This document shows positions 1 to 64,000 of a DNA stretch of 64,000 nt, in pieces. Position 1 is the first letter of the stretch. The number at the start of each line of letters is the position of its first letter. A program made the translations under genes and the position numbers. The stretch comes from Cytophagaceae bacterium. GTDB taxonomy: Bacteria > Bacteroidota > Bacteroidia > Cytophagales > JAIYAX01. The DNA is taken from the NCBI GenBank assembly GCA_027488815.1, contig JAIYAX010000006.1:160185-224184 (forward strand), given 5' to 3'. The notes beneath the pieces are model-generated. The model made no database searches, had not been told where the DNA came from, and worked only from the letters and a program-made list of their open reading frames with translations.

Positions 1-1532
1 AAGGTAAGTTGTAACAGGCCCTCGCTTGGGTTGGGGAAGGCCTTTACTTGAACACCTTTCGCTATTTCCACCAATCCGGTTACACCTCCCTGGCTCATTT
101 TATGAACGAAAACATCATTGAACCCTGCTGAAATAAGGTTAGCTGTTCCTGCTCCCGGATCGAAATCTGCTGTCCCTACAAACGCTCCAGTGGTATATAC
201 ATTCCCTTAAGCATCTACCGTTATGGAAAAGCCTTCATCAGAAGAGCTGCCACCAAAGGATCTTGCCCATAGAAAATTACCGGAAGCGTCTAATTTCTGA
301 ACAAAAACATCTCTATCCCCTGCTGAAGAAAGGCTAGCGGTTCCTGTACCCGGATCAAAATCTACGGTTCCTTCAAATATCCCAGTGGAATATATACTCC
401 CTGAAGCATCTATAGTGATGGAGCTCACATCTTCATTAAAGCTGCCACCAAAGGGCCTGGCCCAAAGAAAATTACCGGAAGCGTCTAGTTTTTGCACGAA
501 AATATCATCGCCTCCTGCTGATGTGAGGTTAGCTGTTCCTGCTCCAGGATCAAAATCTACTGTTCCAACAAAAATTCCAGAGGTATAGACATTCCCTAAA
601 GCATCCACCGAGATCGAAGACACAAAATTATTTGAAGTGCTGCCAAAAGACCTGGCCCAAAGAAAATTACCGGAAGCGTCCAGTTTTTGAACGAAAACAT
701 CTATGTTCCCAGCTGAAGTGAGGTTAGCTATTCCTGCTCCCGGATTGAAATCTACTGTTCCCAAAAATGTTCCTGTGGTATAGACATTCCCTGAAGGATC
801 TACCGATATCGAAACTCCATAATCATCGGAACTGTCACCAAAGGACCTGGCCCACAGAAAATTTCCGTAAGTGTCCAGTTTTTGAACGAAAATATCCCTG
901 CTCCCTACTGAATTAAGGTTAGCTGTTCCTGCTCCAGGATCAAAATCTACTGTTCCTGCAAAGTATCCTATGGTATAGACATTCCCTGAAGGATCTATTG
1001 TGGAAGACCCCCCTCCATCATAAGCGAGGCCACCAAAGGATCTGGCCCATAGAAAGTTACCTGAAGCTCCTAGTTTTTGAATAAAAACATCTGCGGATCC
1101 TGCTGAAGAAAGAATAGCAGTTCCTGCCCCTGGATCAAAATCTCCTGTTCCTTCAAAGTATCCTGTGGTGTATACATTTCCTGCAGTATCTGTCTTGATC
1201 GAAAATCCAATATCAAAAGAGCTGCCACCACTACCAAAGGACCTGGCCCATTGAAAATTACCCGAAGCGTCCAGTTTTTGAACGAAAACATCAACAGATG
1301 CTACTGATGTCAGGTTAGCTGTTCCTGCTCCCGGATCAAAATCTACTGTTCCTACAAAGTATCCAGTAGTGTAGAGATTCCCTGAAGCATCAACTTTGAT
1401 GGACCGCCCTTCATCATATGAACTTCCACCAAATGACCTGGCCCATTCAAAGGTTTGGGCGTGGGCTAAGCTAACTCCGATTGTGATCAGGATAGCGAGC
1501 GTGGTTTTTAACAATTGCTTACTTGTTGTCAT
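1..1532 (-). pseudogene. T9SS-sorted SBBP beta-propeller-repeat protein, interrupted by a nonsense codon; 3' end outside window
   Basis: Starts at ATG 1532 with a signal peptide (MTTSKQLLKTTLAILITIGV...AHA). The open part is 441 residues holding six copies of a roughly 63-residue repeat with the cores [31 protein letters not shown] and DASGNVYTTG, as in SBBP/beta-propeller repeats of secreted Bacteroidota proteins. The frame stops at TAA (207-209), but past the stop the same frame goes on without interruption to base 1: [20 protein letters not shown], then [12 protein letters not shown], the beginning of a type IX secretion C-terminal sorting domain. The stop replaces the Ser codon of the repeat (TCA to TAA, one base). 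The product would be secreted by T9SS if full length; truncated, it lacks the sorting signal. It is a recent pseudogene, a readthrough case, or a sequencing error. Confidence 0.8.
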
Positions 1533-1582
1533 GAGGTTGACTGTTTTTCTTGCCAGTTGGGATGTACTATTATGTAGATGCT

Positions 1583-1611
1583 AAAAAATAAGCTCTGTAA
1601 ATGTAGAGCTT
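1583..1611 (-). terminator. Rho-independent terminator of the lolD-GT51-recQ operon
   Basis: A 7-bp perfect stem (AAGCTCT/AGAGCTT, 8-nt loop) is followed on the minus strand by a T-rich run (ATTTTTTAG). It lies about 280 bases downstream of the recQ stop and upstream of the repeat gene, so it would end the minus-strand operon transcript. No other clear element is seen in 1533-1695. Confidence 0.5.
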
Positions 1612-1695
1612 TATCCTGTATCCATAAAATATACGATGTTCGTAAAAAAAGCATTTAGGTGTGCTAAGGGCAAATAAGTGATCAAATCAATCTAA

Positions 1696-1902
1696 GAAAG
1701 AAGTACCCACCAATCGAATAGGTTTTTCAGACAACAGGGTCCTTTCAGTCGGGTTGAATTAAAGGTACTTCAGGAAGTCATTACCCTGCTGGTGTTCATG
1801 ATCTTCTCCCTCCTGCTTTTTAAAAACCAGCAGTTTTCGCTCAATCACTTGCCTGGTTTTGCCTTTTTGATTCTGGCTGTCCATTTTATTTTCAAGGCTT
1901 AA
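1696..1902 (+). other. Orphan open frame / possible gene remnant with hydrophobic C-terminus
   Basis: An open frame runs from after the TAA at 1693-1695 to TAA 1900-1902 and encodes about 68 residues with natural-looking codons. It contains VELKVLQEVITLL, then two hydrophobic stretches (VFMIFSLLLF and FAFLILAVHFIF). There is no ATG before 1798, and the frame overlaps the 3' end of recQ tail-to-tail. I do not recognise it. It may be the 3' remnant of a membrane-protein gene, a gene of about 34 aa starting at ATG 1798, or chance. The rest of 1533-1891 holds only the terminator. Confidence 0.2.
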
Positions 1903-3802
1903 CCGGCAGCAAACGACCAGCAAGGTCGATTTTCAAACGACCTTCTTCCAACATGTGTCGGGCTTCTGCTTCGATGCTTTCCCTTTGTGACAACGGAAAC
2001 TTAGAGACCAATACTGCTGCGGGTAAACCTTCTTTTGATAAGGTATCAAGAATGACACCTCGGATTTTCTGACGCTGGCTTTCTTCCCGCTTACGAAGGA
2101 TACAAACATCACAAACCCCACATGGGCTTTCGTTGTCCTCTCCGAAATACCTCAACAGCAATACGGTTCTGCAGGTATGGGTGGTTGATGCATAGTCAAT
2201 GACCGCCTGCGCTTTGCTGATCTGATCTTGTTTTCGCTCCCTCATGTAGTTTTTGTCAATGGGTAATTCATCCGCTAAATACCTGGGAATGAGGTAGGTG
2301 ATCAGAGGCTGCTCGTTTGAAGGGACATACTCAATAATCCCATCTGAGTCCAGCTTATTGAGCATTTGAATGATATTAGACCTAGGCACTTTATAGCGCC
2401 TCATCATGTCGTCCTCATCGATTTGTACTGCTTGGCTGTAGGCTTCCCCTCCATACATTCTGAGGATGAACTTAATAAAGAGCCCTTCTTTCTGATGAGC
2501 CACCTGGTAGCGGTAGGTTTCTTCGGCATTCACTAAAAACAACAGACGGCTTCGCATGGTAAATGCCTCGTTGAGCTGAATAAAGCCCAGTTCTTCCAGT
2601 TTCTTAATGGAGCTGAATGCTTCAAATGATTTGATCTTGAATGTCTTTGCAAACTGCTCTAAATGAAAGGGAAAGCTGTTCATCATGCCGCTGCCTGCTG
2701 CAAGCTGAAAATAGGAGGAGAGCCATTGGTACACCGATCTGATGGTTTGCTCTGAGGGGTGTGATCGTTCAATTTTTTCAGCCATTACTCCTGCCTGTGC
2801 CTGATCCCAAAGGAGTACGGCAAATGCCTTTTTTTCATCTCTTCCTGCCCTTCCTGCCTCCTGGTAGTACGCTTCCAGACTTTCCGGCAAGCCGGTATGA
2901 ATAACGAGCCGCACATCCGGCTTATCAATGCCCATACCAAAGGCATTGGTTGCGACCATCACCCGTGTTTGGTTTAGTATCCATCGGCTTTGTCGCTTAT
3001 CCCGCTCTGCACCATGGAGGCCGGCATGGTAAGCCTCTGCGGAAAACCCTTGTCTTTGGAGCCAGAGTGACAAACGCTGCGTCTCTGCCCTTGAGCGGAC
3101 ATAAATGATGGCTGTACCCGGTATTTTTCTGAGCATGCCAATGACCCGATCTTCCATCCTTTCCTCTTTCAGCACCGAGTAGGACAGGTTACTTCGGGCG
3201 AAACTTTTCACAAACACGGCGGCCTTGGCCATACCAAGTTGCTCCAGAATATCCTGCCGAACCCTCGGAGTAGCGGTGGCGGTGAGGGCAATCACGGGTG
3301 TTTCAGGTAAAAATTCCCTTAGCTCAAGTATTTGCCTGTAGGGTGGACGGAAATCAAAGCCCCACTGTGAAATGCAATGCGCTTCATCGATGGCCAAAAG
3401 CCCTACTTTCATATAAGGCAAGCGGTCTTTGAAGCTGGGTGTTTGCAGCCGTTCAGGTGACAGGTAGAGAAATTTGACTTCTGCATTCACAACCTGATCC
3501 AGTACCGTTTGTATCTCTTTGTAGGTCATTCCGCTATACAATCCCTGAGCAGAGATCCCTTTCTTCTTAAGCTGCTCCACCTGATCTTTCATCAATGCAA
3601 TCAGCGGGCTGATCACCAGGCAAACGCCCTCTAAAGCCAATGCAGGTACTTGGAAACAGACAGATTTTCCTCCTCCAGTGGGTAGTAAGGCCAGGGTGTC
3701 ATTGCCACTTAAAACCGATTCTATGATTTCAAGCTGTAGAGGTCTGAAAGCATCATAGCCCCAATACTTCTTAAGTAGTTCATTTGGACTTAGTCCCTTC
3801 AT
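1892..3802 (-). CDS. recQ: ATP-dependent DNA helicase RecQ
   Basis: 3'-5' DNA helicase of the RecQ family, acting in recombinational repair and fork processing. The 636 residues show the Walker A loop LLPTGGGKS (about residues 39-47), the DEAH box in AIDEAHCISQWGFDFRP, motif III LTATATPRV, and motif VI YYQEAGRAGRD. The C-terminal zinc-binding domain is marked by CRTVLLLRYF followed by SPCGVCDVC. An HRDC domain is not obvious; the last 60 residues are a short winged-helix-like tail. Length is typical of short bacterial RecQ. Its ATG overlaps the stop of the upstream transglycosylase gene (3799-3802, ATGA), so the two are translationally coupled. Confidence 0.95.
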   Translation of the reverse strand: MKGLSPNELLKKYWGYDAFRPLQLEIIESVLSGNDTLALLPTGGGKSVCFQVPALALEGVCLVISPLIALMKDQVEQLKKKGISAQGLYSGMTYKEIQTVLDQVVNAEVKFLYLSPERLQTPSFKDRLPYMKVGLLAIDEAHCISQWGFDFRPPYRQILELREFLPETPVIALTATATPRVRQDILEQLGMAKAAVFVKSFARSNLSYSVLKEERMEDRVIGMLRKIPGTAIIYVRSRAETQRLSLWLQRQGFSAEAYHAGLHGAERDKRQSRWILNQTRVMVATNAFGMGIDKPDVRLVIHTGLPESLEAYYQEAGRAGRDEKKAFAVLLWDQAQAGVMAEKIERSHPSEQTIRSVYQWLSSYFQLAAGSGMMNSFPFHLEQFAKTFKIKSFEAFSSIKKLEELGFIQLNEAFTMRSRLLFLVNAEETYRYQVAHQKEGLFIKFILRMYGGEAYSQAVQIDEDDMMRRYKVPRSNIIQMLNKLDSDGIIEYVPSNEQPLITYLIPRYLADELPIDKNYMRERKQDQISKAQAVIDYASTTHTCRTVLLLRYFGEDNESPCGVCDVCILRKREESQRQKIRGVILDTLSKEGLPAAVLVSKFPLSQRESIEAEARHMLEEGRLKIDLAGRLLPVKP

Positions 3803-5772
3803 GGAAATTGAGGCTCCTGCTCCTGGATCAGGGCGGGGGCATCCTCCTCGTCAATCAGGAGGCTGTCGCTGGCAAGCGTATCGGTGAGCACCAGTTTGGA
3901 TCGGGCGGGGCCTGTAAGAATCACATTGGGGCTAAGGCCTGTGGTGTCGGTGCTATCAATTAGGTTTCGTCTCAGCATGATATTGGTGAGTAGCCGATAG
4001 TACCCTGCCAGATAAGGCTTAAGGTTTCCACTTCCATCAAACGAATACCTGAATGCTTTAGGCTTGGGAATGATGCTAGAAAGGTAAATGCTTTCGCTCA
4101 GCGATAGTTCAGCAGGGGTTTTTGAAAAATAATAAGGAGCAGCCTCACCGACACCATACACTCCGGGGGCCCATTCAATGATGTTGAGGTAAACTTCAAA
4201 CAGACGATTTTTGGATATAAGGCGATTATGCTCGATCAGCCAGACCAGCAATGTTTCATCCAGCTTTCTGGCGATGGTCTTCTTTCGGCTTAAAAAAACG
4301 TTCTTCACCAATTGCATGGTAATGGTGCTTCCACCCCTGGCAAACTTCCTCTTTCTGATATTGGTGATGATGGACTTGCGGAATGCTTCTTCATTAAAGC
4401 CCCTGTGGTAAAAAAAGGAGGCATCTTCTGAGGTCAGGATACAATTTTTCAGGTAGGGGCTGATCTGGTCAATCGGCGTAAATGCAGAATTTTCATGACC
4501 TACCCAAACTGTGCGGTAGGGCGGATCCTGAGTGGTGTACTCAAAGCTCTCGGCAAGTTTTGGGATATACGCTTTGCCATACTTGCTGATCCTAAACTGC
4601 TTCGACAATAAACTTGACTGGAACTTAAGACTATCCAATTGTTTGAAATCAAGATCAGCGTACAGACGATAGCTCAATTTGCCTGTGCTGTTCATTCCTT
4701 GAACGGAAGGGAATAGCCCCGAAGGAAGGGCTGAGAAAAAGGAATCGGACTCGGTGTAAGGCGTTGCTACAAAAAAACTCACCCTGGGTTGGGATGAGAC
4801 TTTTAGAGCAACTTCCAAATCAAAAGGCAAATCATTCAGAAGCACTTTTGAGCCACTATCGAGACGAAGCACTCTTCCTGCGGCCGTAAAAAGGTAGTCA
4901 ATCTCTGCTCTACCGATTTCAACCGTCTGCTCACTGATTCGGGGATGATCCAGGTGTAAATTCACCAGTCTGGCCAGTCCGGCGGTTTGTAGTTTGCTCT
5001 GCTCAAACTTGGCATAAGAAAGGTCTGCCACCAATGTGTCAAACGAAAAAGAGCCTCCGGCAAGCTCCTCTAAAAATGGAATTCGTACCGGCTCCTCATC
5101 GCTATACCAAGTGGTTTCAAGCTTGTTGAGCTCATCATCTACCGTCCCTTTCAAATGTACGAATTGCTTATCTACTCCATCCTTCACTAAAAAAGTGGCC
5201 TCAAGCATACCCTCCTGTATCTGAACCAATTCGCTGCTGATACCGCCTTCTATCTCATTGTACCTCAAAGACATCGAAGAATTTCGGATTTGAAGTTTAT
5301 CAGGCAGAGCATCAAAAACGACCTGAAGAACACGGTTTAAGCTCACGGCGAGATCCAGATTGCCCCGCTCTGTAGTGTCCACTTTAGCTTTTTTCCTTTT
5401 CCTGAAGAGGGCCATGAAATTGGATTGTGAGCTGTCCGATTCCAGTTTAATGCTGACTTGTGCCATCTCCAGTTGCTCCACTTTCAACCTTCCGGACAGC
5501 AGAGGCAGCAGTTCAAATTTCACTAGCAAAGTGTCGGACTGAAATAACGGTACTTCTCCTTTGACCTGTGCTACCAAATTTTCGAAACGGATCGTTTTCC
5601 ACCCCATCACCTCTATATCTCCTGCACTCAGCTCCAGGCCCAGGCTATTCTCCAGTTTATCCTGGACCTTGCCAAAAACCAGCCTCAGGATCACAGGACG
5701 GGCCAACCATGCAGCGGAAAAAAGTAATGCTGCAATCAAAAGAACCAGTAAACCCGTGACGATTCTGTTCAT
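3799..5772 (-). CDS. Membrane-anchored AsmA-like / GT51 peptidoglycan transglycosylase
   Basis: 657 residues. One N-terminal transmembrane helix (IVTGLLVLLIAALLFSAAWL) is followed by about 380 residues of beta-rich sequence resembling AsmA/DUF748 domains (GLELSAGDIEV..., LLPLLSGRLKVEQLEM). A glycosyltransferase-51 domain occupies about residues 430-600. GT51 motifs are visible: SEDASFFYHRGF with the catalytic Glu near residue 447, KFARGGSTITMQLVKN, ARKLDETLLVWLIE, and EVYLNIIEWAPGVYGVGEAA. GT51 enzymes polymerise glycan strands from lipid II. There is no transpeptidase domain, so this is monofunctional but with a large periplasmic extension unlike MtgA. It lies 4 bp after the LolD-like gene and overlaps recQ. 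The AsmA-like call is by appearance; the GT51 call is firm. Confidence 0.85.
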   Translation of the reverse strand: MNRIVTGLLVLLIAALLFSAAWLARPVILRLVFGKVQDKLENSLGLELSAGDIEVMGWKTIRFENLVAQVKGEVPLFQSDTLLVKFELLPLLSGRLKVEQLEMAQVSIKLESDSSQSNFMALFRKRKKAKVDTTERGNLDLAVSLNRVLQVVFDALPDKLQIRNSSMSLRYNEIEGGISSELVQIQEGMLEATFLVKDGVDKQFVHLKGTVDDELNKLETTWYSDEEPVRIPFLEELAGGSFSFDTLVADLSYAKFEQSKLQTAGLARLVNLHLDHPRISEQTVEIGRAEIDYLFTAAGRVLRLDSGSKVLLNDLPFDLEVALKVSSQPRVSFFVATPYTESDSFFSALPSGLFPSVQGMNSTGKLSYRLYADLDFKQLDSLKFQSSLLSKQFRISKYGKAYIPKLAESFEYTTQDPPYRTVWVGHENSAFTPIDQISPYLKNCILTSEDASFFYHRGFNEEAFRKSIITNIRKRKFARGGSTITMQLVKNVFLSRKKTIARKLDETLLVWLIEHNRLISKNRLFEVYLNIIEWAPGVYGVGEAAPYYFSKTPAELSLSESIYLSSIIPKPKAFRYSFDGSGNLKPYLAGYYRLLTNIMLRRNLIDSTDTTGLSPNVILTGPARSKLVLTDTLASDSLLIDEEDAPALIQEQEPQFP

Positions 5773-5776
5773 GGGA

Positions 5777-6433
5777 TTAATGCTCGATCAGCACTCCTTC
5801 TGACATGGTCATTTTCCGATCAGCAAGTCTTGCCAGTTCCTGATTATGGGTTACCACGACGATCGTTTGCTGATAGGTTTTTCTTAGCTCCAAAAGCAGT
5901 TCATGAAGTGCTGAAGCATTTTTTTGATCCAAATTTCCGGTAGGCTCATCGGCTAGCAACAAGTCAGGCTGATTGATCAACGCTCTGGCAATGGCCACCC
6001 TCTGCTGCTCACCACCGGATAACTGTGAAGGTTTTTGTCCGACAATTTGCGCCAGACCAAGTCTTTCCATCAGGTCTCTGGCCCGGGCTTTTACCTGATC
6101 GATAGCTTCTCCACTGATCAATGCCGGCATCCAAATGTTTTCTTCTGCGCTAAACTCAGGCAACAAATTATGGTGCTGAAAGACAAAACCAAGACGCTTA
6201 TTTCTGAAGGCAGCCAGCTTTTGTTTGGCAAGGCGGTGAATCACTTCACCTTGAAAAATGATTTCTCCTTCATCCGGCTGATCCAGAGTGCCCATGATTT
6301 GAAGAAGAGTGCTTTTGCCTGCTCCTGAAGCCCCTACAATCGCCAGCATCTCTCCGCAAAAGACCTCCATGCTCACCCCTTTGAGAACCTGTCTTTGTTG
6401 ATAACGCTTATAAATTCCTTTAGCCTGTAGCAT
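5777..6433 (-). CDS. lolD: ABC transporter ATP-binding protein, LolD/MacB-type
   Basis: 218-residue ATPase of the LolD/FtsE/MacB subfamily, which powers lipoprotein release or other mechanotransmission ABC systems at the inner membrane. It has Walker A GASGAGKST (about residue 33), signature LSGGEQQRVAIARAL, Walker B LLLADEPTGNLD and the switch His in VVVTHNQEL. No cognate LolCE-type permease is in the window, so the partner is encoded elsewhere. First gene of the operon with the GT51 protein and recQ. The lolD symbol rests on subfamily resemblance only. Confidence 0.8.
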   Translation of the reverse strand: MLQAKGIYKRYQQRQVLKGVSMEVFCGEMLAIVGASGAGKSTLLQIMGTLDQPDEGEIIFQGEVIHRLAKQKLAAFRNKRLGFVFQHHNLLPEFSAEENIWMPALISGEAIDQVKARARDLMERLGLAQIVGQKPSQLSGGEQQRVAIARALINQPDLLLADEPTGNLDQKNASALHELLLELRKTYQQTIVVVTHNQELARLADRKMTMSEGVLIEH

Positions 6434-6441
6434 GGTAAGGA

Positions 6442-6449
6442 CAAATCTA
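6442..6449 (-). promoter_or_regulatory. Bacteroidota -7 element (TAGATTTG) for the lolD operon
   Basis: An exact TAnnTTTG match on the minus strand, 8 nt before the ATG at 6433. No good -33 TTTG is seen at 19-20 bp. If used, the transcript would start only a few bases before or at the start codon. Confidence 0.4.
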
Positions 6450-6550
6450 TGGCTTTCCTTTGAAAATCCTCCCTGAGGAACTGAGCAGAAGCCTTTGATT
6501 TATTCAAGAGTATGGTTTATTTCGTGCCTACATTCAACCCCAAGTTCCCT

Positions 6551-7762
6551 ATGAATATTCATGAGTATCAGGCAAAGGAAATACTTCGCAAATACGGCGT
6601 AAGCATTCAGGAAGGTATCGTGGCTGACACGCCGGAAGCTGCAGAGGCTGCTGCCAAAGAACTCAATGCCAAAACCGGCACTTCATGGTACGTGATCAAA
6701 GCACAAATACATGCCGGAGGTAGGGGAAAAGGAAAAGTAAAGGAAACAGGGTCTAACGGTGTCGTATTGGCTAAAAAGCTTGAAGACGTGGCACCAAAGG
6801 CAAAAGACATCCTAAAGGGAACTCTTGTTACTCATCAAACAGGTCCTGAAGGTAAGATTGTCAATAAAATATTGATTGCTCAGGATGTTTACTATCCGGG
6901 TGCATCAGAGCCTAAGGAGTATTATATCTCCATTCTGCTGGATAGAGCCAAGGCCTGCAATGTGATCATGGCGAGTACAGAGGGTGGTATGGATATCGAA
7001 GAAGTTGCAGAAAGTCATCCTGAAAAAATCATCAAAGAGTGGATCGATCCGGCTACCGGCCTTATCCCCTTCCAATCCAGAAAAATTGCCTTCGCTCTTG
7101 GGCTAAGTGGCAATGCCTTCAAAGAAATGGTGAAGTTCATTACGGCCTTATATCAGGCCTATGTGGATACGGATGCCTCCATGTTTGAAATCAACCCGGT
7201 TCTTAAGACTTCGGATGATAAAATACTTGCAGTCGATGCAAAGGTAAATATCGATGACAACGCCCTCTACCGTCATGCTGAAGTGGGTGCCATGAGGGAT
7301 ATCAGCGAAGAAGATCCTTTGGAAGTGGAAGCCTCTGCCTCAAGCCTCAACTATGTAAAGCTTGATGGAAATGTAGGCTGTATGGTAAATGGTGCCGGAC
7401 TTGCTATGGCTACCATGGACATGATTAAACTAAACGGAGGTGAACCTGCTAACTTTCTGGATGTAGGTGGAGGTGCAAATGCAAAAACGGTTGAAGCCGG
7501 ATTTAGAATTATCCTGAAAGACCCCAATGTCAAAGCCATTTTAATCAACATCTTCGGTGGCATCGTTCGTTGCGACAGGGTTGCCAACGGGGTTGTGGAG
7601 GCCTATAAAAACATTGGTAACATTCAGGTGCCTATTATTGTGCGTCTCCAGGGAACAAATGCTGAGGAAGGAGCAAAAATTATCAACGAGTCAGGCTTAA
7701 AAGTAAAATCTGCTGTGGTGCTCAAAGATGCTGCAAGACTGGTAGCTGAAGCCATGGCCTAA
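6551..7762 (+). CDS. sucC: Succinate-CoA ligase (ADP-forming) beta subunit
   Basis: ATP-grasp beta subunit of succinyl-CoA synthetase (TCA cycle, substrate-level phosphorylation, cytoplasm). I place the start at ATG 6551, giving [17 protein letters not shown], the standard SucC N-terminus. The ATG at 6512 would add 13 residues with no resemblance to the family. Visible: the ATP-grasp segment [65 protein letters not shown] and [16 protein letters not shown]. 403 residues, slightly above the usual 388-398. sucD is not adjacent, so the alpha subunit must be encoded elsewhere, as is common in Bacteroidota. Confidence 0.95.
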
Positions 7763-7793
7763 ATCGAATTCAAAACATAAAATTCCATCTGTT

Positions 7794-7898
7794 ATGATCA
7801 TGCTCTATATCTGCTTTGGCTTGTTTGCCCTGGCAATTCTTTCTCCCTTCATTTTCCCCAATAAAAAGGTCAGTAAGCACGGCAAAGACCACGAATAA
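7794..7898 (+). CDS. 34-residue single-pass membrane peptide
   Basis: ATG 7794 to TAA 7896-7898. The peptide begins MIMLYICFGLFALAILSPFI, a likely transmembrane helix, and ends with a hydrophilic, basic tail (NKKVSKHGKDHE). It lies 31 bases after sucC and 11 bases before the DUF1801 gene on the same strand, as an operon member would. I do not recognise a family. The compact hydrophobic-then-charged layout and tight spacing argue that it is real, but it is too short for certainty. Confidence 0.45.
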   Translation: MIMLYICFGLFALAILSPFIFPNKKVSKHGKDHE

Positions 7899-7909
7899 AT
7901 GCTTCATCC

Positions 7910-8365
7910 ATGACATCTAAAGCGGATTCCATAGCAGACTATTTGCTTGAGCTACCGGAGGACCGCCGCAGTGTCATTCTGGCTGTTCATGAGACCTTGT
8001 TAGCTCACCTGCCTTCCGGCTTTGAATCAGGCATGAGTTACGGGATGATTGGATATCACGTTCCCTTTAGTATTTACCCCTCCGGTTATCACTGCGATCC
8101 CAAAAAGCCCTTGCCGTTCATGGGTCTCGCTGCTCAAAAGAACAATTTCGCTCTTTATCACATGGGCATCTATTGTGATGAAAAGCTTATGAAATGGTTC
8201 ACCGATGCCTATCAAAGCCAGGTAAAAACCAAGCTCGATATGGGCAAAAGCTGTATCCGCTTTAAAAATCTTGATGCCTTTCCACTAGCACTCATCGCTT
8301 CCCTATCCGAAAAGATGAGTGTGGCTGACTGGGTGACTATTTACGAGTCTAAATTGAAAAAGTAG
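7910..8365 (+). CDS. DUF1801 (YdhG-like) domain protein
   Basis: 151 residues matching the DUF1801 pattern: an N-terminal helical part (IADYLLELPEDRRSVILAVHETL), then GFESGMSYGMIGYHVPF, PFMGLAAQKNNFALYHMGIY, and MGKSCIRFKNLDAFPLALI near the end. This small alpha/beta fold is widespread in bacteria; its biochemical role is not established. Cytoplasmic, with no signal peptide. Same strand as sucC and the 34-aa peptide, so probably co-transcribed with them; metK downstream has its own promoter. Confidence 0.8.
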   Translation: MTSKADSIADYLLELPEDRRSVILAVHETLLAHLPSGFESGMSYGMIGYHVPFSIYPSGYHCDPKKPLPFMGLAAQKNNFALYHMGIYCDEKLMKWFTDAYQSQVKTKLDMGKSCIRFKNLDAFPLALIASLSEKMSVADWVTIYESKLKK

Positions 8366-8387
8366 TTCAGCCACAATCATACAATAC

Positions 8388-8418
8388 TTTTTAATTGCGC
8401 CCTGTTCTGCTATTTTTG
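8388..8418 (+). promoter_or_regulatory. Promoter of metK (TTTT-N19-TATTTTTG)
   Basis: Bacteroidota-type promoter: an exact -7 element TAnnTTTG at 8411-8418 with a three-of-four -33 match (TTTT, 8388-8391) at 19-bp spacing. It predicts a start near 8424 and a leader of about 45 nt, too short for a SAM riboswitch; no SAM aptamer was seen. Confidence 0.55.
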
Positions 8419-8469
8419 CCGGAATTTTTTCCGTAACAGCAGTTCCACGACTAACATAATTCACTTCCT

Positions 8470-9729
8470 ATGCCCTATCTCTTTACCTCTGAGTCCGTAT
8501 CTGAGGGTCATCCAGACAAAGTAGCAGATCAAATTTCTGATGCACTTATTGACCATTTTCTAGCTTTTGACCCTGACTCAAAAGTGGCTTGCGAAACACT
8601 GGTGACCACAGGTCAGGTGATTTTGGCTGGCGAGGTAAAATCATCTGCTTACCTGGATGTGCAAACCATCGCCCGTGAAGTGATCAAGCGCATTGGCTAC
8701 ACCAAAAGCGAGTACATGTTTGAGGCTAATTCCTGCGGAGTACTCTCGGCCATCCACGAACAAAGTGCTGACATCAACAGAGGTGTAGAAAGAAAAAACC
8801 CGGAAGACCAGGGTGCAGGTGACCAGGGAATGATGTTTGGCTATGCGACCAATGAAACAGAGAATTATATGCCTCTGGCTCTTGATCTGGCACATTTGCT
8901 GCTTCGTGAACTTGCTGCCTTACGCAGAGAAAACAAACAGATCAAATACCTGCGCCCTGATGCCAAAAGCCAGGTAACGATCGAATATAGCGACGATAAT
9001 AAGCCACAACGCATAGATGCGATCGTGATCTCAACACAGCATGATGACTTTGATGCTGACGAAAAGAAAATGGCGAAAAAGATCCATGAGGACATGGTCA
9101 ACATTTTAATTCCAAGAGTTAAAAAGACCTTGCCTAAGCAATTACAAAAACTCTTCACCGATAAGATCACCTACCACATTAACCCGACAGGCAAATTCGT
9201 AATCGGTGGCCCACACGGCGATACAGGACTTACAGGCCGCAAAATCATCGTTGACACGTATGGGGGCAAAGGTGCTCACGGGGGTGGAGCTTTCTCAGGA
9301 AAAGACCCATCAAAAGTGGACCGCTCAGCTGCATATGCAACCCGTCATATCGCTAAGAACATGGTGGCTGCCGGTATAGCTGATGAAATGCTCGTGCAGG
9401 TGTCGTATGCCATCGGTGTGGCTAAACCCATGGGTATCTATGTAAACACGTATGGTACTGCCAAAGTAAAAATGACAGATGGAGAAATTGCCAAAGAGAT
9501 TGAAAAGCTTTTTGACATGCGTCCCTATGCCATTGAGCAGCGATTGAAATTGCGTACCCCTATTTATTCAGAAACCGCAGCGTATGGTCACATGGGTCGT
9601 ACCCCTGAAGCCAAAACCCTTGAGTTTCGCTCCCCTGAAGGCAAAGTGAAAAAAATCAAAGTGGAAACCTTCACCTGGGAAAAGCTAGACTATGTAGAAA
9701 AGGTAAAAAAGGCGTTTAAAATTAAATAA
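8470..9729 (+). CDS. metK: S-adenosylmethionine synthetase
   Basis: Makes S-adenosylmethionine from methionine and ATP in the cytoplasm. 419 residues, a normal length for Bacteroidota MetK. Signature segments: [18 protein letters not shown] (N-terminal ATP/Mg site), [35 protein letters not shown] and [19 protein letters not shown], with the [10 protein letters not shown] segment in the C-terminal third. Own promoter upstream and a rho-independent terminator downstream, so it appears to be a single-gene unit. Confidence 0.97.
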
Positions 9730-9752
9730 GCAGGTTTTTACAAAATTCTTTG

Positions 9753-9785
9753 AGCCGGGGTGTGCATGCATCTCCGGCTTTTTTG
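9753..9785 (+). terminator. Rho-independent terminator after metK
   Basis: An 8-bp stem AGCCGGGG/CTCCGGCT (one G-U pair) around an 11-nt loop, followed by TTTTTTG, 23 bases after the metK stop. Confidence 0.8.
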
Positions 9786-9849
9786 TTTTGAAAGAGGAGC
9801 TTCTCTGATTCAATTCAAACAGTTAAACTTCCGTTGGGTTTTAGCAGCA

Positions 9850-11328
9850 ATGTCAGCAGGTAGGAAAAAAGCAATCGTGATCGGTGCAGGTATCGGAGGC
9901 CTCGCCATGGCCGTACGCCTGGCGGTAAAAGGCTATGAAGTGCAGGTGCATGAAGCCAACGCCTATACCGGTGGAAAGTTAAGCGCCATTGATCAAGAAG
10001 GCTATCGATTTGATGCCGGACCATCTTTATTCACCATGCCTCAATTTGTGGAGGAGCTCTTTGCTATGGCCGGAAAGCCTATACAGGGGTATTTCAGGTA
10101 CAAAAAACTGGAAACACTCTGCCACTATTTCTATGAAGATGGCACAAGGCTACAGGCTCCTTCATCCATCAGTGAAATGGCAGCTCAGCTGGCAGAAGTC
10201 CTTGGGGAAGAACAGGAAAAAATACTCAGTTTTTTCAGGCATAACGCCTGGGCTTATCAAATCACGGAGCCCTTATTTGTCCGTGGTTCACTGCATACCG
10301 TAGGAAGCCATTTGAGATGGCAGACGCTGAGGGGAATTATAGCAAGCCCTTTCCTGAACCTGTTTAAAACGATGAACGAGGTGAATGAGTCGACATTTAA
10401 AAACCCGAAAACGGTTCAACTGTTCAATCGCTATGCCACCTACAATGGCTCTGATCCCTACCAGACTCCCGGCCTCATGAATGTGATTCCTCATCTCGAG
10501 CATGGGATCGGGGCTTTTTTCCCCGAAGGTGGTATGCATTCCATTAGTCAGAGCATCACCCAATTGGGCAAAGATTTGGGCGTTCAGTTTTTTCTGAACT
10601 CTTCTGTGGGTCGAATTATCGTAGAAAACAAAAGAGCCAATGGAGTACTCATCGGCAATAGACGAATTGAGGCTGATTTGGTCGTGAGCAATATGGACAT
10701 CATGGGCACTTACCGCCGATTGATGCCGGATCAGGCAGCGCCGGAAAAGCTTCTGAAGCAGGACAGGTCAAGTTCTGCCCTTATTTTTTACTGGGGCATC
10801 AAAAAGCAATTCCCGGAGCTGTCCTTGCATAATATTTTCTTTAGCGAAAACTACAAGGAGGAGTTTAAGGCACTCTTCAAAGACAAAACACTTTACAAAG
10901 ACCCCACTGTTTACATCAACATCAGCAGTAAAGAAAATCCATCTGACGCACCGGAAGGGGGAGAAAACTGGTTTGTGATGATCAACGTGCCACCCAATAC
11001 CGGTCAGGCCTGGGACCAGTTGATTAAGGAAGCCAGATCCGGCATCATCAATAAACTGAGTAAACATTTGGGGCTTGAGGAAGAGTCTCACATCGTATGT
11101 GAATCTGTGCTTGACCCCAGAGGAATTGAATCCAAAACCTCATCTGTTCAGGGCTCGCTTTATGGGAACAGTTCCAACAATCGATACGCAGCTTTCCTTC
11201 GCCATGCCAATTTTTCAAGAAAGATAAAAGGCTTGTATTTTGTCGGTGGCAGCGTGCATCCCGGGGGAGGTATTCCATTGGCCCTCAGTAGTGCTGCCAT
11301 TGCAGATGGATTTATCCCCAAGGCATAA
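9850..11328 (+). CDS. crtD: Carotenoid desaturase, CrtD/CrtI family
   Basis: FAD-dependent phytoene-desaturase family enzyme of carotenoid synthesis. The chosen start, ATG 9850 (492 aa), begins MSAGRKKAIVIGAGIGGLAM, putting the Rossmann GxGxxG directly at the N-terminus. Upstream in-frame ATG 9760 would run through the metK terminator and is rejected. Other signs: EVQVHEANAYTGGKL, YRFDAGPSLFTMPQF, and a C-terminal FAD-contact segment FVGGSVHPGGGIPLALSSA. The GPSLFTMP variant resembles hydroxycarotenoid 3,4-desaturases (CrtD) more than phytoene desaturases, whose equivalent segment I recall as GPSWYWMP. No other crt genes lie in the window. Family certain, exact substrate inferred. Confidence 0.75.
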   Translation: MSAGRKKAIVIGAGIGGLAMAVRLAVKGYEVQVHEANAYTGGKLSAIDQEGYRFDAGPSLFTMPQFVEELFAMAGKPIQGYFRYKKLETLCHYFYEDGTRLQAPSSISEMAAQLAEVLGEEQEKILSFFRHNAWAYQITEPLFVRGSLHTVGSHLRWQTLRGIIASPFLNLFKTMNEVNESTFKNPKTVQLFNRYATYNGSDPYQTPGLMNVIPHLEHGIGAFFPEGGMHSISQSITQLGKDLGVQFFLNSSVGRIIVENKRANGVLIGNRRIEADLVVSNMDIMGTYRRLMPDQAAPEKLLKQDRSSSALIFYWGIKKQFPELSLHNIFFSENYKEEFKALFKDKTLYKDPTVYINISSKENPSDAPEGGENWFVMINVPPNTGQAWDQLIKEARSGIINKLSKHLGLEEESHIVCESVLDPRGIESKTSSVQGSLYGNSSNNRYAAFLRHANFSRKIKGLYFVGGSVHPGGGIPLALSSAAIADGFIPKA

Positions 11329-11350
11329 CATTCTCTTAACCTTAGCTGAT

Positions 11351-11358
11351 TAGCTTTG
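11351..11358 (+). promoter_or_regulatory. -7 element (TAGCTTTG) of the PhoD-like gene
   Basis: An exact TAnnTTTG match ending 5 bases before the ATG at 11364; no convincing -33 at 19-20 bp. It predicts a leaderless or nearly leaderless transcript. Confidence 0.45.
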
Positions 11359-11363
11359 TCACA

Positions 11364-12686
11364 ATGAAAAAGTCAGCCCTACTCCTACTGCTTTGCCTTA
11401 GCCTTGGTAGTTCATTTGCCCAGAAAGCCTCTATCAGATCAGGCCCCATGCCCGGCTATACCCACATGCGGGAAGTAGCCATATGGCTACAAACCACCGG
11501 CCCTGCTAAGGTGCAGTTGAGGTATTGGCCGATGACTGATCCCAAGTCAGTAAAAAACACTGCTCTTGTCTTTTGTGAGAAAAACACTGCCTTTACGGCA
11601 AAACTGATTGCTGACGAAGTGGAACCAGGCACTACCTACCAATATGAGGTTTTGATCGACGGCAAGAAAAGTCCTGTCAACGATCGACTGGAGTTTCATA
11701 CCCCAACGCTTTGGCAATGGCGGACTGATCCTCCTACCCTAAAGTTTGCCGTAGGAAGCTGCGCCTATGTCGGTGAAACCCAATACGACAGGCCGGGCAC
11801 TCCCTATGGATCTGAATACCGCATTTTTGATAGCATAGCGAAGATCAGACCCAACTTTATGCTTTGGCTGGGCGATAACACCTACCTGCGTGAAGTGGAT
11901 TGGTTCAGCAGAACCGGTATTTTGGCTCGTAACACCCATACTCGCTCACTGCCGGAGCTCCAAAAGCTGCTTCGTAGCACCCACCACTATGCGATTTGGG
12001 ATGACCATGACTATGGTCCTAACAATTCTGACCGGTCCTATCCCGGTAAGGAGTGGACACAGGAAGCCTTTAACCTCTTCTGGGCAAACCCTTCCACCAA
12101 CCTCACCGGTTTAGGTGGGATCACTTGTTTCTTTCAATATGCTGACTGTGACTTTTACCTAATGGACGATCGCTGGTTCAGAAGCCCAAACAATGCCGGA
12201 CCGGAAGGCAAGCAAATGCTTGGCAAAGCCCAGATCGACCGCATGCTGGAAGCCATGATAGGCTCACCATCCCCATTCAAATTTGTAGCCGTTGGCAATC
12301 AGGTGCTTTTTCCAAAGGATGGCGACGAAAACCTGGCTGGCTTTCCTGAGGAAAAAGAATACCTGCTGAATGAAATTCAAAAGCGTAAAATCAAAGGTGT
12401 TATTTTCCTCAGCGGTGACCGTCACCATACCGAACTGACTAAGCTGGAGCGAGCAGGCAGCTACCCATTGTATGACTTTACCTGCTCCCCGCTCACCTCT
12501 GGCACACACAACGCACGAGATGAAGGCAATACCCTGCAGGTGCCAGGCACCTTGGTCAGCGATAAAAACTATGGTCTTATTGAAATCAGCGGGCCCAGAA
12601 AAAACCGACAAATGACCATCAAAGTATTTGATCTGAACAATACCCTTCGCTGGACACAGATCATCAAAGAAGAGGAGCTGAGGTAA
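11364..12686 (+). CDS. PhoD-like alkaline phosphatase / metallophosphoesterase, exported
   Basis: 440 residues. Signal peptide MKKSALLLLLCLSLGSSFAQ, then a fibronectin-like N-terminal domain (REVAIWLQTTGPAKVQLRYW) typical of PhoD-family enzymes. The phosphatase domain shows the metal ligands LKFAVGSCAY, LWLGDNTYLRE, IWDDHDYGPNNSD and LSGDRHHTEL. PhoD enzymes hydrolyse phosphomonoesters or diesters outside the cytoplasm, commonly under phosphate limitation; no Pho box was recognised. Likely monocistronic, with a putative -7 element immediately upstream. Confidence 0.85.
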   Translation: MKKSALLLLLCLSLGSSFAQKASIRSGPMPGYTHMREVAIWLQTTGPAKVQLRYWPMTDPKSVKNTALVFCEKNTAFTAKLIADEVEPGTTYQYEVLIDGKKSPVNDRLEFHTPTLWQWRTDPPTLKFAVGSCAYVGETQYDRPGTPYGSEYRIFDSIAKIRPNFMLWLGDNTYLREVDWFSRTGILARNTHTRSLPELQKLLRSTHHYAIWDDHDYGPNNSDRSYPGKEWTQEAFNLFWANPSTNLTGLGGITCFFQYADCDFYLMDDRWFRSPNNAGPEGKQMLGKAQIDRMLEAMIGSPSPFKFVAVGNQVLFPKDGDENLAGFPEEKEYLLNEIQKRKIKGVIFLSGDRHHTELTKLERAGSYPLYDFTCSPLTSGTHNARDEGNTLQVPGTLVSDKNYGLIEISGPRKNRQMTIKVFDLNNTLRWTQIIKEEELR

Positions 12687-12753
12687 ATCAGGCTGAACAT
12701 AATCCGATCATCTAACGTTTATCGGCTAAGCAATTGCTTTGCTCCAATTCGTT

Positions 12754-12761
12754 TATCTTTG
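12754..12761 (+). promoter_or_regulatory. -7 element (TATCTTTG) of the alpha/beta hydrolase gene
   Basis: An exact TAnnTTTG match 10 bases before the ATG at 12772. A partial -33 (ATTG, 12733-12736) lies about 17 bp upstream, shorter than the usual 19-20. Confidence 0.45.
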
Positions 12762-12771
12762 AAAATCAGCC

Positions 12772-13551
12772 ATGCTTTATTACAAGACATACCTTCAACC
12801 TGCAAGTTCCGAATGGGTGGTTTTCATCCATGGAGCAGGAGGTAGCTCAAGCATCTGGTTTAAGCAGGTAAAGGAGTTTAAAGAACATTTTAATGTGTTG
12901 CTGATTGACCTCAGAGGCCATGGCAAGTCCAAGGATGAGCGCAACCGATATAAAAAATACACCTTTCAGGAAATCAGCCACGAGATCCTCGATGTGCTGG
13001 ACCATTTGAAAATAAAATCAGCACATTTTATCGGGATTTCGCTAGGGAGTATCATCATTCGTACCATCGGTGAGCTTCAGCCGGTCCGACTAAAAAGCAT
13101 GGTGCTGGGTGGAGCCATCACAAGGCTTACCCTTTTCAGTAATTTCCTCATGCATTTTGGAAATGCCACCAAGCGGATTTTACCCTACATGTGGCTTTAT
13201 CAGATGTTTGCCTTTATCATCATGCCCCGCAAAAGGCACAAAGCCTCAAGGTTGCTTTTTGTGAATGAAGCCCGCAAGCTGGCCCAAAAAGAGTTTCTAC
13301 GATGGTACAAGCTCACCGCTGAGGTGAACCCACTGCTACGCTATTTCAAAGAAAAAGACCTGAACGTACCTACCCTGTACCTGATGGGTGAGGAAGACCA
13401 CATGTTTCTGGAGCCTGTACGACGCATTGTACGTACCCACCGCAGTTCTACCCTCGATGTGGTACCCAACAGTGGCCATGTGGTCAATGTAGACCAGCCG
13501 GATTACTTCAATCAGAAGGCGATTGGGTTTATTAAGAAGAATGCCTATTGA
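12772..13551 (+). CDS. Alpha/beta-hydrolase fold protein
   Basis: 259-residue cytoplasmic hydrolase of unknown substrate. The oxyanion segment VVFIHGAGGSS, LLIDLRGHGKS, the nucleophile elbow GISLGS (Ser90), GEEDHMF (Asp near 209) and NSGHVVNVDQP (His near 236) give a complete catalytic triad. A lid-like insert (about residues 115-150) is rich in aromatic and basic residues and could contact membrane lipid. The last bases of this gene overlap the stop codon of the M1 peptidase relic on the other strand. Confidence 0.85.
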   Translation: MLYYKTYLQPASSEWVVFIHGAGGSSSIWFKQVKEFKEHFNVLLIDLRGHGKSKDERNRYKKYTFQEISHEILDVLDHLKIKSAHFIGISLGSIIIRTIGELQPVRLKSMVLGGAITRLTLFSNFLMHFGNATKRILPYMWLYQMFAFIIMPRKRHKASRLLFVNEARKLAQKEFLRWYKLTAEVNPLLRYFKEKDLNVPTLYLMGEEDHMFLEPVRRIVRTHRSSTLDVVPNSGHVVNVDQPDYFNQKAIGFIKKNAY

Positions 13552-13652
13552 GGCTGTATTTTCCTCTTCAAAAAATAATACAAATCCTCCCGAAAGCTCA
13601 GCTCATATTTCTTTGAGCCTTTGACCTTTATTAAATGCCAATCGGCTAACAA
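13545..13652 (-). pseudogene. Relic of the 3' end of an M1-family peptidase gene
   Basis: Minus-strand translation of this stretch gives ADWHLIKVKGSKKYELSF, then REDLYYFLKRK, then a stop at 13547-13545. This closely matches the C-terminus of the intact M1 peptidase 3 kb away (EWKEVKIKGSKKYELSF, KEDLYYFLKKKVGN). About 70 bases are nearly identical between 13560-13630 and 16620-16690, with several silent differences. Going 5', the frame closes at an in-frame TAG (13655-13653) and similarity fades. It is the remnant of a second M1 peptidase copy whose body has been lost. No start codon, so not expressed as a protein. Confidence 0.75.
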
Positions 13653-13655
13653 CTA

Positions 13656-13944
13656 GGTTTAATCATTAAGTAATTGCTGATCAAAAATCACTCTCTTCGG
13701 CCAGGCTTTTATGCACAGAGTTGATAATGAATAAACAGGGTCACTCTTCATCAGCCTTAGCCCAGCCAAGAGTAAAAAACTATGTAGCAAGTACTACAGA
13801 AAAAATAAGCGTTTCTATTTGTACATTCAGAAGTAGCTTTCTGGTCTTCTGAGTATTCTCACAATGCTGAACTTTCCTTATTTCTTGCTAAACTGCATTT
13901 GCTTTAGTTTATTTGTTATAATTTAATTCAACATCTCGATCGGT
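13656..13944. other. Intergenic region without recognised features
   Basis: AT-rich region between the M1 relic and the delta-60 repeat gene. I see no gene, no strong hairpin and no exact TAnnTTTG element; an imperfect TTTATTTG lies about 30 bases before the delta-60 start codon. Confidence 0.4.
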
Positions 13945-16488
13945 ATGATGAAAACCTACACCCTTCTGGCCATTTGCACTTTACTATCCCTCTCTAGCCG
14001 AGCCCAGTTTTCTCAGCCCGGGGAGTTGGATACGACTTTTAATTTTGGAAAGCCGCATAGCTTTTTCACCAATCCTGCAAATCCTCACCCTGGAGAAGGT
14101 GCAAGTGATTTAGTATATGCACTTGCCAGACAACCCAATGGCAAAGTAATTATTGTTGGAGCTTTTGGATTTTATAACGGTTCGAACCGTATAGGCATCG
14201 CTCGTATAAATATAGATGGTAGCCTTGACACTAGCTTCAATCCAGGAACAGGTTCGAATAATTTGGTCTTGGCTGTAGCCCTTCAATCGGATGGCAAAGT
14301 GTTGATAGGAGGTTATTTTACATTTTTCAATGGACAATTTCTCCCACGTATCTGCAGGCTGAATGAGGACGGTAGCATAGACAATAGTTTTAACCCGGGT
14401 ACAGGTGCAAATAGCCCAATTTTTAGTCTTGCGCCTCAACCTGATGGTAAGGTGTTGATCGGCGGAGAATTTACCAGTTTTAATGGAGTAGCTCGTAACC
14501 GGATAGCTAGGCTTAATTCAGATGGAAGCTTGGATACGTCTTTCAATCCAGGAACAGGGGCAAGTGGCAAAGTACAGCTCTTAGCTGTTCAACCCAATGG
14601 TAAAATACTAATGGGAGGTGATTTTATAAGTTATAGTGGCTTTAATAGAAATAGAATCGCTCGAATTAACACAAATGGCAGTTTGGATACCACGTTCAAC
14701 CCTGGAATGGGAGCAAACAGCATAGTCCGCTCATATGCCCTTCAATCTGATGGCAAGATGTTGATAGGAGGAGATTTTACTAGCTTTAATGGCGTAATCC
14801 GTAGGCATTTAGTGCGTCTGAATTCAAATGGAACATTGGATACAACTTTAAACACTGGCAATGGATTAACAGGGGTTCCAAATCCAGGTATACATACCAT
14901 TGCGCTTCAAAGTAACGGAAAAGTACTAATTGGGGGAGCGTTCAGCAACTACAATGGATCTGCCCGTAACTTTATTGCAAGGCTTAACTCAGATGGCAGT
15001 TTAGACCCAAACTTCAATTCTGGTAATGGAATTAATTTTACTGTCTTATCGACAGTCCTTCAACCCGACGAAAAAGTCCTTGTTGCGGGATGGTTCCATA
15101 TAAACAATGGATCAACCTCCAATCACACAACTCGTCTGAATGCGGATGGCAGCCTTGATTTTTCCTTCAACCCGCATACTACCGGGGCTAATGCTGCTAT
15201 CTTCTCCATTTCTTCACAGTCTGATGGTAAGATAATAGTCAGTGGATCTTTCAGTAACTATAGCGGTTTAAATCGTAACTCAATAACACGTATTCTCACA
15301 GATGGAAGGACAGATACCAGCTTTAATCCTGGTACTGGGGCGAATTGGTGGATTTATTCCCATGCCATTCAACCCGATGGAAAGATCTTGATCGGAGGAA
15401 AGTTTACTGAATACAATGGTATAGCTTTAAACATGATCGCCCGACTCAATTCACACGGTAGCTTAGATACTACTTTTAACCCAGGCTCTGGAGCGAACGG
15501 CTGGATAGAGCCATTGTTGCTTCAAAATGATGGCAAAATTTTAATTGGAGGGTGGTTTACCAGCTATAACGGTATTGCCCGGAATCACATTGCTCGACTA
15601 AATGCGGATGGCAGCCTTGATGCCACATTCAATGTAGGCTTAGGAGCTAGTAATCTTGTAAGAGCAATTGCTGTTCAACCCGATGGCAAAGTGATTGTTG
15701 CAGGAGATTTTATCAACTTTAATGGATTAAGTCTTAAAAGGATAGTTCGTCTTAATTCGGATGGAAGCATAGATACTACTTTCAATCCTGGCTCAGGAGC
15801 AAATGCATATATCTGGAAAGTGGTTATTCAACCAAATGGCAAGATTTTGATTGCAGGTAGTTTTACTCAATATGACAATATAGGTCGCAATGGTGTAGCA
15901 CGGCTCAATGCGAATGGCAGCCTGGATACAAGCTTCAACCCAGGAACAGGTGCGAATAGTGATTTTTTAAGCCTTATTCTTCAACCTGATGGTAAGGTTT
16001 TGATCGGAGGCAATTTTACACAATACAACAACATAGGCCGTAGTCGGATCGCTCGGCTAAATGCGGATGGGAGCTTGGATACAGGCTTTAACATAGGTAC
16101 AGGTGCGAATAGTTGGGTTTATTCACTTTCTCTTCAACCTGATGGTACAGTGTTGATCGGCGGCCAGTTTACCTTTTATAATGGCATACACCGACCCAGA
16201 ATCGCTCGCATTTTCTCAACAGGTATAGTAACAGGAATTACCGAAGTAAATAGTGATTGGAATAGCGACTTCGCTGCATTCCCAGTGCCCTTCAATTATG
16301 AATTAACTATTAAAGCAGAACTACCATTTCGCTATGAAATTGTAGACCTTATGGGCAGAGTGCAGTTATCCGGTATCAGCGAAACTCAAGAAGCCAAGTG
16401 CTTCACCGGAAACCTGGCCAAAGGCATTTATTTAGTTAAAATCACCTATAACGACCAAACATATTTGCGCAAGGTAGTTAAGGAGTAA
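13945..16488 (+). CDS. Delta-60 repeat protein with T9SS C-terminal sorting domain
   Basis: 847 residues. Signal peptide MMKTYTLLAICTLLSLSSRA (a second ATG at 13948 is an equally good start). The body is about 14 copies of the roughly 54-residue delta-60 repeat, with cores such as DGSLDTSFNPGTGANS, LALQPDGKVLIGGSF and NRIARLN. The last 75 residues (FPVPFNYELTIKAEL..., YEIVDLMGRVQLSG, GIYLVKITYNDQTYLRKVVK) form a type A sorting domain, so the protein should be secreted or anchored through the type IX system. Delta-60 repeats probably fold as propeller or solenoid blades; no enzymatic domain is present. DNA-level repeats here are only those encoding the protein repeats. The gene lies between a relic and an intact copy of an M1 peptidase on the opposite strand. 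Confidence 0.85.
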   Translation: MMKTYTLLAICTLLSLSSRAQFSQPGELDTTFNFGKPHSFFTNPANPHPGEGASDLVYALARQPNGKVIIVGAFGFYNGSNRIGIARINIDGSLDTSFNPGTGSNNLVLAVALQSDGKVLIGGYFTFFNGQFLPRICRLNEDGSIDNSFNPGTGANSPIFSLAPQPDGKVLIGGEFTSFNGVARNRIARLNSDGSLDTSFNPGTGASGKVQLLAVQPNGKILMGGDFISYSGFNRNRIARINTNGSLDTTFNPGMGANSIVRSYALQSDGKMLIGGDFTSFNGVIRRHLVRLNSNGTLDTTLNTGNGLTGVPNPGIHTIALQSNGKVLIGGAFSNYNGSARNFIARLNSDGSLDPNFNSGNGINFTVLSTVLQPDEKVLVAGWFHINNGSTSNHTTRLNADGSLDFSFNPHTTGANAAIFSISSQSDGKIIVSGSFSNYSGLNRNSITRILTDGRTDTSFNPGTGANWWIYSHAIQPDGKILIGGKFTEYNGIALNMIARLNSHGSLDTTFNPGSGANGWIEPLLLQNDGKILIGGWFTSYNGIARNHIARLNADGSLDATFNVGLGASNLVRAIAVQPDGKVIVAGDFINFNGLSLKRIVRLNSDGSIDTTFNPGSGANAYIWKVVIQPNGKILIAGSFTQYDNIGRNGVARLNANGSLDTSFNPGTGANSDFLSLILQPDGKVLIGGNFTQYNNIGRSRIARLNADGSLDTGFNIGTGANSWVYSLSLQPDGTVLIGGQFTFYNGIHRPRIARIFSTGIVTGITEVNSDWNSDFAAFPVPFNYELTIKAELPFRYEIVDLMGRVQLSGISETQEAKCFTGNLAKGIYLVKITYNDQTYLRKVVKE

Positions 16489-16611
16489 ACTGAGCATGTC
16501 TTCAATTACTTTTAAACTATCCGAAATTGAAACAGAAACGCAAGGTCAGTTTATTAATACCTTTGTCAAGCTCAAACCAATTGATCATTAATTCTTGAGC
16601 CTGCATTCGCA

Positions 16612-18294
16612 TCAATTACCCACCTTCTTCTTCAAAAAATAATACAAATCCTCCTTAAAACTCAGCTCATATTTCTTTGAGCCTTTGATTTTCACTTCCT
16701 TCCATTCTGTGGCAGATGGCAGGAGCAGCAGTTGGCCAGCGGCATCGATAAGGGGTACGGGCATCTGAAATCCTTCGGTTTGCACCACCCATCGGTAGCG
16801 CAGGCTGATTTCTTTGCCTTTGCGACTTTCCTCATATTCCAGCACCGGAGCAGCTGCCTGATAGAGGTACTGATTGAAAACAGCCTCCAGTTCAGGCATT
16901 TGGCTTTTCTCCAGAATGTAATCGACCACTTCTCGGGTATCGGTGGTCTTGTAGCCAAACTCCCGGGTGAGGCCTCTGAGCATTTGAAACCAGAGACTGT
17001 CCTTACCGATGAGATTACGAACAGTATTGAGCATAATGGCTCCCTTGTCGTACATATCTCCCGATCCGGAAGCGTTGAGCCCTAATGGCCCTACAATTGC
17101 TGAACGGTTTCCTATATTGTGCTTCAAGCCATTCAGGTATTCCTGGCCGGCCTCTTTCCCATAAAGGCACTCCACGTAAAGTCCTTCGGTATAGGTACAA
17201 AATGATTCATGTATCCATAGCTCTGCATGGTCTTTGACACTTACGAGATTGCCCCAGTACTCATGGCCTGTCTCATGAATGATGATGTAATCCCATTTGT
17301 TTCCCCAGCCTGTTCTTGAGCGGTCAAAGCCCATGTACCCATTCAGGTATTGATTACCGTATGCCACCGCTCCCTGATGCTCCATGCCAAGGTACGGGGT
17401 CTCTACAAGGGAAAATCCATCGTTCCAAAACGGGTATTTTCCAAAGTACTGCTCGTAACACTTCAACATAGGCTTCACCTGCTCAAACTGTTTTTTGGCT
17501 TTTTCAAGTTGATAATCAAGCACATAGTAATGCAAGCCCAGCTCATCCCCATCTTCTGACGAGTAGCTGTCTTTCCAATAAGCATAGTGGCCGATATTGA
17601 GGGTTACGTTATAGTTGTTGATGGGGTACGAAACACGCCAATCAAAGAGTTTACGGCCATTTTCCAAAAGCATGCTGTCAGCTAGTCTGCCATTTGACTT
17701 TGAGAATAGTTCTGCGGGCACTTCGGTCTGGATGCGCATGCTGTCGGGTTCATCTGAAAGATGGTCTTTGCATGGCCACCACAGGCTTGCGCCGGTGCCT
17801 TCGCAGGCCACTCCAATAAATGGGCGTTGCTTTTCATCTTTTTTCCACACAAAACCACCATCCCAGGGGGGATTTGCAGCAATTTGTGGCACTCCCTGAT
17901 AGTAAACGGATAAGCTGTACATCTGCTCAGGTACTAATTCGATGGGCAGGTACACAAAAAAGGCATGATGCTCTCTTTGAGGAGCCAACTGTTCCCCTCT
18001 GAAAACCACACTATCAATTTTCATATTGCTGAAAAGGTCAAACTGCAGCCTTCGCTCTGCCTGTTTTGCCTTGAAATGGATGGTGTTGTAGCCTTGTATG
18101 CTGCGTTTTTCTGGAAAAATGCTCAGGTATAAATCGTAATAGGTGACATCGTAAGCGGTACGTGCCGTTGACAAGCTACCCCTTAGGGTATCTGCCCGGG
18201 TGTAGACTTTACTCTTTTGACTGAAGGCAGGCAGATGTACATTGAGTAGGATCACAGTCAGGCACAAAATGGGGTAGACTAGTCGTGAATTCAT
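16612..18294 (-). CDS. M1-family zinc metallopeptidase, exported
   Basis: 560 residues from ATG 18294, which gives the signal peptide MNSRLVYPILCLTVILLNV...AFSQ; the longer frame from 18348 adds 18 residues ahead of it and is rejected. M1 features: substrate segment LGMEHQGAVAYGN, the zinc site HETGHEYWGN (near residues 336-345), and the third ligand in LWIHESFCTYTEGLYVE. It lacks the large C-terminal helical domain of PepN, as expected for short bacterial M1 enzymes. The likely location is periplasm or cell surface, removing N-terminal residues from peptides. No sorting domain is evident. A relic of a paralogue's 3' end lies at 13545-13652. Confidence 0.9.
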   Translation of the reverse strand: MNSRLVYPILCLTVILLNVHLPAFSQKSKVYTRADTLRGSLSTARTAYDVTYYDLYLSIFPEKRSIQGYNTIHFKAKQAERRLQFDLFSNMKIDSVVFRGEQLAPQREHHAFFVYLPIELVPEQMYSLSVYYQGVPQIAANPPWDGGFVWKKDEKQRPFIGVACEGTGASLWWPCKDHLSDEPDSMRIQTEVPAELFSKSNGRLADSMLLENGRKLFDWRVSYPINNYNVTLNIGHYAYWKDSYSSEDGDELGLHYYVLDYQLEKAKKQFEQVKPMLKCYEQYFGKYPFWNDGFSLVETPYLGMEHQGAVAYGNQYLNGYMGFDRSRTGWGNKWDYIIIHETGHEYWGNLVSVKDHAELWIHESFCTYTEGLYVECLYGKEAGQEYLNGLKHNIGNRSAIVGPLGLNASGSGDMYDKGAIMLNTVRNLIGKDSLWFQMLRGLTREFGYKTTDTREVVDYILEKSQMPELEAVFNQYLYQAAAPVLEYEESRKGKEISLRYRWVVQTEGFQMPVPLIDAAGQLLLLPSATEWKEVKIKGSKKYELSFKEDLYYFLKKKVGN

Positions 18295-18417
18295 AGATGC
18301 AAAATAAGCATTTGACAGCATAGCACCTTGTACACCCTCTGATCGCATTTATTTGCCATCAATCAAAAAGCCAGACGCCTGAAACAAAAGCTCTGTAATT
18401 TTACTACTTCTAGGACT

Positions 18418-19473
18418 ATGGACTTAAGCCGTAACCATTTATATTGGACTTGTCAGCTTGTGGGCTGGAGCAGCCTCACGCTAATCAATATCATTTTTCA
18501 GGTGGCTGCTGGTTCCTTAAATGCCAATACGCTGCTTTACCTGGTATCGATCATGGTTTTTGGGATCGTTTCAACCAACTATTATCGGGAACTGATCAAG
18601 CGTTGGAGATGGGTTGATCTCAGTATTGGCCCACTGTTGCCCAGGGTAATTCTGTCCTCTATTCTGATCACCTTGGTCACCCATATCCTTACGGTGCTCA
18701 CATTTTACGTATTGCGCTATGATGCTATCATGGAGACGCCCGTTTCTTCCGAGACTTATTCTCCTGGATTTAATCTATACCTTTCTCTCGTTAATGTCAC
18801 CTTTGTTTGCTTTTTCTGGTCAGTCATTTATTTCTCGTATCACTATATAGAGAACAGAAACAAAACCCTGAAATGGGAGGCCACTGTTAATGAGTTTGAG
18901 TTGAACAGATTAAAGTCTCAGCTCAATCCGCATTTTATTTTCAATGCTCTTAACAGTGTGCGGGCATTGATTGATGAAAATCCCCTTAAGGCCAAGCTTG
19001 CAGTCACGCAGCTCAGTAATCTACTCCGAAACACCTTGTCGATGGATAAGAAAAAACTGATCTCCTTTGAAGAAGAAATGCGCACGGTGCAGGACTATCT
19101 GGCTTTGGAATCCATTCGGTTTGAGGAGCGGCTTAAAGTCTCATATCATCTTCATCCACATACCCATCGCTATGAAGTACCCCCGATGATGGTGCAGACC
19201 TTAGTGGAAAACAGCATTAAACATGGCATTTCTAAACTTACCCGAGGAGGTGAAATCAGCATTGAAAGCGATGTGCAGGATGGGCAACTCATCATACGGA
19301 TAAGCAACAGCGGACAAATAGAAGAAGGAAATGCCAAAAGTGAAAGTGGATATGGACTGTCCAATACCAGAGAGCGGCTCAGGCTGCTTTACAATGACCT
19401 GGCATCGTTCAGAATTGGAAACTTAAATGATCACAACGTACTCACCGAAATCCGAATACCTATTAACAGTTAA
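18418..19473 (+). CDS. LytS-type sensor histidine kinase
   Basis: 351 residues. Four N-terminal transmembrane helices (to about residue 145), a short coiled segment (NRNKTLKWEATVNEFELNRL), then the His_kinase domain with QLNPHFIFNALNSVRAL (phospho-acceptor His near residue 173), and a HATPase with MMVQTLVENSIKHGI and GYGLSNTRERL. No extracytoplasmic sensor domain of note, so the signal is probably sensed in or at the membrane. It is 10 bp upstream of the LytTR regulator and is its obvious partner. Confidence 0.88.
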   Translation: MDLSRNHLYWTCQLVGWSSLTLINIIFQVAAGSLNANTLLYLVSIMVFGIVSTNYYRELIKRWRWVDLSIGPLLPRVILSSILITLVTHILTVLTFYVLRYDAIMETPVSSETYSPGFNLYLSLVNVTFVCFFWSVIYFSYHYIENRNKTLKWEATVNEFELNRLKSQLNPHFIFNALNSVRALIDENPLKAKLAVTQLSNLLRNTLSMDKKKLISFEEEMRTVQDYLALESIRFEERLKVSYHLHPHTHRYEVPPMMVQTLVENSIKHGISKLTRGGEISIESDVQDGQLIIRISNSGQIEEGNAKSESGYGLSNTRERLRLLYNDLASFRIGNLNDHNVLTEIRIPINS

Positions 19474-19483
19474 CAGCAACCAA

Positions 19484-20209
19484 ATGAAAGCACTTATCAT
19501 TGATGACGAGCGTCTGGCCAGGCAGGAACTCCGCCACTTGCTTCAGCCATTTACTGAAATAGAAGTAGTAGATGAAGCTCAAAATGCGGACGATGCTTTA
19601 CAGAAAATTGATCAATACCAACCGGATCTGATCTTTCTGGACATACAGATGCCTGGAAAATCAGGCTTTGAAATGCTGGAGCTTCTGGATAAAGTGCCTA
19701 TGGTTATTTTTACCACTGCCTACGATGAGTATGCGATCCGGGCGTTTGAGGTAAGTGCAATTGATTACCTGCTAAAACCCATCAATCAGGAAAGACTGGC
19801 CGAGAGCATTAAAAAAATCCATGAGCACAAAGCGGCTATGGATGCTCAGCAATCTGAGGCCCCGCAATCCCGACTTAGCGCTGAGGATCGTGTATTTGTC
19901 AAAGATGGAGAACGTTGCTGGTTTGTGAAGCTATCCGACATCCGCTTGTTTGAGTCAGAGGGCAATTACGTAAGGGTGTATTTTGACCGATTTAAGCCCT
20001 TGATCCATCGCTCCCTCAATGCACTGGATGAGAGGTTGGATGAAAAGGCTTTTTTCAGAGCGAGCCGAAAGCATATTCTCAACCTACATTGGGTTGAAGC
20101 CATTGAACCTTACTTTAACGGTGGATTGATCGTTACCCTTAAGGGTGGTGAGAAAGTGGAGATCAGTCGCAGGCAGGCTGCCCGGTTTAAAGACATGATG
20201 AGCCTTTAA
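19484..20209 (+). CDS. LytTR-family response regulator
   Basis: 241 residues from ATG 19484; the frame is open to 19427, but that region overlaps the kinase gene. Receiver domain MKALIIDDERLARQEL with phospho-acceptor Asp in DLIFLDIQMPGKSG, TTAYDEYAIRAFEV and the Lys of YLLKPI. C-terminal LytTR DNA-binding domain (RVFVKDGERCWFVKLSDI, EGNYVRVYF, FRASRKHILNLHWVEAIEPYFNGG). Pairs with the preceding kinase; targets unknown. Its stop overlaps the recX stop by 4 bases, tail to tail. Confidence 0.9.
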   Translation: MKALIIDDERLARQELRHLLQPFTEIEVVDEAQNADDALQKIDQYQPDLIFLDIQMPGKSGFEMLELLDKVPMVIFTTAYDEYAIRAFEVSAIDYLLKPINQERLAESIKKIHEHKAAMDAQQSEAPQSRLSAEDRVFVKDGERCWFVKLSDIRLFESEGNYVRVYFDRFKPLIHRSLNALDERLDEKAFFRASRKHILNLHWVEAIEPYFNGGLIVTLKGGEKVEISRRQAARFKDMMSL

Positions 20210-20691
20210 TCTTTTCCCAGGCTATGTAAGGCTTGATAAATAAGCTCTTGTTCATACCCTTTGGAGAGCAAGTAACGCATCACCGAGCCTTTGCGCTGAA
20301 GTGCGTTACCGGTACTCAACCTCCATTTTTTGTCGGCTTGTTTGAGGAGTGCTTCCTTATAAGCTTCCTCAGGTATTTCTTCTAAGCCACTTTGAATGTT
20401 CCTGGGAGTGATCTGATGACCTCGTAGTCCTTGTATGATCTTGAGTCGCCCCCATTGCTTCATGCGAAACTTGCCGCCGGCATAGGCTTTGGCAAAACGC
20501 TCTTCATTTACAAAACCTTCGCCGATCAGGCGGCTGATGATCTCCTCTGCCAGGCTCGGCGGGCATGCCCACTCCATTAGTTTGCCACGAAGCTCATGTT
20601 GGCTACGTTCCTGATATGCACACCATGATGCTGCTTTATCAAGCCAACTCCGTTCTGTTTTTTTGTCTTCAGATTGTGGTTTCGCTTCCAA
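20206..20691 (-). CDS. recX: Regulatory protein RecX
   Basis: 161 residues of three-helix repeats typical of RecX, the small inhibitor of RecA filaments: LDKAASWCAYQERSQHELRGKL, SRLIGEGFVNEERFAKAYAGGKFRMKQWGRLKIIQGLRG and RYLLSKGYEQELIYQAL. Divergently arranged with the MFS gene, 25 bp between starts; recA is not in the window. Confidence 0.88.
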   Translation of the reverse strand: MEAKPQSEDKKTERSWLDKAASWCAYQERSQHELRGKLMEWACPPSLAEEIISRLIGEGFVNEERFAKAYAGGKFRMKQWGRLKIIQGLRGHQITPRNIQSGLEEIPEEAYKEALLKQADKKWRLSTGNALQRKGSVMRYLLSKGYEQELIYQALHSLGKD

Positions 20692-20716
20692 TAGAGCTAA
20701 TTTCAGGGCAATTTAC

Positions 20717-21961
20717 ATGCAAAACAAACAAGCCCTAAGACTGCTTTTTACAGCCAATGCCATCTCCGGGTTTGCACAAGGGATGAGCATGCTTTCCATC
20801 CCCTGGTACTTTGCAAAAAACGATGCCACCGGAACATTTAATCTGTTTTATGCGCTGCTTACATTTCTTTCTCTTTTTTGGGGTTTATATGCAGGCACGC
20901 TGGTTGACCGGTATTCCAGAAAAAGAGTGTTTCTGGCAACCAACTTCACCGAAGGTCTTCTGGTAGGTTTTGTAGCTCTCTATTGCTTTATCGTTGGTGA
21001 GGCGATTTTGCCAATGGTGCTGCTGGTGTTTATGGTCACGATGCTGGGTTATTACCTGCATTACCCAAACATGTATGCTTTCATTCAGGAAATCACAGAG
21101 CCGGAGCAATACAGCAAGGCGACCTCGATGATTGAGATTGTTGGTCAGAGTACCACAATTGTTGCGGGAGGACTTACCGCTCTACTGCTGGAAGGTTTTG
21201 ACTTAAATGGCATCGGCATTAACTGGCATATGCCTGCCTGGAAAATCTATCATATCTTTTTGCTGGATGCAGCCACTTACTTTATCGCTTTTGGGCTGAT
21301 TGCAATGCTTAAATATGTGCCCATCAAAAGCACTGCTGTAGAATTGGGCAGCCTTTTGAACCGACTTAAATCGGGATTTGCCTACCTGAAGCTTCACAAC
21401 GATATCCTGATTTTTGGACTACTTTCTTATGTGGTCTTCATGGCTCTGTTGGTTGAGCTAAATGCACTAATGCCCATGTATGTTAAAAATCATCTTCTGG
21501 CTGGGGCAGGGGTGTTTGGAGTGGCTGAAATGTTTTATGCATCAGGAGCCCTTTGTTCAGGCCTGGTGGCAAGACGGCTTTTCAGTGGTCTGGCATTACC
21601 CGCAACCGTCATCCTTTTTCTATTGATTGCCGGCCTGGGTTTTGTTTTATCAGCATGGACCAGTGACCCTATTTCCTTCTATTTCTGGTCCTTCCTGATT
21701 GGGCTTGGCAATGCCGGTGCAAGAATATTCAGGCTGAGCTGGCTGTTCAGAAGGGTACCCAACTCTCTGATAGGCAGAATCAATTCTGTGTTTAGCACGG
21801 CAAATGTATTGGCCAGAACCCTCCTTATTTTGCTGTTCAGTCTACCCTTTTTCAGCCAATCCAATCATGTCATCTGGGGCTATGTGCTACTTGGGTCACT
21901 TATTTGGCTCTCCGGGATGGTCCTACTCTTCCGATACAAGAGTTTTGTTCATCATGTCTGA
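20717..21961 (+). CDS. MFS transporter
   Basis: 414 residues from ATG 20717 (MQNKQALRLLFTANAISGFA); the upstream ATG 20663 lies inside recX and is rejected. About 12 transmembrane helices and the MFS loop 2-3 motif GTLVDRYSRKRVFLATN. It resembles the MFS_3/enterobactin-exporter-like drug-efflux branch, but the substrate cannot be read from sequence. It ends 36 bp before murF-alr on the same strand. Confidence 0.85.
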   Translation: MQNKQALRLLFTANAISGFAQGMSMLSIPWYFAKNDATGTFNLFYALLTFLSLFWGLYAGTLVDRYSRKRVFLATNFTEGLLVGFVALYCFIVGEAILPMVLLVFMVTMLGYYLHYPNMYAFIQEITEPEQYSKATSMIEIVGQSTTIVAGGLTALLLEGFDLNGIGINWHMPAWKIYHIFLLDAATYFIAFGLIAMLKYVPIKSTAVELGSLLNRLKSGFAYLKLHNDILIFGLLSYVVFMALLVELNALMPMYVKNHLLAGAGVFGVAEMFYASGALCSGLVARRLFSGLALPATVILFLLIAGLGFVLSAWTSDPISFYFWSFLIGLGNAGARIFRLSWLFRRVPNSLIGRINSVFSTANVLARTLLILLFSLPFFSQSNHVIWGYVLLGSLIWLSGMVLLFRYKSFVHHV

Positions 21962-21997
21962 TTTGCTTTTGCGCCGATCCTTAACGTATTTTCAGAC

Positions 21998-24454
21998 ATG
22001 ATCATCCGATTCTCCGATCTGGTTAACATTTGCAAAGGCCAACTGATCAGCCTGGGAACTGACTATGCCGTTCAGCATCTGGCTCTTGATTCCCGAAAAG
22101 CCCTTATCAGCCATGAGACGCTGTTTTTTGCCGTCAAAGGAGAACGGCACGATGGACATCAATACCTCAGAGAATTGTATGAAAAGGGCCTTCGCATGTT
22201 CGTACTGGAGACTGCTGTACCTCTTCCGGAGGATGCGAACGTGCTTCTGGTAGCCAACAGCGTGAGAGCTTTACAAATGCTTGCAGCGTACAAAAGAGTT
22301 TCCCTGCGATGCCCGGTAGTCGGAATCACCGGTAGCAATGGCAAAACCATAGTGAAAGAATACCTGGCTCAACTCATGAGCCATCGCTCACTAACTCTGA
22401 AAAGTCCGAAAAGCTTTAACTCTCAGATTGGAGTCCCTCTTTCGGTATGGCCTTCAGCAGAGTATTACCAACTGGCAGTGTTTGAAGCTGGCATTTCCCG
22501 GCCCGGAGAGATGGAACATTTGCAGAAGGTCATTCAACCCGGTCTGGGTATTTTCACGAACATTGGGCCGGCTCATGATGAGGGTTTTGAAAGCCGTCAG
22601 CAAAAAATACAAGAAAAGCTGAAACTCTTTCAGCATGCTGAAAAAGTCATTTATTGCCGTGATCAAGCTTTGCTGGCCGCTGAGATCGAAGCTTGCCCAT
22701 ACCCCTTTGAGCGGGTAAGCTGGAGCCGCAAAGGCGCAGCCACGTATCAGATTCCTAACACCATTCGTTCCCAGGGCAAAGTACGGCTTTACCTTTCCGG
22801 CCGTGACAAGCAAGTGACCATTGAAACCAGAGAATCAGACCCTGCAAGCTTGGAAAACACCCTCCACACACTGGTGGCAGCTTTGGAGTTGGGCTTAGAT
22901 CCTGATGATTTGCAAAAGCATTTGCTTGAATTGCCTCATGTGGGCATGAGACTTGAGCTGAAAGAAGGCATACATCAATGTCAGCTTATTGACGACACCT
23001 ACAACAATGACCCAACCGGGCTTGCGGCCGCACTGGATTTTATGGCTCAGCACAAGCAAAAGCCAAAAAGCACCTTGATTTTGTCAGATATGGAGCAGAC
23101 GGGGCTGGCAGCTGCTGAACTTTACCAAAAAGTGGCTGAGCAGGTGAACCACTTTAAGCCAGATCGCTTTATTGGCGTAGGGCAGCAGGTTTATACCTAC
23201 CAGCATCTTTTCAAAGTACCTTCTTTCTTTTTTAACCAAACGGAAGACTTATTAAAAGCGCTCAACCAATTTGATTTTCAAGGGGAATGTATTCTTGTAA
23301 AAGGGGCCAGGAGTTTTTCATTTGAACAAATCGTAAAAGCCTTGCAGGTAAGGCAACACGGTACCCGTATGGAAATCAACCTAGACTCCATCACACATAA
23401 CCTTAATTATTACCGCTCCTGGTTGCAGCCCGGAGTGAAACTGATGGCCATGGTAAAGGCACTGGCTTATGGAAGTGGCAGTGCCGAAATCGCTTCGCTC
23501 CTGCAGTACCAGCAATTGAGTTATCTCGCTGTCGCTTACCCCGATGAGGGTGTTGATCTTCGGGAAAATGGGATCAAGATGCCCATAATGGTAACCAGTG
23601 CTTCTGCATTGCACTTTGAGACCCTGTACAAATACCGTTTGGAACCGGAGATCTACAGCACAGAAATGCTCGATGAATGGTGCAGATTTGCAGAAGACCG
23701 CAAGTCCACAGGTCCAGCGATCCATTTAAAACTGGATACCGGTATGCATCGGTTAGGTTTTGAGACAGAGGCTCAGCTTAAATCAGCTGCTGAAAAGTTG
23801 AAAGCAAAGAGGGTTGATGTTGCCAGTATTTTTAGCCACTTAGCCGCCTCTGAGGCACCTGAACATGATGCCTTTACCTTGCAACAAATTGAAACCTTCA
23901 ACAAACTTTCCCATTTATTCGCTGAAGCATACGGCCGTATGCCGATGCGGCATTTGCTCAATACAGCCGGTATCAAGAGATTTCCACAAGCCCAATATGA
24001 AATGGTAAGGCTTGGAATAGGGCTCTATGGGATTTCGGGTAATGAAACTGAACAGGCTTTGCTCAGACCTGCCGGACGACTGATCACCCATGTACTTCAG
24101 ATCAAGCAGGTCGGAGTGGGTGAAACCATTGGATATGGCCGCTTGGGGAAAGCCCTTCGGCATACAAAAATTGCCACTCTGGCGATAGGGTATGCAGACG
24201 GGTTTCCGAGAAAACTTGGGAATGGTGCCGGAAAAGTGTTTTTCAAACAAGGGCCTGCCCCCACGATTGGAAATGTATGTATGGATATGGTGATGGTTGA
24301 CGTGACTGGGCTAGCCGTCGACGTTGGTGATGAGGCGATTGTGTTTGATGAAAATCACACAGTACATGAATGCGCTCAGGTATTGGAAACCATTCCCTAT
24401 GAAGTGCTCACCAATATTCACGAAAGGGTAAAACGGGTTTTTTACGCAGAGTAA
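21998..24454 (+). CDS. murF-alr: Bifunctional MurF (UDP-MurNAc-tripeptide:D-Ala-D-Ala ligase) / alanine racemase
   Basis: 818 residues. The N-terminal half (about 1-450) is a Mur ligase with ATP loop GITGSNGKTIVKEYLAQL, FEAGISRPGEMEHL, TNIGPAHDEGF and DDTYNNDPTGLAAAL. The C-terminal half (about 455-818) is a PLP alanine racemase with the lysine in MAMVKALAYGSGS, LKLDTGMHRLGF, FSHLAASEAPEH and GNVCMDMVMVDVTG. One polypeptide makes D-alanine and ligates D-Ala-D-Ala to the peptidoglycan precursor. This fusion is a known feature of Bacteroidota. Within the fusion, MurF-specific residues are assumed intact rather than individually checked. Confidence 0.93.
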   Translation: MIIRFSDLVNICKGQLISLGTDYAVQHLALDSRKALISHETLFFAVKGERHDGHQYLRELYEKGLRMFVLETAVPLPEDANVLLVANSVRALQMLAAYKRVSLRCPVVGITGSNGKTIVKEYLAQLMSHRSLTLKSPKSFNSQIGVPLSVWPSAEYYQLAVFEAGISRPGEMEHLQKVIQPGLGIFTNIGPAHDEGFESRQQKIQEKLKLFQHAEKVIYCRDQALLAAEIEACPYPFERVSWSRKGAATYQIPNTIRSQGKVRLYLSGRDKQVTIETRESDPASLENTLHTLVAALELGLDPDDLQKHLLELPHVGMRLELKEGIHQCQLIDDTYNNDPTGLAAALDFMAQHKQKPKSTLILSDMEQTGLAAAELYQKVAEQVNHFKPDRFIGVGQQVYTYQHLFKVPSFFFNQTEDLLKALNQFDFQGECILVKGARSFSFEQIVKALQVRQHGTRMEINLDSITHNLNYYRSWLQPGVKLMAMVKALAYGSGSAEIASLLQYQQLSYLAVAYPDEGVDLRENGIKMPIMVTSASALHFETLYKYRLEPEIYSTEMLDEWCRFAEDRKSTGPAIHLKLDTGMHRLGFETEAQLKSAAEKLKAKRVDVASIFSHLAASEAPEHDAFTLQQIETFNKLSHLFAEAYGRMPMRHLLNTAGIKRFPQAQYEMVRLGIGLYGISGNETEQALLRPAGRLITHVLQIKQVGVGETIGYGRLGKALRHTKIATLAIGYADGFPRKLGNGAGKVFFKQGPAPTIGNVCMDMVMVDVTGLAVDVGDEAIVFDENHTVHECAQVLETIPYEVLTNIHERVKRVFYAE

Positions 24455-24487
24455 AATGATGCTGAAATATCGTACTGAAAAAAGTGC

Positions 24488-24495
24488 TACGTTTG
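24488..24495 (+). promoter_or_regulatory. -7 element (TACGTTTG) of feoAB
   Basis: An exact TAnnTTTG match 27 bases before the feoA ATG. No good -33. A Fur box would be expected for feoAB but was not recognised. Confidence 0.45.
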
Positions 24496-24522
24496 TTTTT
24501 AAAATCATTCTAAATAATAAGC

Positions 24523-24750
24523 ATGCCTGATCCAAAAACAGTTGCAGACTTGAAAATAGGTGAAGCAGGTGAAATTGCCGGATTTAAAGACACCAAGCTT
24601 TCGTTGAAGCTGCTGGAAATGGGTTGCCTGCCCGGATCGAAGGTAAAAATGAACAGTGAGGCTCCTTTTGGTGATCCCATTAGTATTTGTATTGGTGGTT
24701 CACACCTTTCGATGAGAAGAGCAGAAGCTGCTATCATCATCATCAAATAG
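24523..24750 (+). CDS. feoA: Ferrous iron transport protein A
   Basis: 75-residue SH3-like FeoA: KIGEAGEIAGFKDTKLSLKL, LEMGCLPGSKVKMNSEAPFGDP and LSMRRAEAAIIII follow the family pattern (lexicon LlexGl.pG..v.v...P.gdp). Small cytoplasmic partner of FeoB in Fe(II) uptake. First gene of the feoAB operon; its 3' end is followed at once by feoB. Confidence 0.92.
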   Translation: MPDPKTVADLKIGEAGEIAGFKDTKLSLKLLEMGCLPGSKVKMNSEAPFGDPISICIGGSHLSMRRAEAAIIIIK

Positions 24751-24758
24751 CTACCGTT

Positions 24759-26870
24759 TTGAAGGAAAAGGTTGTAAGAATTGCGCTCATTGGCAATCCA
24801 AACACCGGCAAAACCAGCCTTTTCAACCACCTTACCGGACTCAATCAAAAGGTAGGGAACTTCCCCGGGGTCACGGTGGATAAGGTGGTCGGTAAATGCA
24901 AACTGACGAAAGACACCTTCGCAGAAATCATCGATTTGCCGGGCACTTACAGCCTTTATCCAAAATCTCTTGATGAACAGGTTGTTTTCCAATCGCTAAG
25001 TAATCCATCTTCTGAAGACTTCCCCGATCTGGTCATTCTAGTTTTAGAAACAGTCAATCTCAAACGGGGTCTTTTTTTACTGACGCAGGTAAGTGATCTG
25101 GGAATGCCTGTGGTTGCGGTGCTCAATGAGATGCCTGTACTTCAGGGGCACGACATACCTGAGGTGGATAGTGAACTGTTGGCAACGGAGATGGGAGTAC
25201 CGGTGTACCGCATCAATGCCAGAACCGGGAAGGGCATCCCTGCGCTAAAGGAAGGCCTCCTTAGCAAGCCTCATCCCAATAAAGTGATATTTGGCAGGCC
25301 TAAGATTCTGGAATCGATTATTCCGGCCATTCGTATTCGATTTCGTCTCGACAATGACTTTCTGGCTGTTCAATATATTCATCAGTTTGAGCACCTGCCT
25401 TTTCTTTCTAATGAGGATAAGCAATTAATCCGAACCCTCATCAAGCAGCATGGACTTGACCTTGATGAGATCAAAGCGCTTGAAACCTTGCATCGATATG
25501 AGGTGATCAACGAGCGGATAGGCTCTTTCATTTCTGATCCGCCTCACAAAGAGAATACCCTCACCGATAAAATTGACTCAATCATCACCCATAAAGTTTG
25601 GGGCTACCTGATCTTCCTTCTGGTGCTTTTCATCACTTTCCAGGCTATTTTTTCCCTTGCCTCTTATCCAATGGATCTGATCGATCAGGGTATGTCGCAT
25701 GCCATTGGTTGGATAAAATCCTGGATGCCTCCCGGGCCTTTTACCAATTTGGTTACGGAAGGATTGATTGCAGGTATTGGAGGGGTGGTGATGTTCATTC
25801 CTCAGATCGCACTACTGTTTATGTTTGTAAGCCTGCTGGAGGAGAGCGGATACATGGCAAGGGTCATGTTTATCATGGATGCAGTCATGCGTAAGGTGGG
25901 GCTAAACGGGCGCTCTGTGGTTCCTTTGATGAGCGGAGTAGCCTGCGCTGTGCCTGCTATCATGTCAGCCCGCACCATTGACAACTGGCTGGACCGGGCA
26001 ATAACGATTTTTGTCACCCCATTGATGAGCTGCTCAGCAAGGATTCCGGTCTATGCTATATTAATTGCATTAGTCGTACCATCAACGAGTGTTTTGGGGC
26101 TTTTCAATCTACAAGGTGTCGTGTTGATGGGCTTATATCTCCTTGGATTTCTGGCGGCAGTTGCATCCGCCTGGGTGCTCAGTAAAATACTTAAGCAAAA
26201 AGGGAAAAGCGTTTTTGTAATGGAACTACCCGATTACAGGGTTCCACGCTGGCAAAATGTAGGTATCTCCATTGTAGAGAAAGTGAAAACCTTTGTTTTT
26301 GAGGCAGGTAAAATCATCGTAGCGATTTCTATCGTCTTGTGGTTTTTAGCCAGCTATGGCCCAGGTGAGCATATGGAAAAGGCCTCAAGCTATGTTGCCG
26401 CTCTTCCTGAGATGCAAGGCGCAAGTGAAGAAGAACTTGGCAAAGCGATCAATGCGTATCAACTGGAGCATTCTTATGCCGGCACCTTTGGCAAGTTTAT
26501 CGAGCCGGCCATTGCTCCCCTTGGATTTGATTGGAAAATCGGAGTTGCATTGATCACCTCATTTGCTGCCAGGGAAGTGTTTGTAGGTACTATGGGCACC
26601 ATTTACTCCATTGGGGCAGATGACGAGAATACCCAAAGCCTGAAAGAACGGATGCAGGCAGAAATAAATCCTGAAACCGGAGAAAGTCGATACACGGTCG
26701 CAGTGGCTTTTTCGCTTATGGTTTTTTATGCGTTTGCCTTGCAATGCATGAGTACGGTAGCCGTTGTCTACCGTGAAATGAAGAGTTGGGTATGGCCAAT
26801 AGCGCAGGTGGTCTACATGTCCTCACTGGCTTATCTCAGCAGCCTGCTGGTGTATCAGCTATTCAAATAG
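24759..26870 (+). CDS. feoB: Ferrous iron transporter FeoB
   Basis: G-protein-coupled Fe(II) permease of the inner membrane. I choose TTG 24759, 8 bases after the feoA stop, because it gives MKEKVVRIALIGNPNTGKTS (703 aa), the normal FeoB beginning. The in-frame ATG 24687 would only read feoA out of frame. G1 is GNPNTGKTS, G2/G3 are NFPGVTVDK and DLPGTYSLYP, and the Gate/core segments include SGVACAVPAIMSARTI and FAAREVFVGTMGT. About eight or more transmembrane helices follow residue 280. Oddity: where FeoB normally has the G4 motif NxxD this protein has NEMP (residues 123-126), see findings. Confidence 0.93.
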   Translation: MKEKVVRIALIGNPNTGKTSLFNHLTGLNQKVGNFPGVTVDKVVGKCKLTKDTFAEIIDLPGTYSLYPKSLDEQVVFQSLSNPSSEDFPDLVILVLETVNLKRGLFLLTQVSDLGMPVVAVLNEMPVLQGHDIPEVDSELLATEMGVPVYRINARTGKGIPALKEGLLSKPHPNKVIFGRPKILESIIPAIRIRFRLDNDFLAVQYIHQFEHLPFLSNEDKQLIRTLIKQHGLDLDEIKALETLHRYEVINERIGSFISDPPHKENTLTDKIDSIITHKVWGYLIFLLVLFITFQAIFSLASYPMDLIDQGMSHAIGWIKSWMPPGPFTNLVTEGLIAGIGGVVMFIPQIALLFMFVSLLEESGYMARVMFIMDAVMRKVGLNGRSVVPLMSGVACAVPAIMSARTIDNWLDRAITIFVTPLMSCSARIPVYAILIALVVPSTSVLGLFNLQGVVLMGLYLLGFLAAVASAWVLSKILKQKGKSVFVMELPDYRVPRWQNVGISIVEKVKTFVFEAGKIIVAISIVLWFLASYGPGEHMEKASSYVAALPEMQGASEEELGKAINAYQLEHSYAGTFGKFIEPAIAPLGFDWKIGVALITSFAAREVFVGTMGTIYSIGADDENTQSLKERMQAEINPETGESRYTVAVAFSLMVFYAFALQCMSTVAVVYREMKSWVWPIAQVVYMSSLAYLSSLLVYQLFK

Positions 26871-26872
26871 GC

Positions 26873-27346
26873 TTATTTGATCAGGCTTTTGCGCTTCAGG
26901 ATACTTTCAAAAAACTTGATTTCGTTGTCGCTGTTGAATGCCTTTTTGGGGAGGTAAATCAACTGGGCTTTGGATAAGATAAGGGTATACGCTTCCTTTC
27001 CCGTGCGTACTTTCTTGATCATGTCCCAATTCATAGGCATTCCCTGCTTGGTGTTTAACTTCATGATGATCTGACGACTGTCGATCTCATACGTCATTTT
27101 TTCAAACATCACCTTATTCTGTTCCAGTTGTGTAACTGCGATAAACTGAGCCAGCCAGAACAACAGGTACAGCAAGGAAAGCACTACGGCTATGATGATA
27201 AACCAAACCGTGGTATAAAAGAACGTAAGCGCACTTATCCCTAAAGGAATAAGCCATACCCACCATAGCTCAAGATTAACATTGATCAAGGCCTGACGGA
27301 TGTAGGTCTTGTTCTCGAGCTTGGTCTTTTTTGTTTTAATGATCAT
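26873..27346 (-). CDS. YcxB-like small membrane protein
   Basis: 157 residues. Two adjacent transmembrane helices (about residues 28-70), then a cytoplasmic domain MTYEIDSRQIIMKLNTKQG, MNWDMIKKVRTGKEAYTLIL, LIYLPKKAFNSDNEIKFF that fits the YcxB-like family. Function unknown. It lies 18 bp downstream of nadC and ends 2 bp from the convergent feoB. Confidence 0.6.
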   Translation of the reverse strand: MIIKTKKTKLENKTYIRQALINVNLELWWVWLIPLGISALTFFYTTVWFIIIAVVLSLLYLLFWLAQFIAVTQLEQNKVMFEKMTYEIDSRQIIMKLNTKQGMPMNWDMIKKVRTGKEAYTLILSKAQLIYLPKKAFNSDNEIKFFESILKRKSLIK

Positions 27347-27364
27347 TTTATGTGCTTCTAATCT

Positions 27365-28225
27365 TTACTCAAATGCCTTCAGGCTCATGTCCATGCTCCC
27401 TGCGGAGTGGGTGAGAGCACCAACAGAAATATAGTCTACTCCGGTAAGTGCAATTTCACGCACATTCTGTAAGGTGACTCCTCCCGAAGCTTCTGTTTCT
27501 ATTGATTTATTAATCAGCTTTAGTGCTTCTTTCATCATTTGCGGGCTCATGTTATCCAGCATGATACGATGCACCTTGTTCTGCTCCAAAACTTGCTTCA
27601 CCTCATCGATCGTGCGTGTTTCCACTTCGACTTTTAATCGTTTGCCAAGTTTCTTTAAATACTTATGGGTATGGTGTACCGCCTGAGGGATGCCCCCTGC
27701 AAAGTCGATGTGATTGTCCTTCAAAATGATCATGTCATACAGACCAAATCGATGGTTGCTTCCTCCACCAATGAGTACAGCCCATTTTTCGGCAATTCTA
27801 AAATTGGGTGTAGTCTTACGGGTATCTAGCAATTGTGCTCCTGTTCCTTCAATTTGTCTGGCGAACTGCCTGGTCAAAGTTGCAATGGCACTCATCCTTT
27901 GCATACAGTTGAGTACCAGGCGCTCAGAGGTCAGTATTGACCTTGCATGACCATGAACTTCAAAGGCTATATCTCCATATTTGACCTGACTGCCATCTTT
28001 CAGTAGCACCACAAACTTGAGCTGTGGATCTACTTGTTTGAAAATCTGTCGTGCAAGCTCTACTCCAGCAAGTATTCCTTCAGATTTTACTATGAGTCTG
28101 GCTTTCTGTCTCGCTTTTTTCGGTATGGAAGCGATGCTTGAGTGGTCACCCTCACCAACATCCTCAGCTAACGCCTGTCGAATGAATTGCCTGATGTACT
28201 TCTTGTGTAGGTAGCCTGGCTTCAC
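27365..28225 (-). CDS. nadC: Nicotinate-nucleotide pyrophosphorylase (carboxylating)
   Basis: Quinolinate phosphoribosyltransferase, de novo NAD synthesis, cytoplasm. 286 residues from a GTG start at 28225 (MKPGYLHKKYIRQFIRQAL). Family segments: EDVGEGDHSS, LNCMQRMSAIATLT, LDTRKTTPNFRIAEKWAVLIGGGSNHR (in two parts), YDMIILKDNHIDFAGG, EVETRTIDE, IMLDNMSPQMM and DYISVGALTHS. A -7 element TACTTTTG sits directly upstream, ending only 4 bases before the start. Confidence 0.95.
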   Translation of the reverse strand: MKPGYLHKKYIRQFIRQALAEDVGEGDHSSIASIPKKARQKARLIVKSEGILAGVELARQIFKQVDPQLKFVVLLKDGSQVKYGDIAFEVHGHARSILTSERLVLNCMQRMSAIATLTRQFARQIEGTGAQLLDTRKTTPNFRIAEKWAVLIGGGSNHRFGLYDMIILKDNHIDFAGGIPQAVHHTHKYLKKLGKRLKVEVETRTIDEVKQVLEQNKVHRIMLDNMSPQMMKEALKLINKSIETEASGGVTLQNVREIALTGVDYISVGALTHSAGSMDMSLKAFE

Positions 28226-28229
28226 AGCG

Positions 28230-28237
28230 CAAAAGTA
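28230..28237 (-). promoter_or_regulatory. -7 element (TACTTTTG) of nadC
   Basis: An exact TAnnTTTG match on the minus strand, 4 bases before the GTG start of nadC. It would give a leaderless transcript; alternatively nadC is read from the DUF4783 transcript 35 bp upstream and the match is chance. Confidence 0.35.
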
Positions 28238-28260
28238 GAAAAAGGCTGTGGCTTTAAACC

Positions 28261-28662
28261 TTACTCTTTACTGAAATCGATCAAATCGACCAAATACCCG
28301 TTTCCTTTGGCCTGTTTGATGTACACGACGACCCTGAAGGACTTTTCCTGAGCAGTATACCGGCCTATAGCGTACTTCAACCCTTCTTTTGATGAGCCTT
28401 GATGAATGTATTCAAAATCGATCGGGCTGTTTCTTCTAAAAAAATCCTTCAACACAAACTCTGCCTGAACTTTGCTGTAGCTGCCCTTTTCACCGTCAAA
28501 AGTGACATCAACCATGTCATTAAAATACCTTGATAGATCTTTTGAATTTCCTGCTTTTAAGGCCAAACGGGTATGACTGATCACTTCGGCCTGTGAAAGT
28601 ACAGGGGCTGCAACAATTGCCTGTAAAAGGGCAGAGTAAACAAGCAGCGAAATCAATTTCAT
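28261..28662 (-). CDS. DUF4783 domain protein, exported
   Basis: 133 residues with a signal peptide (MKLISLLVYSALLQAIVAAPVLSQA) and a NTF2-like body (ISHTRLALKAGNSKDLSRYF, VDVTFDGEKGSYSKVQAEFVLKDFF, GRYTAQEKSFRVVVYIKQ), as in DUF4783 proteins. Function unknown. In Bacteroidota this family is often found beside nadC, as here (35 bp). Confidence 0.75.
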   Translation of the reverse strand: MKLISLLVYSALLQAIVAAPVLSQAEVISHTRLALKAGNSKDLSRYFNDMVDVTFDGEKGSYSKVQAEFVLKDFFRRNSPIDFEYIHQGSSKEGLKYAIGRYTAQEKSFRVVVYIKQAKGNGYLVDLIDFSKE

Positions 28663-28731
28663 AAGTGGGAAGCCTCAGAAATGATGCCAAAAAAAGAAAT
28701 AAGCGGCAGAAGATCAATATGAGTGGGTGCA

Positions 28732-28769
28732 CAAGAAAAAAGCCGGAATGAAAATCAAACCGGCTTTCC
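28732..28769 (-). terminator. Terminator after the PAS histidine kinase gene
   Basis: Minus-strand stem AAAGCCGG/CCGGCTTT with a 13-nt loop followed by TTTTTTCTTG. It sits about 100 bases after the kinase stop and before the DUF4783 start, separating the two units. The remainder of 28663-28868 shows nothing else clear. Confidence 0.75.
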
Positions 28770-28868
28770 GTTACACTTAACCTAACCAATCAACTAATTA
28801 AGCAATGACACTGCTTAATATCGTAATGTAACGAATAATTTTACTTCTTGTTTCACTCTTCGAAAAAT

Positions 28869-31235
28869 TTAAGAAAACGAGGTGGAGTTTTCATGCTGTA
28901 AAATCTTGGGCAAGAAGATGTTAAATTCTGTACCGCTGTTGAGTTCACTTTGTACCTCTATCTGCCCATTTAGCTTTTCCACAGCATTTTTCACCAGATA
29001 AAGGCCGAGCCCTGAGCCTGTTGACTGGTCGCTAGCCCTGAAAAACATGTTGAAAATTTTATCCAGATATTTCTCGTTGATCCCTATTCCGTTGTCTGAA
29101 ACAGTGATCTGTATACCCTGCTCGCTTGACCTGATACGTACGAAAACCTCCGGCTGCTGTGACTTGGGGTTTGCATATTTGTAAGCATTTGAAATGAGGT
29201 TATTCAGGATAATCGACATCCGCATCTGATCAGAATAGAAAGGCTGCTTTAACTCGTTGAGCAGGTGCAGACGAAAATTGAAATTGCTGTTTTGATTGAT
29301 AAAGCGGATGTTGTTCTGCGCCTCGTCGACGATCTCATTGAAGTTAATTTCGGTGAGCTCCAACTCTCGTCGATCATTTCTGGAGTAATGTATGAGGTCG
29401 TGCAAGAACTTATCCAGCTTGAGTACGCTTTTTTCAATTAAATCCAGGTACTGGGATGCATTTCCCTCTTTGTCCATCTTGCTCAGGTTAAGAAGGCCTA
29501 AAATGGAAAGCAATGGCGCCCTCAAATCGTGAGATGCTTTGTAAACAAAATTGTCAAGCTCAAAATTGACCTTGCGTAAGGCATCTTCGGTATGTCTGCG
29601 TTGGGTGATGTTATGAAGGTTGACCACAATCCCTTCGACAAGCTCGTCATAGAGCATGTTGGAAATGGCAGCATCAAAATAGATGACTTCTCCATTAAGG
29701 TGTCTGATCTTGATTTCTTTGATAAAGTTTTGATCCTGAGCGCCACCCATTCGGGCTTTACGCTGAACCGCTTCATTCAAAACCTGCTGGTACTCGGTAC
29801 TTACAAACTCAAATATGGAATGACCCACTACTTGTGAAGGGTTAATGCCAAGATTACGCTCCACACTTTCAGAAATGAATTTGACGGCATAATTACGGTC
29901 AAGTACTGCTACAATATCATAGCTTTTGTTGATCAGTGAACGAAACTTGCGCTCACTGTTCAGGATGAGCTGCTCAAGCTCCTTTCGGGCAGTTATATCC
30001 CTGATGATCCCATAGATAAACTTGCCTTCGATGATCTTGGCGTTCATTTCCACAATGAACCTAGAGTGGTCCTTTCGAATGAACATACGCTCGAAGCTTA
30101 GCCCTCCCTTTTCAATCAATGCACTTAGGTAGAGAGGCTTTTTATTCAAATCATCAGGATCAATGATCTTTTTAAGGTCCAGGCCGATAAACTCTGATCG
30201 AGGATAGCCGAACATCTCCAGAGTGCGTTGGTTGGCATCAAGCACATTACCATTAAGATCGGCAAGGAAAATTCCATCAAGAGCTTCCTCCATCAAGGTC
30301 CTGTACTTGACCTCTTCAATTTCTCTTTGTTGCTCGGCACGCTTCTGTCGGGTGATGTCGGCTATACGAAGATAAATGCAGGAGCGATCCTCTGCCTTGA
30401 TCATTTTGGAACCAAAATCACCCCAATACTGCTCTCCTTTCAAATTGCTGAACTGAAACTCTCCGGTGAAGCTCCCTTTGTTGATTACGTCACTGAAAAT
30501 CTGCTCAAGATTGATTTCATAAAAATCCCGATCGATAAACTCAATCAGACTCTTTCCGAGCACTTTTAATTTATCCTCCTCACCGAGCATCACGAGTGCT
30601 TTTAAATTACACTCGATGATTTCCTCTTTTTGCAAATCAATCAACAGGATGGCATCGTAGCTATCATCAAAAATGGAGTTTTGAATGGCACTATGGCTTC
30701 TCAAATACTCCAGATAGTTGGAACGAACTTTTAAAAACAAAAAGTTAGCAGCTGCAATACTCAAAACCAATAAGTAAGCTTGCGTGGCCGAAACAAGAGG
30801 CACTTTTACATTTAGAACGACCACAAGCATACCAATGAGGATGTAGCCAAAGTAGGCTAGCATTTCATTAAGCTTGGTCAGGAAAAAGCTGGAGTAGACC
30901 ATTACCAGACAGAGCACCAGCAATGTTGGGATGTTGAGCTTGTTGATGTAGTTTAAAATGATCAGATGACTGGCGGAGACCAGCAAAATCAACATCACGA
31001 AGGTGTTGGTGAGTTTTTTAATCTTTTCGCTTATCCATATCCCAATAGCCAAAAACAAGCAAACTCCAAGGATGAAATAAGGTACCACATTGGTTGCAAA
31101 CAGCTCCGGATGCATAAACCACAAAAGCTGGCTACCGGCAAAATAGCTGATGCCTGTCACCCCCACGAGCACACTAAAGTTCCAATAGCTCTGCCTGGGC
31201 TTTTGCTCAGATGATACAGCAAAAAAATCGAACAT
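28869..31235 (-). CDS. Membrane sensor histidine kinase with three PAS domains
   Basis: 788 residues. About six N-terminal transmembrane helices (residues 15-170), then PAS 1 (SIFDDSYDAILLIDL...), PAS 2 (LMEEALDGIFLADLNGNVLDANQ) and PAS 3 (SLINKSYDIVAVLDRNYAVKFIS), each ending in a DIT-type motif. HisKA with ASHDLRAPLLSILGLLNLSK (His near residue 568), then HATPase boxes IILNNLISNAYKYA, VSDNGIGI, and GSGLGLYLVKNAVEKLNG. No receiver domain and no adjacent receiver-only gene, so the partner is unknown. Oriented behind the LytS/LytTR pair with 125 bp between. Confidence 0.9.
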   Translation of the reverse strand: MFDFFAVSSEQKPRQSYWNFSVLVGVTGISYFAGSQLLWFMHPELFATNVVPYFILGVCLFLAIGIWISEKIKKLTNTFVMLILLVSASHLIILNYINKLNIPTLLVLCLVMVYSSFFLTKLNEMLAYFGYILIGMLVVVLNVKVPLVSATQAYLLVLSIAAANFLFLKVRSNYLEYLRSHSAIQNSIFDDSYDAILLIDLQKEEIIECNLKALVMLGEEDKLKVLGKSLIEFIDRDFYEINLEQIFSDVINKGSFTGEFQFSNLKGEQYWGDFGSKMIKAEDRSCIYLRIADITRQKRAEQQREIEEVKYRTLMEEALDGIFLADLNGNVLDANQRTLEMFGYPRSEFIGLDLKKIIDPDDLNKKPLYLSALIEKGGLSFERMFIRKDHSRFIVEMNAKIIEGKFIYGIIRDITARKELEQLILNSERKFRSLINKSYDIVAVLDRNYAVKFISESVERNLGINPSQVVGHSIFEFVSTEYQQVLNEAVQRKARMGGAQDQNFIKEIKIRHLNGEVIYFDAAISNMLYDELVEGIVVNLHNITQRRHTEDALRKVNFELDNFVYKASHDLRAPLLSILGLLNLSKMDKEGNASQYLDLIEKSVLKLDKFLHDLIHYSRNDRRELELTEINFNEIVDEAQNNIRFINQNSNFNFRLHLLNELKQPFYSDQMRMSIILNNLISNAYKYANPKSQQPEVFVRIRSSEQGIQITVSDNGIGINEKYLDKIFNMFFRASDQSTGSGLGLYLVKNAVEKLNGQIEVQSELNSGTEFNIFLPKILQHENSTSFS

Positions 31236-31360
31236 TGTTGCTCTTTAAGTTAGAGGTGAACAAAAGAAAGACATAAATCAGCCCCAATATAGTGAGCTCA
31301 ATTTAAAAACAAACAAACGTTAGCTTGTCTGAAAACTGTAATGAGTTGATGATCTGTGGC

Positions 31361-32116
31361 TTATTTATTCAGCCATTCTTTAAAGCCTGAGACTCGTTCC
31401 CGACTCACGATCACTTCCTCTCCCGGACTGGGTTTGAGTTCAAGTTTTAGGCGGCTGTTAAAGTAGCTGTGTATCTTAAGCAGGCTCTTGTAGTTGATCA
31501 ACATTTTCCGGTTAACCCTGAAAAAATCGCTGGCTGAAAACCTGCTTTCCAATTGATCAAGGCTATCGTCGGTCAAATGTTTTGAGCCACTGCTTGTTAC
31601 AATCCATACATATTTATCCTCTGCAAGAGCATAGGCGACATCCTGCTCCTCAATGGGGAACCATTGTTCGCCGGATTTGATCAGTAGCCTGCTGATCCCA
31701 TGTTTTTGTGTATGTGACAAATACTCTTGTAAGAAACTGCGGTAATCAGGAACACCCTTCTTTTGGTGAAGGTATCGATCGATCGCCTCACGCAACAGTT
31801 TCTCTTCCACTGGCTTTAGCAAATAATCCAAGGCACTCACCCGAAAGGCCTGCAAAGCATAATCGTCATAAGCGGTGGTAAAAATCACCGGACAGCTTAG
31901 TTGCACCTGATTAAAAATCATAAAACTCAAGCCATCTGAAAGCTGAATATCCATGAAGATCAAATCAGGATGTCGGTTTGTTTTCAGCCAATCTATAGCC
32001 CCTTCGACACTATCAATAGGTCCCAGCAGTACTACATCGGGCAAATTATTCTCAATCAGGGCACTTAATCGCCTGGCTGCTGGCTTTTCATCTTCGATGA
32101 TGAGTACTTGTGTCAT
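31361..32116 (-). CDS. LytTR-family response regulator
   Basis: 251 residues: receiver (MTQVLIIEDEKPAARRLSAL, phospho-Asp in DLIFMDIQLSDG, TTAYDDYALQAFRV, YLLKPV) and C-terminal LytTR domain (RLLIKSGEQWFPIEEQDV, EDKYVWIV, FFRVNRKMLINYKSLLKI). Its ATG overlaps the kinase stop by 4 bases, so they are translationally coupled. The tight linkage to the TonB-dependent receptor gene upstream suggests, but does not prove, control of that receptor. Confidence 0.9.
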   Translation of the reverse strand: MTQVLIIEDEKPAARRLSALIENNLPDVVLLGPIDSVEGAIDWLKTNRHPDLIFMDIQLSDGLSFMIFNQVQLSCPVIFTTAYDDYALQAFRVSALDYLLKPVEEKLLREAIDRYLHQKKGVPDYRSFLQEYLSHTQKHGISRLLIKSGEQWFPIEEQDVAYALAEDKYVWIVTSSGSKHLTDDSLDQLESRFSASDFFRVNRKMLINYKSLLKIHSYFNSRLKLELKPSPGEEVIVSRERVSGFKEWLNK

Positions 32117-33141
32117 GAAAGTAAGGGAATGGTTACAGTAAACTCTTGATCATTTCTGTTGATTTTAAGTCCATTGACTCCCAGGTGTTGGTACCTGCTT
32201 TGTATGTTTTTAAGTCCTATTCCCGTTGAAGGTTCCACCATCAGTCGGGGTTGCAAATTGTTGCTCACCATCAATTGTTTGTCATCGAGTGACTTAATTT
32301 TGATTTTAAGGGGTTTAGTGTCTGAAATGATGTTGTGCTTGATGGCATTTTCCAGCAGCAATTGCATGGAGAGCGGAGGCAATTTGAGATACTTGTGCTG
32401 ATCACTTACCTCTATTTCCAGCTGAAGATTGTCTCCAAACCTGATTTTTTGAAGGAAAAAGTAAGAGTCAATGAACGCCAACTCAGTCGATAGGTCCACT
32501 AAGTTTTTATCCCGTTGCTCAAGCAGGTACCTATAGGTGTTTGACAGCTTCTGAACAAATTCAACAGACTGAACCGGATCTTCAGGAATGATGGTCGCAA
32601 GCGTATTGAGGCTGTTGAACAAAAAATGCGGACTGATTTGATTCTTTAAGCCCTGAAGCTGAATAGACAAGTTTTCTCTCTTGAGCTGCTCCGTTTCCTG
32701 CATGGCATTGCGCCACCTGATAAAGTATGCCCTTGCCTCATAAATGATGGTGATAATTCCGGTTGGGATCAGAGAGTGGTTTACCTTTTCTATCCAACTC
32801 TCACCATCGAAGCTACAGGTATGTAGCACATATACTTCAACTAATAGCATAAATGAAGCTATGAGTGTGGTAACTGTAATCGTAGCAACGGTCTGTACCA
32901 CGATACGTCGAAAGGTCTGCTCTACTCTTGGATAGTATTCATTGCAGATGATAAAAATCTTCCTGTTGGCCTCCCAGATCGTGACGGTATAGATTAATCC
33001 TATCAGAAAACCCAAAGGAAATGAAACTGTACTGCCTTCATCCGCTATGAAAATGATAGTAAGCAACAAGGCTACCAGCGGAATGCCGATAAGTCGTTGC
33101 TTTCTATCTTTAAATAAATCGTCTCCTTTGCTGAATTCCAT
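32113..33141 (-). CDS. LytS-type sensor histidine kinase
   Basis: 342 residues with four transmembrane helices (to about 130), coiled linker RNAMQETEQLKRENLSIQL, phospho-acceptor segment ISPHFLFNSLNTLATI (His near 174), and an ATPase with LLLENAIKHNI and GIGLKNIQSRY. Partner of the overlapping LytTR regulator. Upstream, a hairpin separates it from the TonB-dependent receptor gene. Confidence 0.88.
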   Translation of the reverse strand: MEFSKGDDLFKDRKQRLIGIPLVALLLTIIFIADEGSTVSFPLGFLIGLIYTVTIWEANRKIFIICNEYYPRVEQTFRRIVVQTVATITVTTLIASFMLLVEVYVLHTCSFDGESWIEKVNHSLIPTGIITIIYEARAYFIRWRNAMQETEQLKRENLSIQLQGLKNQISPHFLFNSLNTLATIIPEDPVQSVEFVQKLSNTYRYLLEQRDKNLVDLSTELAFIDSYFFLQKIRFGDNLQLEIEVSDQHKYLKLPPLSMQLLLENAIKHNIISDTKPLKIKIKSLDDKQLMVSNNLQPRLMVEPSTGIGLKNIQSRYQHLGVNGLKINRNDQEFTVTIPLLS

Positions 33142-33159
33142 TAGACTTGTTCAAATTGT

Positions 33160-33202
33160 CCTTTCTGCTGCCTGAAGAAAAGGCTTCCAGACAGCAGAAA
33201 GG
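33160..33202 (-). other. Long hairpin between receptor gene and two-component operon
   Basis: A perfect 11-bp stem CCTTTCTGCTG/CAGCAGAAAGG closes a 21-nt segment with further pairing (CTGAAG/CTTCCAG). It starts 6 bases after the TonB-dependent receptor stop and has no T-run on either strand, so it is more likely an mRNA stability or processing hairpin than a classical terminator. Confidence 0.5.
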
Positions 33203-33208
33203 TAATCA

Positions 33209-35599
33209 TTAGAAAGTGTACCGAACCATTGGTACCGGGAAAAACCCTTGCTGAAGATTGGTAACTACCTTGTTCAAGCCGGGATTGTAGTCACGGTTGA
33301 AGACATTCTGGTTATTGGTTACGTTTTGCAGATCAAGAGCCAGTTCAAGGGTGCTTGATTTCATTTCTTTTCGGTATGATATTTTCAGATCTGATCGGAA
33401 GTAAGGGGTTTGACGCTCTGTAAATGCCCGGTTGTCAAGAAAAACTGCCCTTCCCGCAAGACCACTTGCTTGCAGGTCAATTGGGGTGAGGTATCGGCCA
33501 CCGATCGTGGCTACTTTGAAATTGATTGCAAGAACATTGCCCTTTCTGCCAACTTTAAACTCTTTGCCAGCCAAAACATTAAGCACATAGCGGGTATTAA
33601 AGGCCGTGTTTCGTTCGACTCCATCGCTGCCCTTGTACTTTGACTCAAATACAGATCCGGTAATCAGGTAATAGAAACCTTTGCTAAAGTACCTCTCAAG
33701 GGTCAACTCCACTCCAAAATTAGTTCCTGTGCCTTTGTTGACCAGGCTGTCATTGTCAACCGGTGCAAAATCTGCCCCATTGTTGATCATGGCGAAAGAG
33801 GAGGCTCTCTGCTCTACCGGTATATCAAAAAGGTATTGATAGTAGGGCTCCATTTTTAATCTGGTGTTTTCTCCAATTCTGCGATCGGCAGTGAGCACCA
33901 CATGATGGCTCTTGGTAAACCTCATATCTCTGTTGGTTAACTGTCTTCCTACAGAAGTTTGTGTCTCTATGAAGTAATTGTAAACATTTTGTGCCTGACT
34001 ATGCAGACCATAGCCCAAGTTGAATGAAGTAAGCGGACTTGCATCGTATCGGAAGGCCAGTCTGGGCTCCACATAAAAGTCATTGTTAAAATCAAGATGC
34101 TGTGCATGCACCCCGGTAACCATTTGTACCTTTCGGCCAAAGCGGTGCTTCCACTGAAGATACGCCTGACTTAGCAGCATCTGGCCTTTGGAATTGACAA
34201 AGATAACTTCCTTGGTGCCTGCGTTCTCAAAATCACGGTTTTGCAGACTGTAATCGGTGAGGTCGGCAAAAATCCCCCCTGATAAGCTGTTTCGGGCATT
34301 GATCTTATGGTTGATACTCAGATGGGAGTTGAACACTTTGGTGTAAAAGGATGCAGAGCCATTTCTGTACTCTACTCGCTGATCCTTGCTTAGGGAATCA
34401 CCCCTGAACTCCTGACCTGTACTTGTATAACCCAGTGACAGATTTGCGGTGGTGTTTGCCCCAAGTTTGTGTTTGTAGCTCAGACCATTGATGGTATTGA
34501 AGTAGTTCACTTTGGTATTCGCATAGGGGTCATTGAGGTTGTCGACAGCTGTGGTGTCAACGTCTTTGCCCAGAAAATCGACACTGCTGTTTCCGTTGAG
34601 ACCGAAAATGGAAAGCTCGCCGTTCTTACCTATCGGGAAGAATAACTTATAGTTCAAATCCTGATAAAGTGGTACAGCACTTCCTGCAATGCTAAAACCC
34701 AGAGTTTTAAACACTCCTAAAGTAGAATAACGGTAGTTAACCAGATAAGTGGCTTTCTTTCCCTTGACAAAAGGCCCTTCTATTCCCCCTTCAAAGCCAT
34801 TAAAGCCTACTTGTCCCAGGTATTCTCTTTTGCTGTCATTACCCCTGCGAAGTCTCAGATCAAAAGCGGCAGCTGTTGCGTTACCATATTGTGGCGCAAA
34901 AGCTCCTGTGCTAAAGTCTGACTTGTCGATGTTGTTGGTATTGATGATGCTTACCGGGCCACCTGTACTTGTTAAGGTACCGAAGTGGTTCGGATTAGGA
35001 GCATTCAGGCCTTCAATTTGCCATAGTACACCCAAGGGAGAATTACCCCTTACAATGATATCATTTCTGGAGTCATTTCCTGGCACCACACCGGCGAAGT
35101 TTCCGGCCATTCGGGCAGGATCACCTAAGGCACCAGCGTATTTTTTTGTTTCATCCAGGTTGAATGACCGGGTGCTGACCAGCGACATTTCATTGTTGGT
35201 TTCTTTCTTGTCTTTGGTACGATCATACGAGACCACAACTTCGTTCAGTTGAGTGACCGCCTCAGAAATGCTTTGATTTAATATAGCCTCTTTTCCGGCA
35301 GTGATGATCACATCCGGAATGATGCGGTCTTCATAACCAATAAAGGAGATCTTGAGGGTATGCCGCCCGATTGGAACTCCCGTGATACGGAAATTGCCTT
35401 GAAGATCTGTAGAAGCTCCGATAATGGGGTCAACGGAAATAACCGTCACATTCACCCCGGGCAATGGAGCTTTTGAGCTTTCGTCCAGAACCTGCCCTCT
35501 GATGCTTTGGGTACTTTGTGCCTCTGCATTGGGAGAAGATATTGCCCAGCATAAGGCAAGCAAAGATGCGATGCTGATTTTCTTAAGATTAGTTTTCAT
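33209..35599 (-). CDS. TonB-dependent outer-membrane receptor with carboxypeptidase-regulatory N-domain
   Basis: 796 residues from ATG 35599 with signal peptide (KKISIASLLALCWAISSPNAEA). CarboxypepD_reg-like domain at about 30-115 (IRGQVLDESSKAPLPGVNVT, LKISFIGYEDRIIPDV), then a plug domain (NDIIVRGNSPLGVLWQIEGL, ISIINTNNID-like segment) and a 22-strand-type barrel ending in Phe (MVRYTF). Imports a large substrate across the outer membrane using TonB energy. No SusD partner gene is adjacent, so a carbohydrate SusCD role is unlikely; the substrate is unknown. Followed by the LytS/LytTR pair on the same strand. Confidence 0.85.
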   Translation of the reverse strand: MKTNLKKISIASLLALCWAISSPNAEAQSTQSIRGQVLDESSKAPLPGVNVTVISVDPIIGASTDLQGNFRITGVPIGRHTLKISFIGYEDRIIPDVIITAGKEAILNQSISEAVTQLNEVVVSYDRTKDKKETNNEMSLVSTRSFNLDETKKYAGALGDPARMAGNFAGVVPGNDSRNDIIVRGNSPLGVLWQIEGLNAPNPNHFGTLTSTGGPVSIINTNNIDKSDFSTGAFAPQYGNATAAAFDLRLRRGNDSKREYLGQVGFNGFEGGIEGPFVKGKKATYLVNYRYSTLGVFKTLGFSIAGSAVPLYQDLNYKLFFPIGKNGELSIFGLNGNSSVDFLGKDVDTTAVDNLNDPYANTKVNYFNTINGLSYKHKLGANTTANLSLGYTSTGQEFRGDSLSKDQRVEYRNGSASFYTKVFNSHLSINHKINARNSLSGGIFADLTDYSLQNRDFENAGTKEVIFVNSKGQMLLSQAYLQWKHRFGRKVQMVTGVHAQHLDFNNDFYVEPRLAFRYDASPLTSFNLGYGLHSQAQNVYNYFIETQTSVGRQLTNRDMRFTKSHHVVLTADRRIGENTRLKMEPYYQYLFDIPVEQRASSFAMINNGADFAPVDNDSLVNKGTGTNFGVELTLERYFSKGFYYLITGSVFESKYKGSDGVERNTAFNTRYVLNVLAGKEFKVGRKGNVLAINFKVATIGGRYLTPIDLQASGLAGRAVFLDNRAFTERQTPYFRSDLKISYRKEMKSSTLELALDLQNVTNNQNVFNRDYNPGLNKVVTNLQQGFFPVPMVRYTF

Positions 35600-35726
35600 G
35601 TTTTGTAGGGTCGCTTGAATTGTCGAGTACAAAATTGAACAAGCCTAATCAGCCGGGCAGGTTCTTTCCGACCATCTGCCAGTTAAGCCGGATGAGTTGT
35701 TAATCTCCTCCGAAAATCGTCTGCCA

Positions 35727-36281
35727 TCAAGCTCTGATACTCCGCAGTATTGCGTTCCTTATGGTCCAGAAATCTTCTTTGCCGTGAATTCTCGAGAGCT
35801 GAACAGCAGACATCAGGTTGGTCAAAATGAGGAGTGCCTGGGTACGTACAGGTTCGTTAAATTTGAAATCCCCTTTGGAGAGACCTGATTGCAATATCTC
35901 TTGTAAAAAATTGAGAAAGTCTTTGTTGTACCTTTTCAATTCTCTCTGGATATCAGGCTCAAGGGTGTTCCAGTCATTGAGCAAAGCACTTTGAACACAT
36001 ACGAGATGATCATCTTGCAGATCTGTAAAATGGTCAAGCAGGCTTCTAAGTTTATCGGACTCAGACAGGGCCTTGACTTTTTGTTTTAGAGAGTCGAGTT
36101 CCGAAATATTATACTGGATAATGGCAATGGCAAGGTCTTTTTTGAAAGGGAAGTGGTAGTGAATGGCAGCTGTTTTTACCCCTACTTGTCGGGCCATGTC
36201 ATGGTAGCTAAAGGCATTAAAGCCACGTTCTTTCAAATACTTATCACCGAGCTCTATCAGCTCTTTTTTGGTGTCTTTCAT
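35727..36281 (-). CDS. TetR/AcrR-family transcriptional regulator
   Basis: 184 residues. N-terminal HTH: ELGDKYLKERGFNAFSYHDM, ARQVGVKTAAIHYHFPFKKDLAIAII, the standard TetR recognition-helix arrangement. The ligand-binding C-terminal domain is divergent. It lies 56 bp downstream of the TlpA-like gene on the same strand and 127 bp before the receptor gene; either could be a target. No palindromic operator was identified with confidence. Confidence 0.85.
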   Translation of the reverse strand: MKDTKKELIELGDKYLKERGFNAFSYHDMARQVGVKTAAIHYHFPFKKDLAIAIIQYNISELDSLKQKVKALSESDKLRSLLDHFTDLQDDHLVCVQSALLNDWNTLEPDIQRELKRYNKDFLNFLQEILQSGLSKGDFKFNEPVRTQALLILTNLMSAVQLSRIHGKEDFWTIRNAILRSIRA

Positions 36282-36337
36282 AGTCGGTTTTGGTTCGAGA
36301 AGGATTGCCCTGTGTACGTTAAACGGCCATTAGGGTT

Positions 36338-36916
36338 TTAAAACTCGATTTTTACCTGGTTGGACAAGCCTCCATGTTCCTTTACAAACTTACTAATTTG
36401 ACTAAGGTTACCGGGGGAAGCGCCTACCAAAACTTTTGAAAGTTTACCATCCGGCAGGATGAGAAAATGAACCGGGATCGATTGGCCTTTCGCCTTCTGA
36501 TCCAGGTTGATAAGGTAGTCTTCCAGAGGCAGGTGCTCAAAAACAAGCGCATAGTCAAACTTAAAATCCGGCATATTGGCTTGTAAAACAGCAAGTTCTG
36601 ACTCCGGCTCTGAAGAATAGGCTAAAAACTGAATTTTTGAGGGGTTTGAGCCTGCCACCAACTGGTTAAGCTCCGGAATTTCCTCCAGACAAGGCCCGCA
36701 CCAGGTTGCCCAAAGATTGACAACCAATGCCTTCCCTTCAAGGCTTTGATCCCGTAGCTGATAGGGCAATAGCGCCTGAATTTCTTTGAGGTGGTTTTTC
36801 TCATTCAGGCTGCTTAAGCTTTTGTCTTCTTCGCTCTTGCTTAGGCTGCCTGATAAAAAGAGCAAGCCTGAACCAAATGCCAATAAACTGATTATCAATA
36901 TCAATATCCTCTTCAT
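36338..36916 (-). CDS. TlpA-like thioredoxin-fold protein, membrane anchored
   Basis: 192 residues. N-terminal signal/anchor (RILILIISLLAFGSGLLFL), then a thioredoxin fold with the active site ATWCGPCLEE and the cis-Pro region IPVHFLILPDG. Periplasmic thiol-disulfide reductase family. It is 4 bp after the ABC permease gene, so transcribed with that transporter; this context hints at a role in maturation or detoxification tied to the ABC system, not at cytochrome c biogenesis. Confidence 0.82.
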   Translation of the reverse strand: MKRILILIISLLAFGSGLLFLSGSLSKSEEDKSLSSLNEKNHLKEIQALLPYQLRDQSLEGKALVVNLWATWCGPCLEEIPELNQLVAGSNPSKIQFLAYSSEPESELAVLQANMPDFKFDYALVFEHLPLEDYLINLDQKAKGQSIPVHFLILPDGKLSKVLVGASPGNLSQISKFVKEHGGLSNQVKIEF

Positions 36917-36920
36917 ATCA

Positions 36921-37682
36921 CTAAAAATCAGATTTTTTAACCCTCATGTAAATGACCGCAAAAAGAACGAGATTGATCAGCACAAAAGACAAAAGGCCTT
37001 GCCATTCGGTGAACAAGGTGGTCTCTGAAACCATTCGTTTCGCAAACGTCGCCGGCAAAACATCATCAGCCACTATTGGCCATTCATACTTCTGACGGAA
37101 AAAGTCATTAGCAAGGTAAAGTATGCTTTCTCCAATCCTCAAGGCGATGTAAAGAAGTATGGCAATGCCCGTTTTGCGAACAAGCACCGCAATTAAGAGC
37201 GCATATAGCCCGTGAGAGAACAGATAAGGCCAAAGAAGAGGCAGTCTTGAGGCTAGAGTTAGCATGCCTTTGTTTATCGGCCATTGCTGAAGTAAAGCAC
37301 TGAATACCAGCCAGCTGATCAAAAGCAAAGCGATCACAATGAAGCTAAAGAGCATCAAAAACAAGATATGAGACTCAAAAAGCTCTTCTCTGCTATAACC
37401 GTTGATCAGCTTTTTGCGACCTACATTATGGGCGTATTCCCGGGTAGAAAGTATAATGACCATCACGATCATAAACAAATCTGATAAACCAAAAGAAACT
37501 GCCAGAAAGCTTTCAAACAAGGCCTTTTGCTTTTCAAACGGATCCGTAATCAAGACTGTGTTCATGCCCGTCAAATAAGCAAGCAGGCTGACAAGCAGCG
37601 CAAATAGTCCAAACCAAATGAGCGTGTTAACCCGATTGAGTTTGAACCATTCAATCTTTAGAAGTAACAATTGCCTGTTCAT
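36921..37682 (-). CDS. ABC-2 type transporter permease
   Basis: 253 residues with about six transmembrane helices (LIWFGLFALLVSLLAYLTG, FMIVMVIILSTREYA, LMLFSFIVIALLLISWLV, LLWPYLFSHGLYALLIAVLV and others). The EYAHNVGRKKLINGYSREEL cytoplasmic segment after helix 2 is the kind of loop that couples to the ATPase in ABC-2 exporters. The start overlaps the ATPase gene by 4 bases. Substrate unknown. Confidence 0.8.
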   Translation of the reverse strand: MNRQLLLLKIEWFKLNRVNTLIWFGLFALLVSLLAYLTGMNTVLITDPFEKQKALFESFLAVSFGLSDLFMIVMVIILSTREYAHNVGRKKLINGYSREELFESHILFLMLFSFIVIALLLISWLVFSALLQQWPINKGMLTLASRLPLLWPYLFSHGLYALLIAVLVRKTGIAILLYIALRIGESILYLANDFFRQKYEWPIVADDVLPATFAKRMVSETTLFTEWQGLLSFVLINLVLFAVIYMRVKKSDF

Positions 37683-38380
37683 AACTTCAGCCCTCCTCCG
37701 AATAGATTCTCCAGCTTACCATGCTTTGCCTCCATTTCATCTTTTGAACCTTGGAATACCTCACGCCCCTTGCTCAAGACTAAGTAGTGGGTGCAAACTT
37801 TCTCCAATTCATCCAGGTAATGCCCCGATACCAACACTGTTTTGCCTCTGGCATGTAACTGACTTATAAGGTCTCTCACAAAGCGTATTCCTTCTGGATC
37901 AAGGCCATTGATGGGCTCATCCATGATGTATAAATCAGGATCTGTGAGCAAGGCATCAGCTACTTCCAGCCTCTTGCGCATGCCATAAGAAAACTTTGAA
38001 AAGGCCTTTTCGCCTGTTTGATCCAGGCCTAGCTTGGTCAACAGTTCTTCTACTCTTTCCTTATTAACCTGCTTGATAAGGGCAGAAATCCTGAGATTGT
38101 ACCTTGCAGAGCTATCATGGTAAAAACTGCCTTCATCCATTATGGCTCCTACTTTTCCTTTCTCCAACTCCTTTGCCGGGCTGCCCATTACCCATGCCTG
38201 CCCGGTATCCTGTGACTTTAAACCGAGTAACAAACTAAAAAGAGTGGACTTTCCACTTCCATTTGGGCCCACAACACCCCAAACGGTACCGGGACTAACT
38301 TTCCAACTCAGGGCCTGAAGGGCAGGTTGGCTTCCATAAGATTTGCCCAAATCTTTGGTTTCTAAAATGAACTCATTCAT
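37679..38380 (-). CDS. ABC transporter ATP-binding protein
   Basis: 233 residues from ATG 38380; the three upstream in-frame codons (from a TTG at 38389) lie in the promoter and are rejected. Walker A GPNGSGKSTLF, signature FSYGMRKRLEVADALL, Walker B LYIMDEPINGLDPEG and switch His in LVSGHYLDEL. CcmA/NatA-like ATPase of ABC-2 exporters, partner of the overlapping permease. Unlike canonical LSGGQ, the signature reads FSYGM, a known variant in this branch. Confidence 0.88.
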   Translation of the reverse strand: MNEFILETKDLGKSYGSQPALQALSWKVSPGTVWGVVGPNGSGKSTLFSLLLGLKSQDTGQAWVMGSPAKELEKGKVGAIMDEGSFYHDSSARYNLRISALIKQVNKERVEELLTKLGLDQTGEKAFSKFSYGMRKRLEVADALLTDPDLYIMDEPINGLDPEGIRFVRDLISQLHARGKTVLVSGHYLDELEKVCTHYLVLSKGREVFQGSKDEMEAKHGKLENLFGGGLKL

Positions 38381-38386
38381 CAGGCA

Positions 38387-38394
38387 CAAAAGTA
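38387..38394 (-). promoter_or_regulatory. -7 element (TACTTTTG) of the ABC-permease-TlpA operon
   Basis: An exact TAnnTTTG match ending 6 bases before ATG 38380. The left edge of the 1.85-kb tandem repeat starts within or next to this element. Confidence 0.4.
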
Positions 38395-38485
38395 CACTTT
38401 GGGCTTGTTTTGCCTATGCTTCTTTTATGGGAAACTCTGCAATGCTTTTGATCGGTCAGCAATCGCTATTTCGTTTTCAGAACAA

Positions 38486-40087
38486 TCAGTCTTGACCAAT
38501 CATCAATTTGCCTCTAGCGATTTGAGATTGATTTTGGTTTTGCAAGAGATAGAAGTAAATTCCAGAGGAAAGCTCAGGAAGCTTCCAGGAAGTTTCGCTT
38601 CCTTCCTCAGAAGGTAAAGAACAGATCTGACGGCCATTGGCATCGAATAAAAGCAGGCGAATAGGTCCAGACTGTTCAATTCCAATGCTTTGAATGAGTT
38701 GCCCGCTCCTGGCAGGTTGGGGGAAGAGGTTGACTATAGGCCTAATAAATTGGTGTATATTGGTTTCTCCCAATACTATTGGTGTACCGAATGTTTCAAT
38801 CCCTTTTTTATAATAAACCAAATTAAATGAATGAATGATATTTAAGGTTCCATATTGGATGTGCGATACGAGACCTACTCCTTCCACAAATAGTTTACTT
38901 GGACCTGTTAAATCAATTAAGAATACTCCACATGCAGGACTCAAGCTAGGAATTTGCAAAAATGGGCCAACTTCAATCTTAGTCTTTCGCCCATTAAATC
39001 CGAATAAGCCTGATGTGCCCCCACCTGTATAGGGTCCACTCTGCATTGTGTAAATTCTTCCATTAAATGCGCCTGATCCATTTGGGATATAATTGAAACT
39101 CGTTACTGTGTCAGCGTACATATCTGCATATGAATAAGCATTAAGATTGTTCAAATTATATGCTACAGAAACAGTATCACTATATAGATAATAATTAGTA
39201 ACAGGATTTTGTTGAGGAATTGAGTTTCTGCCTTCTCTACTCATTACATAGGTTAATACCCCTTGCTGAATGTTTTTAGACAATACTTTTAGCTTCGTTT
39301 GTCTAATAAATCCCCAGCCAAAAGGGATCGGGTGCATTTGATCATGATAATGAAATTCATCTGCTACATCAAAATCAAAAATCTCTTCCCCAGTTAAAAT
39401 AGTATTGCCCAAAGCACCTTTCTGCTCTCCAACTAGATTAACTGATACTGTGTCTACAGGAAAACGCCAGGCACCAAAAATATAAGCAGGTCCAAAATTT
39501 CGGCTCAGTTTGATTTGCCTTCCTGTCCAAAGGTTATTTGTCAGGATATTGCCTGTTGCGTTTTTCGCTTGCAGATTGATGATTTTGAGGCTATCCGTTA
39601 CTCCCAAAATGGTTTGAGACTGAATTTGGGAAACTGTAGCTTCAATGTAATTGCCATTGGCATAGCGATATATTGTCCAGGTTTGCCCGGTACCTGCCCT
39701 TGGAAATAGAATTATCGTATCACCGGATTGATTAAAAAGCAGTTCCTCACCACTGCCTTTACGAATCAATTTGTTTCCCATCCAACCACTTGAGAATAGA
39801 TTTATTTTAATACCACCAAGCCCACAGAGAGTGGTATTGTGAAATGGATCTACCTCCTTCCTAAAGTAAAAAACCGAGTCTGTTCCTGAAACTAAAAAAG
39901 CTGAGTCAAAGGATAAATCATAGACTCTGGGATCAGGGATACCACCCCATCCATTAAAAGAATTTATGTAAGTAACTGATGGCCCAACGAAAACTGGATG
40001 TTTGTCTCCTCTAACAATTGACCATGATTGAGCATGGAGGCTAATTGAAGCAAGAAACAAGGCTAGAATAAGGTAAAGATGCTTCAT
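38486..40087 (-). CDS. T9SS-sorted secreted protein, paralogue 1
   Basis: 533 residues from ATG 40087, which gives the signal peptide MKHLYLILALFLASISLHAQ; the frame is open 9 codons further, with no support for that start. The body (SIVRGDKHPVFVGPSVTYIN, RVYDLSFDSAFLVSGTDSVFYFRKEVDPF, DEFHYHDQMHPIPFGWGFI) matches no family I know. The C-terminus (FPQPARSGQLIQSIGIEQSG, IRLLLFDANGRQICS, LSSGIYFYLLQNQNQSQI) is a type A T9SS sorting domain. Surface or secreted. It shares signal peptide, leader and C-terminus almost exactly with paralogue 2. Confidence 0.75.
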   Translation of the reverse strand: MKHLYLILALFLASISLHAQSWSIVRGDKHPVFVGPSVTYINSFNGWGGIPDPRVYDLSFDSAFLVSGTDSVFYFRKEVDPFHNTTLCGLGGIKINLFSSGWMGNKLIRKGSGEELLFNQSGDTIILFPRAGTGQTWTIYRYANGNYIEATVSQIQSQTILGVTDSLKIINLQAKNATGNILTNNLWTGRQIKLSRNFGPAYIFGAWRFPVDTVSVNLVGEQKGALGNTILTGEEIFDFDVADEFHYHDQMHPIPFGWGFIRQTKLKVLSKNIQQGVLTYVMSREGRNSIPQQNPVTNYYLYSDTVSVAYNLNNLNAYSYADMYADTVTSFNYIPNGSGAFNGRIYTMQSGPYTGGGTSGLFGFNGRKTKIEVGPFLQIPSLSPACGVFLIDLTGPSKLFVEGVGLVSHIQYGTLNIIHSFNLVYYKKGIETFGTPIVLGETNIHQFIRPIVNLFPQPARSGQLIQSIGIEQSGPIRLLLFDANGRQICSLPSEEGSETSWKLPELSSGIYFYLLQNQNQSQIARGKLMIGQD

Positions 40088-40133
40088 CTTACTAATAATT
40101 TGGTTCAGGGACAACCAAACTTAGCCAATAATC

Positions 40134-40170
40134 TTAAAAAAACAAAAAGGCTGCCTCAAATGAAGCAGCC
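40134..40170 (-). terminator. Terminator between the two paralogues
   Basis: Minus-strand stem GGCTGCTT/AGGCAGCC (one T-G pair, 6-nt loop) followed by TTTTTGTTTTTTT. Duplicate of the terminator at 41984-42018; here it ends the paralogue 2 transcript. A 16-bp perfect palindrome (ATTTCATTAATGAAAT) follows at 40203-40218 in the spacer between repeat units. Confidence 0.75.
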
Positions 40171-40330
40171 CTGTTAAGATTAAACCGGACTTTTAGTCTC
40201 TTATTTCATTAATGAAATCATTCATTTGGCACCATCGTACTCTTTGGGCTTGTTTTGCCTATGCTTCTTTTATAGGAAACCTTCCAATGCTTTTGATCGG
40301 TCAGCAATCGCTATTTCGTTTTCAGAACCA

Positions 40331-41935
40331 TCAGTCCTGCCCAATCATCAATTTACCTCTAGCGATTTGAGATTGATTTTGGTTTTGCAACAGATAGAAA
40401 TAAATACCGGAGGAAAGCTCAGGAAGCTTCCAGGAAGTTTCGCTTCCTTCCTCCGAAGGTACAGAACAGATCTGACGGCCATTGGCATCGAATAAAAGCA
40501 GGCGAATAGGTCCAGACGGTTCAATCCCGATGCTTTGAATGAGTTGCCCACTCCTGGCAGGTTGGGGGTAAAAAATAATTGGTCTTATGGATTTAACAAC
40601 CTGGCCTTCAATGCCTAAAACCAAAGGAACACCGGAGACTTCAGTACCTTTTTTGTAGTAAACCATGTTAAAATCATTTGAGACACTCATGATAAAATAA
40701 AAGGTTTGAGAAACCAGACCCAGCCCTTTTCCATAAGTACCTCCCACGCCTGTAAAATCGATAATAAAGTAACCACATGAAGGATATAAAGTATCCCGCA
40801 AAACTGACCCTAATACAGTTTTTCGCATTCTTCCTGTCAATGATATTGTCCCGGTTGGTCCACCGGAAAAGGTAAACCCAGAATGATTTGTAGAAAAAAA
40901 TGTAGGAGTGACGTTAAAAAATTTAACTAATGGCAACGGAGTTATTGTTTTGTTTGTTCCAACCCTTAAATCTGCTTCTGAGAGTGCTTTTAAATCAGTG
41001 ATATTGTACTTAATTATAATGGTATCGCTATACAAGTAGAAGTTAGTAACTGGGTTTTGGTTAGGAATTGAATTCTTGCCTTCTCGACTTATCACATAGC
41101 TTAATGTGTCTTGCAAGATAGACTTAGAAATTACTTTTAACTTAGTCTGATTGATAAAGCCCCAACCAAAAGGTATCGGGTGCATTTGATCATTATAGTG
41201 AAATTCATCACCGATATCGAAATCAAATATTTCTTCTCCGGTTAAAATATAAGTCCCAAGCTTTGCATTCTGCTCACCCATTAGTTTCATACATACAGTA
41301 TCTTGTGGGAAACGCCATGCTCCAAAGATGTAATCAGGACCAAAGGTTCGGCTTAACCTGATCTGTCGGCCTGTCCATTGATTTGTGGTGATTAGTTGAC
41401 CGCTTGCCGTTTTTGCCTGAAGATTAATGATCTTAAGGCTATCAGCCGTATTCAAAATAGTTTGGTCTATAATCTGAGCTACTGTGGCTTCGATGTAGTC
41501 ACCGTTTGCATATCGATACATCGTCCATACTGTGCCTATGCCAGCGGCAGTTTGTATCACGATGGTATCAGAGAACTGGTTAAAGAAAAGTTCAACACCT
41601 CCGGGTCTACGAACAGCACGATTTCCCATCCACCCGGTTGAAAAAAGGTTGAACCCTAATGAAAAAGATCCACATAAGGCTGTGTTGAAGAATGGATCGA
41701 CTTCTTTTTTGAAATAAAAGACCGAGTCTGTGCCCGAAATGAATTTGGCAGAGTCATAGGAGAAATCATACACTCTTGGATCAGGGATGCTCCCCCAGGC
41801 ATTATTGACAGATGGATACGTAACCGAAGGGCCAACAAAAACTGGGTGTTTATCGCCTCTTACCAGCGACCATGATTGAGCATGGAGGCTAATTGAAGCA
41901 AGAAGTAAGGCTAGAATAGGGTAAAGATGCTTCAT
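40331..41935 (-). CDS. T9SS-sorted secreted protein, paralogue 2
   Basis: 534 residues from ATG 41935 with signal peptide MKHLYPILALLLASISLHAQ. Same architecture as paralogue 1: unknown body (SLVRGDKHPVFVGPSVTYPS, SGTDSVFYFKKEVDPFFNTA, DEFHYNDQMHPIPFGWGFI) and type A sorting domain (YPQPARSGQLIQSIGIEPSG...). The central region differs from paralogue 1 throughout, whereas the first 40 and last 70 residues are nearly identical. Probably secreted by T9SS; role unknown. Confidence 0.75.
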   Translation of the reverse strand: MKHLYPILALLLASISLHAQSWSLVRGDKHPVFVGPSVTYPSVNNAWGSIPDPRVYDFSYDSAKFISGTDSVFYFKKEVDPFFNTALCGSFSLGFNLFSTGWMGNRAVRRPGGVELFFNQFSDTIVIQTAAGIGTVWTMYRYANGDYIEATVAQIIDQTILNTADSLKIINLQAKTASGQLITTNQWTGRQIRLSRTFGPDYIFGAWRFPQDTVCMKLMGEQNAKLGTYILTGEEIFDFDIGDEFHYNDQMHPIPFGWGFINQTKLKVISKSILQDTLSYVISREGKNSIPNQNPVTNFYLYSDTIIIKYNITDLKALSEADLRVGTNKTITPLPLVKFFNVTPTFFSTNHSGFTFSGGPTGTISLTGRMRKTVLGSVLRDTLYPSCGYFIIDFTGVGGTYGKGLGLVSQTFYFIMSVSNDFNMVYYKKGTEVSGVPLVLGIEGQVVKSIRPIIFYPQPARSGQLIQSIGIEPSGPIRLLLFDANGRQICSVPSEEGSETSWKLPELSSGIYFYLLQNQNQSQIARGKLMIGQD

Positions 41936-41983
41936 CTTACTAATAATTTGGTTCAGGGACAACCAAACTTAGCCAATAATCTT

Positions 41984-42018
41984 AAAAAAACAAAAAGGCT
42001 GCCTCAAAAGAAGCAGCC
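41984..42018 (-). terminator. Terminator after acs
   Basis: Minus-strand stem GGCTGCTT/AGGCAGCC with T-run TTTTTGTTTTTTT, 22 bases after the acs stop. It ends the acetate operon. Confidence 0.8.
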
Positions 42019-42040
42019 TTGACATGGGTAAACCGAACCT

Positions 42041-43936
<1,896 letters not shown>

Positions 43937-43944
43937 GGCAATCG

Positions 43945-43957
43945 TTGTTTAGTTGGT
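43945..43957 (-). promoter_or_regulatory. Shared leader motif before acs
   Basis: Minus-strand ACCAACTAAACAA, ending 8 bases before the ATG. The preceding CATTTTTT and the following TTGCC are also shared with the porin leader, and AAACAGTTAA further up is shared with the symporter leader. Confidence 0.6.
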
Positions 43958-43977
43958 GTAAAAAATGTGTTAACTGT

Positions 43978-44355
43978 TTAAAAAGTTGAGGTCTGCTCCC
44001 CCATCAATTCCTGAATTTTCTTGATGAGATCACGGGTTGAAAAGGGTTTGGTCACATAGAGATCTGCTCCGGTCTCAATGCCTTTTTCGATGTCGATTTT
44101 TCTGCTTTTTGCAGAAATAAAAATGATTTTGGTCATTTTGAACTCAGCTCTGGAACGTATCTGTTCACAAAGCTCATAGCCATCAATATCAGGCATCATG
44201 ATGTCCAGCAACACGAGATCCGGAACATGTTCTTTGAGGATGCTTAGGGCCTCGGATCCGTTTCGGGCAATAAAAACTTCATACCCGTTTTTCCTCATCA
44301 AAAACTCCAGCGAAAGGAGAATATTGGGTTCATCGTCTGCGATCAATACTTTCAT
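43978..44355 (-). CDS. Single-domain response regulator
   Basis: 125-residue receiver-only protein: MKVLIADDEPNILLSLEFLM, phospho-Asp in DLVLLDIMMPDIDGYEL, IIFISAKSRKIDIEKGIETGADLYVTKPF. No output domain. It overlaps the SSS-histidine kinase gene by 4 bases (ATGA), so it is surely that kinase's partner. It must act through protein contact or as part of a phosphorelay. Confidence 0.92.
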   Translation of the reverse strand: MKVLIADDEPNILLSLEFLMRKNGYEVFIARNGSEALSILKEHVPDLVLLDIMMPDIDGYELCEQIRSRAEFKMTKIIFISAKSRKIDIEKGIETGADLYVTKPFSTRDLIKKIQELMGEQTSTF

Positions 44356-47102
44356 ATAGCGCTCTGTTTTGGTTGTGGTAAGGTATACGCATCATTTAAA
44401 GGCAGGGTAAAGACAAATCGAGCTCCGTGGCCCTCTTCTGACTCTACCCAAATGCGACCCTGATGCATTTCGATAATGCTTTTACAAATGGCGAGGCCCA
44501 ACCCGCTGCCTTCCGGCTTTTTGCGTGTTTGGTTTTTGGCCTGGTAAAATTTGTCGAACAGCCTTTGTTGCTCTTCTTTGCTTATACCGGGACCATTGTC
44601 ACTTACATTTACTGTGAGGTATTGGTCTAGTCTGTAGGCAGTTACCCGGACTTCCCCTTCTTTTGGCTTCACGAATTTGATGGCGTTTGAAAGCAAATTG
44701 ATCAGCACCTGAGTGATCCGGTCACGATCGATCCAAACCTCAGGAAGTCCGCTGCGAACATCAAAATGCAGTTTGACGGATTTGGTTTCTGCCAATTGCC
44801 GGGAGGCATTGATGCTTTCTTCAATGATGGTTTTTACATCGTCTTTGGCAAGGCTTAGCTCCATATTGCCTGACTCAAACTTTTCAAGGTCAAGTACATT
44901 GGATATGAGTCGGGTAAGTCGCTCGCACTCCTGTATGATGGTAGAAAGGAAACGTTCTTTTTCCAAATCATCCATCTCCGGGTGATCATAGACCAGTTCA
45001 GCCATCGCCCTGATGGAAGTGATGGGGGTACGCAGCTCATGTGTGACGGTGTACAGAAACTCGTCTTTCAGCTCACCGTACTGCTTAAGTCGTTCATTGG
45101 CTGCCTTGAGCTCATTGCTGGCTTTACTTAACTGTTCTGATTTCAACGTGAGTGCCTTATTAAGCTCTATCACTTCCTGAGATTCTTTCAGAATGTCAAC
45201 CACTTCTTTGATTCCGATCTCTACGTCTTTCACCACTGAGGCAACCATAATACGGGCGGAGGCTGGGCCAATGGTCTCCGCAAGAAGTCGCTCGGCATAG
45301 GCTATGGCTCTGGAGTCCAGGTTAGGCCTTGCTTTCCAGTCCAGGTTGTTTCTTCGGGCATATCGGTCAAGCACATCTTCGGTTCGTCTATTGCCCAAAA
45401 AACGTATCAAAAGCGATTTCACATCCGGAAAAGCTGCTGTTCCACCCCACTGTACGGTGTTTTCATAACTGGTGGAATACCTAAAGGCATGGACATAAAG
45501 CGTGGCTTGCGAATGCTCCATTTGGCTGGGCTTAAAGATCAAAGAGCCGATCACAAAAAAGAAGATGTTTAACAGCAGGCTCCAAAAAATGACTACTGAG
45601 ATGTGATTGAAGCCTGGGATTGCAATGAGCGAATAGGGAGCAATGTTTTGACCTGCATGCCATGCCTCAGCACTCCAAAGAAAATGTCCTTTTGCTAAAA
45701 GAACAGGTAAAATGAGGCTATAAAACCAAATCAGGAGGCCTACGGCTATGCCTAAATAGGCTCCTACTCGATTAGCTCCCTTCCAATACAGGCCTATAAA
45801 CAACGCAGGAGCAAATTGACTGACAGCGATGAATGAGGTGATGCCGATGGAAACAAGAGGGGTGTCCTGAGTGAAATATAAAAAATAGAGGTAGGCCAAA
45901 AACAAAATCAGCATGATCGAAAACCTTCTGCTATTGATCAGCAATCCTGTGTAGCGTGTGTCTTTGTCGGCTGTGTAGCGACCAAATCTCAAAATGAGCG
46001 GAATGATCACATTGTTGCTCAACATGGTGCTTAGCGCAATGGAACTGATGACCATCATGGCACTGGCAGCTGAAAAACCTCCCAGGTAGGCAATGAGACT
46101 TAGCCAATCCCAACCCGTAAGCTGGGTGAGTGAAAGCAGGTACGTGTCAGGATTAACAGGTTGGTCTGCAAACAGTAGCCTTCCTGATATGGCCACCGGA
46201 ACAACAAAAAGGTTGATGAGGAAAAGGTACAAAGGAAACACCCACATGGCGGTGCGCAAGTGGCTTTCTGCCTTGTTTTCAATGACGGTCACCTGAAACT
46301 GCCTTGGAAGCAAAAAGATGGCTAAACCCGAGATGAGGCATAGGAAAAACCAGTCCATGTATCCTTTCTCTGGGAAGGTGACTAGTCTTTGATAATCAGG
46401 CAATTTTGCTGAAGCTTCACTGAACAGTGAGCCCGGGCCACTATGTAATCCCCAAAGAACAATAATGCCCACCACCATAAATGCGACTAGCTTCACCACG
46501 CTTTCAACCGCAATGGCTGTCATCATGCCTGAACGGGGTTTATTCGACTCCAAGGTTCTGGTGCCATAGCGTATGGAAAATGCGCCTATGATGATGGTAA
46601 ACAATAAACTGGGCCATGGAATTCCTGATGTCCATGAACCTGAAACCGAATGGATGGAAGGCAATGCGATAATTGAAAAACTATCGGAGATGGCCTTGAT
46701 CTGTAGCGATATGTAAGGAATAATGCCAATGAGGCATGACAATGCGATGAAGCCTGCAAGCCAGGGGTCTTTGCCGTATCTGGATGATATGAAATCAGCT
46801 AGTGTAGAGATGTTTTGCAGTTTCGAAATGCGAATAATCTTCCGCATGACCAACCACCACAGCGGGATGGTGAGCATGGGTCCAATATAAATAGCCAGAA
46901 AATCAGGACCGGCAGTGGCAGCCCGGCCTACACTTCCATAAAAGGTCCAGGCCGTACAGTAAACCCCGAGAGAAAGGGCATAGGTATAAGGAGAGTCGGC
47001 AATCCGAGTACGGAAAAGGCTTCGGTTTTCTACCCTTGAAGCGATGAAAAACAAAAGCCCAAGGAAAGCTAAGGATATAAAACCAAGTAGCCAGGCGCTC
47101 AT
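44352..47102 (-). CDS. Sodium:solute symporter-histidine kinase fusion (CbrA-like)
   Basis: 916 residues. Residues 1 to about 500 form a 12-13-helix SSS transporter domain (YALSLGVYCTAWTFYGSVGR, TLADFISSRYGKDPWLAGF). A coiled linker follows (ALTLKSEQLSKASNELKAAN), then HisKA with YTVTHELRTPITSIRAMAEL (His near 687) and HATPase (VLINLLSNAIKFV, VSDNGPGI, GSGLGLAICKSIIEMHQG). CbrA-like proteins couple transport to signalling. Here the neighbours are a symporter and acs, so acetate or a related carboxylate is the likely ligand. The start overlaps the small membrane protein gene by 4 bases. Confidence 0.92.
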   Translation of the reverse strand: MSAWLLGFISLAFLGLLFFIASRVENRSLFRTRIADSPYTYALSLGVYCTAWTFYGSVGRAATAGPDFLAIYIGPMLTIPLWWLVMRKIIRISKLQNISTLADFISSRYGKDPWLAGFIALSCLIGIIPYISLQIKAISDSFSIIALPSIHSVSGSWTSGIPWPSLLFTIIIGAFSIRYGTRTLESNKPRSGMMTAIAVESVVKLVAFMVVGIIVLWGLHSGPGSLFSEASAKLPDYQRLVTFPEKGYMDWFFLCLISGLAIFLLPRQFQVTVIENKAESHLRTAMWVFPLYLFLINLFVVPVAISGRLLFADQPVNPDTYLLSLTQLTGWDWLSLIAYLGGFSAASAMMVISSIALSTMLSNNVIIPLILRFGRYTADKDTRYTGLLINSRRFSIMLILFLAYLYFLYFTQDTPLVSIGITSFIAVSQFAPALFIGLYWKGANRVGAYLGIAVGLLIWFYSLILPVLLAKGHFLWSAEAWHAGQNIAPYSLIAIPGFNHISVVIFWSLLLNIFFFVIGSLIFKPSQMEHSQATLYVHAFRYSTSYENTVQWGGTAAFPDVKSLLIRFLGNRRTEDVLDRYARRNNLDWKARPNLDSRAIAYAERLLAETIGPASARIMVASVVKDVEIGIKEVVDILKESQEVIELNKALTLKSEQLSKASNELKAANERLKQYGELKDEFLYTVTHELRTPITSIRAMAELVYDHPEMDDLEKERFLSTIIQECERLTRLISNVLDLEKFESGNMELSLAKDDVKTIIEESINASRQLAETKSVKLHFDVRSGLPEVWIDRDRITQVLINLLSNAIKFVKPKEGEVRVTAYRLDQYLTVNVSDNGPGISKEEQQRLFDKFYQAKNQTRKKPEGSGLGLAICKSIIEMHQGRIWVESEEGHGARFVFTLPLNDAYTLPQPKQSAI

Positions 47103-47293
47103 GTTTTCGTGTTATTTTTATTTGGTTTTGTGGCCAATGCCAGACCTAGAATAAGTGCAAGCCAAAGAGCAAACAAATAGAAATACAACACAGGAATTCC
47201 CGCCCAGCTTTTCGATGTATTAAAAAAGCTCAGCAAAGGAAAATTGATCAGCAGCAGCAAGGCAAGAGCAAATAATCCTGTGTAGCGTGACAT
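47099..47293 (-). CDS. Small two-helix membrane protein of the acetate module
   Basis: 64 residues: MSRYTGLFALALLLLINFPL, a polar turn (SFFNTSKSWAGIP), a second helix (VLYFYLFALWLALILGLALA), and a basic tail (TKPNKNNTKT). The layout recalls DUF3311-type proteins that accompany SSS transporters, so it is probably a small subunit of the SSS-kinase; that is inference. Translationally coupled to the SSS-kinase gene by ATGA overlap. Confidence 0.75.
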   Translation of the reverse strand: MSRYTGLFALALLLLINFPLLSFFNTSKSWAGIPVLYFYLFALWLALILGLALATKPNKNNTKT

Positions 47294-47313
47294 AAACTAA
47301 ATTTTACAAAATG

Positions 47314-47343
47314 AAAAACCGGGACAGAGCGTATCTGTCCCGG
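47314..47343 (-). terminator. Strong hairpin between the symporter and the sensor genes
   Basis: A perfect 10-bp stem CCGGGACAGA/TCTGTCCCGG with a 5-nt loop, followed on the minus strand by TTTTTCATTTT, 11 bases after the symporter stop. It should end or attenuate the porin-symporter transcript, lowering expression of the downstream sensor and acs genes unless they have their own promoter. Confidence 0.8.
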
Positions 47344-47353
47344 CAAACTTTGA

Positions 47354-49045
47354 TTAATGGCTAGAAGCCTCTCCTGCACCGGCAGGTATACGGATGTCTT
47401 CCACCATGTCCTGCACCGACTTGGGTGGTGGAGGAGTAAGTGAGGAGACTACATAAGAGACTACAAAATTGATGATCATGCCTATAGTGCCTATTCCCTC
47501 TGGTGAAATACCAAGGAACCAGTTTTCAGCCACATTGTAAGCTGGGTCTACGATAAACTTGAAGTAAACGATGTAGCCAATGGTAAATAACAAACCTACA
47601 ATCATTCCGGAGATTGCTCCCGGGCCGTTCATTCGTTTGCTAAAGATACCCATGATGATGGCCGGGAAGAAGGATGCAGCGGCAAGACCAAAAGCAAATG
47701 CAACGACCTGTGCCACAAACCCCGGAGGGTTAATTCCAAAATATCCGGCTACGGTAACAGCTGCAACTGCGGCCAATCGGGCTGCCATAAGCTCATTTTT
47801 CTCAGAGATGTTAGGGGCAATGGCTTTCTTCAACAGGTCATGAGAAATGGCTGTTGAAATTACCAGAAGCAACCCGGCGGCAGTACTTAAGGCAGCTGCC
47901 AAACCACCTGCTGCCACCAGTGCAACCACCCAATTGGGGAGGCCTGCAATTTCTGGATTGGCCAACACCATGATATCCTTATCGATGGTAAGCTCGTTTG
48001 CGGCTTGATCTTTCACGTATTGAACTTTACCATCACCGTTTTTATCTTCCACCTTGATCAGACCGGTCTTGCTCCAGTTATTTACCCAGGCAGGCAAAGA
48101 AGCGATTTCCTTGTTGCTCGCCGAGTTGATCATGTTGTAGATTCCAAAAGCAGCCAATGCAGGTGCGGTGGTATACAATATGGCAATAAACACCAGGGCA
48201 TAGCCGGCTGATTTACGTGCATCTTTCACTTTCGGTACGGTGAAGAACCTTACGATTACGTGCGGAAGGCCGGCAGTACCAACCATCAAGGCAGCGGTAA
48301 TGCAAAAGATGTCAATCATTGGCTTGGTGCCTACTGTATAAGCTCCAAAACCAAGTTCAGGCAAAATACCGTCAAGCTTATCTAATAGCGGAGTGCCGTC
48401 AGCCAAAGTTCCTCCCATTCCCAGTTGTGGGATGGGATTGCCGGTGAGTTGCAATGAAATGAAAATGGCAGGGACCATGTAGGCAAAGATCAACACACAG
48501 TACTGAGCCACTTGGGTATAGGTGATCCCTTTCATACCTCCCAAAACAGCATAAAACAATACGATGATCATTCCAAAGATAACACCGGTGTTAATGTCGA
48601 CTTCCAAAAAGCGGGAAAACACAATACCTACTCCACGCATTTGACCTGCTACATAGGTAAACGAGATGAAGAGTGCGCAGATTACCGCTACTTGTCGGGC
48701 TGTCTGTGAGTAATAGCGCTCACCCACAAAATCAGGAACGGTAAACTTTCCAAATTTCCGGAGGTAAGGAGCCAAAAGCAGGGCCAAAAGCACATATCCT
48801 CCTGTCCAGCCCATCAGATACACCGAACCGTCATAGCCGGTAAATGAAATGAGACCTGCCATGGAGATAAAGGAAGCAGCAGACATCCAGTCCGCAGCTG
48901 TCGCCATACCATTGGCAAGAGGAGAAACACCACCACCGGCAACGTAAAATTCCTTGGTGGAACCGGCACGGGCCCAAAGGGCGATGCCGATGTAGAGAGC
49001 GAAGGAGAGACCTACGATGATGTAGGTCCAGGTGAGAATATCCAT
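47354..49045 (-). CDS. actP: Sodium:solute symporter, acetate-type (ActP-like)
   Basis: 563 residues, about 13-14 transmembrane helices of the SSS family. Signature segments: KEFYVAGGGVSPLANGMATAADWMSAASFISMAGL (read in parts), DFVGERYYSQTARQVAVICA, VVAFAFGLAAASFFPAIIMGIFSKR. The long hydrophilic loop near residues 310-350 (ASLPAWVNNWSKTGLIKVED) is usual in this VC_2705/ActP-like branch paired with DUF4212. It imports acetate or a small carboxylate with sodium. Own shared leader motif upstream; hairpin downstream. Confidence 0.85.
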   Translation of the reverse strand: MDILTWTYIIVGLSFALYIGIALWARAGSTKEFYVAGGGVSPLANGMATAADWMSAASFISMAGLISFTGYDGSVYLMGWTGGYVLLALLLAPYLRKFGKFTVPDFVGERYYSQTARQVAVICALFISFTYVAGQMRGVGIVFSRFLEVDINTGVIFGMIIVLFYAVLGGMKGITYTQVAQYCVLIFAYMVPAIFISLQLTGNPIPQLGMGGTLADGTPLLDKLDGILPELGFGAYTVGTKPMIDIFCITAALMVGTAGLPHVIVRFFTVPKVKDARKSAGYALVFIAILYTTAPALAAFGIYNMINSASNKEIASLPAWVNNWSKTGLIKVEDKNGDGKVQYVKDQAANELTIDKDIMVLANPEIAGLPNWVVALVAAGGLAAALSTAAGLLLVISTAISHDLLKKAIAPNISEKNELMAARLAAVAAVTVAGYFGINPPGFVAQVVAFAFGLAAASFFPAIIMGIFSKRMNGPGAISGMIVGLLFTIGYIVYFKFIVDPAYNVAENWFLGISPEGIGTIGMIINFVVSYVVSSLTPPPPKSVQDMVEDIRIPAGAGEASSH

Positions 49046-49052
49046 TGATTGT

Positions 49053-49066
49053 TTGTTTAGTTGGTT
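49053..49066 (-). promoter_or_regulatory. Shared leader motif before the symporter gene
   Basis: Minus-strand AACCAACTAAACAA, ending 7 bases before the ATG at 49045, preceded by AAACAGTTAA as in the acs leader. Confidence 0.6.
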
Positions 49067-49080
49067 ATTAACTGTTTGAC

Positions 49081-49338
49081 TTATTCATCTACTCCGTATT
49101 CCTTATCCAGCTTGTTCATCCAGGCGACGTACACGAAGATGAGGATGATGAAGACGTAAATGGACCCTTGCTGGGCAAACCAGAAGCCTAGTTTAAAGCC
49201 TCCGATTTTAATGGCGTTGAGTTGATTCACCAGCAGGATTCCAAAAAGAAAGGAGCTGGCAAACCACACTGAAAGCAGAATGAACAGGTTTCGTACATTC
49301 TTTCTCCAATACTCGGTCATGCGTTCTTTATTACTCAT
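49081..49338 (-). CDS. DUF4212 protein, putative symporter small subunit
   Basis: 85 residues: MTEYWRKNVRNLFILLSVWF, FASSFLFGILLVNQLNAIKI, GFKLGFWFAQQGSIYVFIIL, IFVYVAWMNKLDKEYGVDE. Two transmembrane helices and the conserved GFWFAQQGSIY make this DUF4212, annotated elsewhere as a sodium:solute symporter small subunit and regularly found upstream of this type of symporter. 35 bp upstream of the symporter gene. Its own leader (AACCTTTAAACAAA) is a weaker version of the shared motif. Confidence 0.9.
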   Translation of the reverse strand: MSNKERMTEYWRKNVRNLFILLSVWFASSFLFGILLVNQLNAIKIGGFKLGFWFAQQGSIYVFIILIFVYVAWMNKLDKEYGVDE

Positions 49339-49371
49339 GGCATGTATTTGTTTAAAGGTTCAAATGAAAAA

Positions 49372-50820
49372 TTACAGGTAAATCATGGTTTGTATGATGA
49401 ACTCGCCTAACTGTCCATCCAACTGCAGTTTGGTGGCGGCATTATTGTCCAGGTCACGATATAGTGGCCTTCTTTGATACTTCAGAGTGATTTTTGAATG
49501 ATGGCCATCCAAGTAAACATTGGTGCCAACTCCATATTGAAAAGAGGGATCTGCCAGGGCTTCAAACTGCTTGTAAATTCCGGAGGCAAACGGTTGTATC
49601 CTTGCTTTCTCAGTTGCAAGGTTTTTGGGAAGCAGGTAGCCAATTTCACCGTAGACAATGCTTCCGGTACCAATATGCCATTGGTTATTACCTGCTCCCT
49701 GCCTCAGAGGAGTGCCTGCGCCTATGCCGGCAGGGGCGTTGGTGCCTACATTCATCAGACCTATGGTGCGTATGTAATTAGGCCCAAAGTTGTAGTTGTA
49801 ATACACCGTATAGACTGTCAGCGCTGTTCCTGCCTCCTTATTTATGGGTAAGTCAAGGAAGGCGTCAACTCCAAAAAGGGCCATATCATGCCTTTTTAGG
49901 CCTGTTCTGGCAACTGTGTCCCGGGTGGCCATGGCATCAGGGTGGTGCTGCCAGCCAAAGCCCAGGTTAAAGACTTTCTTTGAACCCAAATGAGTTCCTA
50001 CGAAAAAGGGCAGGAGGTTTGACTCTTTATCAAAGAACTCATAAGCGATATAGCCTTTGCTACCCCAGGAATTGTTGTTATAGTTTTGAGCTGTATTCAC
50101 CCCTGTAGTGCCCGTTGGCGCATTGTTTTGGGTATGAAAAGTCACTGTATTTGATACAGGTGTTGCAAATGGCTTGTTAATGGATACCCGGTAGTCAAAC
50201 CTTCCAATCTTGCCTTTGGCATAGTAGCCAAACTCCCTCACAAACTGGTCCTGTAGCTCAATGGTTGGCCAGTTAAAGATGGGTGCATCCAGTGCCATGA
50301 AGTTGAGAGTGCTTGCGGAAGTAATTCTGGAAATACCGCCCCAGTAGTGTAGACCTGCACCTACATTCAGCTTGTCTTTAAAAATCATGTACTCTGTCCA
50401 GGCATCGTGGATAAACACCTGAGGTTTTTTTGCCGAAGTGGCATCAGGAACGGCCCCTGCACTGTTACCCGTCACCCCACCTCCGGGTACACCCCCTGTT
50501 GCGAACGTTTGGTTGTTAATCCCGATGTGCATCAAAATGAGGGCACGCTGTGAAATCTGGGTATACCACAAAAAGCGTGATCGGCGAATTCCGACGTCAA
50601 AGGTCTCCTGTTCAGGAAGGCCATTAACCATTGTGCCCGGGTTGTTTTGTACATATCGACCCCAGACCTGATGCCAGGTAATGAATCGAATGTACTTGGT
50701 GCCATCGTCGTTTACATTCAAACGGATGCCCTTACCATACATGTCATTTCCCTGGCCATGTAGCTGTACGGCAGGCAATAGTGCCAGCAGCAGCAGCGGA
50801 ATGAAAAGAGTTTTCTTCAT
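49372..50820 (-). CDS. Outer-membrane porin-like beta-barrel protein
   Basis: 482 residues with signal peptide MKKTLFIPLLLLALLPAVQL. The mature part alternates aromatic and polar residues and has a glycine-rich loop (GVPGGGVTGNSAGAVPD). Segments such as KYIRFITWHQVWGRYV, IRRSRFLWYTQISQRALIL and LDGQLGEFIIQTMIYL (C-terminal strand) fit an outer-membrane barrel of the phosphate-porin-like kind. First structural gene of the acetate module, 33 bp before DUF4212. It presumably lets the carboxylate through the outer membrane; that role is inferred from position. Confidence 0.7.
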   Translation of the reverse strand: MKKTLFIPLLLLALLPAVQLHGQGNDMYGKGIRLNVNDDGTKYIRFITWHQVWGRYVQNNPGTMVNGLPEQETFDVGIRRSRFLWYTQISQRALILMHIGINNQTFATGGVPGGGVTGNSAGAVPDATSAKKPQVFIHDAWTEYMIFKDKLNVGAGLHYWGGISRITSASTLNFMALDAPIFNWPTIELQDQFVREFGYYAKGKIGRFDYRVSINKPFATPVSNTVTFHTQNNAPTGTTGVNTAQNYNNNSWGSKGYIAYEFFDKESNLLPFFVGTHLGSKKVFNLGFGWQHHPDAMATRDTVARTGLKRHDMALFGVDAFLDLPINKEAGTALTVYTVYYNYNFGPNYIRTIGLMNVGTNAPAGIGAGTPLRQGAGNNQWHIGTGSIVYGEIGYLLPKNLATEKARIQPFASGIYKQFEALADPSFQYGVGTNVYLDGHHSKITLKYQRRPLYRDLDNNAATKLQLDGQLGEFIIQTMIYL

Positions 50821-50826
50821 GGCAAA

Positions 50827-50840
50827 TTGTTTAGTTGGTT
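50827..50840 (-). promoter_or_regulatory. Shared leader motif before the porin gene
   Basis: Minus-strand AACCAACTAAACAA, ending 6 bases before the ATG, in the context CATTTTTTC-motif-TTTGCC that matches the acs leader over about 30 positions. Confidence 0.6.
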
Positions 50841-50866
50841 GAAAAAATGAGGATCGAAATCCGCTT

Positions 50867-50897
50867 CAAACCAAGTCAATTGCCAAATACGGTGAAA
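50867..50897 (-). promoter_or_regulatory. Candidate promoter of the porin-symporter operon
   Basis: Minus strand TTTC-N19-TTGGTTTG: one mismatch from consensus in each box, at the right spacing. The two ATAGCTA sites lie just upstream of the -33 box. Confidence 0.35.
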
Positions 50898-50901
50898 AAA
50901 T

Positions 50902-50934
50902 GGGATAGCTATTTGGTCGTTTGGTATAGCTACC
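50902..50934. promoter_or_regulatory. Two direct ATAGCTA sites upstream of the porin promoter (candidate operator)
   Basis: GGGATAGCTATT (50902-50913) and GGTATAGCTACC (50923-50934) are spaced exactly 21 bp, two helical turns. A third copy (GGTATAGCTATC, minus strand) overlaps the promoter-proximal start of the InsA-like gene. Centred at about -46 and -67 from the predicted start, the position expected for an activator. Confidence 0.5.
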
Positions 50935-50939
50935 CGACT

Positions 50940-51359
50940 CTACCTAAATCGCTCCCAACGGATGACCATAAACTTATCGCCCAATTCTGTAATGATCATC
51001 CCCGCCCCTGTGACCTGATCCTTACGGCTCACGAAATCGGTCAACTCATTGTGCGATAGTATTTTATAGGTAGGGTGATAAGACGCTTTTACCGGAGCTT
51101 TTACCTTGTATTTTTTCACCCAGCTGCTGATGGACGTATGGCTGATGCCCAGGATACGTTCGATCTCCCTGAGGCTGACGCCCTCCACAAAAAGCTGCAA
51201 TGCTTTGATCACATAGTAGTCGTCAATGCGCTTACCGAGCTTATTCACCGTGAAGTGGTAGCCACATGTCCGGCATTTGTATCGCTGCTTTTCTTTAACA
51301 ATGCCGCTTTTAGCGATATTTTGATGGCCACAGCTCGGGCAAGAAGGATTCGGTTCCAT
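50940..51359 (-). CDS. InsA-like zinc-ribbon/HTH protein, probable transcription regulator
   Basis: 139 residues from ATG 51359; the longer frame to 51467 runs through the promoter. A zinc ribbon (CPSCGHQNIAKSG..., RYKCRTCGYHF) is followed by a helix-turn-helix (VEGVSLREIERILGISHTSI, SSWVKKYK), as in IS1 InsA / IS1595 N-terminal domains. A 50-residue tail (LTDFVSRKDQVTGAGMIITE, FMVIRWERF) is not part of InsA. There is no InsB or DDE domain, no inverted repeats and no target duplication, so it is not a working IS. It precedes the acetate module on the same strand and is flanked by copies of a GGTATAGCTA motif. Inferred: a domesticated transposase-derived regulator. Confidence 0.7.
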   Translation of the reverse strand: MEPNPSCPSCGHQNIAKSGIVKEKQRYKCRTCGYHFTVNKLGKRIDDYYVIKALQLFVEGVSLREIERILGISHTSISSWVKKYKVKAPVKASYHPTYKILSHNELTDFVSRKDQVTGAGMIITELGDKFMVIRWERFR

Positions 51360-51371
51360 GATAGCTATACC
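51360..51371 (-). promoter_or_regulatory. ATAGCTA site at the start of the InsA-like gene (candidate autoregulatory operator)
   Basis: Minus-strand GGTATAGCTATC, touching the ATG (51359-51357) and lying 7 bases downstream of the -7 element: a position where a bound protein would repress. Confidence 0.5.
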
Positions 51372-51378
51372 TTTATGA

Positions 51379-51386
51379 CAAAGATA
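51379..51386 (-). promoter_or_regulatory. -7 element (TATCTTTG) of the InsA-like gene
   Basis: An exact TAnnTTTG match 19 bases before ATG 51359; supports that start. -33 not convincing. Confidence 0.5.
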
Positions 51387-51692
51387 TACGTAATGGCCAA
51401 AATAATATTTCTTACATATCAAAAATTGCCAATCATTATTTGCTGAAAACAAGGCCATCCAAAACAAGGAAGTGGGTTTTGACTGAAAAAGAAAGCCGTG
51501 GTTCTGATTAACGGATATTGATTGGGACTGTATAAACAGTTATAAAAAGTACTGCTAGAAAGATATAAAAGAAAAAAAGTAATCTATCATGCTAATTCCA
51601 GAGATTTGTTCTCATAGCAATTTGAAAGGATGATAAACTCACAAAACAGATTTTTATGTATTTTGACCAACTATCAATCTTAGAATATAAAA
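51387..51692. other. Intergenic region between acetate module and restriction operon
   Basis: Very AT-rich. I see no gene, terminator or exact -7 element for hsdR; GTATTTTGACC (from about 51660) is a near match on the plus strand. Left boundary of the defence island by composition. Confidence 0.4.
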
Positions 51693-54482
51693 GTGAAAAA
51701 CGAAAAACTGACAAGGAAGGAAATCATTGACAACCGCTTGAAACAAGCGGGCTGGAATGTAACTGACCGGACTCATGTAATTGAGGAATTTGATATTCAC
51801 TTGACAGTAGTCGAAGAACCAGCAACACCATACGCAGGACATCAATTCTGCGACTATGTTTTATTGGGTAAGGATGGCAAACCGCTTGCAGTTGTTGAAG
51901 CTAAAAAGACTTCGGCAGACGCCGCACTTGGCAAAGAACAAGCAAAACAATATTGCTTCAACCTTAAACAAACACAAAGCGTTGACTTACCTTTTTGTTT
52001 CTATACTAACGGGCACGACATATATTTTTGGGACTTAGACAACTATCCACCAAAGAAAGTCTATGGTTTTCCGACCCGTGACGACCTTGAACGCTATGCC
52101 TACATCCGCAAAGCGAGAAAGCAATTAGCAGGGGAACTTATCAATACCAAAATTGCAGGACGGAATTATCAAATAGCTTCTATTCGTGCTGTAATGGAAT
52201 CCGTTGAAAAACGGAAACGCAAATTCTTATTGGTAATGGCGACAGGAACAGGCAAGACAAGAACTTGCATTGCATTGGTGGACGCCTTAATGAGAGCCGG
52301 TTGGGCAGAGAGAGTTCTATTCCTTGTTGACAGAATTGCATTGCGTGACCAAACACTGGAAGCATTCAAAGAGCATTTGCCCAACGAACCACGCTGGCCT
52401 AAACAAGGAGAAAAAGAAATTGCAACCGACAGACGAATTTATGTTTCAACGTATCCAACCATGTTGAACGTAATTCGCAATGAAGAAAAAAGTTTAAGTC
52501 CACATTTCTTTGACTTGATTGTGGTGGACGAAAGCCACCGAAGCATTTACAATACCTATCAGGAAATTCTTGATTATTTCAATACGATTACGCTTGGCTT
52601 AACAGCCACGCCAACGGACGTAATTGACCATAATACATTTCAGTTGTTTGAATGTGAAGATGGCGTTCCGACTTTTGCTTATTCTTATGATGAAGCAGTA
52701 AACCACATTCCGCCATTCCTGAGCAATTTTCAGGTCATGAAAATCAAAACCAAATTTCAAGACGAAGGAATAAACAAGCGGACAATTACTTTGGAAGACC
52801 AACAGAAACTCATGTTGGAAGGAAAAGAAATTGAAGAAATCAATTACGAAGGAACGGAGATTGAAAAGAAAGTAATCAACAGAGGCACAAATGCTTTGAT
52901 TGTCCGAGAATTTATGGAGGAAAGTATCAAAGATACGAATGGGGTTTTGCCAGGGAAAACGATTTTCTTTTGCATCAGCAAGCCCCATGCAAGGCGGATT
53001 GAAGAAATTTTTGATTCGCTTTATCCTGAATACAAAGGCGAACTAGCCAAAGTGTTGGTGAGCGAAGACCCAAGAGTTTACGGAAAAGGCGGTTTGCTCG
53101 ACCAGTTTGTTCACAATGATATGCCACGCATTGCAATTAGTGTTGACATGCTCGACACGGGAATTGATGTTCGTGAATTGGTGAATTTAGTTTTTGCAAA
53201 ACCTGTTTACAGCTACACCAAGTTTTGGCAGATGATAGGCAGAGGAACTCGTTTACTCGAACCTGAAAAAATCAAACCTTGGTGCACTCAAAAAGATAGT
53301 TTCCTGATTCTTGATTGTTGGGACAATTTTGAGTATTTCAAAATCAACCCGAAGGGAAAAGAACCAAAGGCGCAAATTCCTTTGCCTGTTCGTTTGTTCG
53401 GTGTGCGTTTAGAAAAAATTGAAGAAGCCAGAACACAGAGCAATTCAGAACTTGTAAATAAGGAAGTTCTGAAAATCAGAAAACAAGTTGAAGCACTTCC
53501 TAAAAATTCAGTTGTAATCATGGAAGCTAAATATGAATTGCAACGCTTGGAAGATGAAAACTTTTGGAACAACCTGACTTCCGATAAAATGGAATTTTTA
53601 GAAGCAGTGGTAAAACCATTGCTTCGAACGGTTTCGGATGTTGATTTCAAAGCCATGCGATTTGAAAAAGACATTGTTGAAGTGTCCTTTGCTCATTTGG
53701 CAGGTGAAACCGAAAAGTTTGAAACACTGAAAGAAAGCATCATTGAAGAAATTGGAGAACTGCCTTTGAGCATCAATATTGTGGCAAGAGAACAAGAATT
53801 GATTCGACAAGCACAAAGCAATCATTTTTGGTCAACCATAAATGAAGAAAAGTTTGAAGAACTGATTCAGAAACTTTCACCATTGATGAAATTTCGTGAA
53901 GCGGTTATTCCGTTAGCTCCTGCAAAATTCAACTTTAAAGACATTGTTGCTGAAAAAGAATTTGTAGAGTTTGGTCCGCAACACGAAGCGTTGAGTGTAG
54001 CTAAATACCGTGAACTGGTAGAAAAGAAAATCAATGAACTGGTTTCAAGCAGTCCCATACTTCAAAAACTAAAACAAGGTCATGAAATCACAACGAATGA
54101 AGCCGAACAATTAGCAGAGGAATTACACAACGAGCATCCGCACATTACCATTGATTTGCTTCGCAAGGTATACAATCACCGCAAAGCGGCATTGGTGCAA
54201 TTCATCAAACACATTTTAGGAATTGAGCAATTAGAAACTTTTGCAGAAACTGTTACCAAAGCATTTGATGATTTTATTGCCAAACATAGTTACCTCACCA
54301 GCCGACAACTGCAATTTTTGGACTTGCTCAAAAACTTTGTATTGGAAAAAGGTGATGTAAGCAAACGAAACCTGATTGAATCTCCTTTTACCATGCTTCA
54401 TCCCGAAGGAATAAGAGGAATTTTCAACCAAAGAGAGATTGACAAAATTTTAAGTTTAACCGAACAAGTATTAGCAGCATGA
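51693..54482 (+). CDS. hsdR: Type I restriction enzyme subunit R
   Basis: 929 residues from a GTG start (51693). PD-(D/E)xK nuclease near the N-terminus: Asp54 in FCDYVLLG and E69-A-K71 in AVVEAKK. SF2 translocase with Walker A VMATGTGKTRT (183-189), DEAD-like box VVDESHRSIY, motif III LTATPTD, and motif VI QMIGRGTRLL. The C-terminal third is helical like EcoEI_R_C. Cuts unmodified DNA after ATP-driven translocation, with HsdM and HsdS. First gene of the operon; overlaps the GIY-YIG-like gene by 4 bases. Codons are much more A/T-rich than those of genes before 51 kb, suggesting horizontal transfer. Confidence 0.93.
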   Translation: MKNEKLTRKEIIDNRLKQAGWNVTDRTHVIEEFDIHLTVVEEPATPYAGHQFCDYVLLGKDGKPLAVVEAKKTSADAALGKEQAKQYCFNLKQTQSVDLPFCFYTNGHDIYFWDLDNYPPKKVYGFPTRDDLERYAYIRKARKQLAGELINTKIAGRNYQIASIRAVMESVEKRKRKFLLVMATGTGKTRTCIALVDALMRAGWAERVLFLVDRIALRDQTLEAFKEHLPNEPRWPKQGEKEIATDRRIYVSTYPTMLNVIRNEEKSLSPHFFDLIVVDESHRSIYNTYQEILDYFNTITLGLTATPTDVIDHNTFQLFECEDGVPTFAYSYDEAVNHIPPFLSNFQVMKIKTKFQDEGINKRTITLEDQQKLMLEGKEIEEINYEGTEIEKKVINRGTNALIVREFMEESIKDTNGVLPGKTIFFCISKPHARRIEEIFDSLYPEYKGELAKVLVSEDPRVYGKGGLLDQFVHNDMPRIAISVDMLDTGIDVRELVNLVFAKPVYSYTKFWQMIGRGTRLLEPEKIKPWCTQKDSFLILDCWDNFEYFKINPKGKEPKAQIPLPVRLFGVRLEKIEEARTQSNSELVNKEVLKIRKQVEALPKNSVVIMEAKYELQRLEDENFWNNLTSDKMEFLEAVVKPLLRTVSDVDFKAMRFEKDIVEVSFAHLAGETEKFETLKESIIEEIGELPLSINIVAREQELIRQAQSNHFWSTINEEKFEELIQKLSPLMKFREAVIPLAPAKFNFKDIVAEKEFVEFGPQHEALSVAKYRELVEKKINELVSSSPILQKLKQGHEITTNEAEQLAEELHNEHPHITIDLLRKVYNHRKAALVQFIKHILGIEQLETFAETVTKAFDDFIAKHSYLTSRQLQFLDLLKNFVLEKGDVSKRNLIESPFTMLHPEGIRGIFNQREIDKILSLTEQVLAA

Positions 54483-54826
54483 TTAAGATGGAGGAATTAA
54501 GATGGACTGAATGGAAAGCAATGCCTTCGCCTGAAAATTGCAAATCAGTAGAAGGACCAAAAGATTCAGGTGTATATCAAATAAGAAATAGGGAAACAAA
54601 GGAATTTATTCAGTTTGGTGAGAGCAAAACTTGTCAAAAGAGGATGAAATCTTTCTTTCCAAAACCATATGGAACTGGAACCAGAAACAATGAAGATAAA
54701 AGGGTTTATGTTTTAAGCCATTGGAGTGATTTGGATTATAGAACAATCGAAACAAGCTCAAAAGAAGAAGCTGTTAAAATAGATAGATTTCTAAAGTCAC
54801 TTAATATTCACAAGTTCAATACATAG
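54479..54826 (+). CDS. Small GIY-YIG-like protein inside the type I RM operon
   Basis: 115 residues, ATG overlapping the hsdR stop (ATGA). The core SGVYQIRNRETKEFIQFGES has GVY at 31-33 and QFG at 45-47 in the place of GIY and YIG, and an Arg (R55, CQKRMKSF) at about the catalytic spacing. KEEAVKIDRFLKSL and an Asn near the end fit the helix and final strand of the fold. So a degenerate or divergent GIY-YIG domain is likely; nuclease activity is uncertain because the second Tyr is Gln-Phe. It is 8 bp before hsdM, so expressed with the RM system. Not a standard type I subunit. Confidence 0.6.
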   Translation: MIKMEELRWTEWKAMPSPENCKSVEGPKDSGVYQIRNRETKEFIQFGESKTCQKRMKSFFPKPYGTGTRNNEDKRVYVLSHWSDLDYRTIETSSKEEAVKIDRFLKSLNIHKFNT

Positions 54827-54834
54827 TAAGATAG

Positions 54835-56409
54835 ATGTTACAACACAACACACAATTAAAATCACTTATTGACAAGCTCTGGCAGAACTTTTGGGAAGGC
54901 GGCATTGCCAACCCTTTAACGGCTATTGAGCAAATTACCTATCTCATTTTCATGAAGCGTTTGGACGATTTGGAAGCCAAGCGTGAACGGGATGCAGAAT
55001 GGACAGGCGAAAAATATGTTTCCCGCTTTTCAGGCCAGTTTCAAATTCCGGGCAGCAACGAAAGCATTGACAAAAACGAATTGCGTTGGAGTGTCTTCAA
55101 ACACAAACCCGCTGATGAAATGCTGATGCATGTGCAAATGAAAGTGTTTCCGTTTTTGAAAACCATTCAAGACGGAGCATCGGGTGAAGGGCTTTTTACC
55201 AGACACATGGCCAATGCGGTGTTCATTATGCCTAAAGCCAGCTTGTTGGTTTCTGCCATCAACATTGTAGAAGATATTTTCAAAGAAATTGAAAAAGATG
55301 CCACCGAAGGCGGTCATGCTTTTCAGGATATACAAGGCGATGTGTATGAAATGCTGTTGAGTGAAATTGCCACCGCAGGAAAAAACGGACAGTTCAGAAC
55401 GCCTAGGCACATTATTAAACTCATGGCTGAATTGGTGGCTCCGCAATTGGGACATCGCATTGCCGATCCTGCTTGTGGAACAGGCGGTTTTTTGTTGGGG
55501 GCGTATCAATACATCCTCACCGATTTGGTGCGTAAAAAAGACCCTGCCAAACTGAGCAAAGACGAAGATGGTTTTGAACGTGCCGCCATCAGTGCCGTGC
55601 TTACGCAAAAAGTAAAAACCATACTCGACCAGAGTTTTGTGGGTTATGACATTGACACCACGATGGTGCGTTTGGGTTTGATGAACATGATGATGCACGG
55701 CATTGACGAACCCAAAATTGATTACAAAGACACCCTGAGCAAAACCTACAACGAAGACAGCCAGTTCGACATCATCATGGCGAACCCGCCATTTACAGGT
55801 AATATTGACAAAGGCGACATAAACGAAGGACTGAAACTACCCACCACCAAAACCGAACTGCTGTTTGTAGAACGTATTTTTAATATGCTGAAAATGGGCG
55901 GAACAGCAGCCGTAATTGTGCCCAGTGGCGTGATACAAAACAGCGGAAAAGCATTTGAAGCAGTTCGAAAATTGATTATAGATAAAGCCGAACTGAAAGC
56001 GGTGATTGCTGTGCCAAGCGGTGCATTTAAACCCTATGCAGGCGTAAGCACAGCCATCCTGCTTTTTACCAAAGGCGGAGAAACCGACCACGTTTGGTTT
56101 TACGATATGCAAGCCGATGGTTACACCTTAGACGACAAGCGAAATAAAATTACCGAAAGCGATTTGCCCGACATTGTGCAACGCTACAAAGCCAGAGACG
56201 CCAAAAAAGACAACGACCGAAAGCAGAAATTCTTTATGGTGCCGAAAAAGGAAATTGTAGAAAACAACTACGATTTAAACCTAAGCACTTACAAAGAAGA
56301 AGTGTATGAAGAAGTAAGCTATGAAAAACCGAATGTGATTTTCGGAAAATTAGAAACCCTTGAAGCCGATATTCAAAGTGGTTTAAAAGAACTAAAGCCT
56401 TTGATTTAA
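54835..56409 (+). CDS. hsdM: Type I restriction-modification methyltransferase subunit
   Basis: 524 residues. N-terminal HsdM helical domain (LIDKLWQNFWEGGIANPLTA, IEQITYLIFMKRLDDLEAKR), then an N6-adenine methyltransferase with SAM motif ADPACGTGGFLLGAY and catalytic IMANPPFTGN (NPPF). Methylates the recognition site chosen by HsdS. Last base of its stop is the first base of the hsdS ATG (TAATG), so tightly coupled. Confidence 0.95.
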   Translation: MLQHNTQLKSLIDKLWQNFWEGGIANPLTAIEQITYLIFMKRLDDLEAKRERDAEWTGEKYVSRFSGQFQIPGSNESIDKNELRWSVFKHKPADEMLMHVQMKVFPFLKTIQDGASGEGLFTRHMANAVFIMPKASLLVSAINIVEDIFKEIEKDATEGGHAFQDIQGDVYEMLLSEIATAGKNGQFRTPRHIIKLMAELVAPQLGHRIADPACGTGGFLLGAYQYILTDLVRKKDPAKLSKDEDGFERAAISAVLTQKVKTILDQSFVGYDIDTTMVRLGLMNMMMHGIDEPKIDYKDTLSKTYNEDSQFDIIMANPPFTGNIDKGDINEGLKLPTTKTELLFVERIFNMLKMGGTAAVIVPSGVIQNSGKAFEAVRKLIIDKAELKAVIAVPSGAFKPYAGVSTAILLFTKGGETDHVWFYDMQADGYTLDDKRNKITESDLPDIVQRYKARDAKKDNDRKQKFFMVPKKEIVENNYDLNLSTYKEEVYEEVSYEKPNVIFGKLETLEADIQSGLKELKPLI

Positions 56410-57536
56410 TGACATTACTAAAAGACATAGTTCAAATAGAGAAAGGCAGAAAATACAACTTGCTTGAAGAAAAACAAGAGGGTGCAATTCGTGTGTTTCA
56501 AGCAAACGATTTCCGAAATGAAAACAAACCGCTTTATACTTTAGATGCTGATGGAGTTTTAGCCAAAGAAGATGATATTATGTTGGTTTGGGACGGTTCT
56601 GTTGGGCAAATGGGATTTGGCAGAAGTGGTTATATTGGAAGCACTATGGTAAAATTGAAAGTCAAAAACATAAAACAGTTTTCGCCTTTTTTCATTTATC
56701 GATTTCTGCAAACCAAATCGGAATATCTAAAGCGGAAAGCTACTGGTGCAACCATCATGCACATAAACAGGAAGTCATTGGAGCAACTTGAAATTCCTGA
56801 TTTAGAAATTGACGACCAACTCAACATTGCCAACATCCTCAGCAAAGCCGAAAACCTTATAGCCCAACGCAAAGAAAGCATCCGCCTGCTGGATGAATTT
56901 TTGAAAAGCACGTTTTTGGAGATGTTTGGTGACCCAATAATTAATTCAAAAGAATGGCCGGTTGAAAGGTTAGATAAAATAAGTAAACTTGAAAGGGGCA
57001 GATTTTCTCCAAGACCAAGAAATGACCCTTCATATTTCAATGGGGATTATCCATTTATTCAAACAGGAGATATAAGCAAGAGTGGAAACAGATTAAATTC
57101 TTACACTCAAACTTTAAATGAAAAAGGAATAAAGGTTAGTAAGAAATTTAATAAGGGAACAATTGTTATTGCAATTGTAGGTGCAACGATAGGAGCAACT
57201 GCAATTTTGGAAATTGAAGTTTATGCTACTGATAGTATAATAGGCATAACTCCAAAAGTTGAATTTACAAATAGCTATTTTGTTGAATTCAATATGCAAT
57301 TCTGGAAACCTATTCTACTGAAGAATGCACCAGAAGCCGCAAGAGCAAATATTAATCTTGAAATACTAAACAAACTTCAAATTATTTCTCCTCCAATCGA
57401 ACTCCAAACCCGATTTGCTCAAATCGTAGAAAAAACAGAAGCCCTCAAAAGTCAATACCATCAGAGCTTGCAGGAGTTGGAGAATCTATATGGTAGTTTG
57501 AGTCAGAGGGGGTTTAGGGGGGAGTTAATAAAATAA
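56409..57536 (+). CDS. hsdS: Type I restriction-modification specificity subunit
   Basis: 375 residues with two target-recognition domains. TRD1 is about 1-130 (MTLLKDIVQIEKGRKYNLLE), with conserved coiled spacer LNIANILSKAENLIAQRKES and LDEFLKSTFLEMFGDP. TRD2 is about 175-330 (WPVERLDKISKLERGRFSPR), ended by the second spacer (RFAQIVEKTEALKSQYHQSL...). It sets the bipartite DNA target. Slightly shorter than typical 400-450-residue HsdS because TRD1 is compact. No inverted repeats suggesting phase-variable shuffling were seen nearby. Confidence 0.92.
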   Translation: MTLLKDIVQIEKGRKYNLLEEKQEGAIRVFQANDFRNENKPLYTLDADGVLAKEDDIMLVWDGSVGQMGFGRSGYIGSTMVKLKVKNIKQFSPFFIYRFLQTKSEYLKRKATGATIMHINRKSLEQLEIPDLEIDDQLNIANILSKAENLIAQRKESIRLLDEFLKSTFLEMFGDPIINSKEWPVERLDKISKLERGRFSPRPRNDPSYFNGDYPFIQTGDISKSGNRLNSYTQTLNEKGIKVSKKFNKGTIVIAIVGATIGATAILEIEVYATDSIIGITPKVEFTNSYFVEFNMQFWKPILLKNAPEAARANINLEILNKLQIISPPIELQTRFAQIVEKTEALKSQYHQSLQELENLYGSLSQRGFRGELIK

Positions 57537-57571
57537 AAAAACCAGCCCTATACATCACATACAGGACTGGT
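57533..57571 (-). terminator. Terminator of the small-gene unit, facing hsdS
   Basis: Stem ACCAGCCCT/AGGACTGGT (one mismatch, 13-nt loop); on the minus strand it is followed by TTTTTTATTTTATT. It ends transcription of the two small minus-strand genes just before the hsdS 3' end. Confidence 0.65.
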
Positions 57572-57585
57572 CAATCTTCAACAAT

Positions 57586-57738
57586 CTAGCGTAGTGCTTT
57601 TGCCAACAATGCCAGGGCAATTGCAACTGCAGCAATCACCGCAATGCCATTGATGAAACGGGCTGCTTCACCATATACGGTGACACAGGTGTTTCGGGCA
57701 CAAACGGTTGCTTTTTCACGAGTAGAAATTCTATTCAT
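57586..57738 (-). CDS. 50-residue small membrane protein
   Basis: From ATG 57738: MNRISTREKATVCARNTCVT, VYGEAARFINGIAVIAAVAI, ALALLAKALR. A basic, two-cysteine N-terminal half and one C-terminal hydrophobic helix. The longer frame to 57843 has no natural N-terminus. It follows the 57-residue gene by 70 bp and ends just before a terminator on the same strand. I do not recognise the family; small single-helix proteins in defence islands can be toxins or membrane-acting effectors, but nothing here shows that. Confidence 0.6.
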   Translation of the reverse strand: MNRISTREKATVCARNTCVTVYGEAARFINGIAVIAAVAIALALLAKALR

Positions 57739-57808
57739 AAAATTGCTTTTAAAATTGAACAATTCCCTCACTCTTACCCGGAGGGTTAAGGTTTTCTCAA
57801 AGGGAGCG

Positions 57809-57982
57809 TTACTCTTCTTTACGTACCCCTTTGAATTTTCCACCAGTAGTTTTTACATCCATAAATTGTCCGGTTTCTGCATCACGCTTTACCCACAGAT
57901 CAGTTTTTGGATTGTAAACCTGGCTTCGATCACGTACAGCACCCTTTCGGGCACCGTCGCCATTTGGCTTATTTACTGCCAT
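57809..57982 (-). CDS. 57-residue basic hydrophilic protein
   Basis: ATG 57982 to TAA 57809: begins MAVNKPNGDGARKGAVRDRS, then VYNPKTDLWVKRDAETGQFM and ends KTTGGKFKGVRKEE. Very Lys/Arg/Gly/Asp-rich, no hydrophobic core, probably unstructured or nucleic-acid binding. From memory, similar short proteins with a KRD-TGxFMD-FKGVRKE pattern occur in many bacteria as uncharacterised proteins; I cannot verify this here. Missed by length filters. Forms a unit with the 50-residue membrane protein. Confidence 0.6.
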   Translation of the reverse strand: MAVNKPNGDGARKGAVRDRSQVYNPKTDLWVKRDAETGQFMDVKTTGGKFKGVRKEE

Positions 57983-57989
57983 ATCGATA

Positions 57990-58165
57990 TAGATTTATCC
58001 TGAATGAACCATTTAAAACTGAGGCGTTCACTCGTTTGGCCCAAGGAACAATTGTGCATGCAGGAATTGCTGCTACTTTTGCGGGCGAAAGATTTTTTGG
58101 CGACCAACCTTATTGCTCTTTCGTCCGACCGAAGCCTTGTTCCAATGGCTTCGGTTTTTATTTTT
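57990..58165 (+). ncRNA. Candidate structured RNA ending in a strong terminator
   Basis: The plus strand here shows successive inverted repeats: TGAAC/GTTCA, CAATT/AATTG, a 10-bp stem GGGCGAAAGA (58083-58092) with TCTTTCGTCC (58117-58126, one G-U), and the terminator at 58128-58165. No plus-strand gene accounts for the terminator. A near -7 element TAGATTTA (57990-57997) could start a transcript of about 165 nt. No known RNA family recognised. Confidence 0.3.
58128..58165 (+). terminator. Plus-strand rho-independent terminator without an assigned gene
   Basis: A perfect 9-bp stem ACCGAAGCC/GGCTTCGGT, 10-nt loop, then TTTTTATTTTT. It faces the plus strand although both flanking genes are on the minus strand; its tail overlaps the last bases of the PIN gene. 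Confidence 0.8.
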
Positions 58166-58658
58166 CCCATTGCTTTATCAATTTATCGATTGTCTCAGCA
58201 GGTAAGCGGGTATTCTTCAACCTAAGCTGCTCCAGCAGACTTATCCCTTTTCTAGCATTTATGATTTCATTTATCACCAGTTGCTCAATTACCCAAATGC
58301 TTCCTCGTACTTCTAAAGCTTGTCCTTCTGCTTCTTTGCGTAATTTACTATCGCAAGTCAGCAAAGTGGCTTTCAGTTTTAAGGCTTTCCATAAAATTGT
58401 TTTGTCAGCAATGGAGTGAATTTTCAGACTTGTCTTAAAATTCAAAACTTCTTCTACTTCCTCCTCGCTTGTTATTAAAATTTTTAGCTGTTTGCTTCTT
58501 GCAAATGCTTCAAATTCAGTTTTTTGGCTGGCATGAAGTATTTCGTTGTACACAATGTCTGAAGTATAAATTTCCCAATCCAGAGCAAAAAACTCAGGCA
58601 AGGCCTGAATCTGATATAAATCAAAGAATACGCTTACATCCGTGACTACCAGCTTCAT
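58158..58658 (-). CDS. PIN-domain protein, probable toxin
   Basis: 166 residues from ATG 58658, whose ATG overlaps the stop of the XRE-ImmA gene (ATGA). PIN-like acidic positions: MKLVVTDVSVFFDLYQI (Asp near 7), SDIVYNEILH (Glu), SIADKTILWKAL (Asp) and LLTCDSKLRKEAEG (Asp). PIN proteins are Mg-dependent RNases and common toxins. Translational coupling behind an XRE-COG2856 gene matches predicted toxin-antitoxin modules of that type. The last 30 residues (ISLLEQLRLKNTRLPAETID) are a helical tail typical of the DUF3368-like branch. Confidence 0.75.
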   Translation of the reverse strand: MKLVVTDVSVFFDLYQIQALPEFFALDWEIYTSDIVYNEILHASQKTEFEAFARSKQLKILITSEEEVEEVLNFKTSLKIHSIADKTILWKALKLKATLLTCDSKLRKEAEGQALEVRGSIWVIEQLVINEIINARKGISLLEQLRLKNTRLPAETIDKLIKQWEK

Positions 58659-59734
58659 ACCAATTGATTCATTTGTTCCCGGAGTTTCCATGATGAAACA
58701 CCTGCAAAATAGGCCGCTTCATTGATGGTCAACACCTCCTTGGCTAAAGCCATAAATACCAGTCTCTCTAAACGAGTTGGTACTTCCTTGCTCATAAACT
58801 TTCCGGGTTCATTGCCAGGTAAATGGTATTCCCTTTTCTTAAAACCGATATTGAATCTTTGGTATACATGATCGTTGATGATGCCTAGTTGCCTTGCCCG
58901 GCTGAAAATGGCCGAGATCGATATTCCCCATCGTTGTTTCAATAGGATCAGCTCCCTTTCATAAAAATGGAAGCGCTCTTTGTGTAACTCTCTCCTTGCC
59001 ATTTCTTCCGGATAGAGCACTGCTGAAGCAAAGGCATGACAAAGATTCTCCATCTCCTTCTCTTTCATTTCATCAGGAAATTTCAAAGCGTGATGAGCCA
59101 GCTCATGCAAAGCGGTAAATCGCTTTCTGACGATATCAGAATCGGCACTTTTATTCTTGTTTAGGGCGATGACAGGCTGACCATTAACAATAGCCTTTAA
59201 GCCATCGAAGCCTTCAGGAGCTTCTACGTCAATCACTTTATACCCTTTGTCTTCAAGCATCTCCACTACATCCGGAATCGGGTCATAACCCAAATTCCAC
59301 TTCTCTCTCAAACTTTTAGCTGCTGCTTCTGACTGACTTGCATTTATGATAACTTCATGATGCTTGAAATACTCTGGCTTATCCTGAAATCCCATTAGAT
59401 CTTCTAATTCAAAATACCGCTCAAAAACAGACTTCGCTCTTTCTTCGATGGCATCCTTCTCTGCCTTTGATACTTTAGTGCTGTACTTGCGATATTCAAC
59501 ATGTTCAAATTCAATCTTTACTTTAGGTTCAGAATAAAAATAATCTACACTTACACCCAAGGCGTTAGCAATGGAAATCAGTACTGAGCTATCAGGCTTC
59601 ATTTTGCCCAACTCATACTTGCTAAGCGATTGTTTGGATACGGTATCTTCCCCAAGCTTTTCTGATAACTCTTGTAGAGACAGTCCAGACATTTTCCGGG
59701 CAGTCATCAATCTATTTGCAAATAGGTTATCCAT
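58655..59734 (-). CDS. XRE-family HTH and ImmA/IrrE metallopeptidase protein, probable antitoxin
   Basis: 359 residues from ATG 59734; the 25 extra upstream codons would include the promoter. HTH_3 at 5-65 (FANRLMTARKMSGLSLQELS, SKQSLSKYELGKMKPD), then the COG2856/ImmA peptidase domain with zinc site TALHELAHHAL (near residue 206) and the downstream Glu in ENLCHAFASAVLYPEE. The C-terminal 60 residues (TRLERLVFMALAKEVLTINE...) look like a second helical DNA- or partner-binding part. Typically such proteins repress their own operon and are inactivated or cleave partners on stress. Own promoter just upstream. Confidence 0.85.
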   Translation of the reverse strand: MDNLFANRLMTARKMSGLSLQELSEKLGEDTVSKQSLSKYELGKMKPDSSVLISIANALGVSVDYFYSEPKVKIEFEHVEYRKYSTKVSKAEKDAIEERAKSVFERYFELEDLMGFQDKPEYFKHHEVIINASQSEAAAKSLREKWNLGYDPIPDVVEMLEDKGYKVIDVEAPEGFDGLKAIVNGQPVIALNKNKSADSDIVRKRFTALHELAHHALKFPDEMKEKEMENLCHAFASAVLYPEEMARRELHKERFHFYERELILLKQRWGISISAIFSRARQLGIINDHVYQRFNIGFKKREYHLPGNEPGKFMSKEVPTRLERLVFMALAKEVLTINEAAYFAGVSSWKLREQMNQLV

Positions 59735-59763
59735 ATCTCTAATTCTGATTAGTCTCTTAGCGA

Positions 59764-59794
59764 CAAATATACTTATTTTAAAACATTCGTCAAC
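59764..59794 (-). promoter_or_regulatory. Promoter of the XRE-ImmA/PIN operon (GTTG-N19-TATATTTG)
   Basis: Minus strand: exact -7 TAnnTTTG (59771-59764) and three-of-four -33 at 19-bp spacing; predicts a leader of about 24 nt to ATG 59734 and so fixes that start. Confidence 0.6.
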
Positions 59795-60084
59795 CATATA
59801 TTTTCCCAACTCTTTAGCATAAGACCAATCAGAAAGTGAAATAGCTAACTTAATGCCTTTACATTCTTCACAATCCCTGGCATGCCAAACTGCTTAGAAT
59901 ATTGCCTTTAAAGATTTTCTATTTACTTCTTCGACTTTACAATAGGCTTTCAGAATACCCAACACCACATAGTAAAGTCACTGAGAGGTCAAGAAAGGTT
60001 GACAAAACCAATAAATGAGATGAGCTGCAGAGCAAAGGAAAAAACTCTTTTCTAAGACTTTAAAGCTCCAACAATTTCGGATTT
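59795..60084. other. Intergenic region, right edge of the defence island
   Basis: No gene, tRNA, att-like repeat or clear terminator was recognised between the XRE-ImmA promoter and the 3' end of fhs. Base composition changes back to that of the surrounding chromosome at fhs. Confidence 0.4.
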
Positions 60085-61731
60085 CTACCCCAACCCCTCC
60101 ACCTGTCCATCTTCACCCACCCGTATGGAAAGTGCCTGCGGTAGTTTGGGCAAGCCGGGCATGCGCATCATCTCACCGGCTATGGCTACGATAAATCCGG
60201 CACCTGCATTGAGCACCAGGTCTTCAATATGCAAAGTAAATCCTGTCGAAACTCCCGTAGCAGCAGGGTCATCACTAAAGGAGTATTGGGTTTTGGCCAT
60301 GCAAACCGGCAGACCTTGATGCCCTTCTGTATTGAGCTTCCTTAAGGCTGCCTCTGCCTTTTTGCTTAGCTGAATGCCTGCCCCCCGATATACCTGCTTC
60401 ACTACCTTTTCAATCTTGATCTCCAACGGATCTGAGAGCGAATAAGAGTGCTTGATGTCTTTGGCCGGGCTTTTCTCGACGGCATCTAAAACTTTTTGGG
60501 CCAGATCAGCGGCTCCTGCCCCTCCCGATGAAAAGCCATCATTTAGAGCGAAAGTTGCTCCCATTTTCTCACACCAGGCCTTCACTTGTTCAATCTCAGA
60601 AGCACTATCAAATAGAAATCTGTTAAAAGCTACCACTACAGGCTGTCCGAATGCCTGCATGTTCTCGATATGTCGCTGAAGATTTGCCAGACCTTCCTGC
60701 AATCCTTCGGCATGAGGTTTTTGAATTTCCGCTTCGGGAACTCCTCCATGTAATTTAAGCGATTGAGAGCCTACCACAATTACGGTAGCGGCAGGCATAA
60801 GGCCGGCGATCCGGCATTTGATGTTCATGAACTTCTCACCACCCAGATCTGCCCCAAACCCTGCCTCGGTGACCACATAATCGCTGAGGGAAAGAGCCAT
60901 TTTCGTGGCAATCACCGAGTTACAACCATGTGCGATATTGGCAAAAGGACCGCCGTGGATTAAGGCCGGACCGCCTTCTGTGGTTTGTACCAGGTTGGGG
61001 AGCAAAGCATCTTTCAGCAACGCAACAAGGGCAGGGGCAACTCCCAGATCCTTCACCGTAAATGATTTACCTGCCATGGTTGTTCCCAAAACGATGCGGT
61101 TAATCCGATTCTCAAGATCCGGTCTGTCCTCTGAAAGGCATAAAATAGCCATCAACTCAGATGCAGGGGTGATGTCAAAGCCTGACTCGGTTGGGATACC
61201 ATTGGCTGAGCCGTTTAACCCGGTGATGATGTACCGTAGGGAACGATCATTGATGTCAAGCACCCTTTTCCAAACGACTGACTTCAAAGCCTGATCGCCC
61301 GATCGATTAAAATACCGATAGTTGTCCAACAGGGCTGAAAGCATGTTGTGAGCCGTCGTTATGGCATGAAAATCTCCGGTAAAATGCAGATTGATATCAT
61401 CTGAAGGATGAATCTGAGCCTTGCCCCCGCCGGTTGCCCCACCCTTCATTCCGAAACAAGGCCCAAGTGAGGGTTCACGTAATGCCGGCATAGCTCTTTT
61501 TCCAAGATGCTGAAGACCTTGAGCCAATGCAATAGAAGTGGTGGTTTTACCAACTCCGGCCTTGTTTGGCGTTATAGCGGTTACCACGATAAGCTTCCCT
61601 TTCCGCTCTGCTGCCGGCTTGATCAGCTCCAGACGAAGTTTGGCTTTGTCAAATCCATAAGGGACCCATTGGCCAGGCTGAAGGCCTAGTTCCGTTGCTA
61701 GCTGGGTGATGGGTTTAAGGGAGTTGCTCAT
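60085..61731 (-). CDS. fhs: Formate-tetrahydrofolate ligase
   Basis: ATP-dependent formation of 10-formyl-THF from formate; one-carbon metabolism, cytoplasm. 548 residues from ATG 61731 (MSNSLKPITQLATELGLQPG); the frame from 61803 starts inside the upstream gene. P-loop TPNKAGVGKTTTSIALAQGL, then REPSLGPCFGMKGGATGGG, DDINLHFTGDFHAITTAHNM, TEAGFGADLGGEKFMNIKCR and a C-terminal ADLAQKVLDAVE segment. The P-loop differs slightly from the common TPAGEGKTTT. Seven bases after the cytochrome c peroxidase gene. Confidence 0.95.
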   Translation of the reverse strand: MSNSLKPITQLATELGLQPGQWVPYGFDKAKLRLELIKPAAERKGKLIVVTAITPNKAGVGKTTTSIALAQGLQHLGKRAMPALREPSLGPCFGMKGGATGGGKAQIHPSDDINLHFTGDFHAITTAHNMLSALLDNYRYFNRSGDQALKSVVWKRVLDINDRSLRYIITGLNGSANGIPTESGFDITPASELMAILCLSEDRPDLENRINRIVLGTTMAGKSFTVKDLGVAPALVALLKDALLPNLVQTTEGGPALIHGGPFANIAHGCNSVIATKMALSLSDYVVTEAGFGADLGGEKFMNIKCRIAGLMPAATVIVVGSQSLKLHGGVPEAEIQKPHAEGLQEGLANLQRHIENMQAFGQPVVVAFNRFLFDSASEIEQVKAWCEKMGATFALNDGFSSGGAGAADLAQKVLDAVEKSPAKDIKHSYSLSDPLEIKIEKVVKQVYRGAGIQLSKKAEAALRKLNTEGHQGLPVCMAKTQYSFSDDPAATGVSTGFTLHIEDLVLNAGAGFIVAIAGEMMRMPGLPKLPQALSIRVGEDGQVEGLG

Positions 61732-61738
61732 CTTAGGT

Positions 61739-62695
61739 TTATTTTTTGGCGTATCGGTCTTCAGTGAGTGCCTCCAAAAAGGCAAGGATCTGCCGTTTCT
61801 CAATGGAGCTAAGCACCAAAGGTTCTTTCATTAGGGAGTCAATCTGCAGGGCATCAGGGACAAAAGCATCCGGCTGATCGTAGAAGTCAATCACTTCCTT
61901 CAAGGTTTTAAAGCTACCGTTGTGCATGTAGGGGCCTGTAACGGCTATGTTTCTTAAACCCGGTGTTTTAAATTTACCCAGATCTGAGGAGTCCTTTGTA
62001 ATGGCAAACCTGCCTGTGTCATTCCATTCTTTGCCATTGTACAGGCCTATATTCCTAAACTCATCTCCGGTGAAATCTGGTCCGAAATGACAATCAAAGC
62101 ATTTGCCTTTGTTCATAAACACCTGTCTACCTGCAACCGCATCAGGGCTCAAGGCGGTGGAGTCTCCTTTCATCCATCGATCAAAGGGCGTACTTCCACT
62201 TTCCAGCGTTTCCTGAAAAGCCTTAAGAGCATCACCCAAATTGGCTGAGGTGGCTTCTGACTTGTAGATTTTCTTGAAATAGCCTTTGTAAAGAGGGTGG
62301 CTGTTCAGCCTTGCCAGTGCCTGATCAACCGGTAAGTTCATCTCTACAGGATTAGCGATAGGAGCGAGGGCTTGTTCGGCCAGAGTGGCTGCCCTTCCAT
62401 CATAAAAGAAATAGGGACGGCTGAGCATGTTCATAGCTGATGGGGTATTCCTGTTACCTAATTTGCCACCTACACCCGGGCTTAGTACTGAAGTATCGGC
62501 AAAAGCGAACTCTGACCGATGGCAACTTGCACAAGAAATACTGCTATCGAGCGACAACATTTTTTCCTCAAAAAGGAGTTTACCCAACTCTACTTTGTTT
62601 TTTGGCCCTGATGGTCTTGAGGCTGTTGAAACAAACAATCCCGCAAAAAGAATCAGTAAAAAAGCACTTAGTGGCTTATAGTTTTTTAAAGCCAT
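61739..62695 (-). CDS. Di-haem cytochrome c peroxidase
   Basis: 318 residues with an N-terminal signal (YKPLSAFLLILFAGLFVSTA). Two haem c sites: SCASCHRSEFAF (near residue 57) and KCFDCHFGPDF (near 197), plus TPGLRNIAVTGPYMHNGSF in the C-terminal domain. CcpA/MauG family, reducing periplasmic peroxide with electrons from cytochromes. Whether the high-potential haem has a distal Met was not established. Its start overlaps the DUF1571 gene by 20 bases. Confidence 0.9.
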   Translation of the reverse strand: MALKNYKPLSAFLLILFAGLFVSTASRPSGPKNKVELGKLLFEEKMLSLDSSISCASCHRSEFAFADTSVLSPGVGGKLGNRNTPSAMNMLSRPYFFYDGRAATLAEQALAPIANPVEMNLPVDQALARLNSHPLYKGYFKKIYKSEATSANLGDALKAFQETLESGSTPFDRWMKGDSTALSPDAVAGRQVFMNKGKCFDCHFGPDFTGDEFRNIGLYNGKEWNDTGRFAITKDSSDLGKFKTPGLRNIAVTGPYMHNGSFKTLKEVIDFYDQPDAFVPDALQIDSLMKEPLVLSSIEKRQILAFLEALTEDRYAKK

Positions 62696-63554
62696 AATTA
62701 GGATTGGATTTTGAAAAATCGTTCTCGCTAAAAGCCGGGTTAAGGATCAGGTCAAGATACTGGTATTCTTCAAAAAGGCCATGCTCATCATAGACTCGAA
62801 GAAGAGCCGGAAGCATATTCTCTTTTAAAATAACGATCTCCATCTTGCGGGCATAATCATTTGGGATCACCAAGGTCTTACCCGGGCTTAAATCGGTGTA
62901 GAAGCCTACATCAGGGTTGCGGTCAAGCACCATGTACTCGCCGATCATATGCTGCCGGGCAACATCCCAGGCGGTTTCTCCTTGCTTAACGACATGCTTG
63001 TGAATGCCAAAATTGGGGTTGTCCAAATGGATCATATAGGCCGGTCGTCCTTGCCACAACACATCCGGTTTGCTTTGGATGATGTCAGCCAGCTGTTGAT
63101 CATACTTTCTCATCAAATGCTCCAGAATTCCAACCACATAGGCATAGCCTGATTTGAAAAGATTGTGATGCTGATTTTGCAAAACCCTGGGGTGCATGGG
63201 TGGCAAGTAGATGTTGATCCAGGGGAAACCATTTGGGTTGATGATGCATTTGTCATTGTGTTGACCTTCAGCAAAAATTACCTCGAGGCCTTTTTTAGGC
63301 GTCTCCTGGTAGAGGTAAGTTCGTAAAGGTGCAAGCGCCAGCTTCACTTTGGAACGCTGTGTCAAAATCTGCCCTTTGATACGCTCCCTCTTCACCATCG
63401 TGTAGCTCAGTGATTTTACCTTCTTTGTCGCCTGAAACATTTGTCTTAGTATTCTTACAGCATCAGCATCGGTATCGGCCTTTGCTTGTGAGGCAGTCAA
63501 TAAGATCAGCAACAGCCAAATAGAACCAGGTGAACATTTCAACCTTACTTCCAT
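62676..63554 (-). CDS. DUF1571 protein with LysM-like insert, exported
   Basis: 292 residues from ATG 63554 with signal peptide (CSPGSIWLLLILLTASQAKA). The DUF1571 part shows MFQATKKVKSLSYTMVKRER, LAPLRTYLYQETPKKGLEVI and CIINPNGFPWINIYLPPMHP, resembling LolA-like beta folds. Residues about 190-240 carry a LysM-like segment (HVVKQGETAWDVARQHMIGE, LSPGKTLVIPNDYA). LysM binds peptidoglycan, so it may be held at the wall. Function unknown; coupled to cytochrome c peroxidase. Confidence 0.7.
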   Translation of the reverse strand: MEVRLKCSPGSIWLLLILLTASQAKADTDADAVRILRQMFQATKKVKSLSYTMVKRERIKGQILTQRSKVKLALAPLRTYLYQETPKKGLEVIFAEGQHNDKCIINPNGFPWINIYLPPMHPRVLQNQHHNLFKSGYAYVVGILEHLMRKYDQQLADIIQSKPDVLWQGRPAYMIHLDNPNFGIHKHVVKQGETAWDVARQHMIGEYMVLDRNPDVGFYTDLSPGKTLVIPNDYARKMEIVILKENMLPALLRVYDEHGLFEEYQYLDLILNPAFSENDFSKSNPNYGFKKL

Positions 63555-63567
63555 GTGGAAAGCAGGC

Positions 63568-64000
63568 CTATAATTGTATGCAGACATTCTTCTCTTCGGT
63601 AAAAAAATGTAAAGCCTCGAAGCCCCCTTCTCGACCCACTCCTGATTGCTTTACTCCACCAAATGGTGTTCGTAAATCACGAACAAGCCAGCAATTGATC
63701 CATACAATGCCCGACTTAAGCCCGTGAGCTACACGGTGTGCTTTCCTTAAGTTCTCCGTCCAGATGGTGGCTGCCAATCCATATCGTGTCGCATTCGCCA
63801 TATGTAACACTTCCTCTTCCGTATAAAATGGAGTAAGTGTCACAACCGGTCCGAAGATTTCTTCCATATTCGTTCGGCAATTATAAGCTAGTCCTTCAAT
63901 GACGGTCGGTTGCATGAAATACCCATCTGCACATCTTCCTTCCAATGCTACTCGTTCTCCTCCAAACACAACCCTGCCTCCTTCGTCCTTTGCCAGTTGG
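63568..64000 (-). CDS. Aldehyde dehydrogenase, aminomuconate/hydroxymuconate-semialdehyde type (3' part only)
   Basis: The C-terminal 143 residues or so; the 5' part, including the catalytic Cys, is outside the window. The frame is open to base 64000 (QLAKDEGGRVVFGGERVA...). EEIFGPVVTLTPF, NATRYGLAATIWTENLRKAH and especially NCWLVRDLRTPFGGVKQSG and GREGGFEALHFFTEEKN are characteristic of 2-aminomuconic/2-hydroxymuconic semialdehyde dehydrogenases (ALDH8-like), so a role in tryptophan (kynurenine) or aromatic breakdown is likely. 13 bp before the DUF1571 gene. Confidence 0.8.
   Translation of the reverse strand, partial: QLAKDEGGRVVFGGERVALEGRCADGYFMQPTVIEGLAYNCRTNMEEIFGPVVTLTPFYTEEEVLHMANATRYGLAATIWTENLRKAHRVAHGLKSGIVWINCWLVRDLRTPFGGVKQSGVGREGGFEALHFFTEEKNVCIQL

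Follow-up and report, generated by a model that had tools for sequence, protein, structure and literature searches.

The stretch of 64,000 nucleotides analysed here (the window), from a Cytophagaceae bacterium of the class Bacteroidia, carried an acetate module on its minus strand (Table 1). Behind an InsA-like regulator gene, genes were found in the order porin-like protein, DUF4212 protein, SSS symporter, 64-aa membrane protein, SSS-domain sensor histidine kinase (SSS-HK), receiver-only response regulator and acetyl-CoA synthetase (acs). An operator of its own was absent before acs, which lay 41 bp behind the receiver gene, so only the site on the porin side would serve the module in this genome. 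No other conserved DNA-binding protein was present in the module when the loci of relatives were compared.

Table 1. Genes of the acetate module and sites around the regulator gene, in window positions
Feature	Position	Strand	Remarks
Operator unit 1, own promoter of the regulator, TTTGGCCATTACGTATAT	51384..51401	-	diverged, 3.1 bits
Operator unit 2, own promoter of the regulator, TTTGTCATAAAGGTATAG	51365..51382	-	0.2 bits; overlaps the site of the preliminary description, 51362-51371
-7 promoter element TATCTTTG (TAnnTTTG)	51379..51386	-	at the junction of the two operator units
InsA-like regulator gene	50940..51359	-	139 aa
Porin-side operator TTTGGTCGTTTGGTATAG	50912..50929	+	inverted relative to the own-promoter operator; 10.8 bits
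Second TATAG-type box GGGATAGCTA	50902..50911	+	21 bp from the first
Probable porin -7 element TTGGTTTG	50867..50874	-	55 bp downstream of the CTATA box start
Outer-membrane porin-like protein	49372..50820	-	no Pfam match; below cut-off to porin_ExtI
DUF4212 / Na_symport_sm small symporter subunit	49081..49338	-	
SSS symporter large subunit, VC_2705 family	47354..49045	-	TIGR03648
64-aa membrane protein	47099..47293	-	conserved before the kinase
SSS-domain sensor histidine kinase (CrbS/CbrA-like)	44352..47102	-	
Receiver-only response regulator	43978..44355	-	125 aa, without DNA-binding domain
Acetyl-CoA synthetase (acs)	42041..43936	-	

The ORF sequences also showed type I restriction-modification genes (HsdR, HsdM and HsdS, 51693-57536) in divergent orientation to the regulator gene, with a 115-aa ORF between the R and M genes. 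The XRE/ImmA-IrrE-like and PIN-like proteins encoded one after the other at 58158-59809, judged in the same way, are probably a toxin-antitoxin-like pair. Two tandem near-duplicate secreted proteins, whose termini were alike (sorting-tail type) and whose middles had diverged, were encoded at 38486-41962. Motif searches also gave matches with a period near 195 bp (GGAACAGCTA/GGTATAGACA) at about 140-1325, pointing to a tandem repeat region.

The regulator of 139 aa was composed of a zinc ribbon (residues 1-41), an HTH (about 47-85) and a C-terminal tail (97-136), and the four-cysteine ribbon (CxxC...CxxC) followed by HTH is a feature of the IS1 transposase/InsA. The NCBIfam model of the IS1/IS1595 domain (NF050000) matched the ribbon above its cut-off (40 vs 28), and PF03811 matched 38 of 45 family members. 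The full IS1 transposase model (NF033558) gave 82.9 bits, below its cut-off of 100, with an alignment that covered profile positions 1-122 of 199 only, the DDE part being absent. The homology of the protein to IS1 InsA is solid. No insB followed the gene, the next gene on the same strand being that of the porin, and the gene was single-copy in the window genome. This is in agreement with the preliminary description, in which a stand-alone InsA-type protein with an extra tail and no transposase partner had been proposed. For the tail a beta-alpha-beta-beta fold was predicted by AlphaFold, with pLDDT above 90 in the tail core. Foldseek found nothing significant for the whole protein, for which Lrp/AsnC regulators ranked first (E 0.003, TM about 0.25), nor any significant structural match for the tail alone. 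The tail was also considered as a truncated DDE domain, and the profile alignment does extend a short way into it, but this reading disagrees with the predicted fold and was rejected.

Relatives were collected by a scan of GTDB contigs, which gave 68 loci, and from a sample of 396 genomes of the phylum, 32 of which had a match. Full-length relatives were 46-68% identical to the window protein, always one per genome. The orthologues aligned end to end, with invariant residues across ribbon, HTH and tail (E105, G120, T124, K129, W135). SSS-HK was encoded on the same strand within 7 kb in 59 of the 60 loci having at least 5 kb downstream, and a porin of the window type lay at most 1.5 kb after the regulator in 77 of 94 relatives. 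An MFS transporter took the place of the DUF4212/SSS pair in Hymenobacter, Chryseobacterium-type and Flavihumibacter-type loci, in which regulator, small membrane protein, kinase and receiver were kept. In ten loci acs was divergent from the regulator gene, which puts the operator region between the two genes.

The place at the head of the acetate module, noted earlier for the window, was thus conserved, with SSS-HK downstream in 59 of 60 loci and one regulator copy per genome. An IS1-like insertion, decaying or still mobile, that sits at the module by chance would also bring an InsA-type protein here, and such an insertion is hardly credible because it is contradicted by this synteny, and the gene was intact and syntenic across several orders, without InsB and in one copy per genome. 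Mobile copies at unrelated loci had been named as an outcome that would speak against the proposal; the orthologues were found once per genome and beside the same neighbours. What looks like a genuine mobile insA-type element was observed in one genome outside the class, where a 146-aa InsA-like ORF was present in four near-identical copies (L129, at G003:C1:1042529 and three more places); it is a possible comparison point for ancestry. There was also a second InsA-like stand-alone type, 48-49% identical (L074:2463-2888 and L075:2432-2860), between gcvT-like and outer-membrane protein genes, in L074 with a probable uppS and a bamA-like gene as well. Neither the acetate module nor the tandem operator was present at these two loci, so other processes may use such regulators.

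Three sites of a 10-mer, GGTATAGCTA, had been described within 470 bases. All three were present, two exact, at 50923 (+) and 51362 (-), and one at 50902 (+) with one mismatch, and the window had no further exact copy; what did not hold was the 10-mer as the whole motif. Exact matches to it numbered 8 genome-wide and those to the reversed control 14, and its other copies were mostly inside ORFs. Since it was no commoner than the control, comparative evidence was needed, and the 10-mer was replaced by a longer element, TTTGCTAAATTRRTATA, of about 18 bp, usually in tandem, of which it is a part. A tandem RTATAG pattern was rejected as well, for it did not retrieve the locus when searched in the own genome. 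A matrix for TTTGCTAAATTRRTATA was built from the non-redundant upstream regions of relatives, with the window left out, and its best match over the 64 kb on both strands was the site in the gap between the InsA-like and porin genes. With matrix matches at both flanks of the gene, the three sites could be recognized as genuine components of an operator pair that is conserved though diverged. Intergenic tandem CTATACC boxes beside a peptidase-like gene elsewhere in this genome (L006:1480-1540, C20:42370) are possibly a further site of the regulator, or a chance occurrence.

At the own promoter of the regulator, the two highest-scoring matrix positions within 80 bp upstream of the ATG were -42 and -23, exactly 19 bp apart. 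These units were weak in the window (3.1 and 0.2 bits), yet spaced as in relatives, with TATCTTTG between them. TAnnTTTG is the -7 consensus of Bacteroidota promoters, and in relatives too this box fell where the tandem units meet. The element was found within 120 bp upstream in 92 of 94 relatives, with the exact 19-bp tandem in 79, so the conservation of the motif, which had been named as a check, was confirmed. Of 47 non-redundant upstream regions, 46 passed the matrix threshold and only that of the window fell short, whereas shuffles gave 2.3; the threshold was reached in all 46 relatives, in one only at a distal position, and normally by two units 19 bp apart. The 33-bp tandem occurred exactly once per genome, beside the regulator, in 23 of 27 genomes, and in genome G190 it lay on the far side of the regulator gene. 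The repressor position first suggested for the own start is supported by this geometry in the window and in relatives, since the sites bracket the -7 of the gene itself.

On the porin side, relatives had the element again, inverted and somewhat more closely spaced, between the regulator stop and the following gene. After the stop, 21 of 46 matched a strict pattern (0.27 in shuffles; 7 on the opposite strand), and TTTG/TTGG showed a peak 57-59 bp from the CTATA box start, which is the place of the -7 box. The activator position claimed for the porin promoter agreed with this, the porin -7 lying about 55 bp downstream of the window site, as in relatives.

Flavobacterium, in which the regulator was present in 31 of 81 genomes, had single elements before acs, BCCP/biotin carboxylase, udk and hpt, all in the orientation seen at the porin, with a -7-like box 48 bp (acs) or about 57-58 bp beyond. 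A strong acs-promoter site was present in 8 of 15 Flavobacterium genomes with the regulator and in 0 of 15 without (Fisher p=0.001), a contrast whose independence is overstated, and whose p-values are weakened, by the shared ancestry of these genomes. In two of the seven regulator-bearing genomes without the site, acs lay directly behind the receiver gene. A udk-promoter site was found in 4 of 15 with the regulator and 0 of 15 without (p=0.05, marginal alone). The direction of the contrast was consistent at acs and udk. Some of the non-acs sites may be there by chance, with 14 control matches against 39. The operator-like sites before udk (L144, L146, L156 and L158, around 1501) had the orientation and spacing seen at acs, hinting that the regulon is wider than acetate.

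The element might be a mere core promoter, made of AT-rich -7/-33 sequences, rather than an operator, for promoters are AT-rich and TAnnTTTG lies inside the tandem. This is very improbable, because the element reaches well past the -7 with a fixed 19-bp repeat, its inverted copies at the porin and acs precede separate -7 boxes by about 48-58 bp, and it was absent from the acs promoters of congeners without the InsA-like gene. It might also be read by another transcription factor that has the InsA-like gene among its targets. The single elements found outside the module, before udk and hpt, would fit this, and binding by the InsA-like protein is itself a prediction; the idea is unlikely given that the tandem form was unique to the InsA-like gene in nearly all genomes, that acs sites were missing from genomes lacking the gene, and that the module is without any other conserved DNA-binding protein. 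The sites at target promoters were specific, conserved and tied to the presence of the protein, which is one of the features expected of a transcription factor controlling this module.

The InsA-like protein is thus best read as the dedicated transcription factor of the acetate module, at a probability of roughly 0.7. From the computed conservation, synteny, sites, spacing and co-occurrence, we infer binding, the signs of regulation and the signal path. The protein very probably binds TTTGCTAAATTRRTATA-type sites, its InsA-type ribbon and HTH reading the element of about 18 bp, often in two copies about two helical turns apart. Repression of its own gene, a sign taken from the site position, is probable: with two units bracketing the -7 box, binding would shut transcription of the InsA-like gene. 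The inverted element just past the stop, about 55 bp upstream of the porin/transporter -7, would most likely give activation, and in relatives so would the elements preceding the -7 of acs and of some other genes by 48 or about 57-58 bp, 48 and 58 bp being one helical turn apart. Orientation and spacing make activation of porin and acs rather likely, slightly less so than autorepression.

An SSS kinase and a receiver are present without DNA-binding output, and the simplest reading would be that the acetate signal reaches DNA through the InsA-like protein, possibly via its conserved C-terminal tail. In the sample of 396 genomes, all 28 SSS-HK genomes within the class had the regulator, and 28 of the 29 regulator genomes had SSS-HK, while outside the class 13 genomes had the kinase without the regulator. 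Beside the kinase in the latter, the candidates for a DNA-binding output were without Pfam DNA-binding domain, and one of them had PAS only. The lone exception within the class, a Hymenobacter-like genome, had lost the kinase and kept regulator, MFS transporter and acs, so the link to the kinase is not obligatory. The odds that the InsA-like protein is linked to kinase and receiver may be put at about even.

In Gammaproteobacteria, acs and actP are controlled by CrbS/CrbR (MxtR/ErdR), an SSS kinase with the LuxR-type CrbR (PMC5715377, PMC5436829). The two systems share a histidine kinase that is fused to an SSS (SLC5) domain and associated with acs and an acetate symporter. CrbR is a DNA-binding regulator of the LuxR type, whereas here the receiver stands alone and the sole DNA-binding protein of the module is of the InsA type, so the role of CrbR on DNA appears, by domain content, to be filled by an unrelated protein.

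The origin of the regulator was considered too. It may be an IS1-type fossil, in which the inverted operators are the old left and right ends, InsB was lost, and end-binding and autorepression by InsA were kept. This adds an origin to the dedicated-regulator explanation and does not oppose it. In IS1 itself, InsA is a repressor that binds both IRL and IRR, and IRL and the promoter overlap (PMC12428005). The regulator resembles IS1 InsA in ribbon and HTH, in a promoter over one repeat with a second inverted repeat beyond the gene, and in autorepression, here predicted from site position (PMC12428005). One motif was found, inverted, on both flanks of an insA-only gene; the IS1 transposase profile was the top family match in 45 of 45 members, with the alignment entering the start of the catalytic domain; and the left end of E. 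coli IS1 fitted the matrix better than shuffles (p=0.003). Against this, the right end did not match (p=0.33), the operator had no clear resemblance to the ends of Bacteroidota IS1 copies, the predicted tail fold does not have the strand order expected of a DDE start, and site duplication could also give inverted operators. The tree placed the regulators as a single clade outside the sampled IS1 transposases, so in the earlier wording "transposase-derived" the homology to IS1 InsA stands, and nesting inside IS1 was not seen; the protein may share an ancestor with a transposase instead of descending from one. That the regulator came from an IS1 element, with the inverted ends turned into operators, is an attractive but unproven idea, and the fossil is only a tentative proposal. 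Similarly doubtful is the larger scenario that an early Bacteroidia ancestor captured a whole IS1-type element, InsA becoming the acetate regulator, the ends its operators, and the protein the DNA-binding output of a CrbS-like system.

The regulator differs from IS1 InsA in that it is without InsB/DDE domain, is never multi-copy, has a fixed place in a metabolic operon, and has putative sites that extend to acs in another part of the genome. It has a conserved tail of about 50 aa, which E. coli InsA does not have. As with TldR, which is TnpB-derived, a mobile-element protein without its catalysis would be reused as a transcription factor; TldR is RNA-guided, whereas the InsA-like protein would read DNA directly by ribbon and HTH. 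Reuse of mobile-element transcription factors by hosts has been reviewed, with Ner/SfsB and antitoxin-derived regulators (PMC8987985), and the present case would resemble these in that a DNA-binding protein encoded by an element serves the carbon metabolism of the host; an InsA/IS1 case is absent from that review. The system had been put forward as one not known to be described, and a search of the literature, covering few subscription journals, gave no paper on an acetate regulator that is InsA-like or linked to DUF4212.

Profile-based annotation would label such proteins as transposase-like, so a regulator of acetate use that is widespread among environmental Bacteroidota has probably been overlooked. 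If the reading is true, it would be a clear bacterial case of an insertion-sequence-type DNA-binding protein, perhaps with its terminal repeats, made into a host transcription circuit, and it would supply the missing DNA-binding output for the SSS-kinase/receiver-only system in this class. The sites, together with the contrast between genomes with and without the gene, make it directly testable in cultivable strains.
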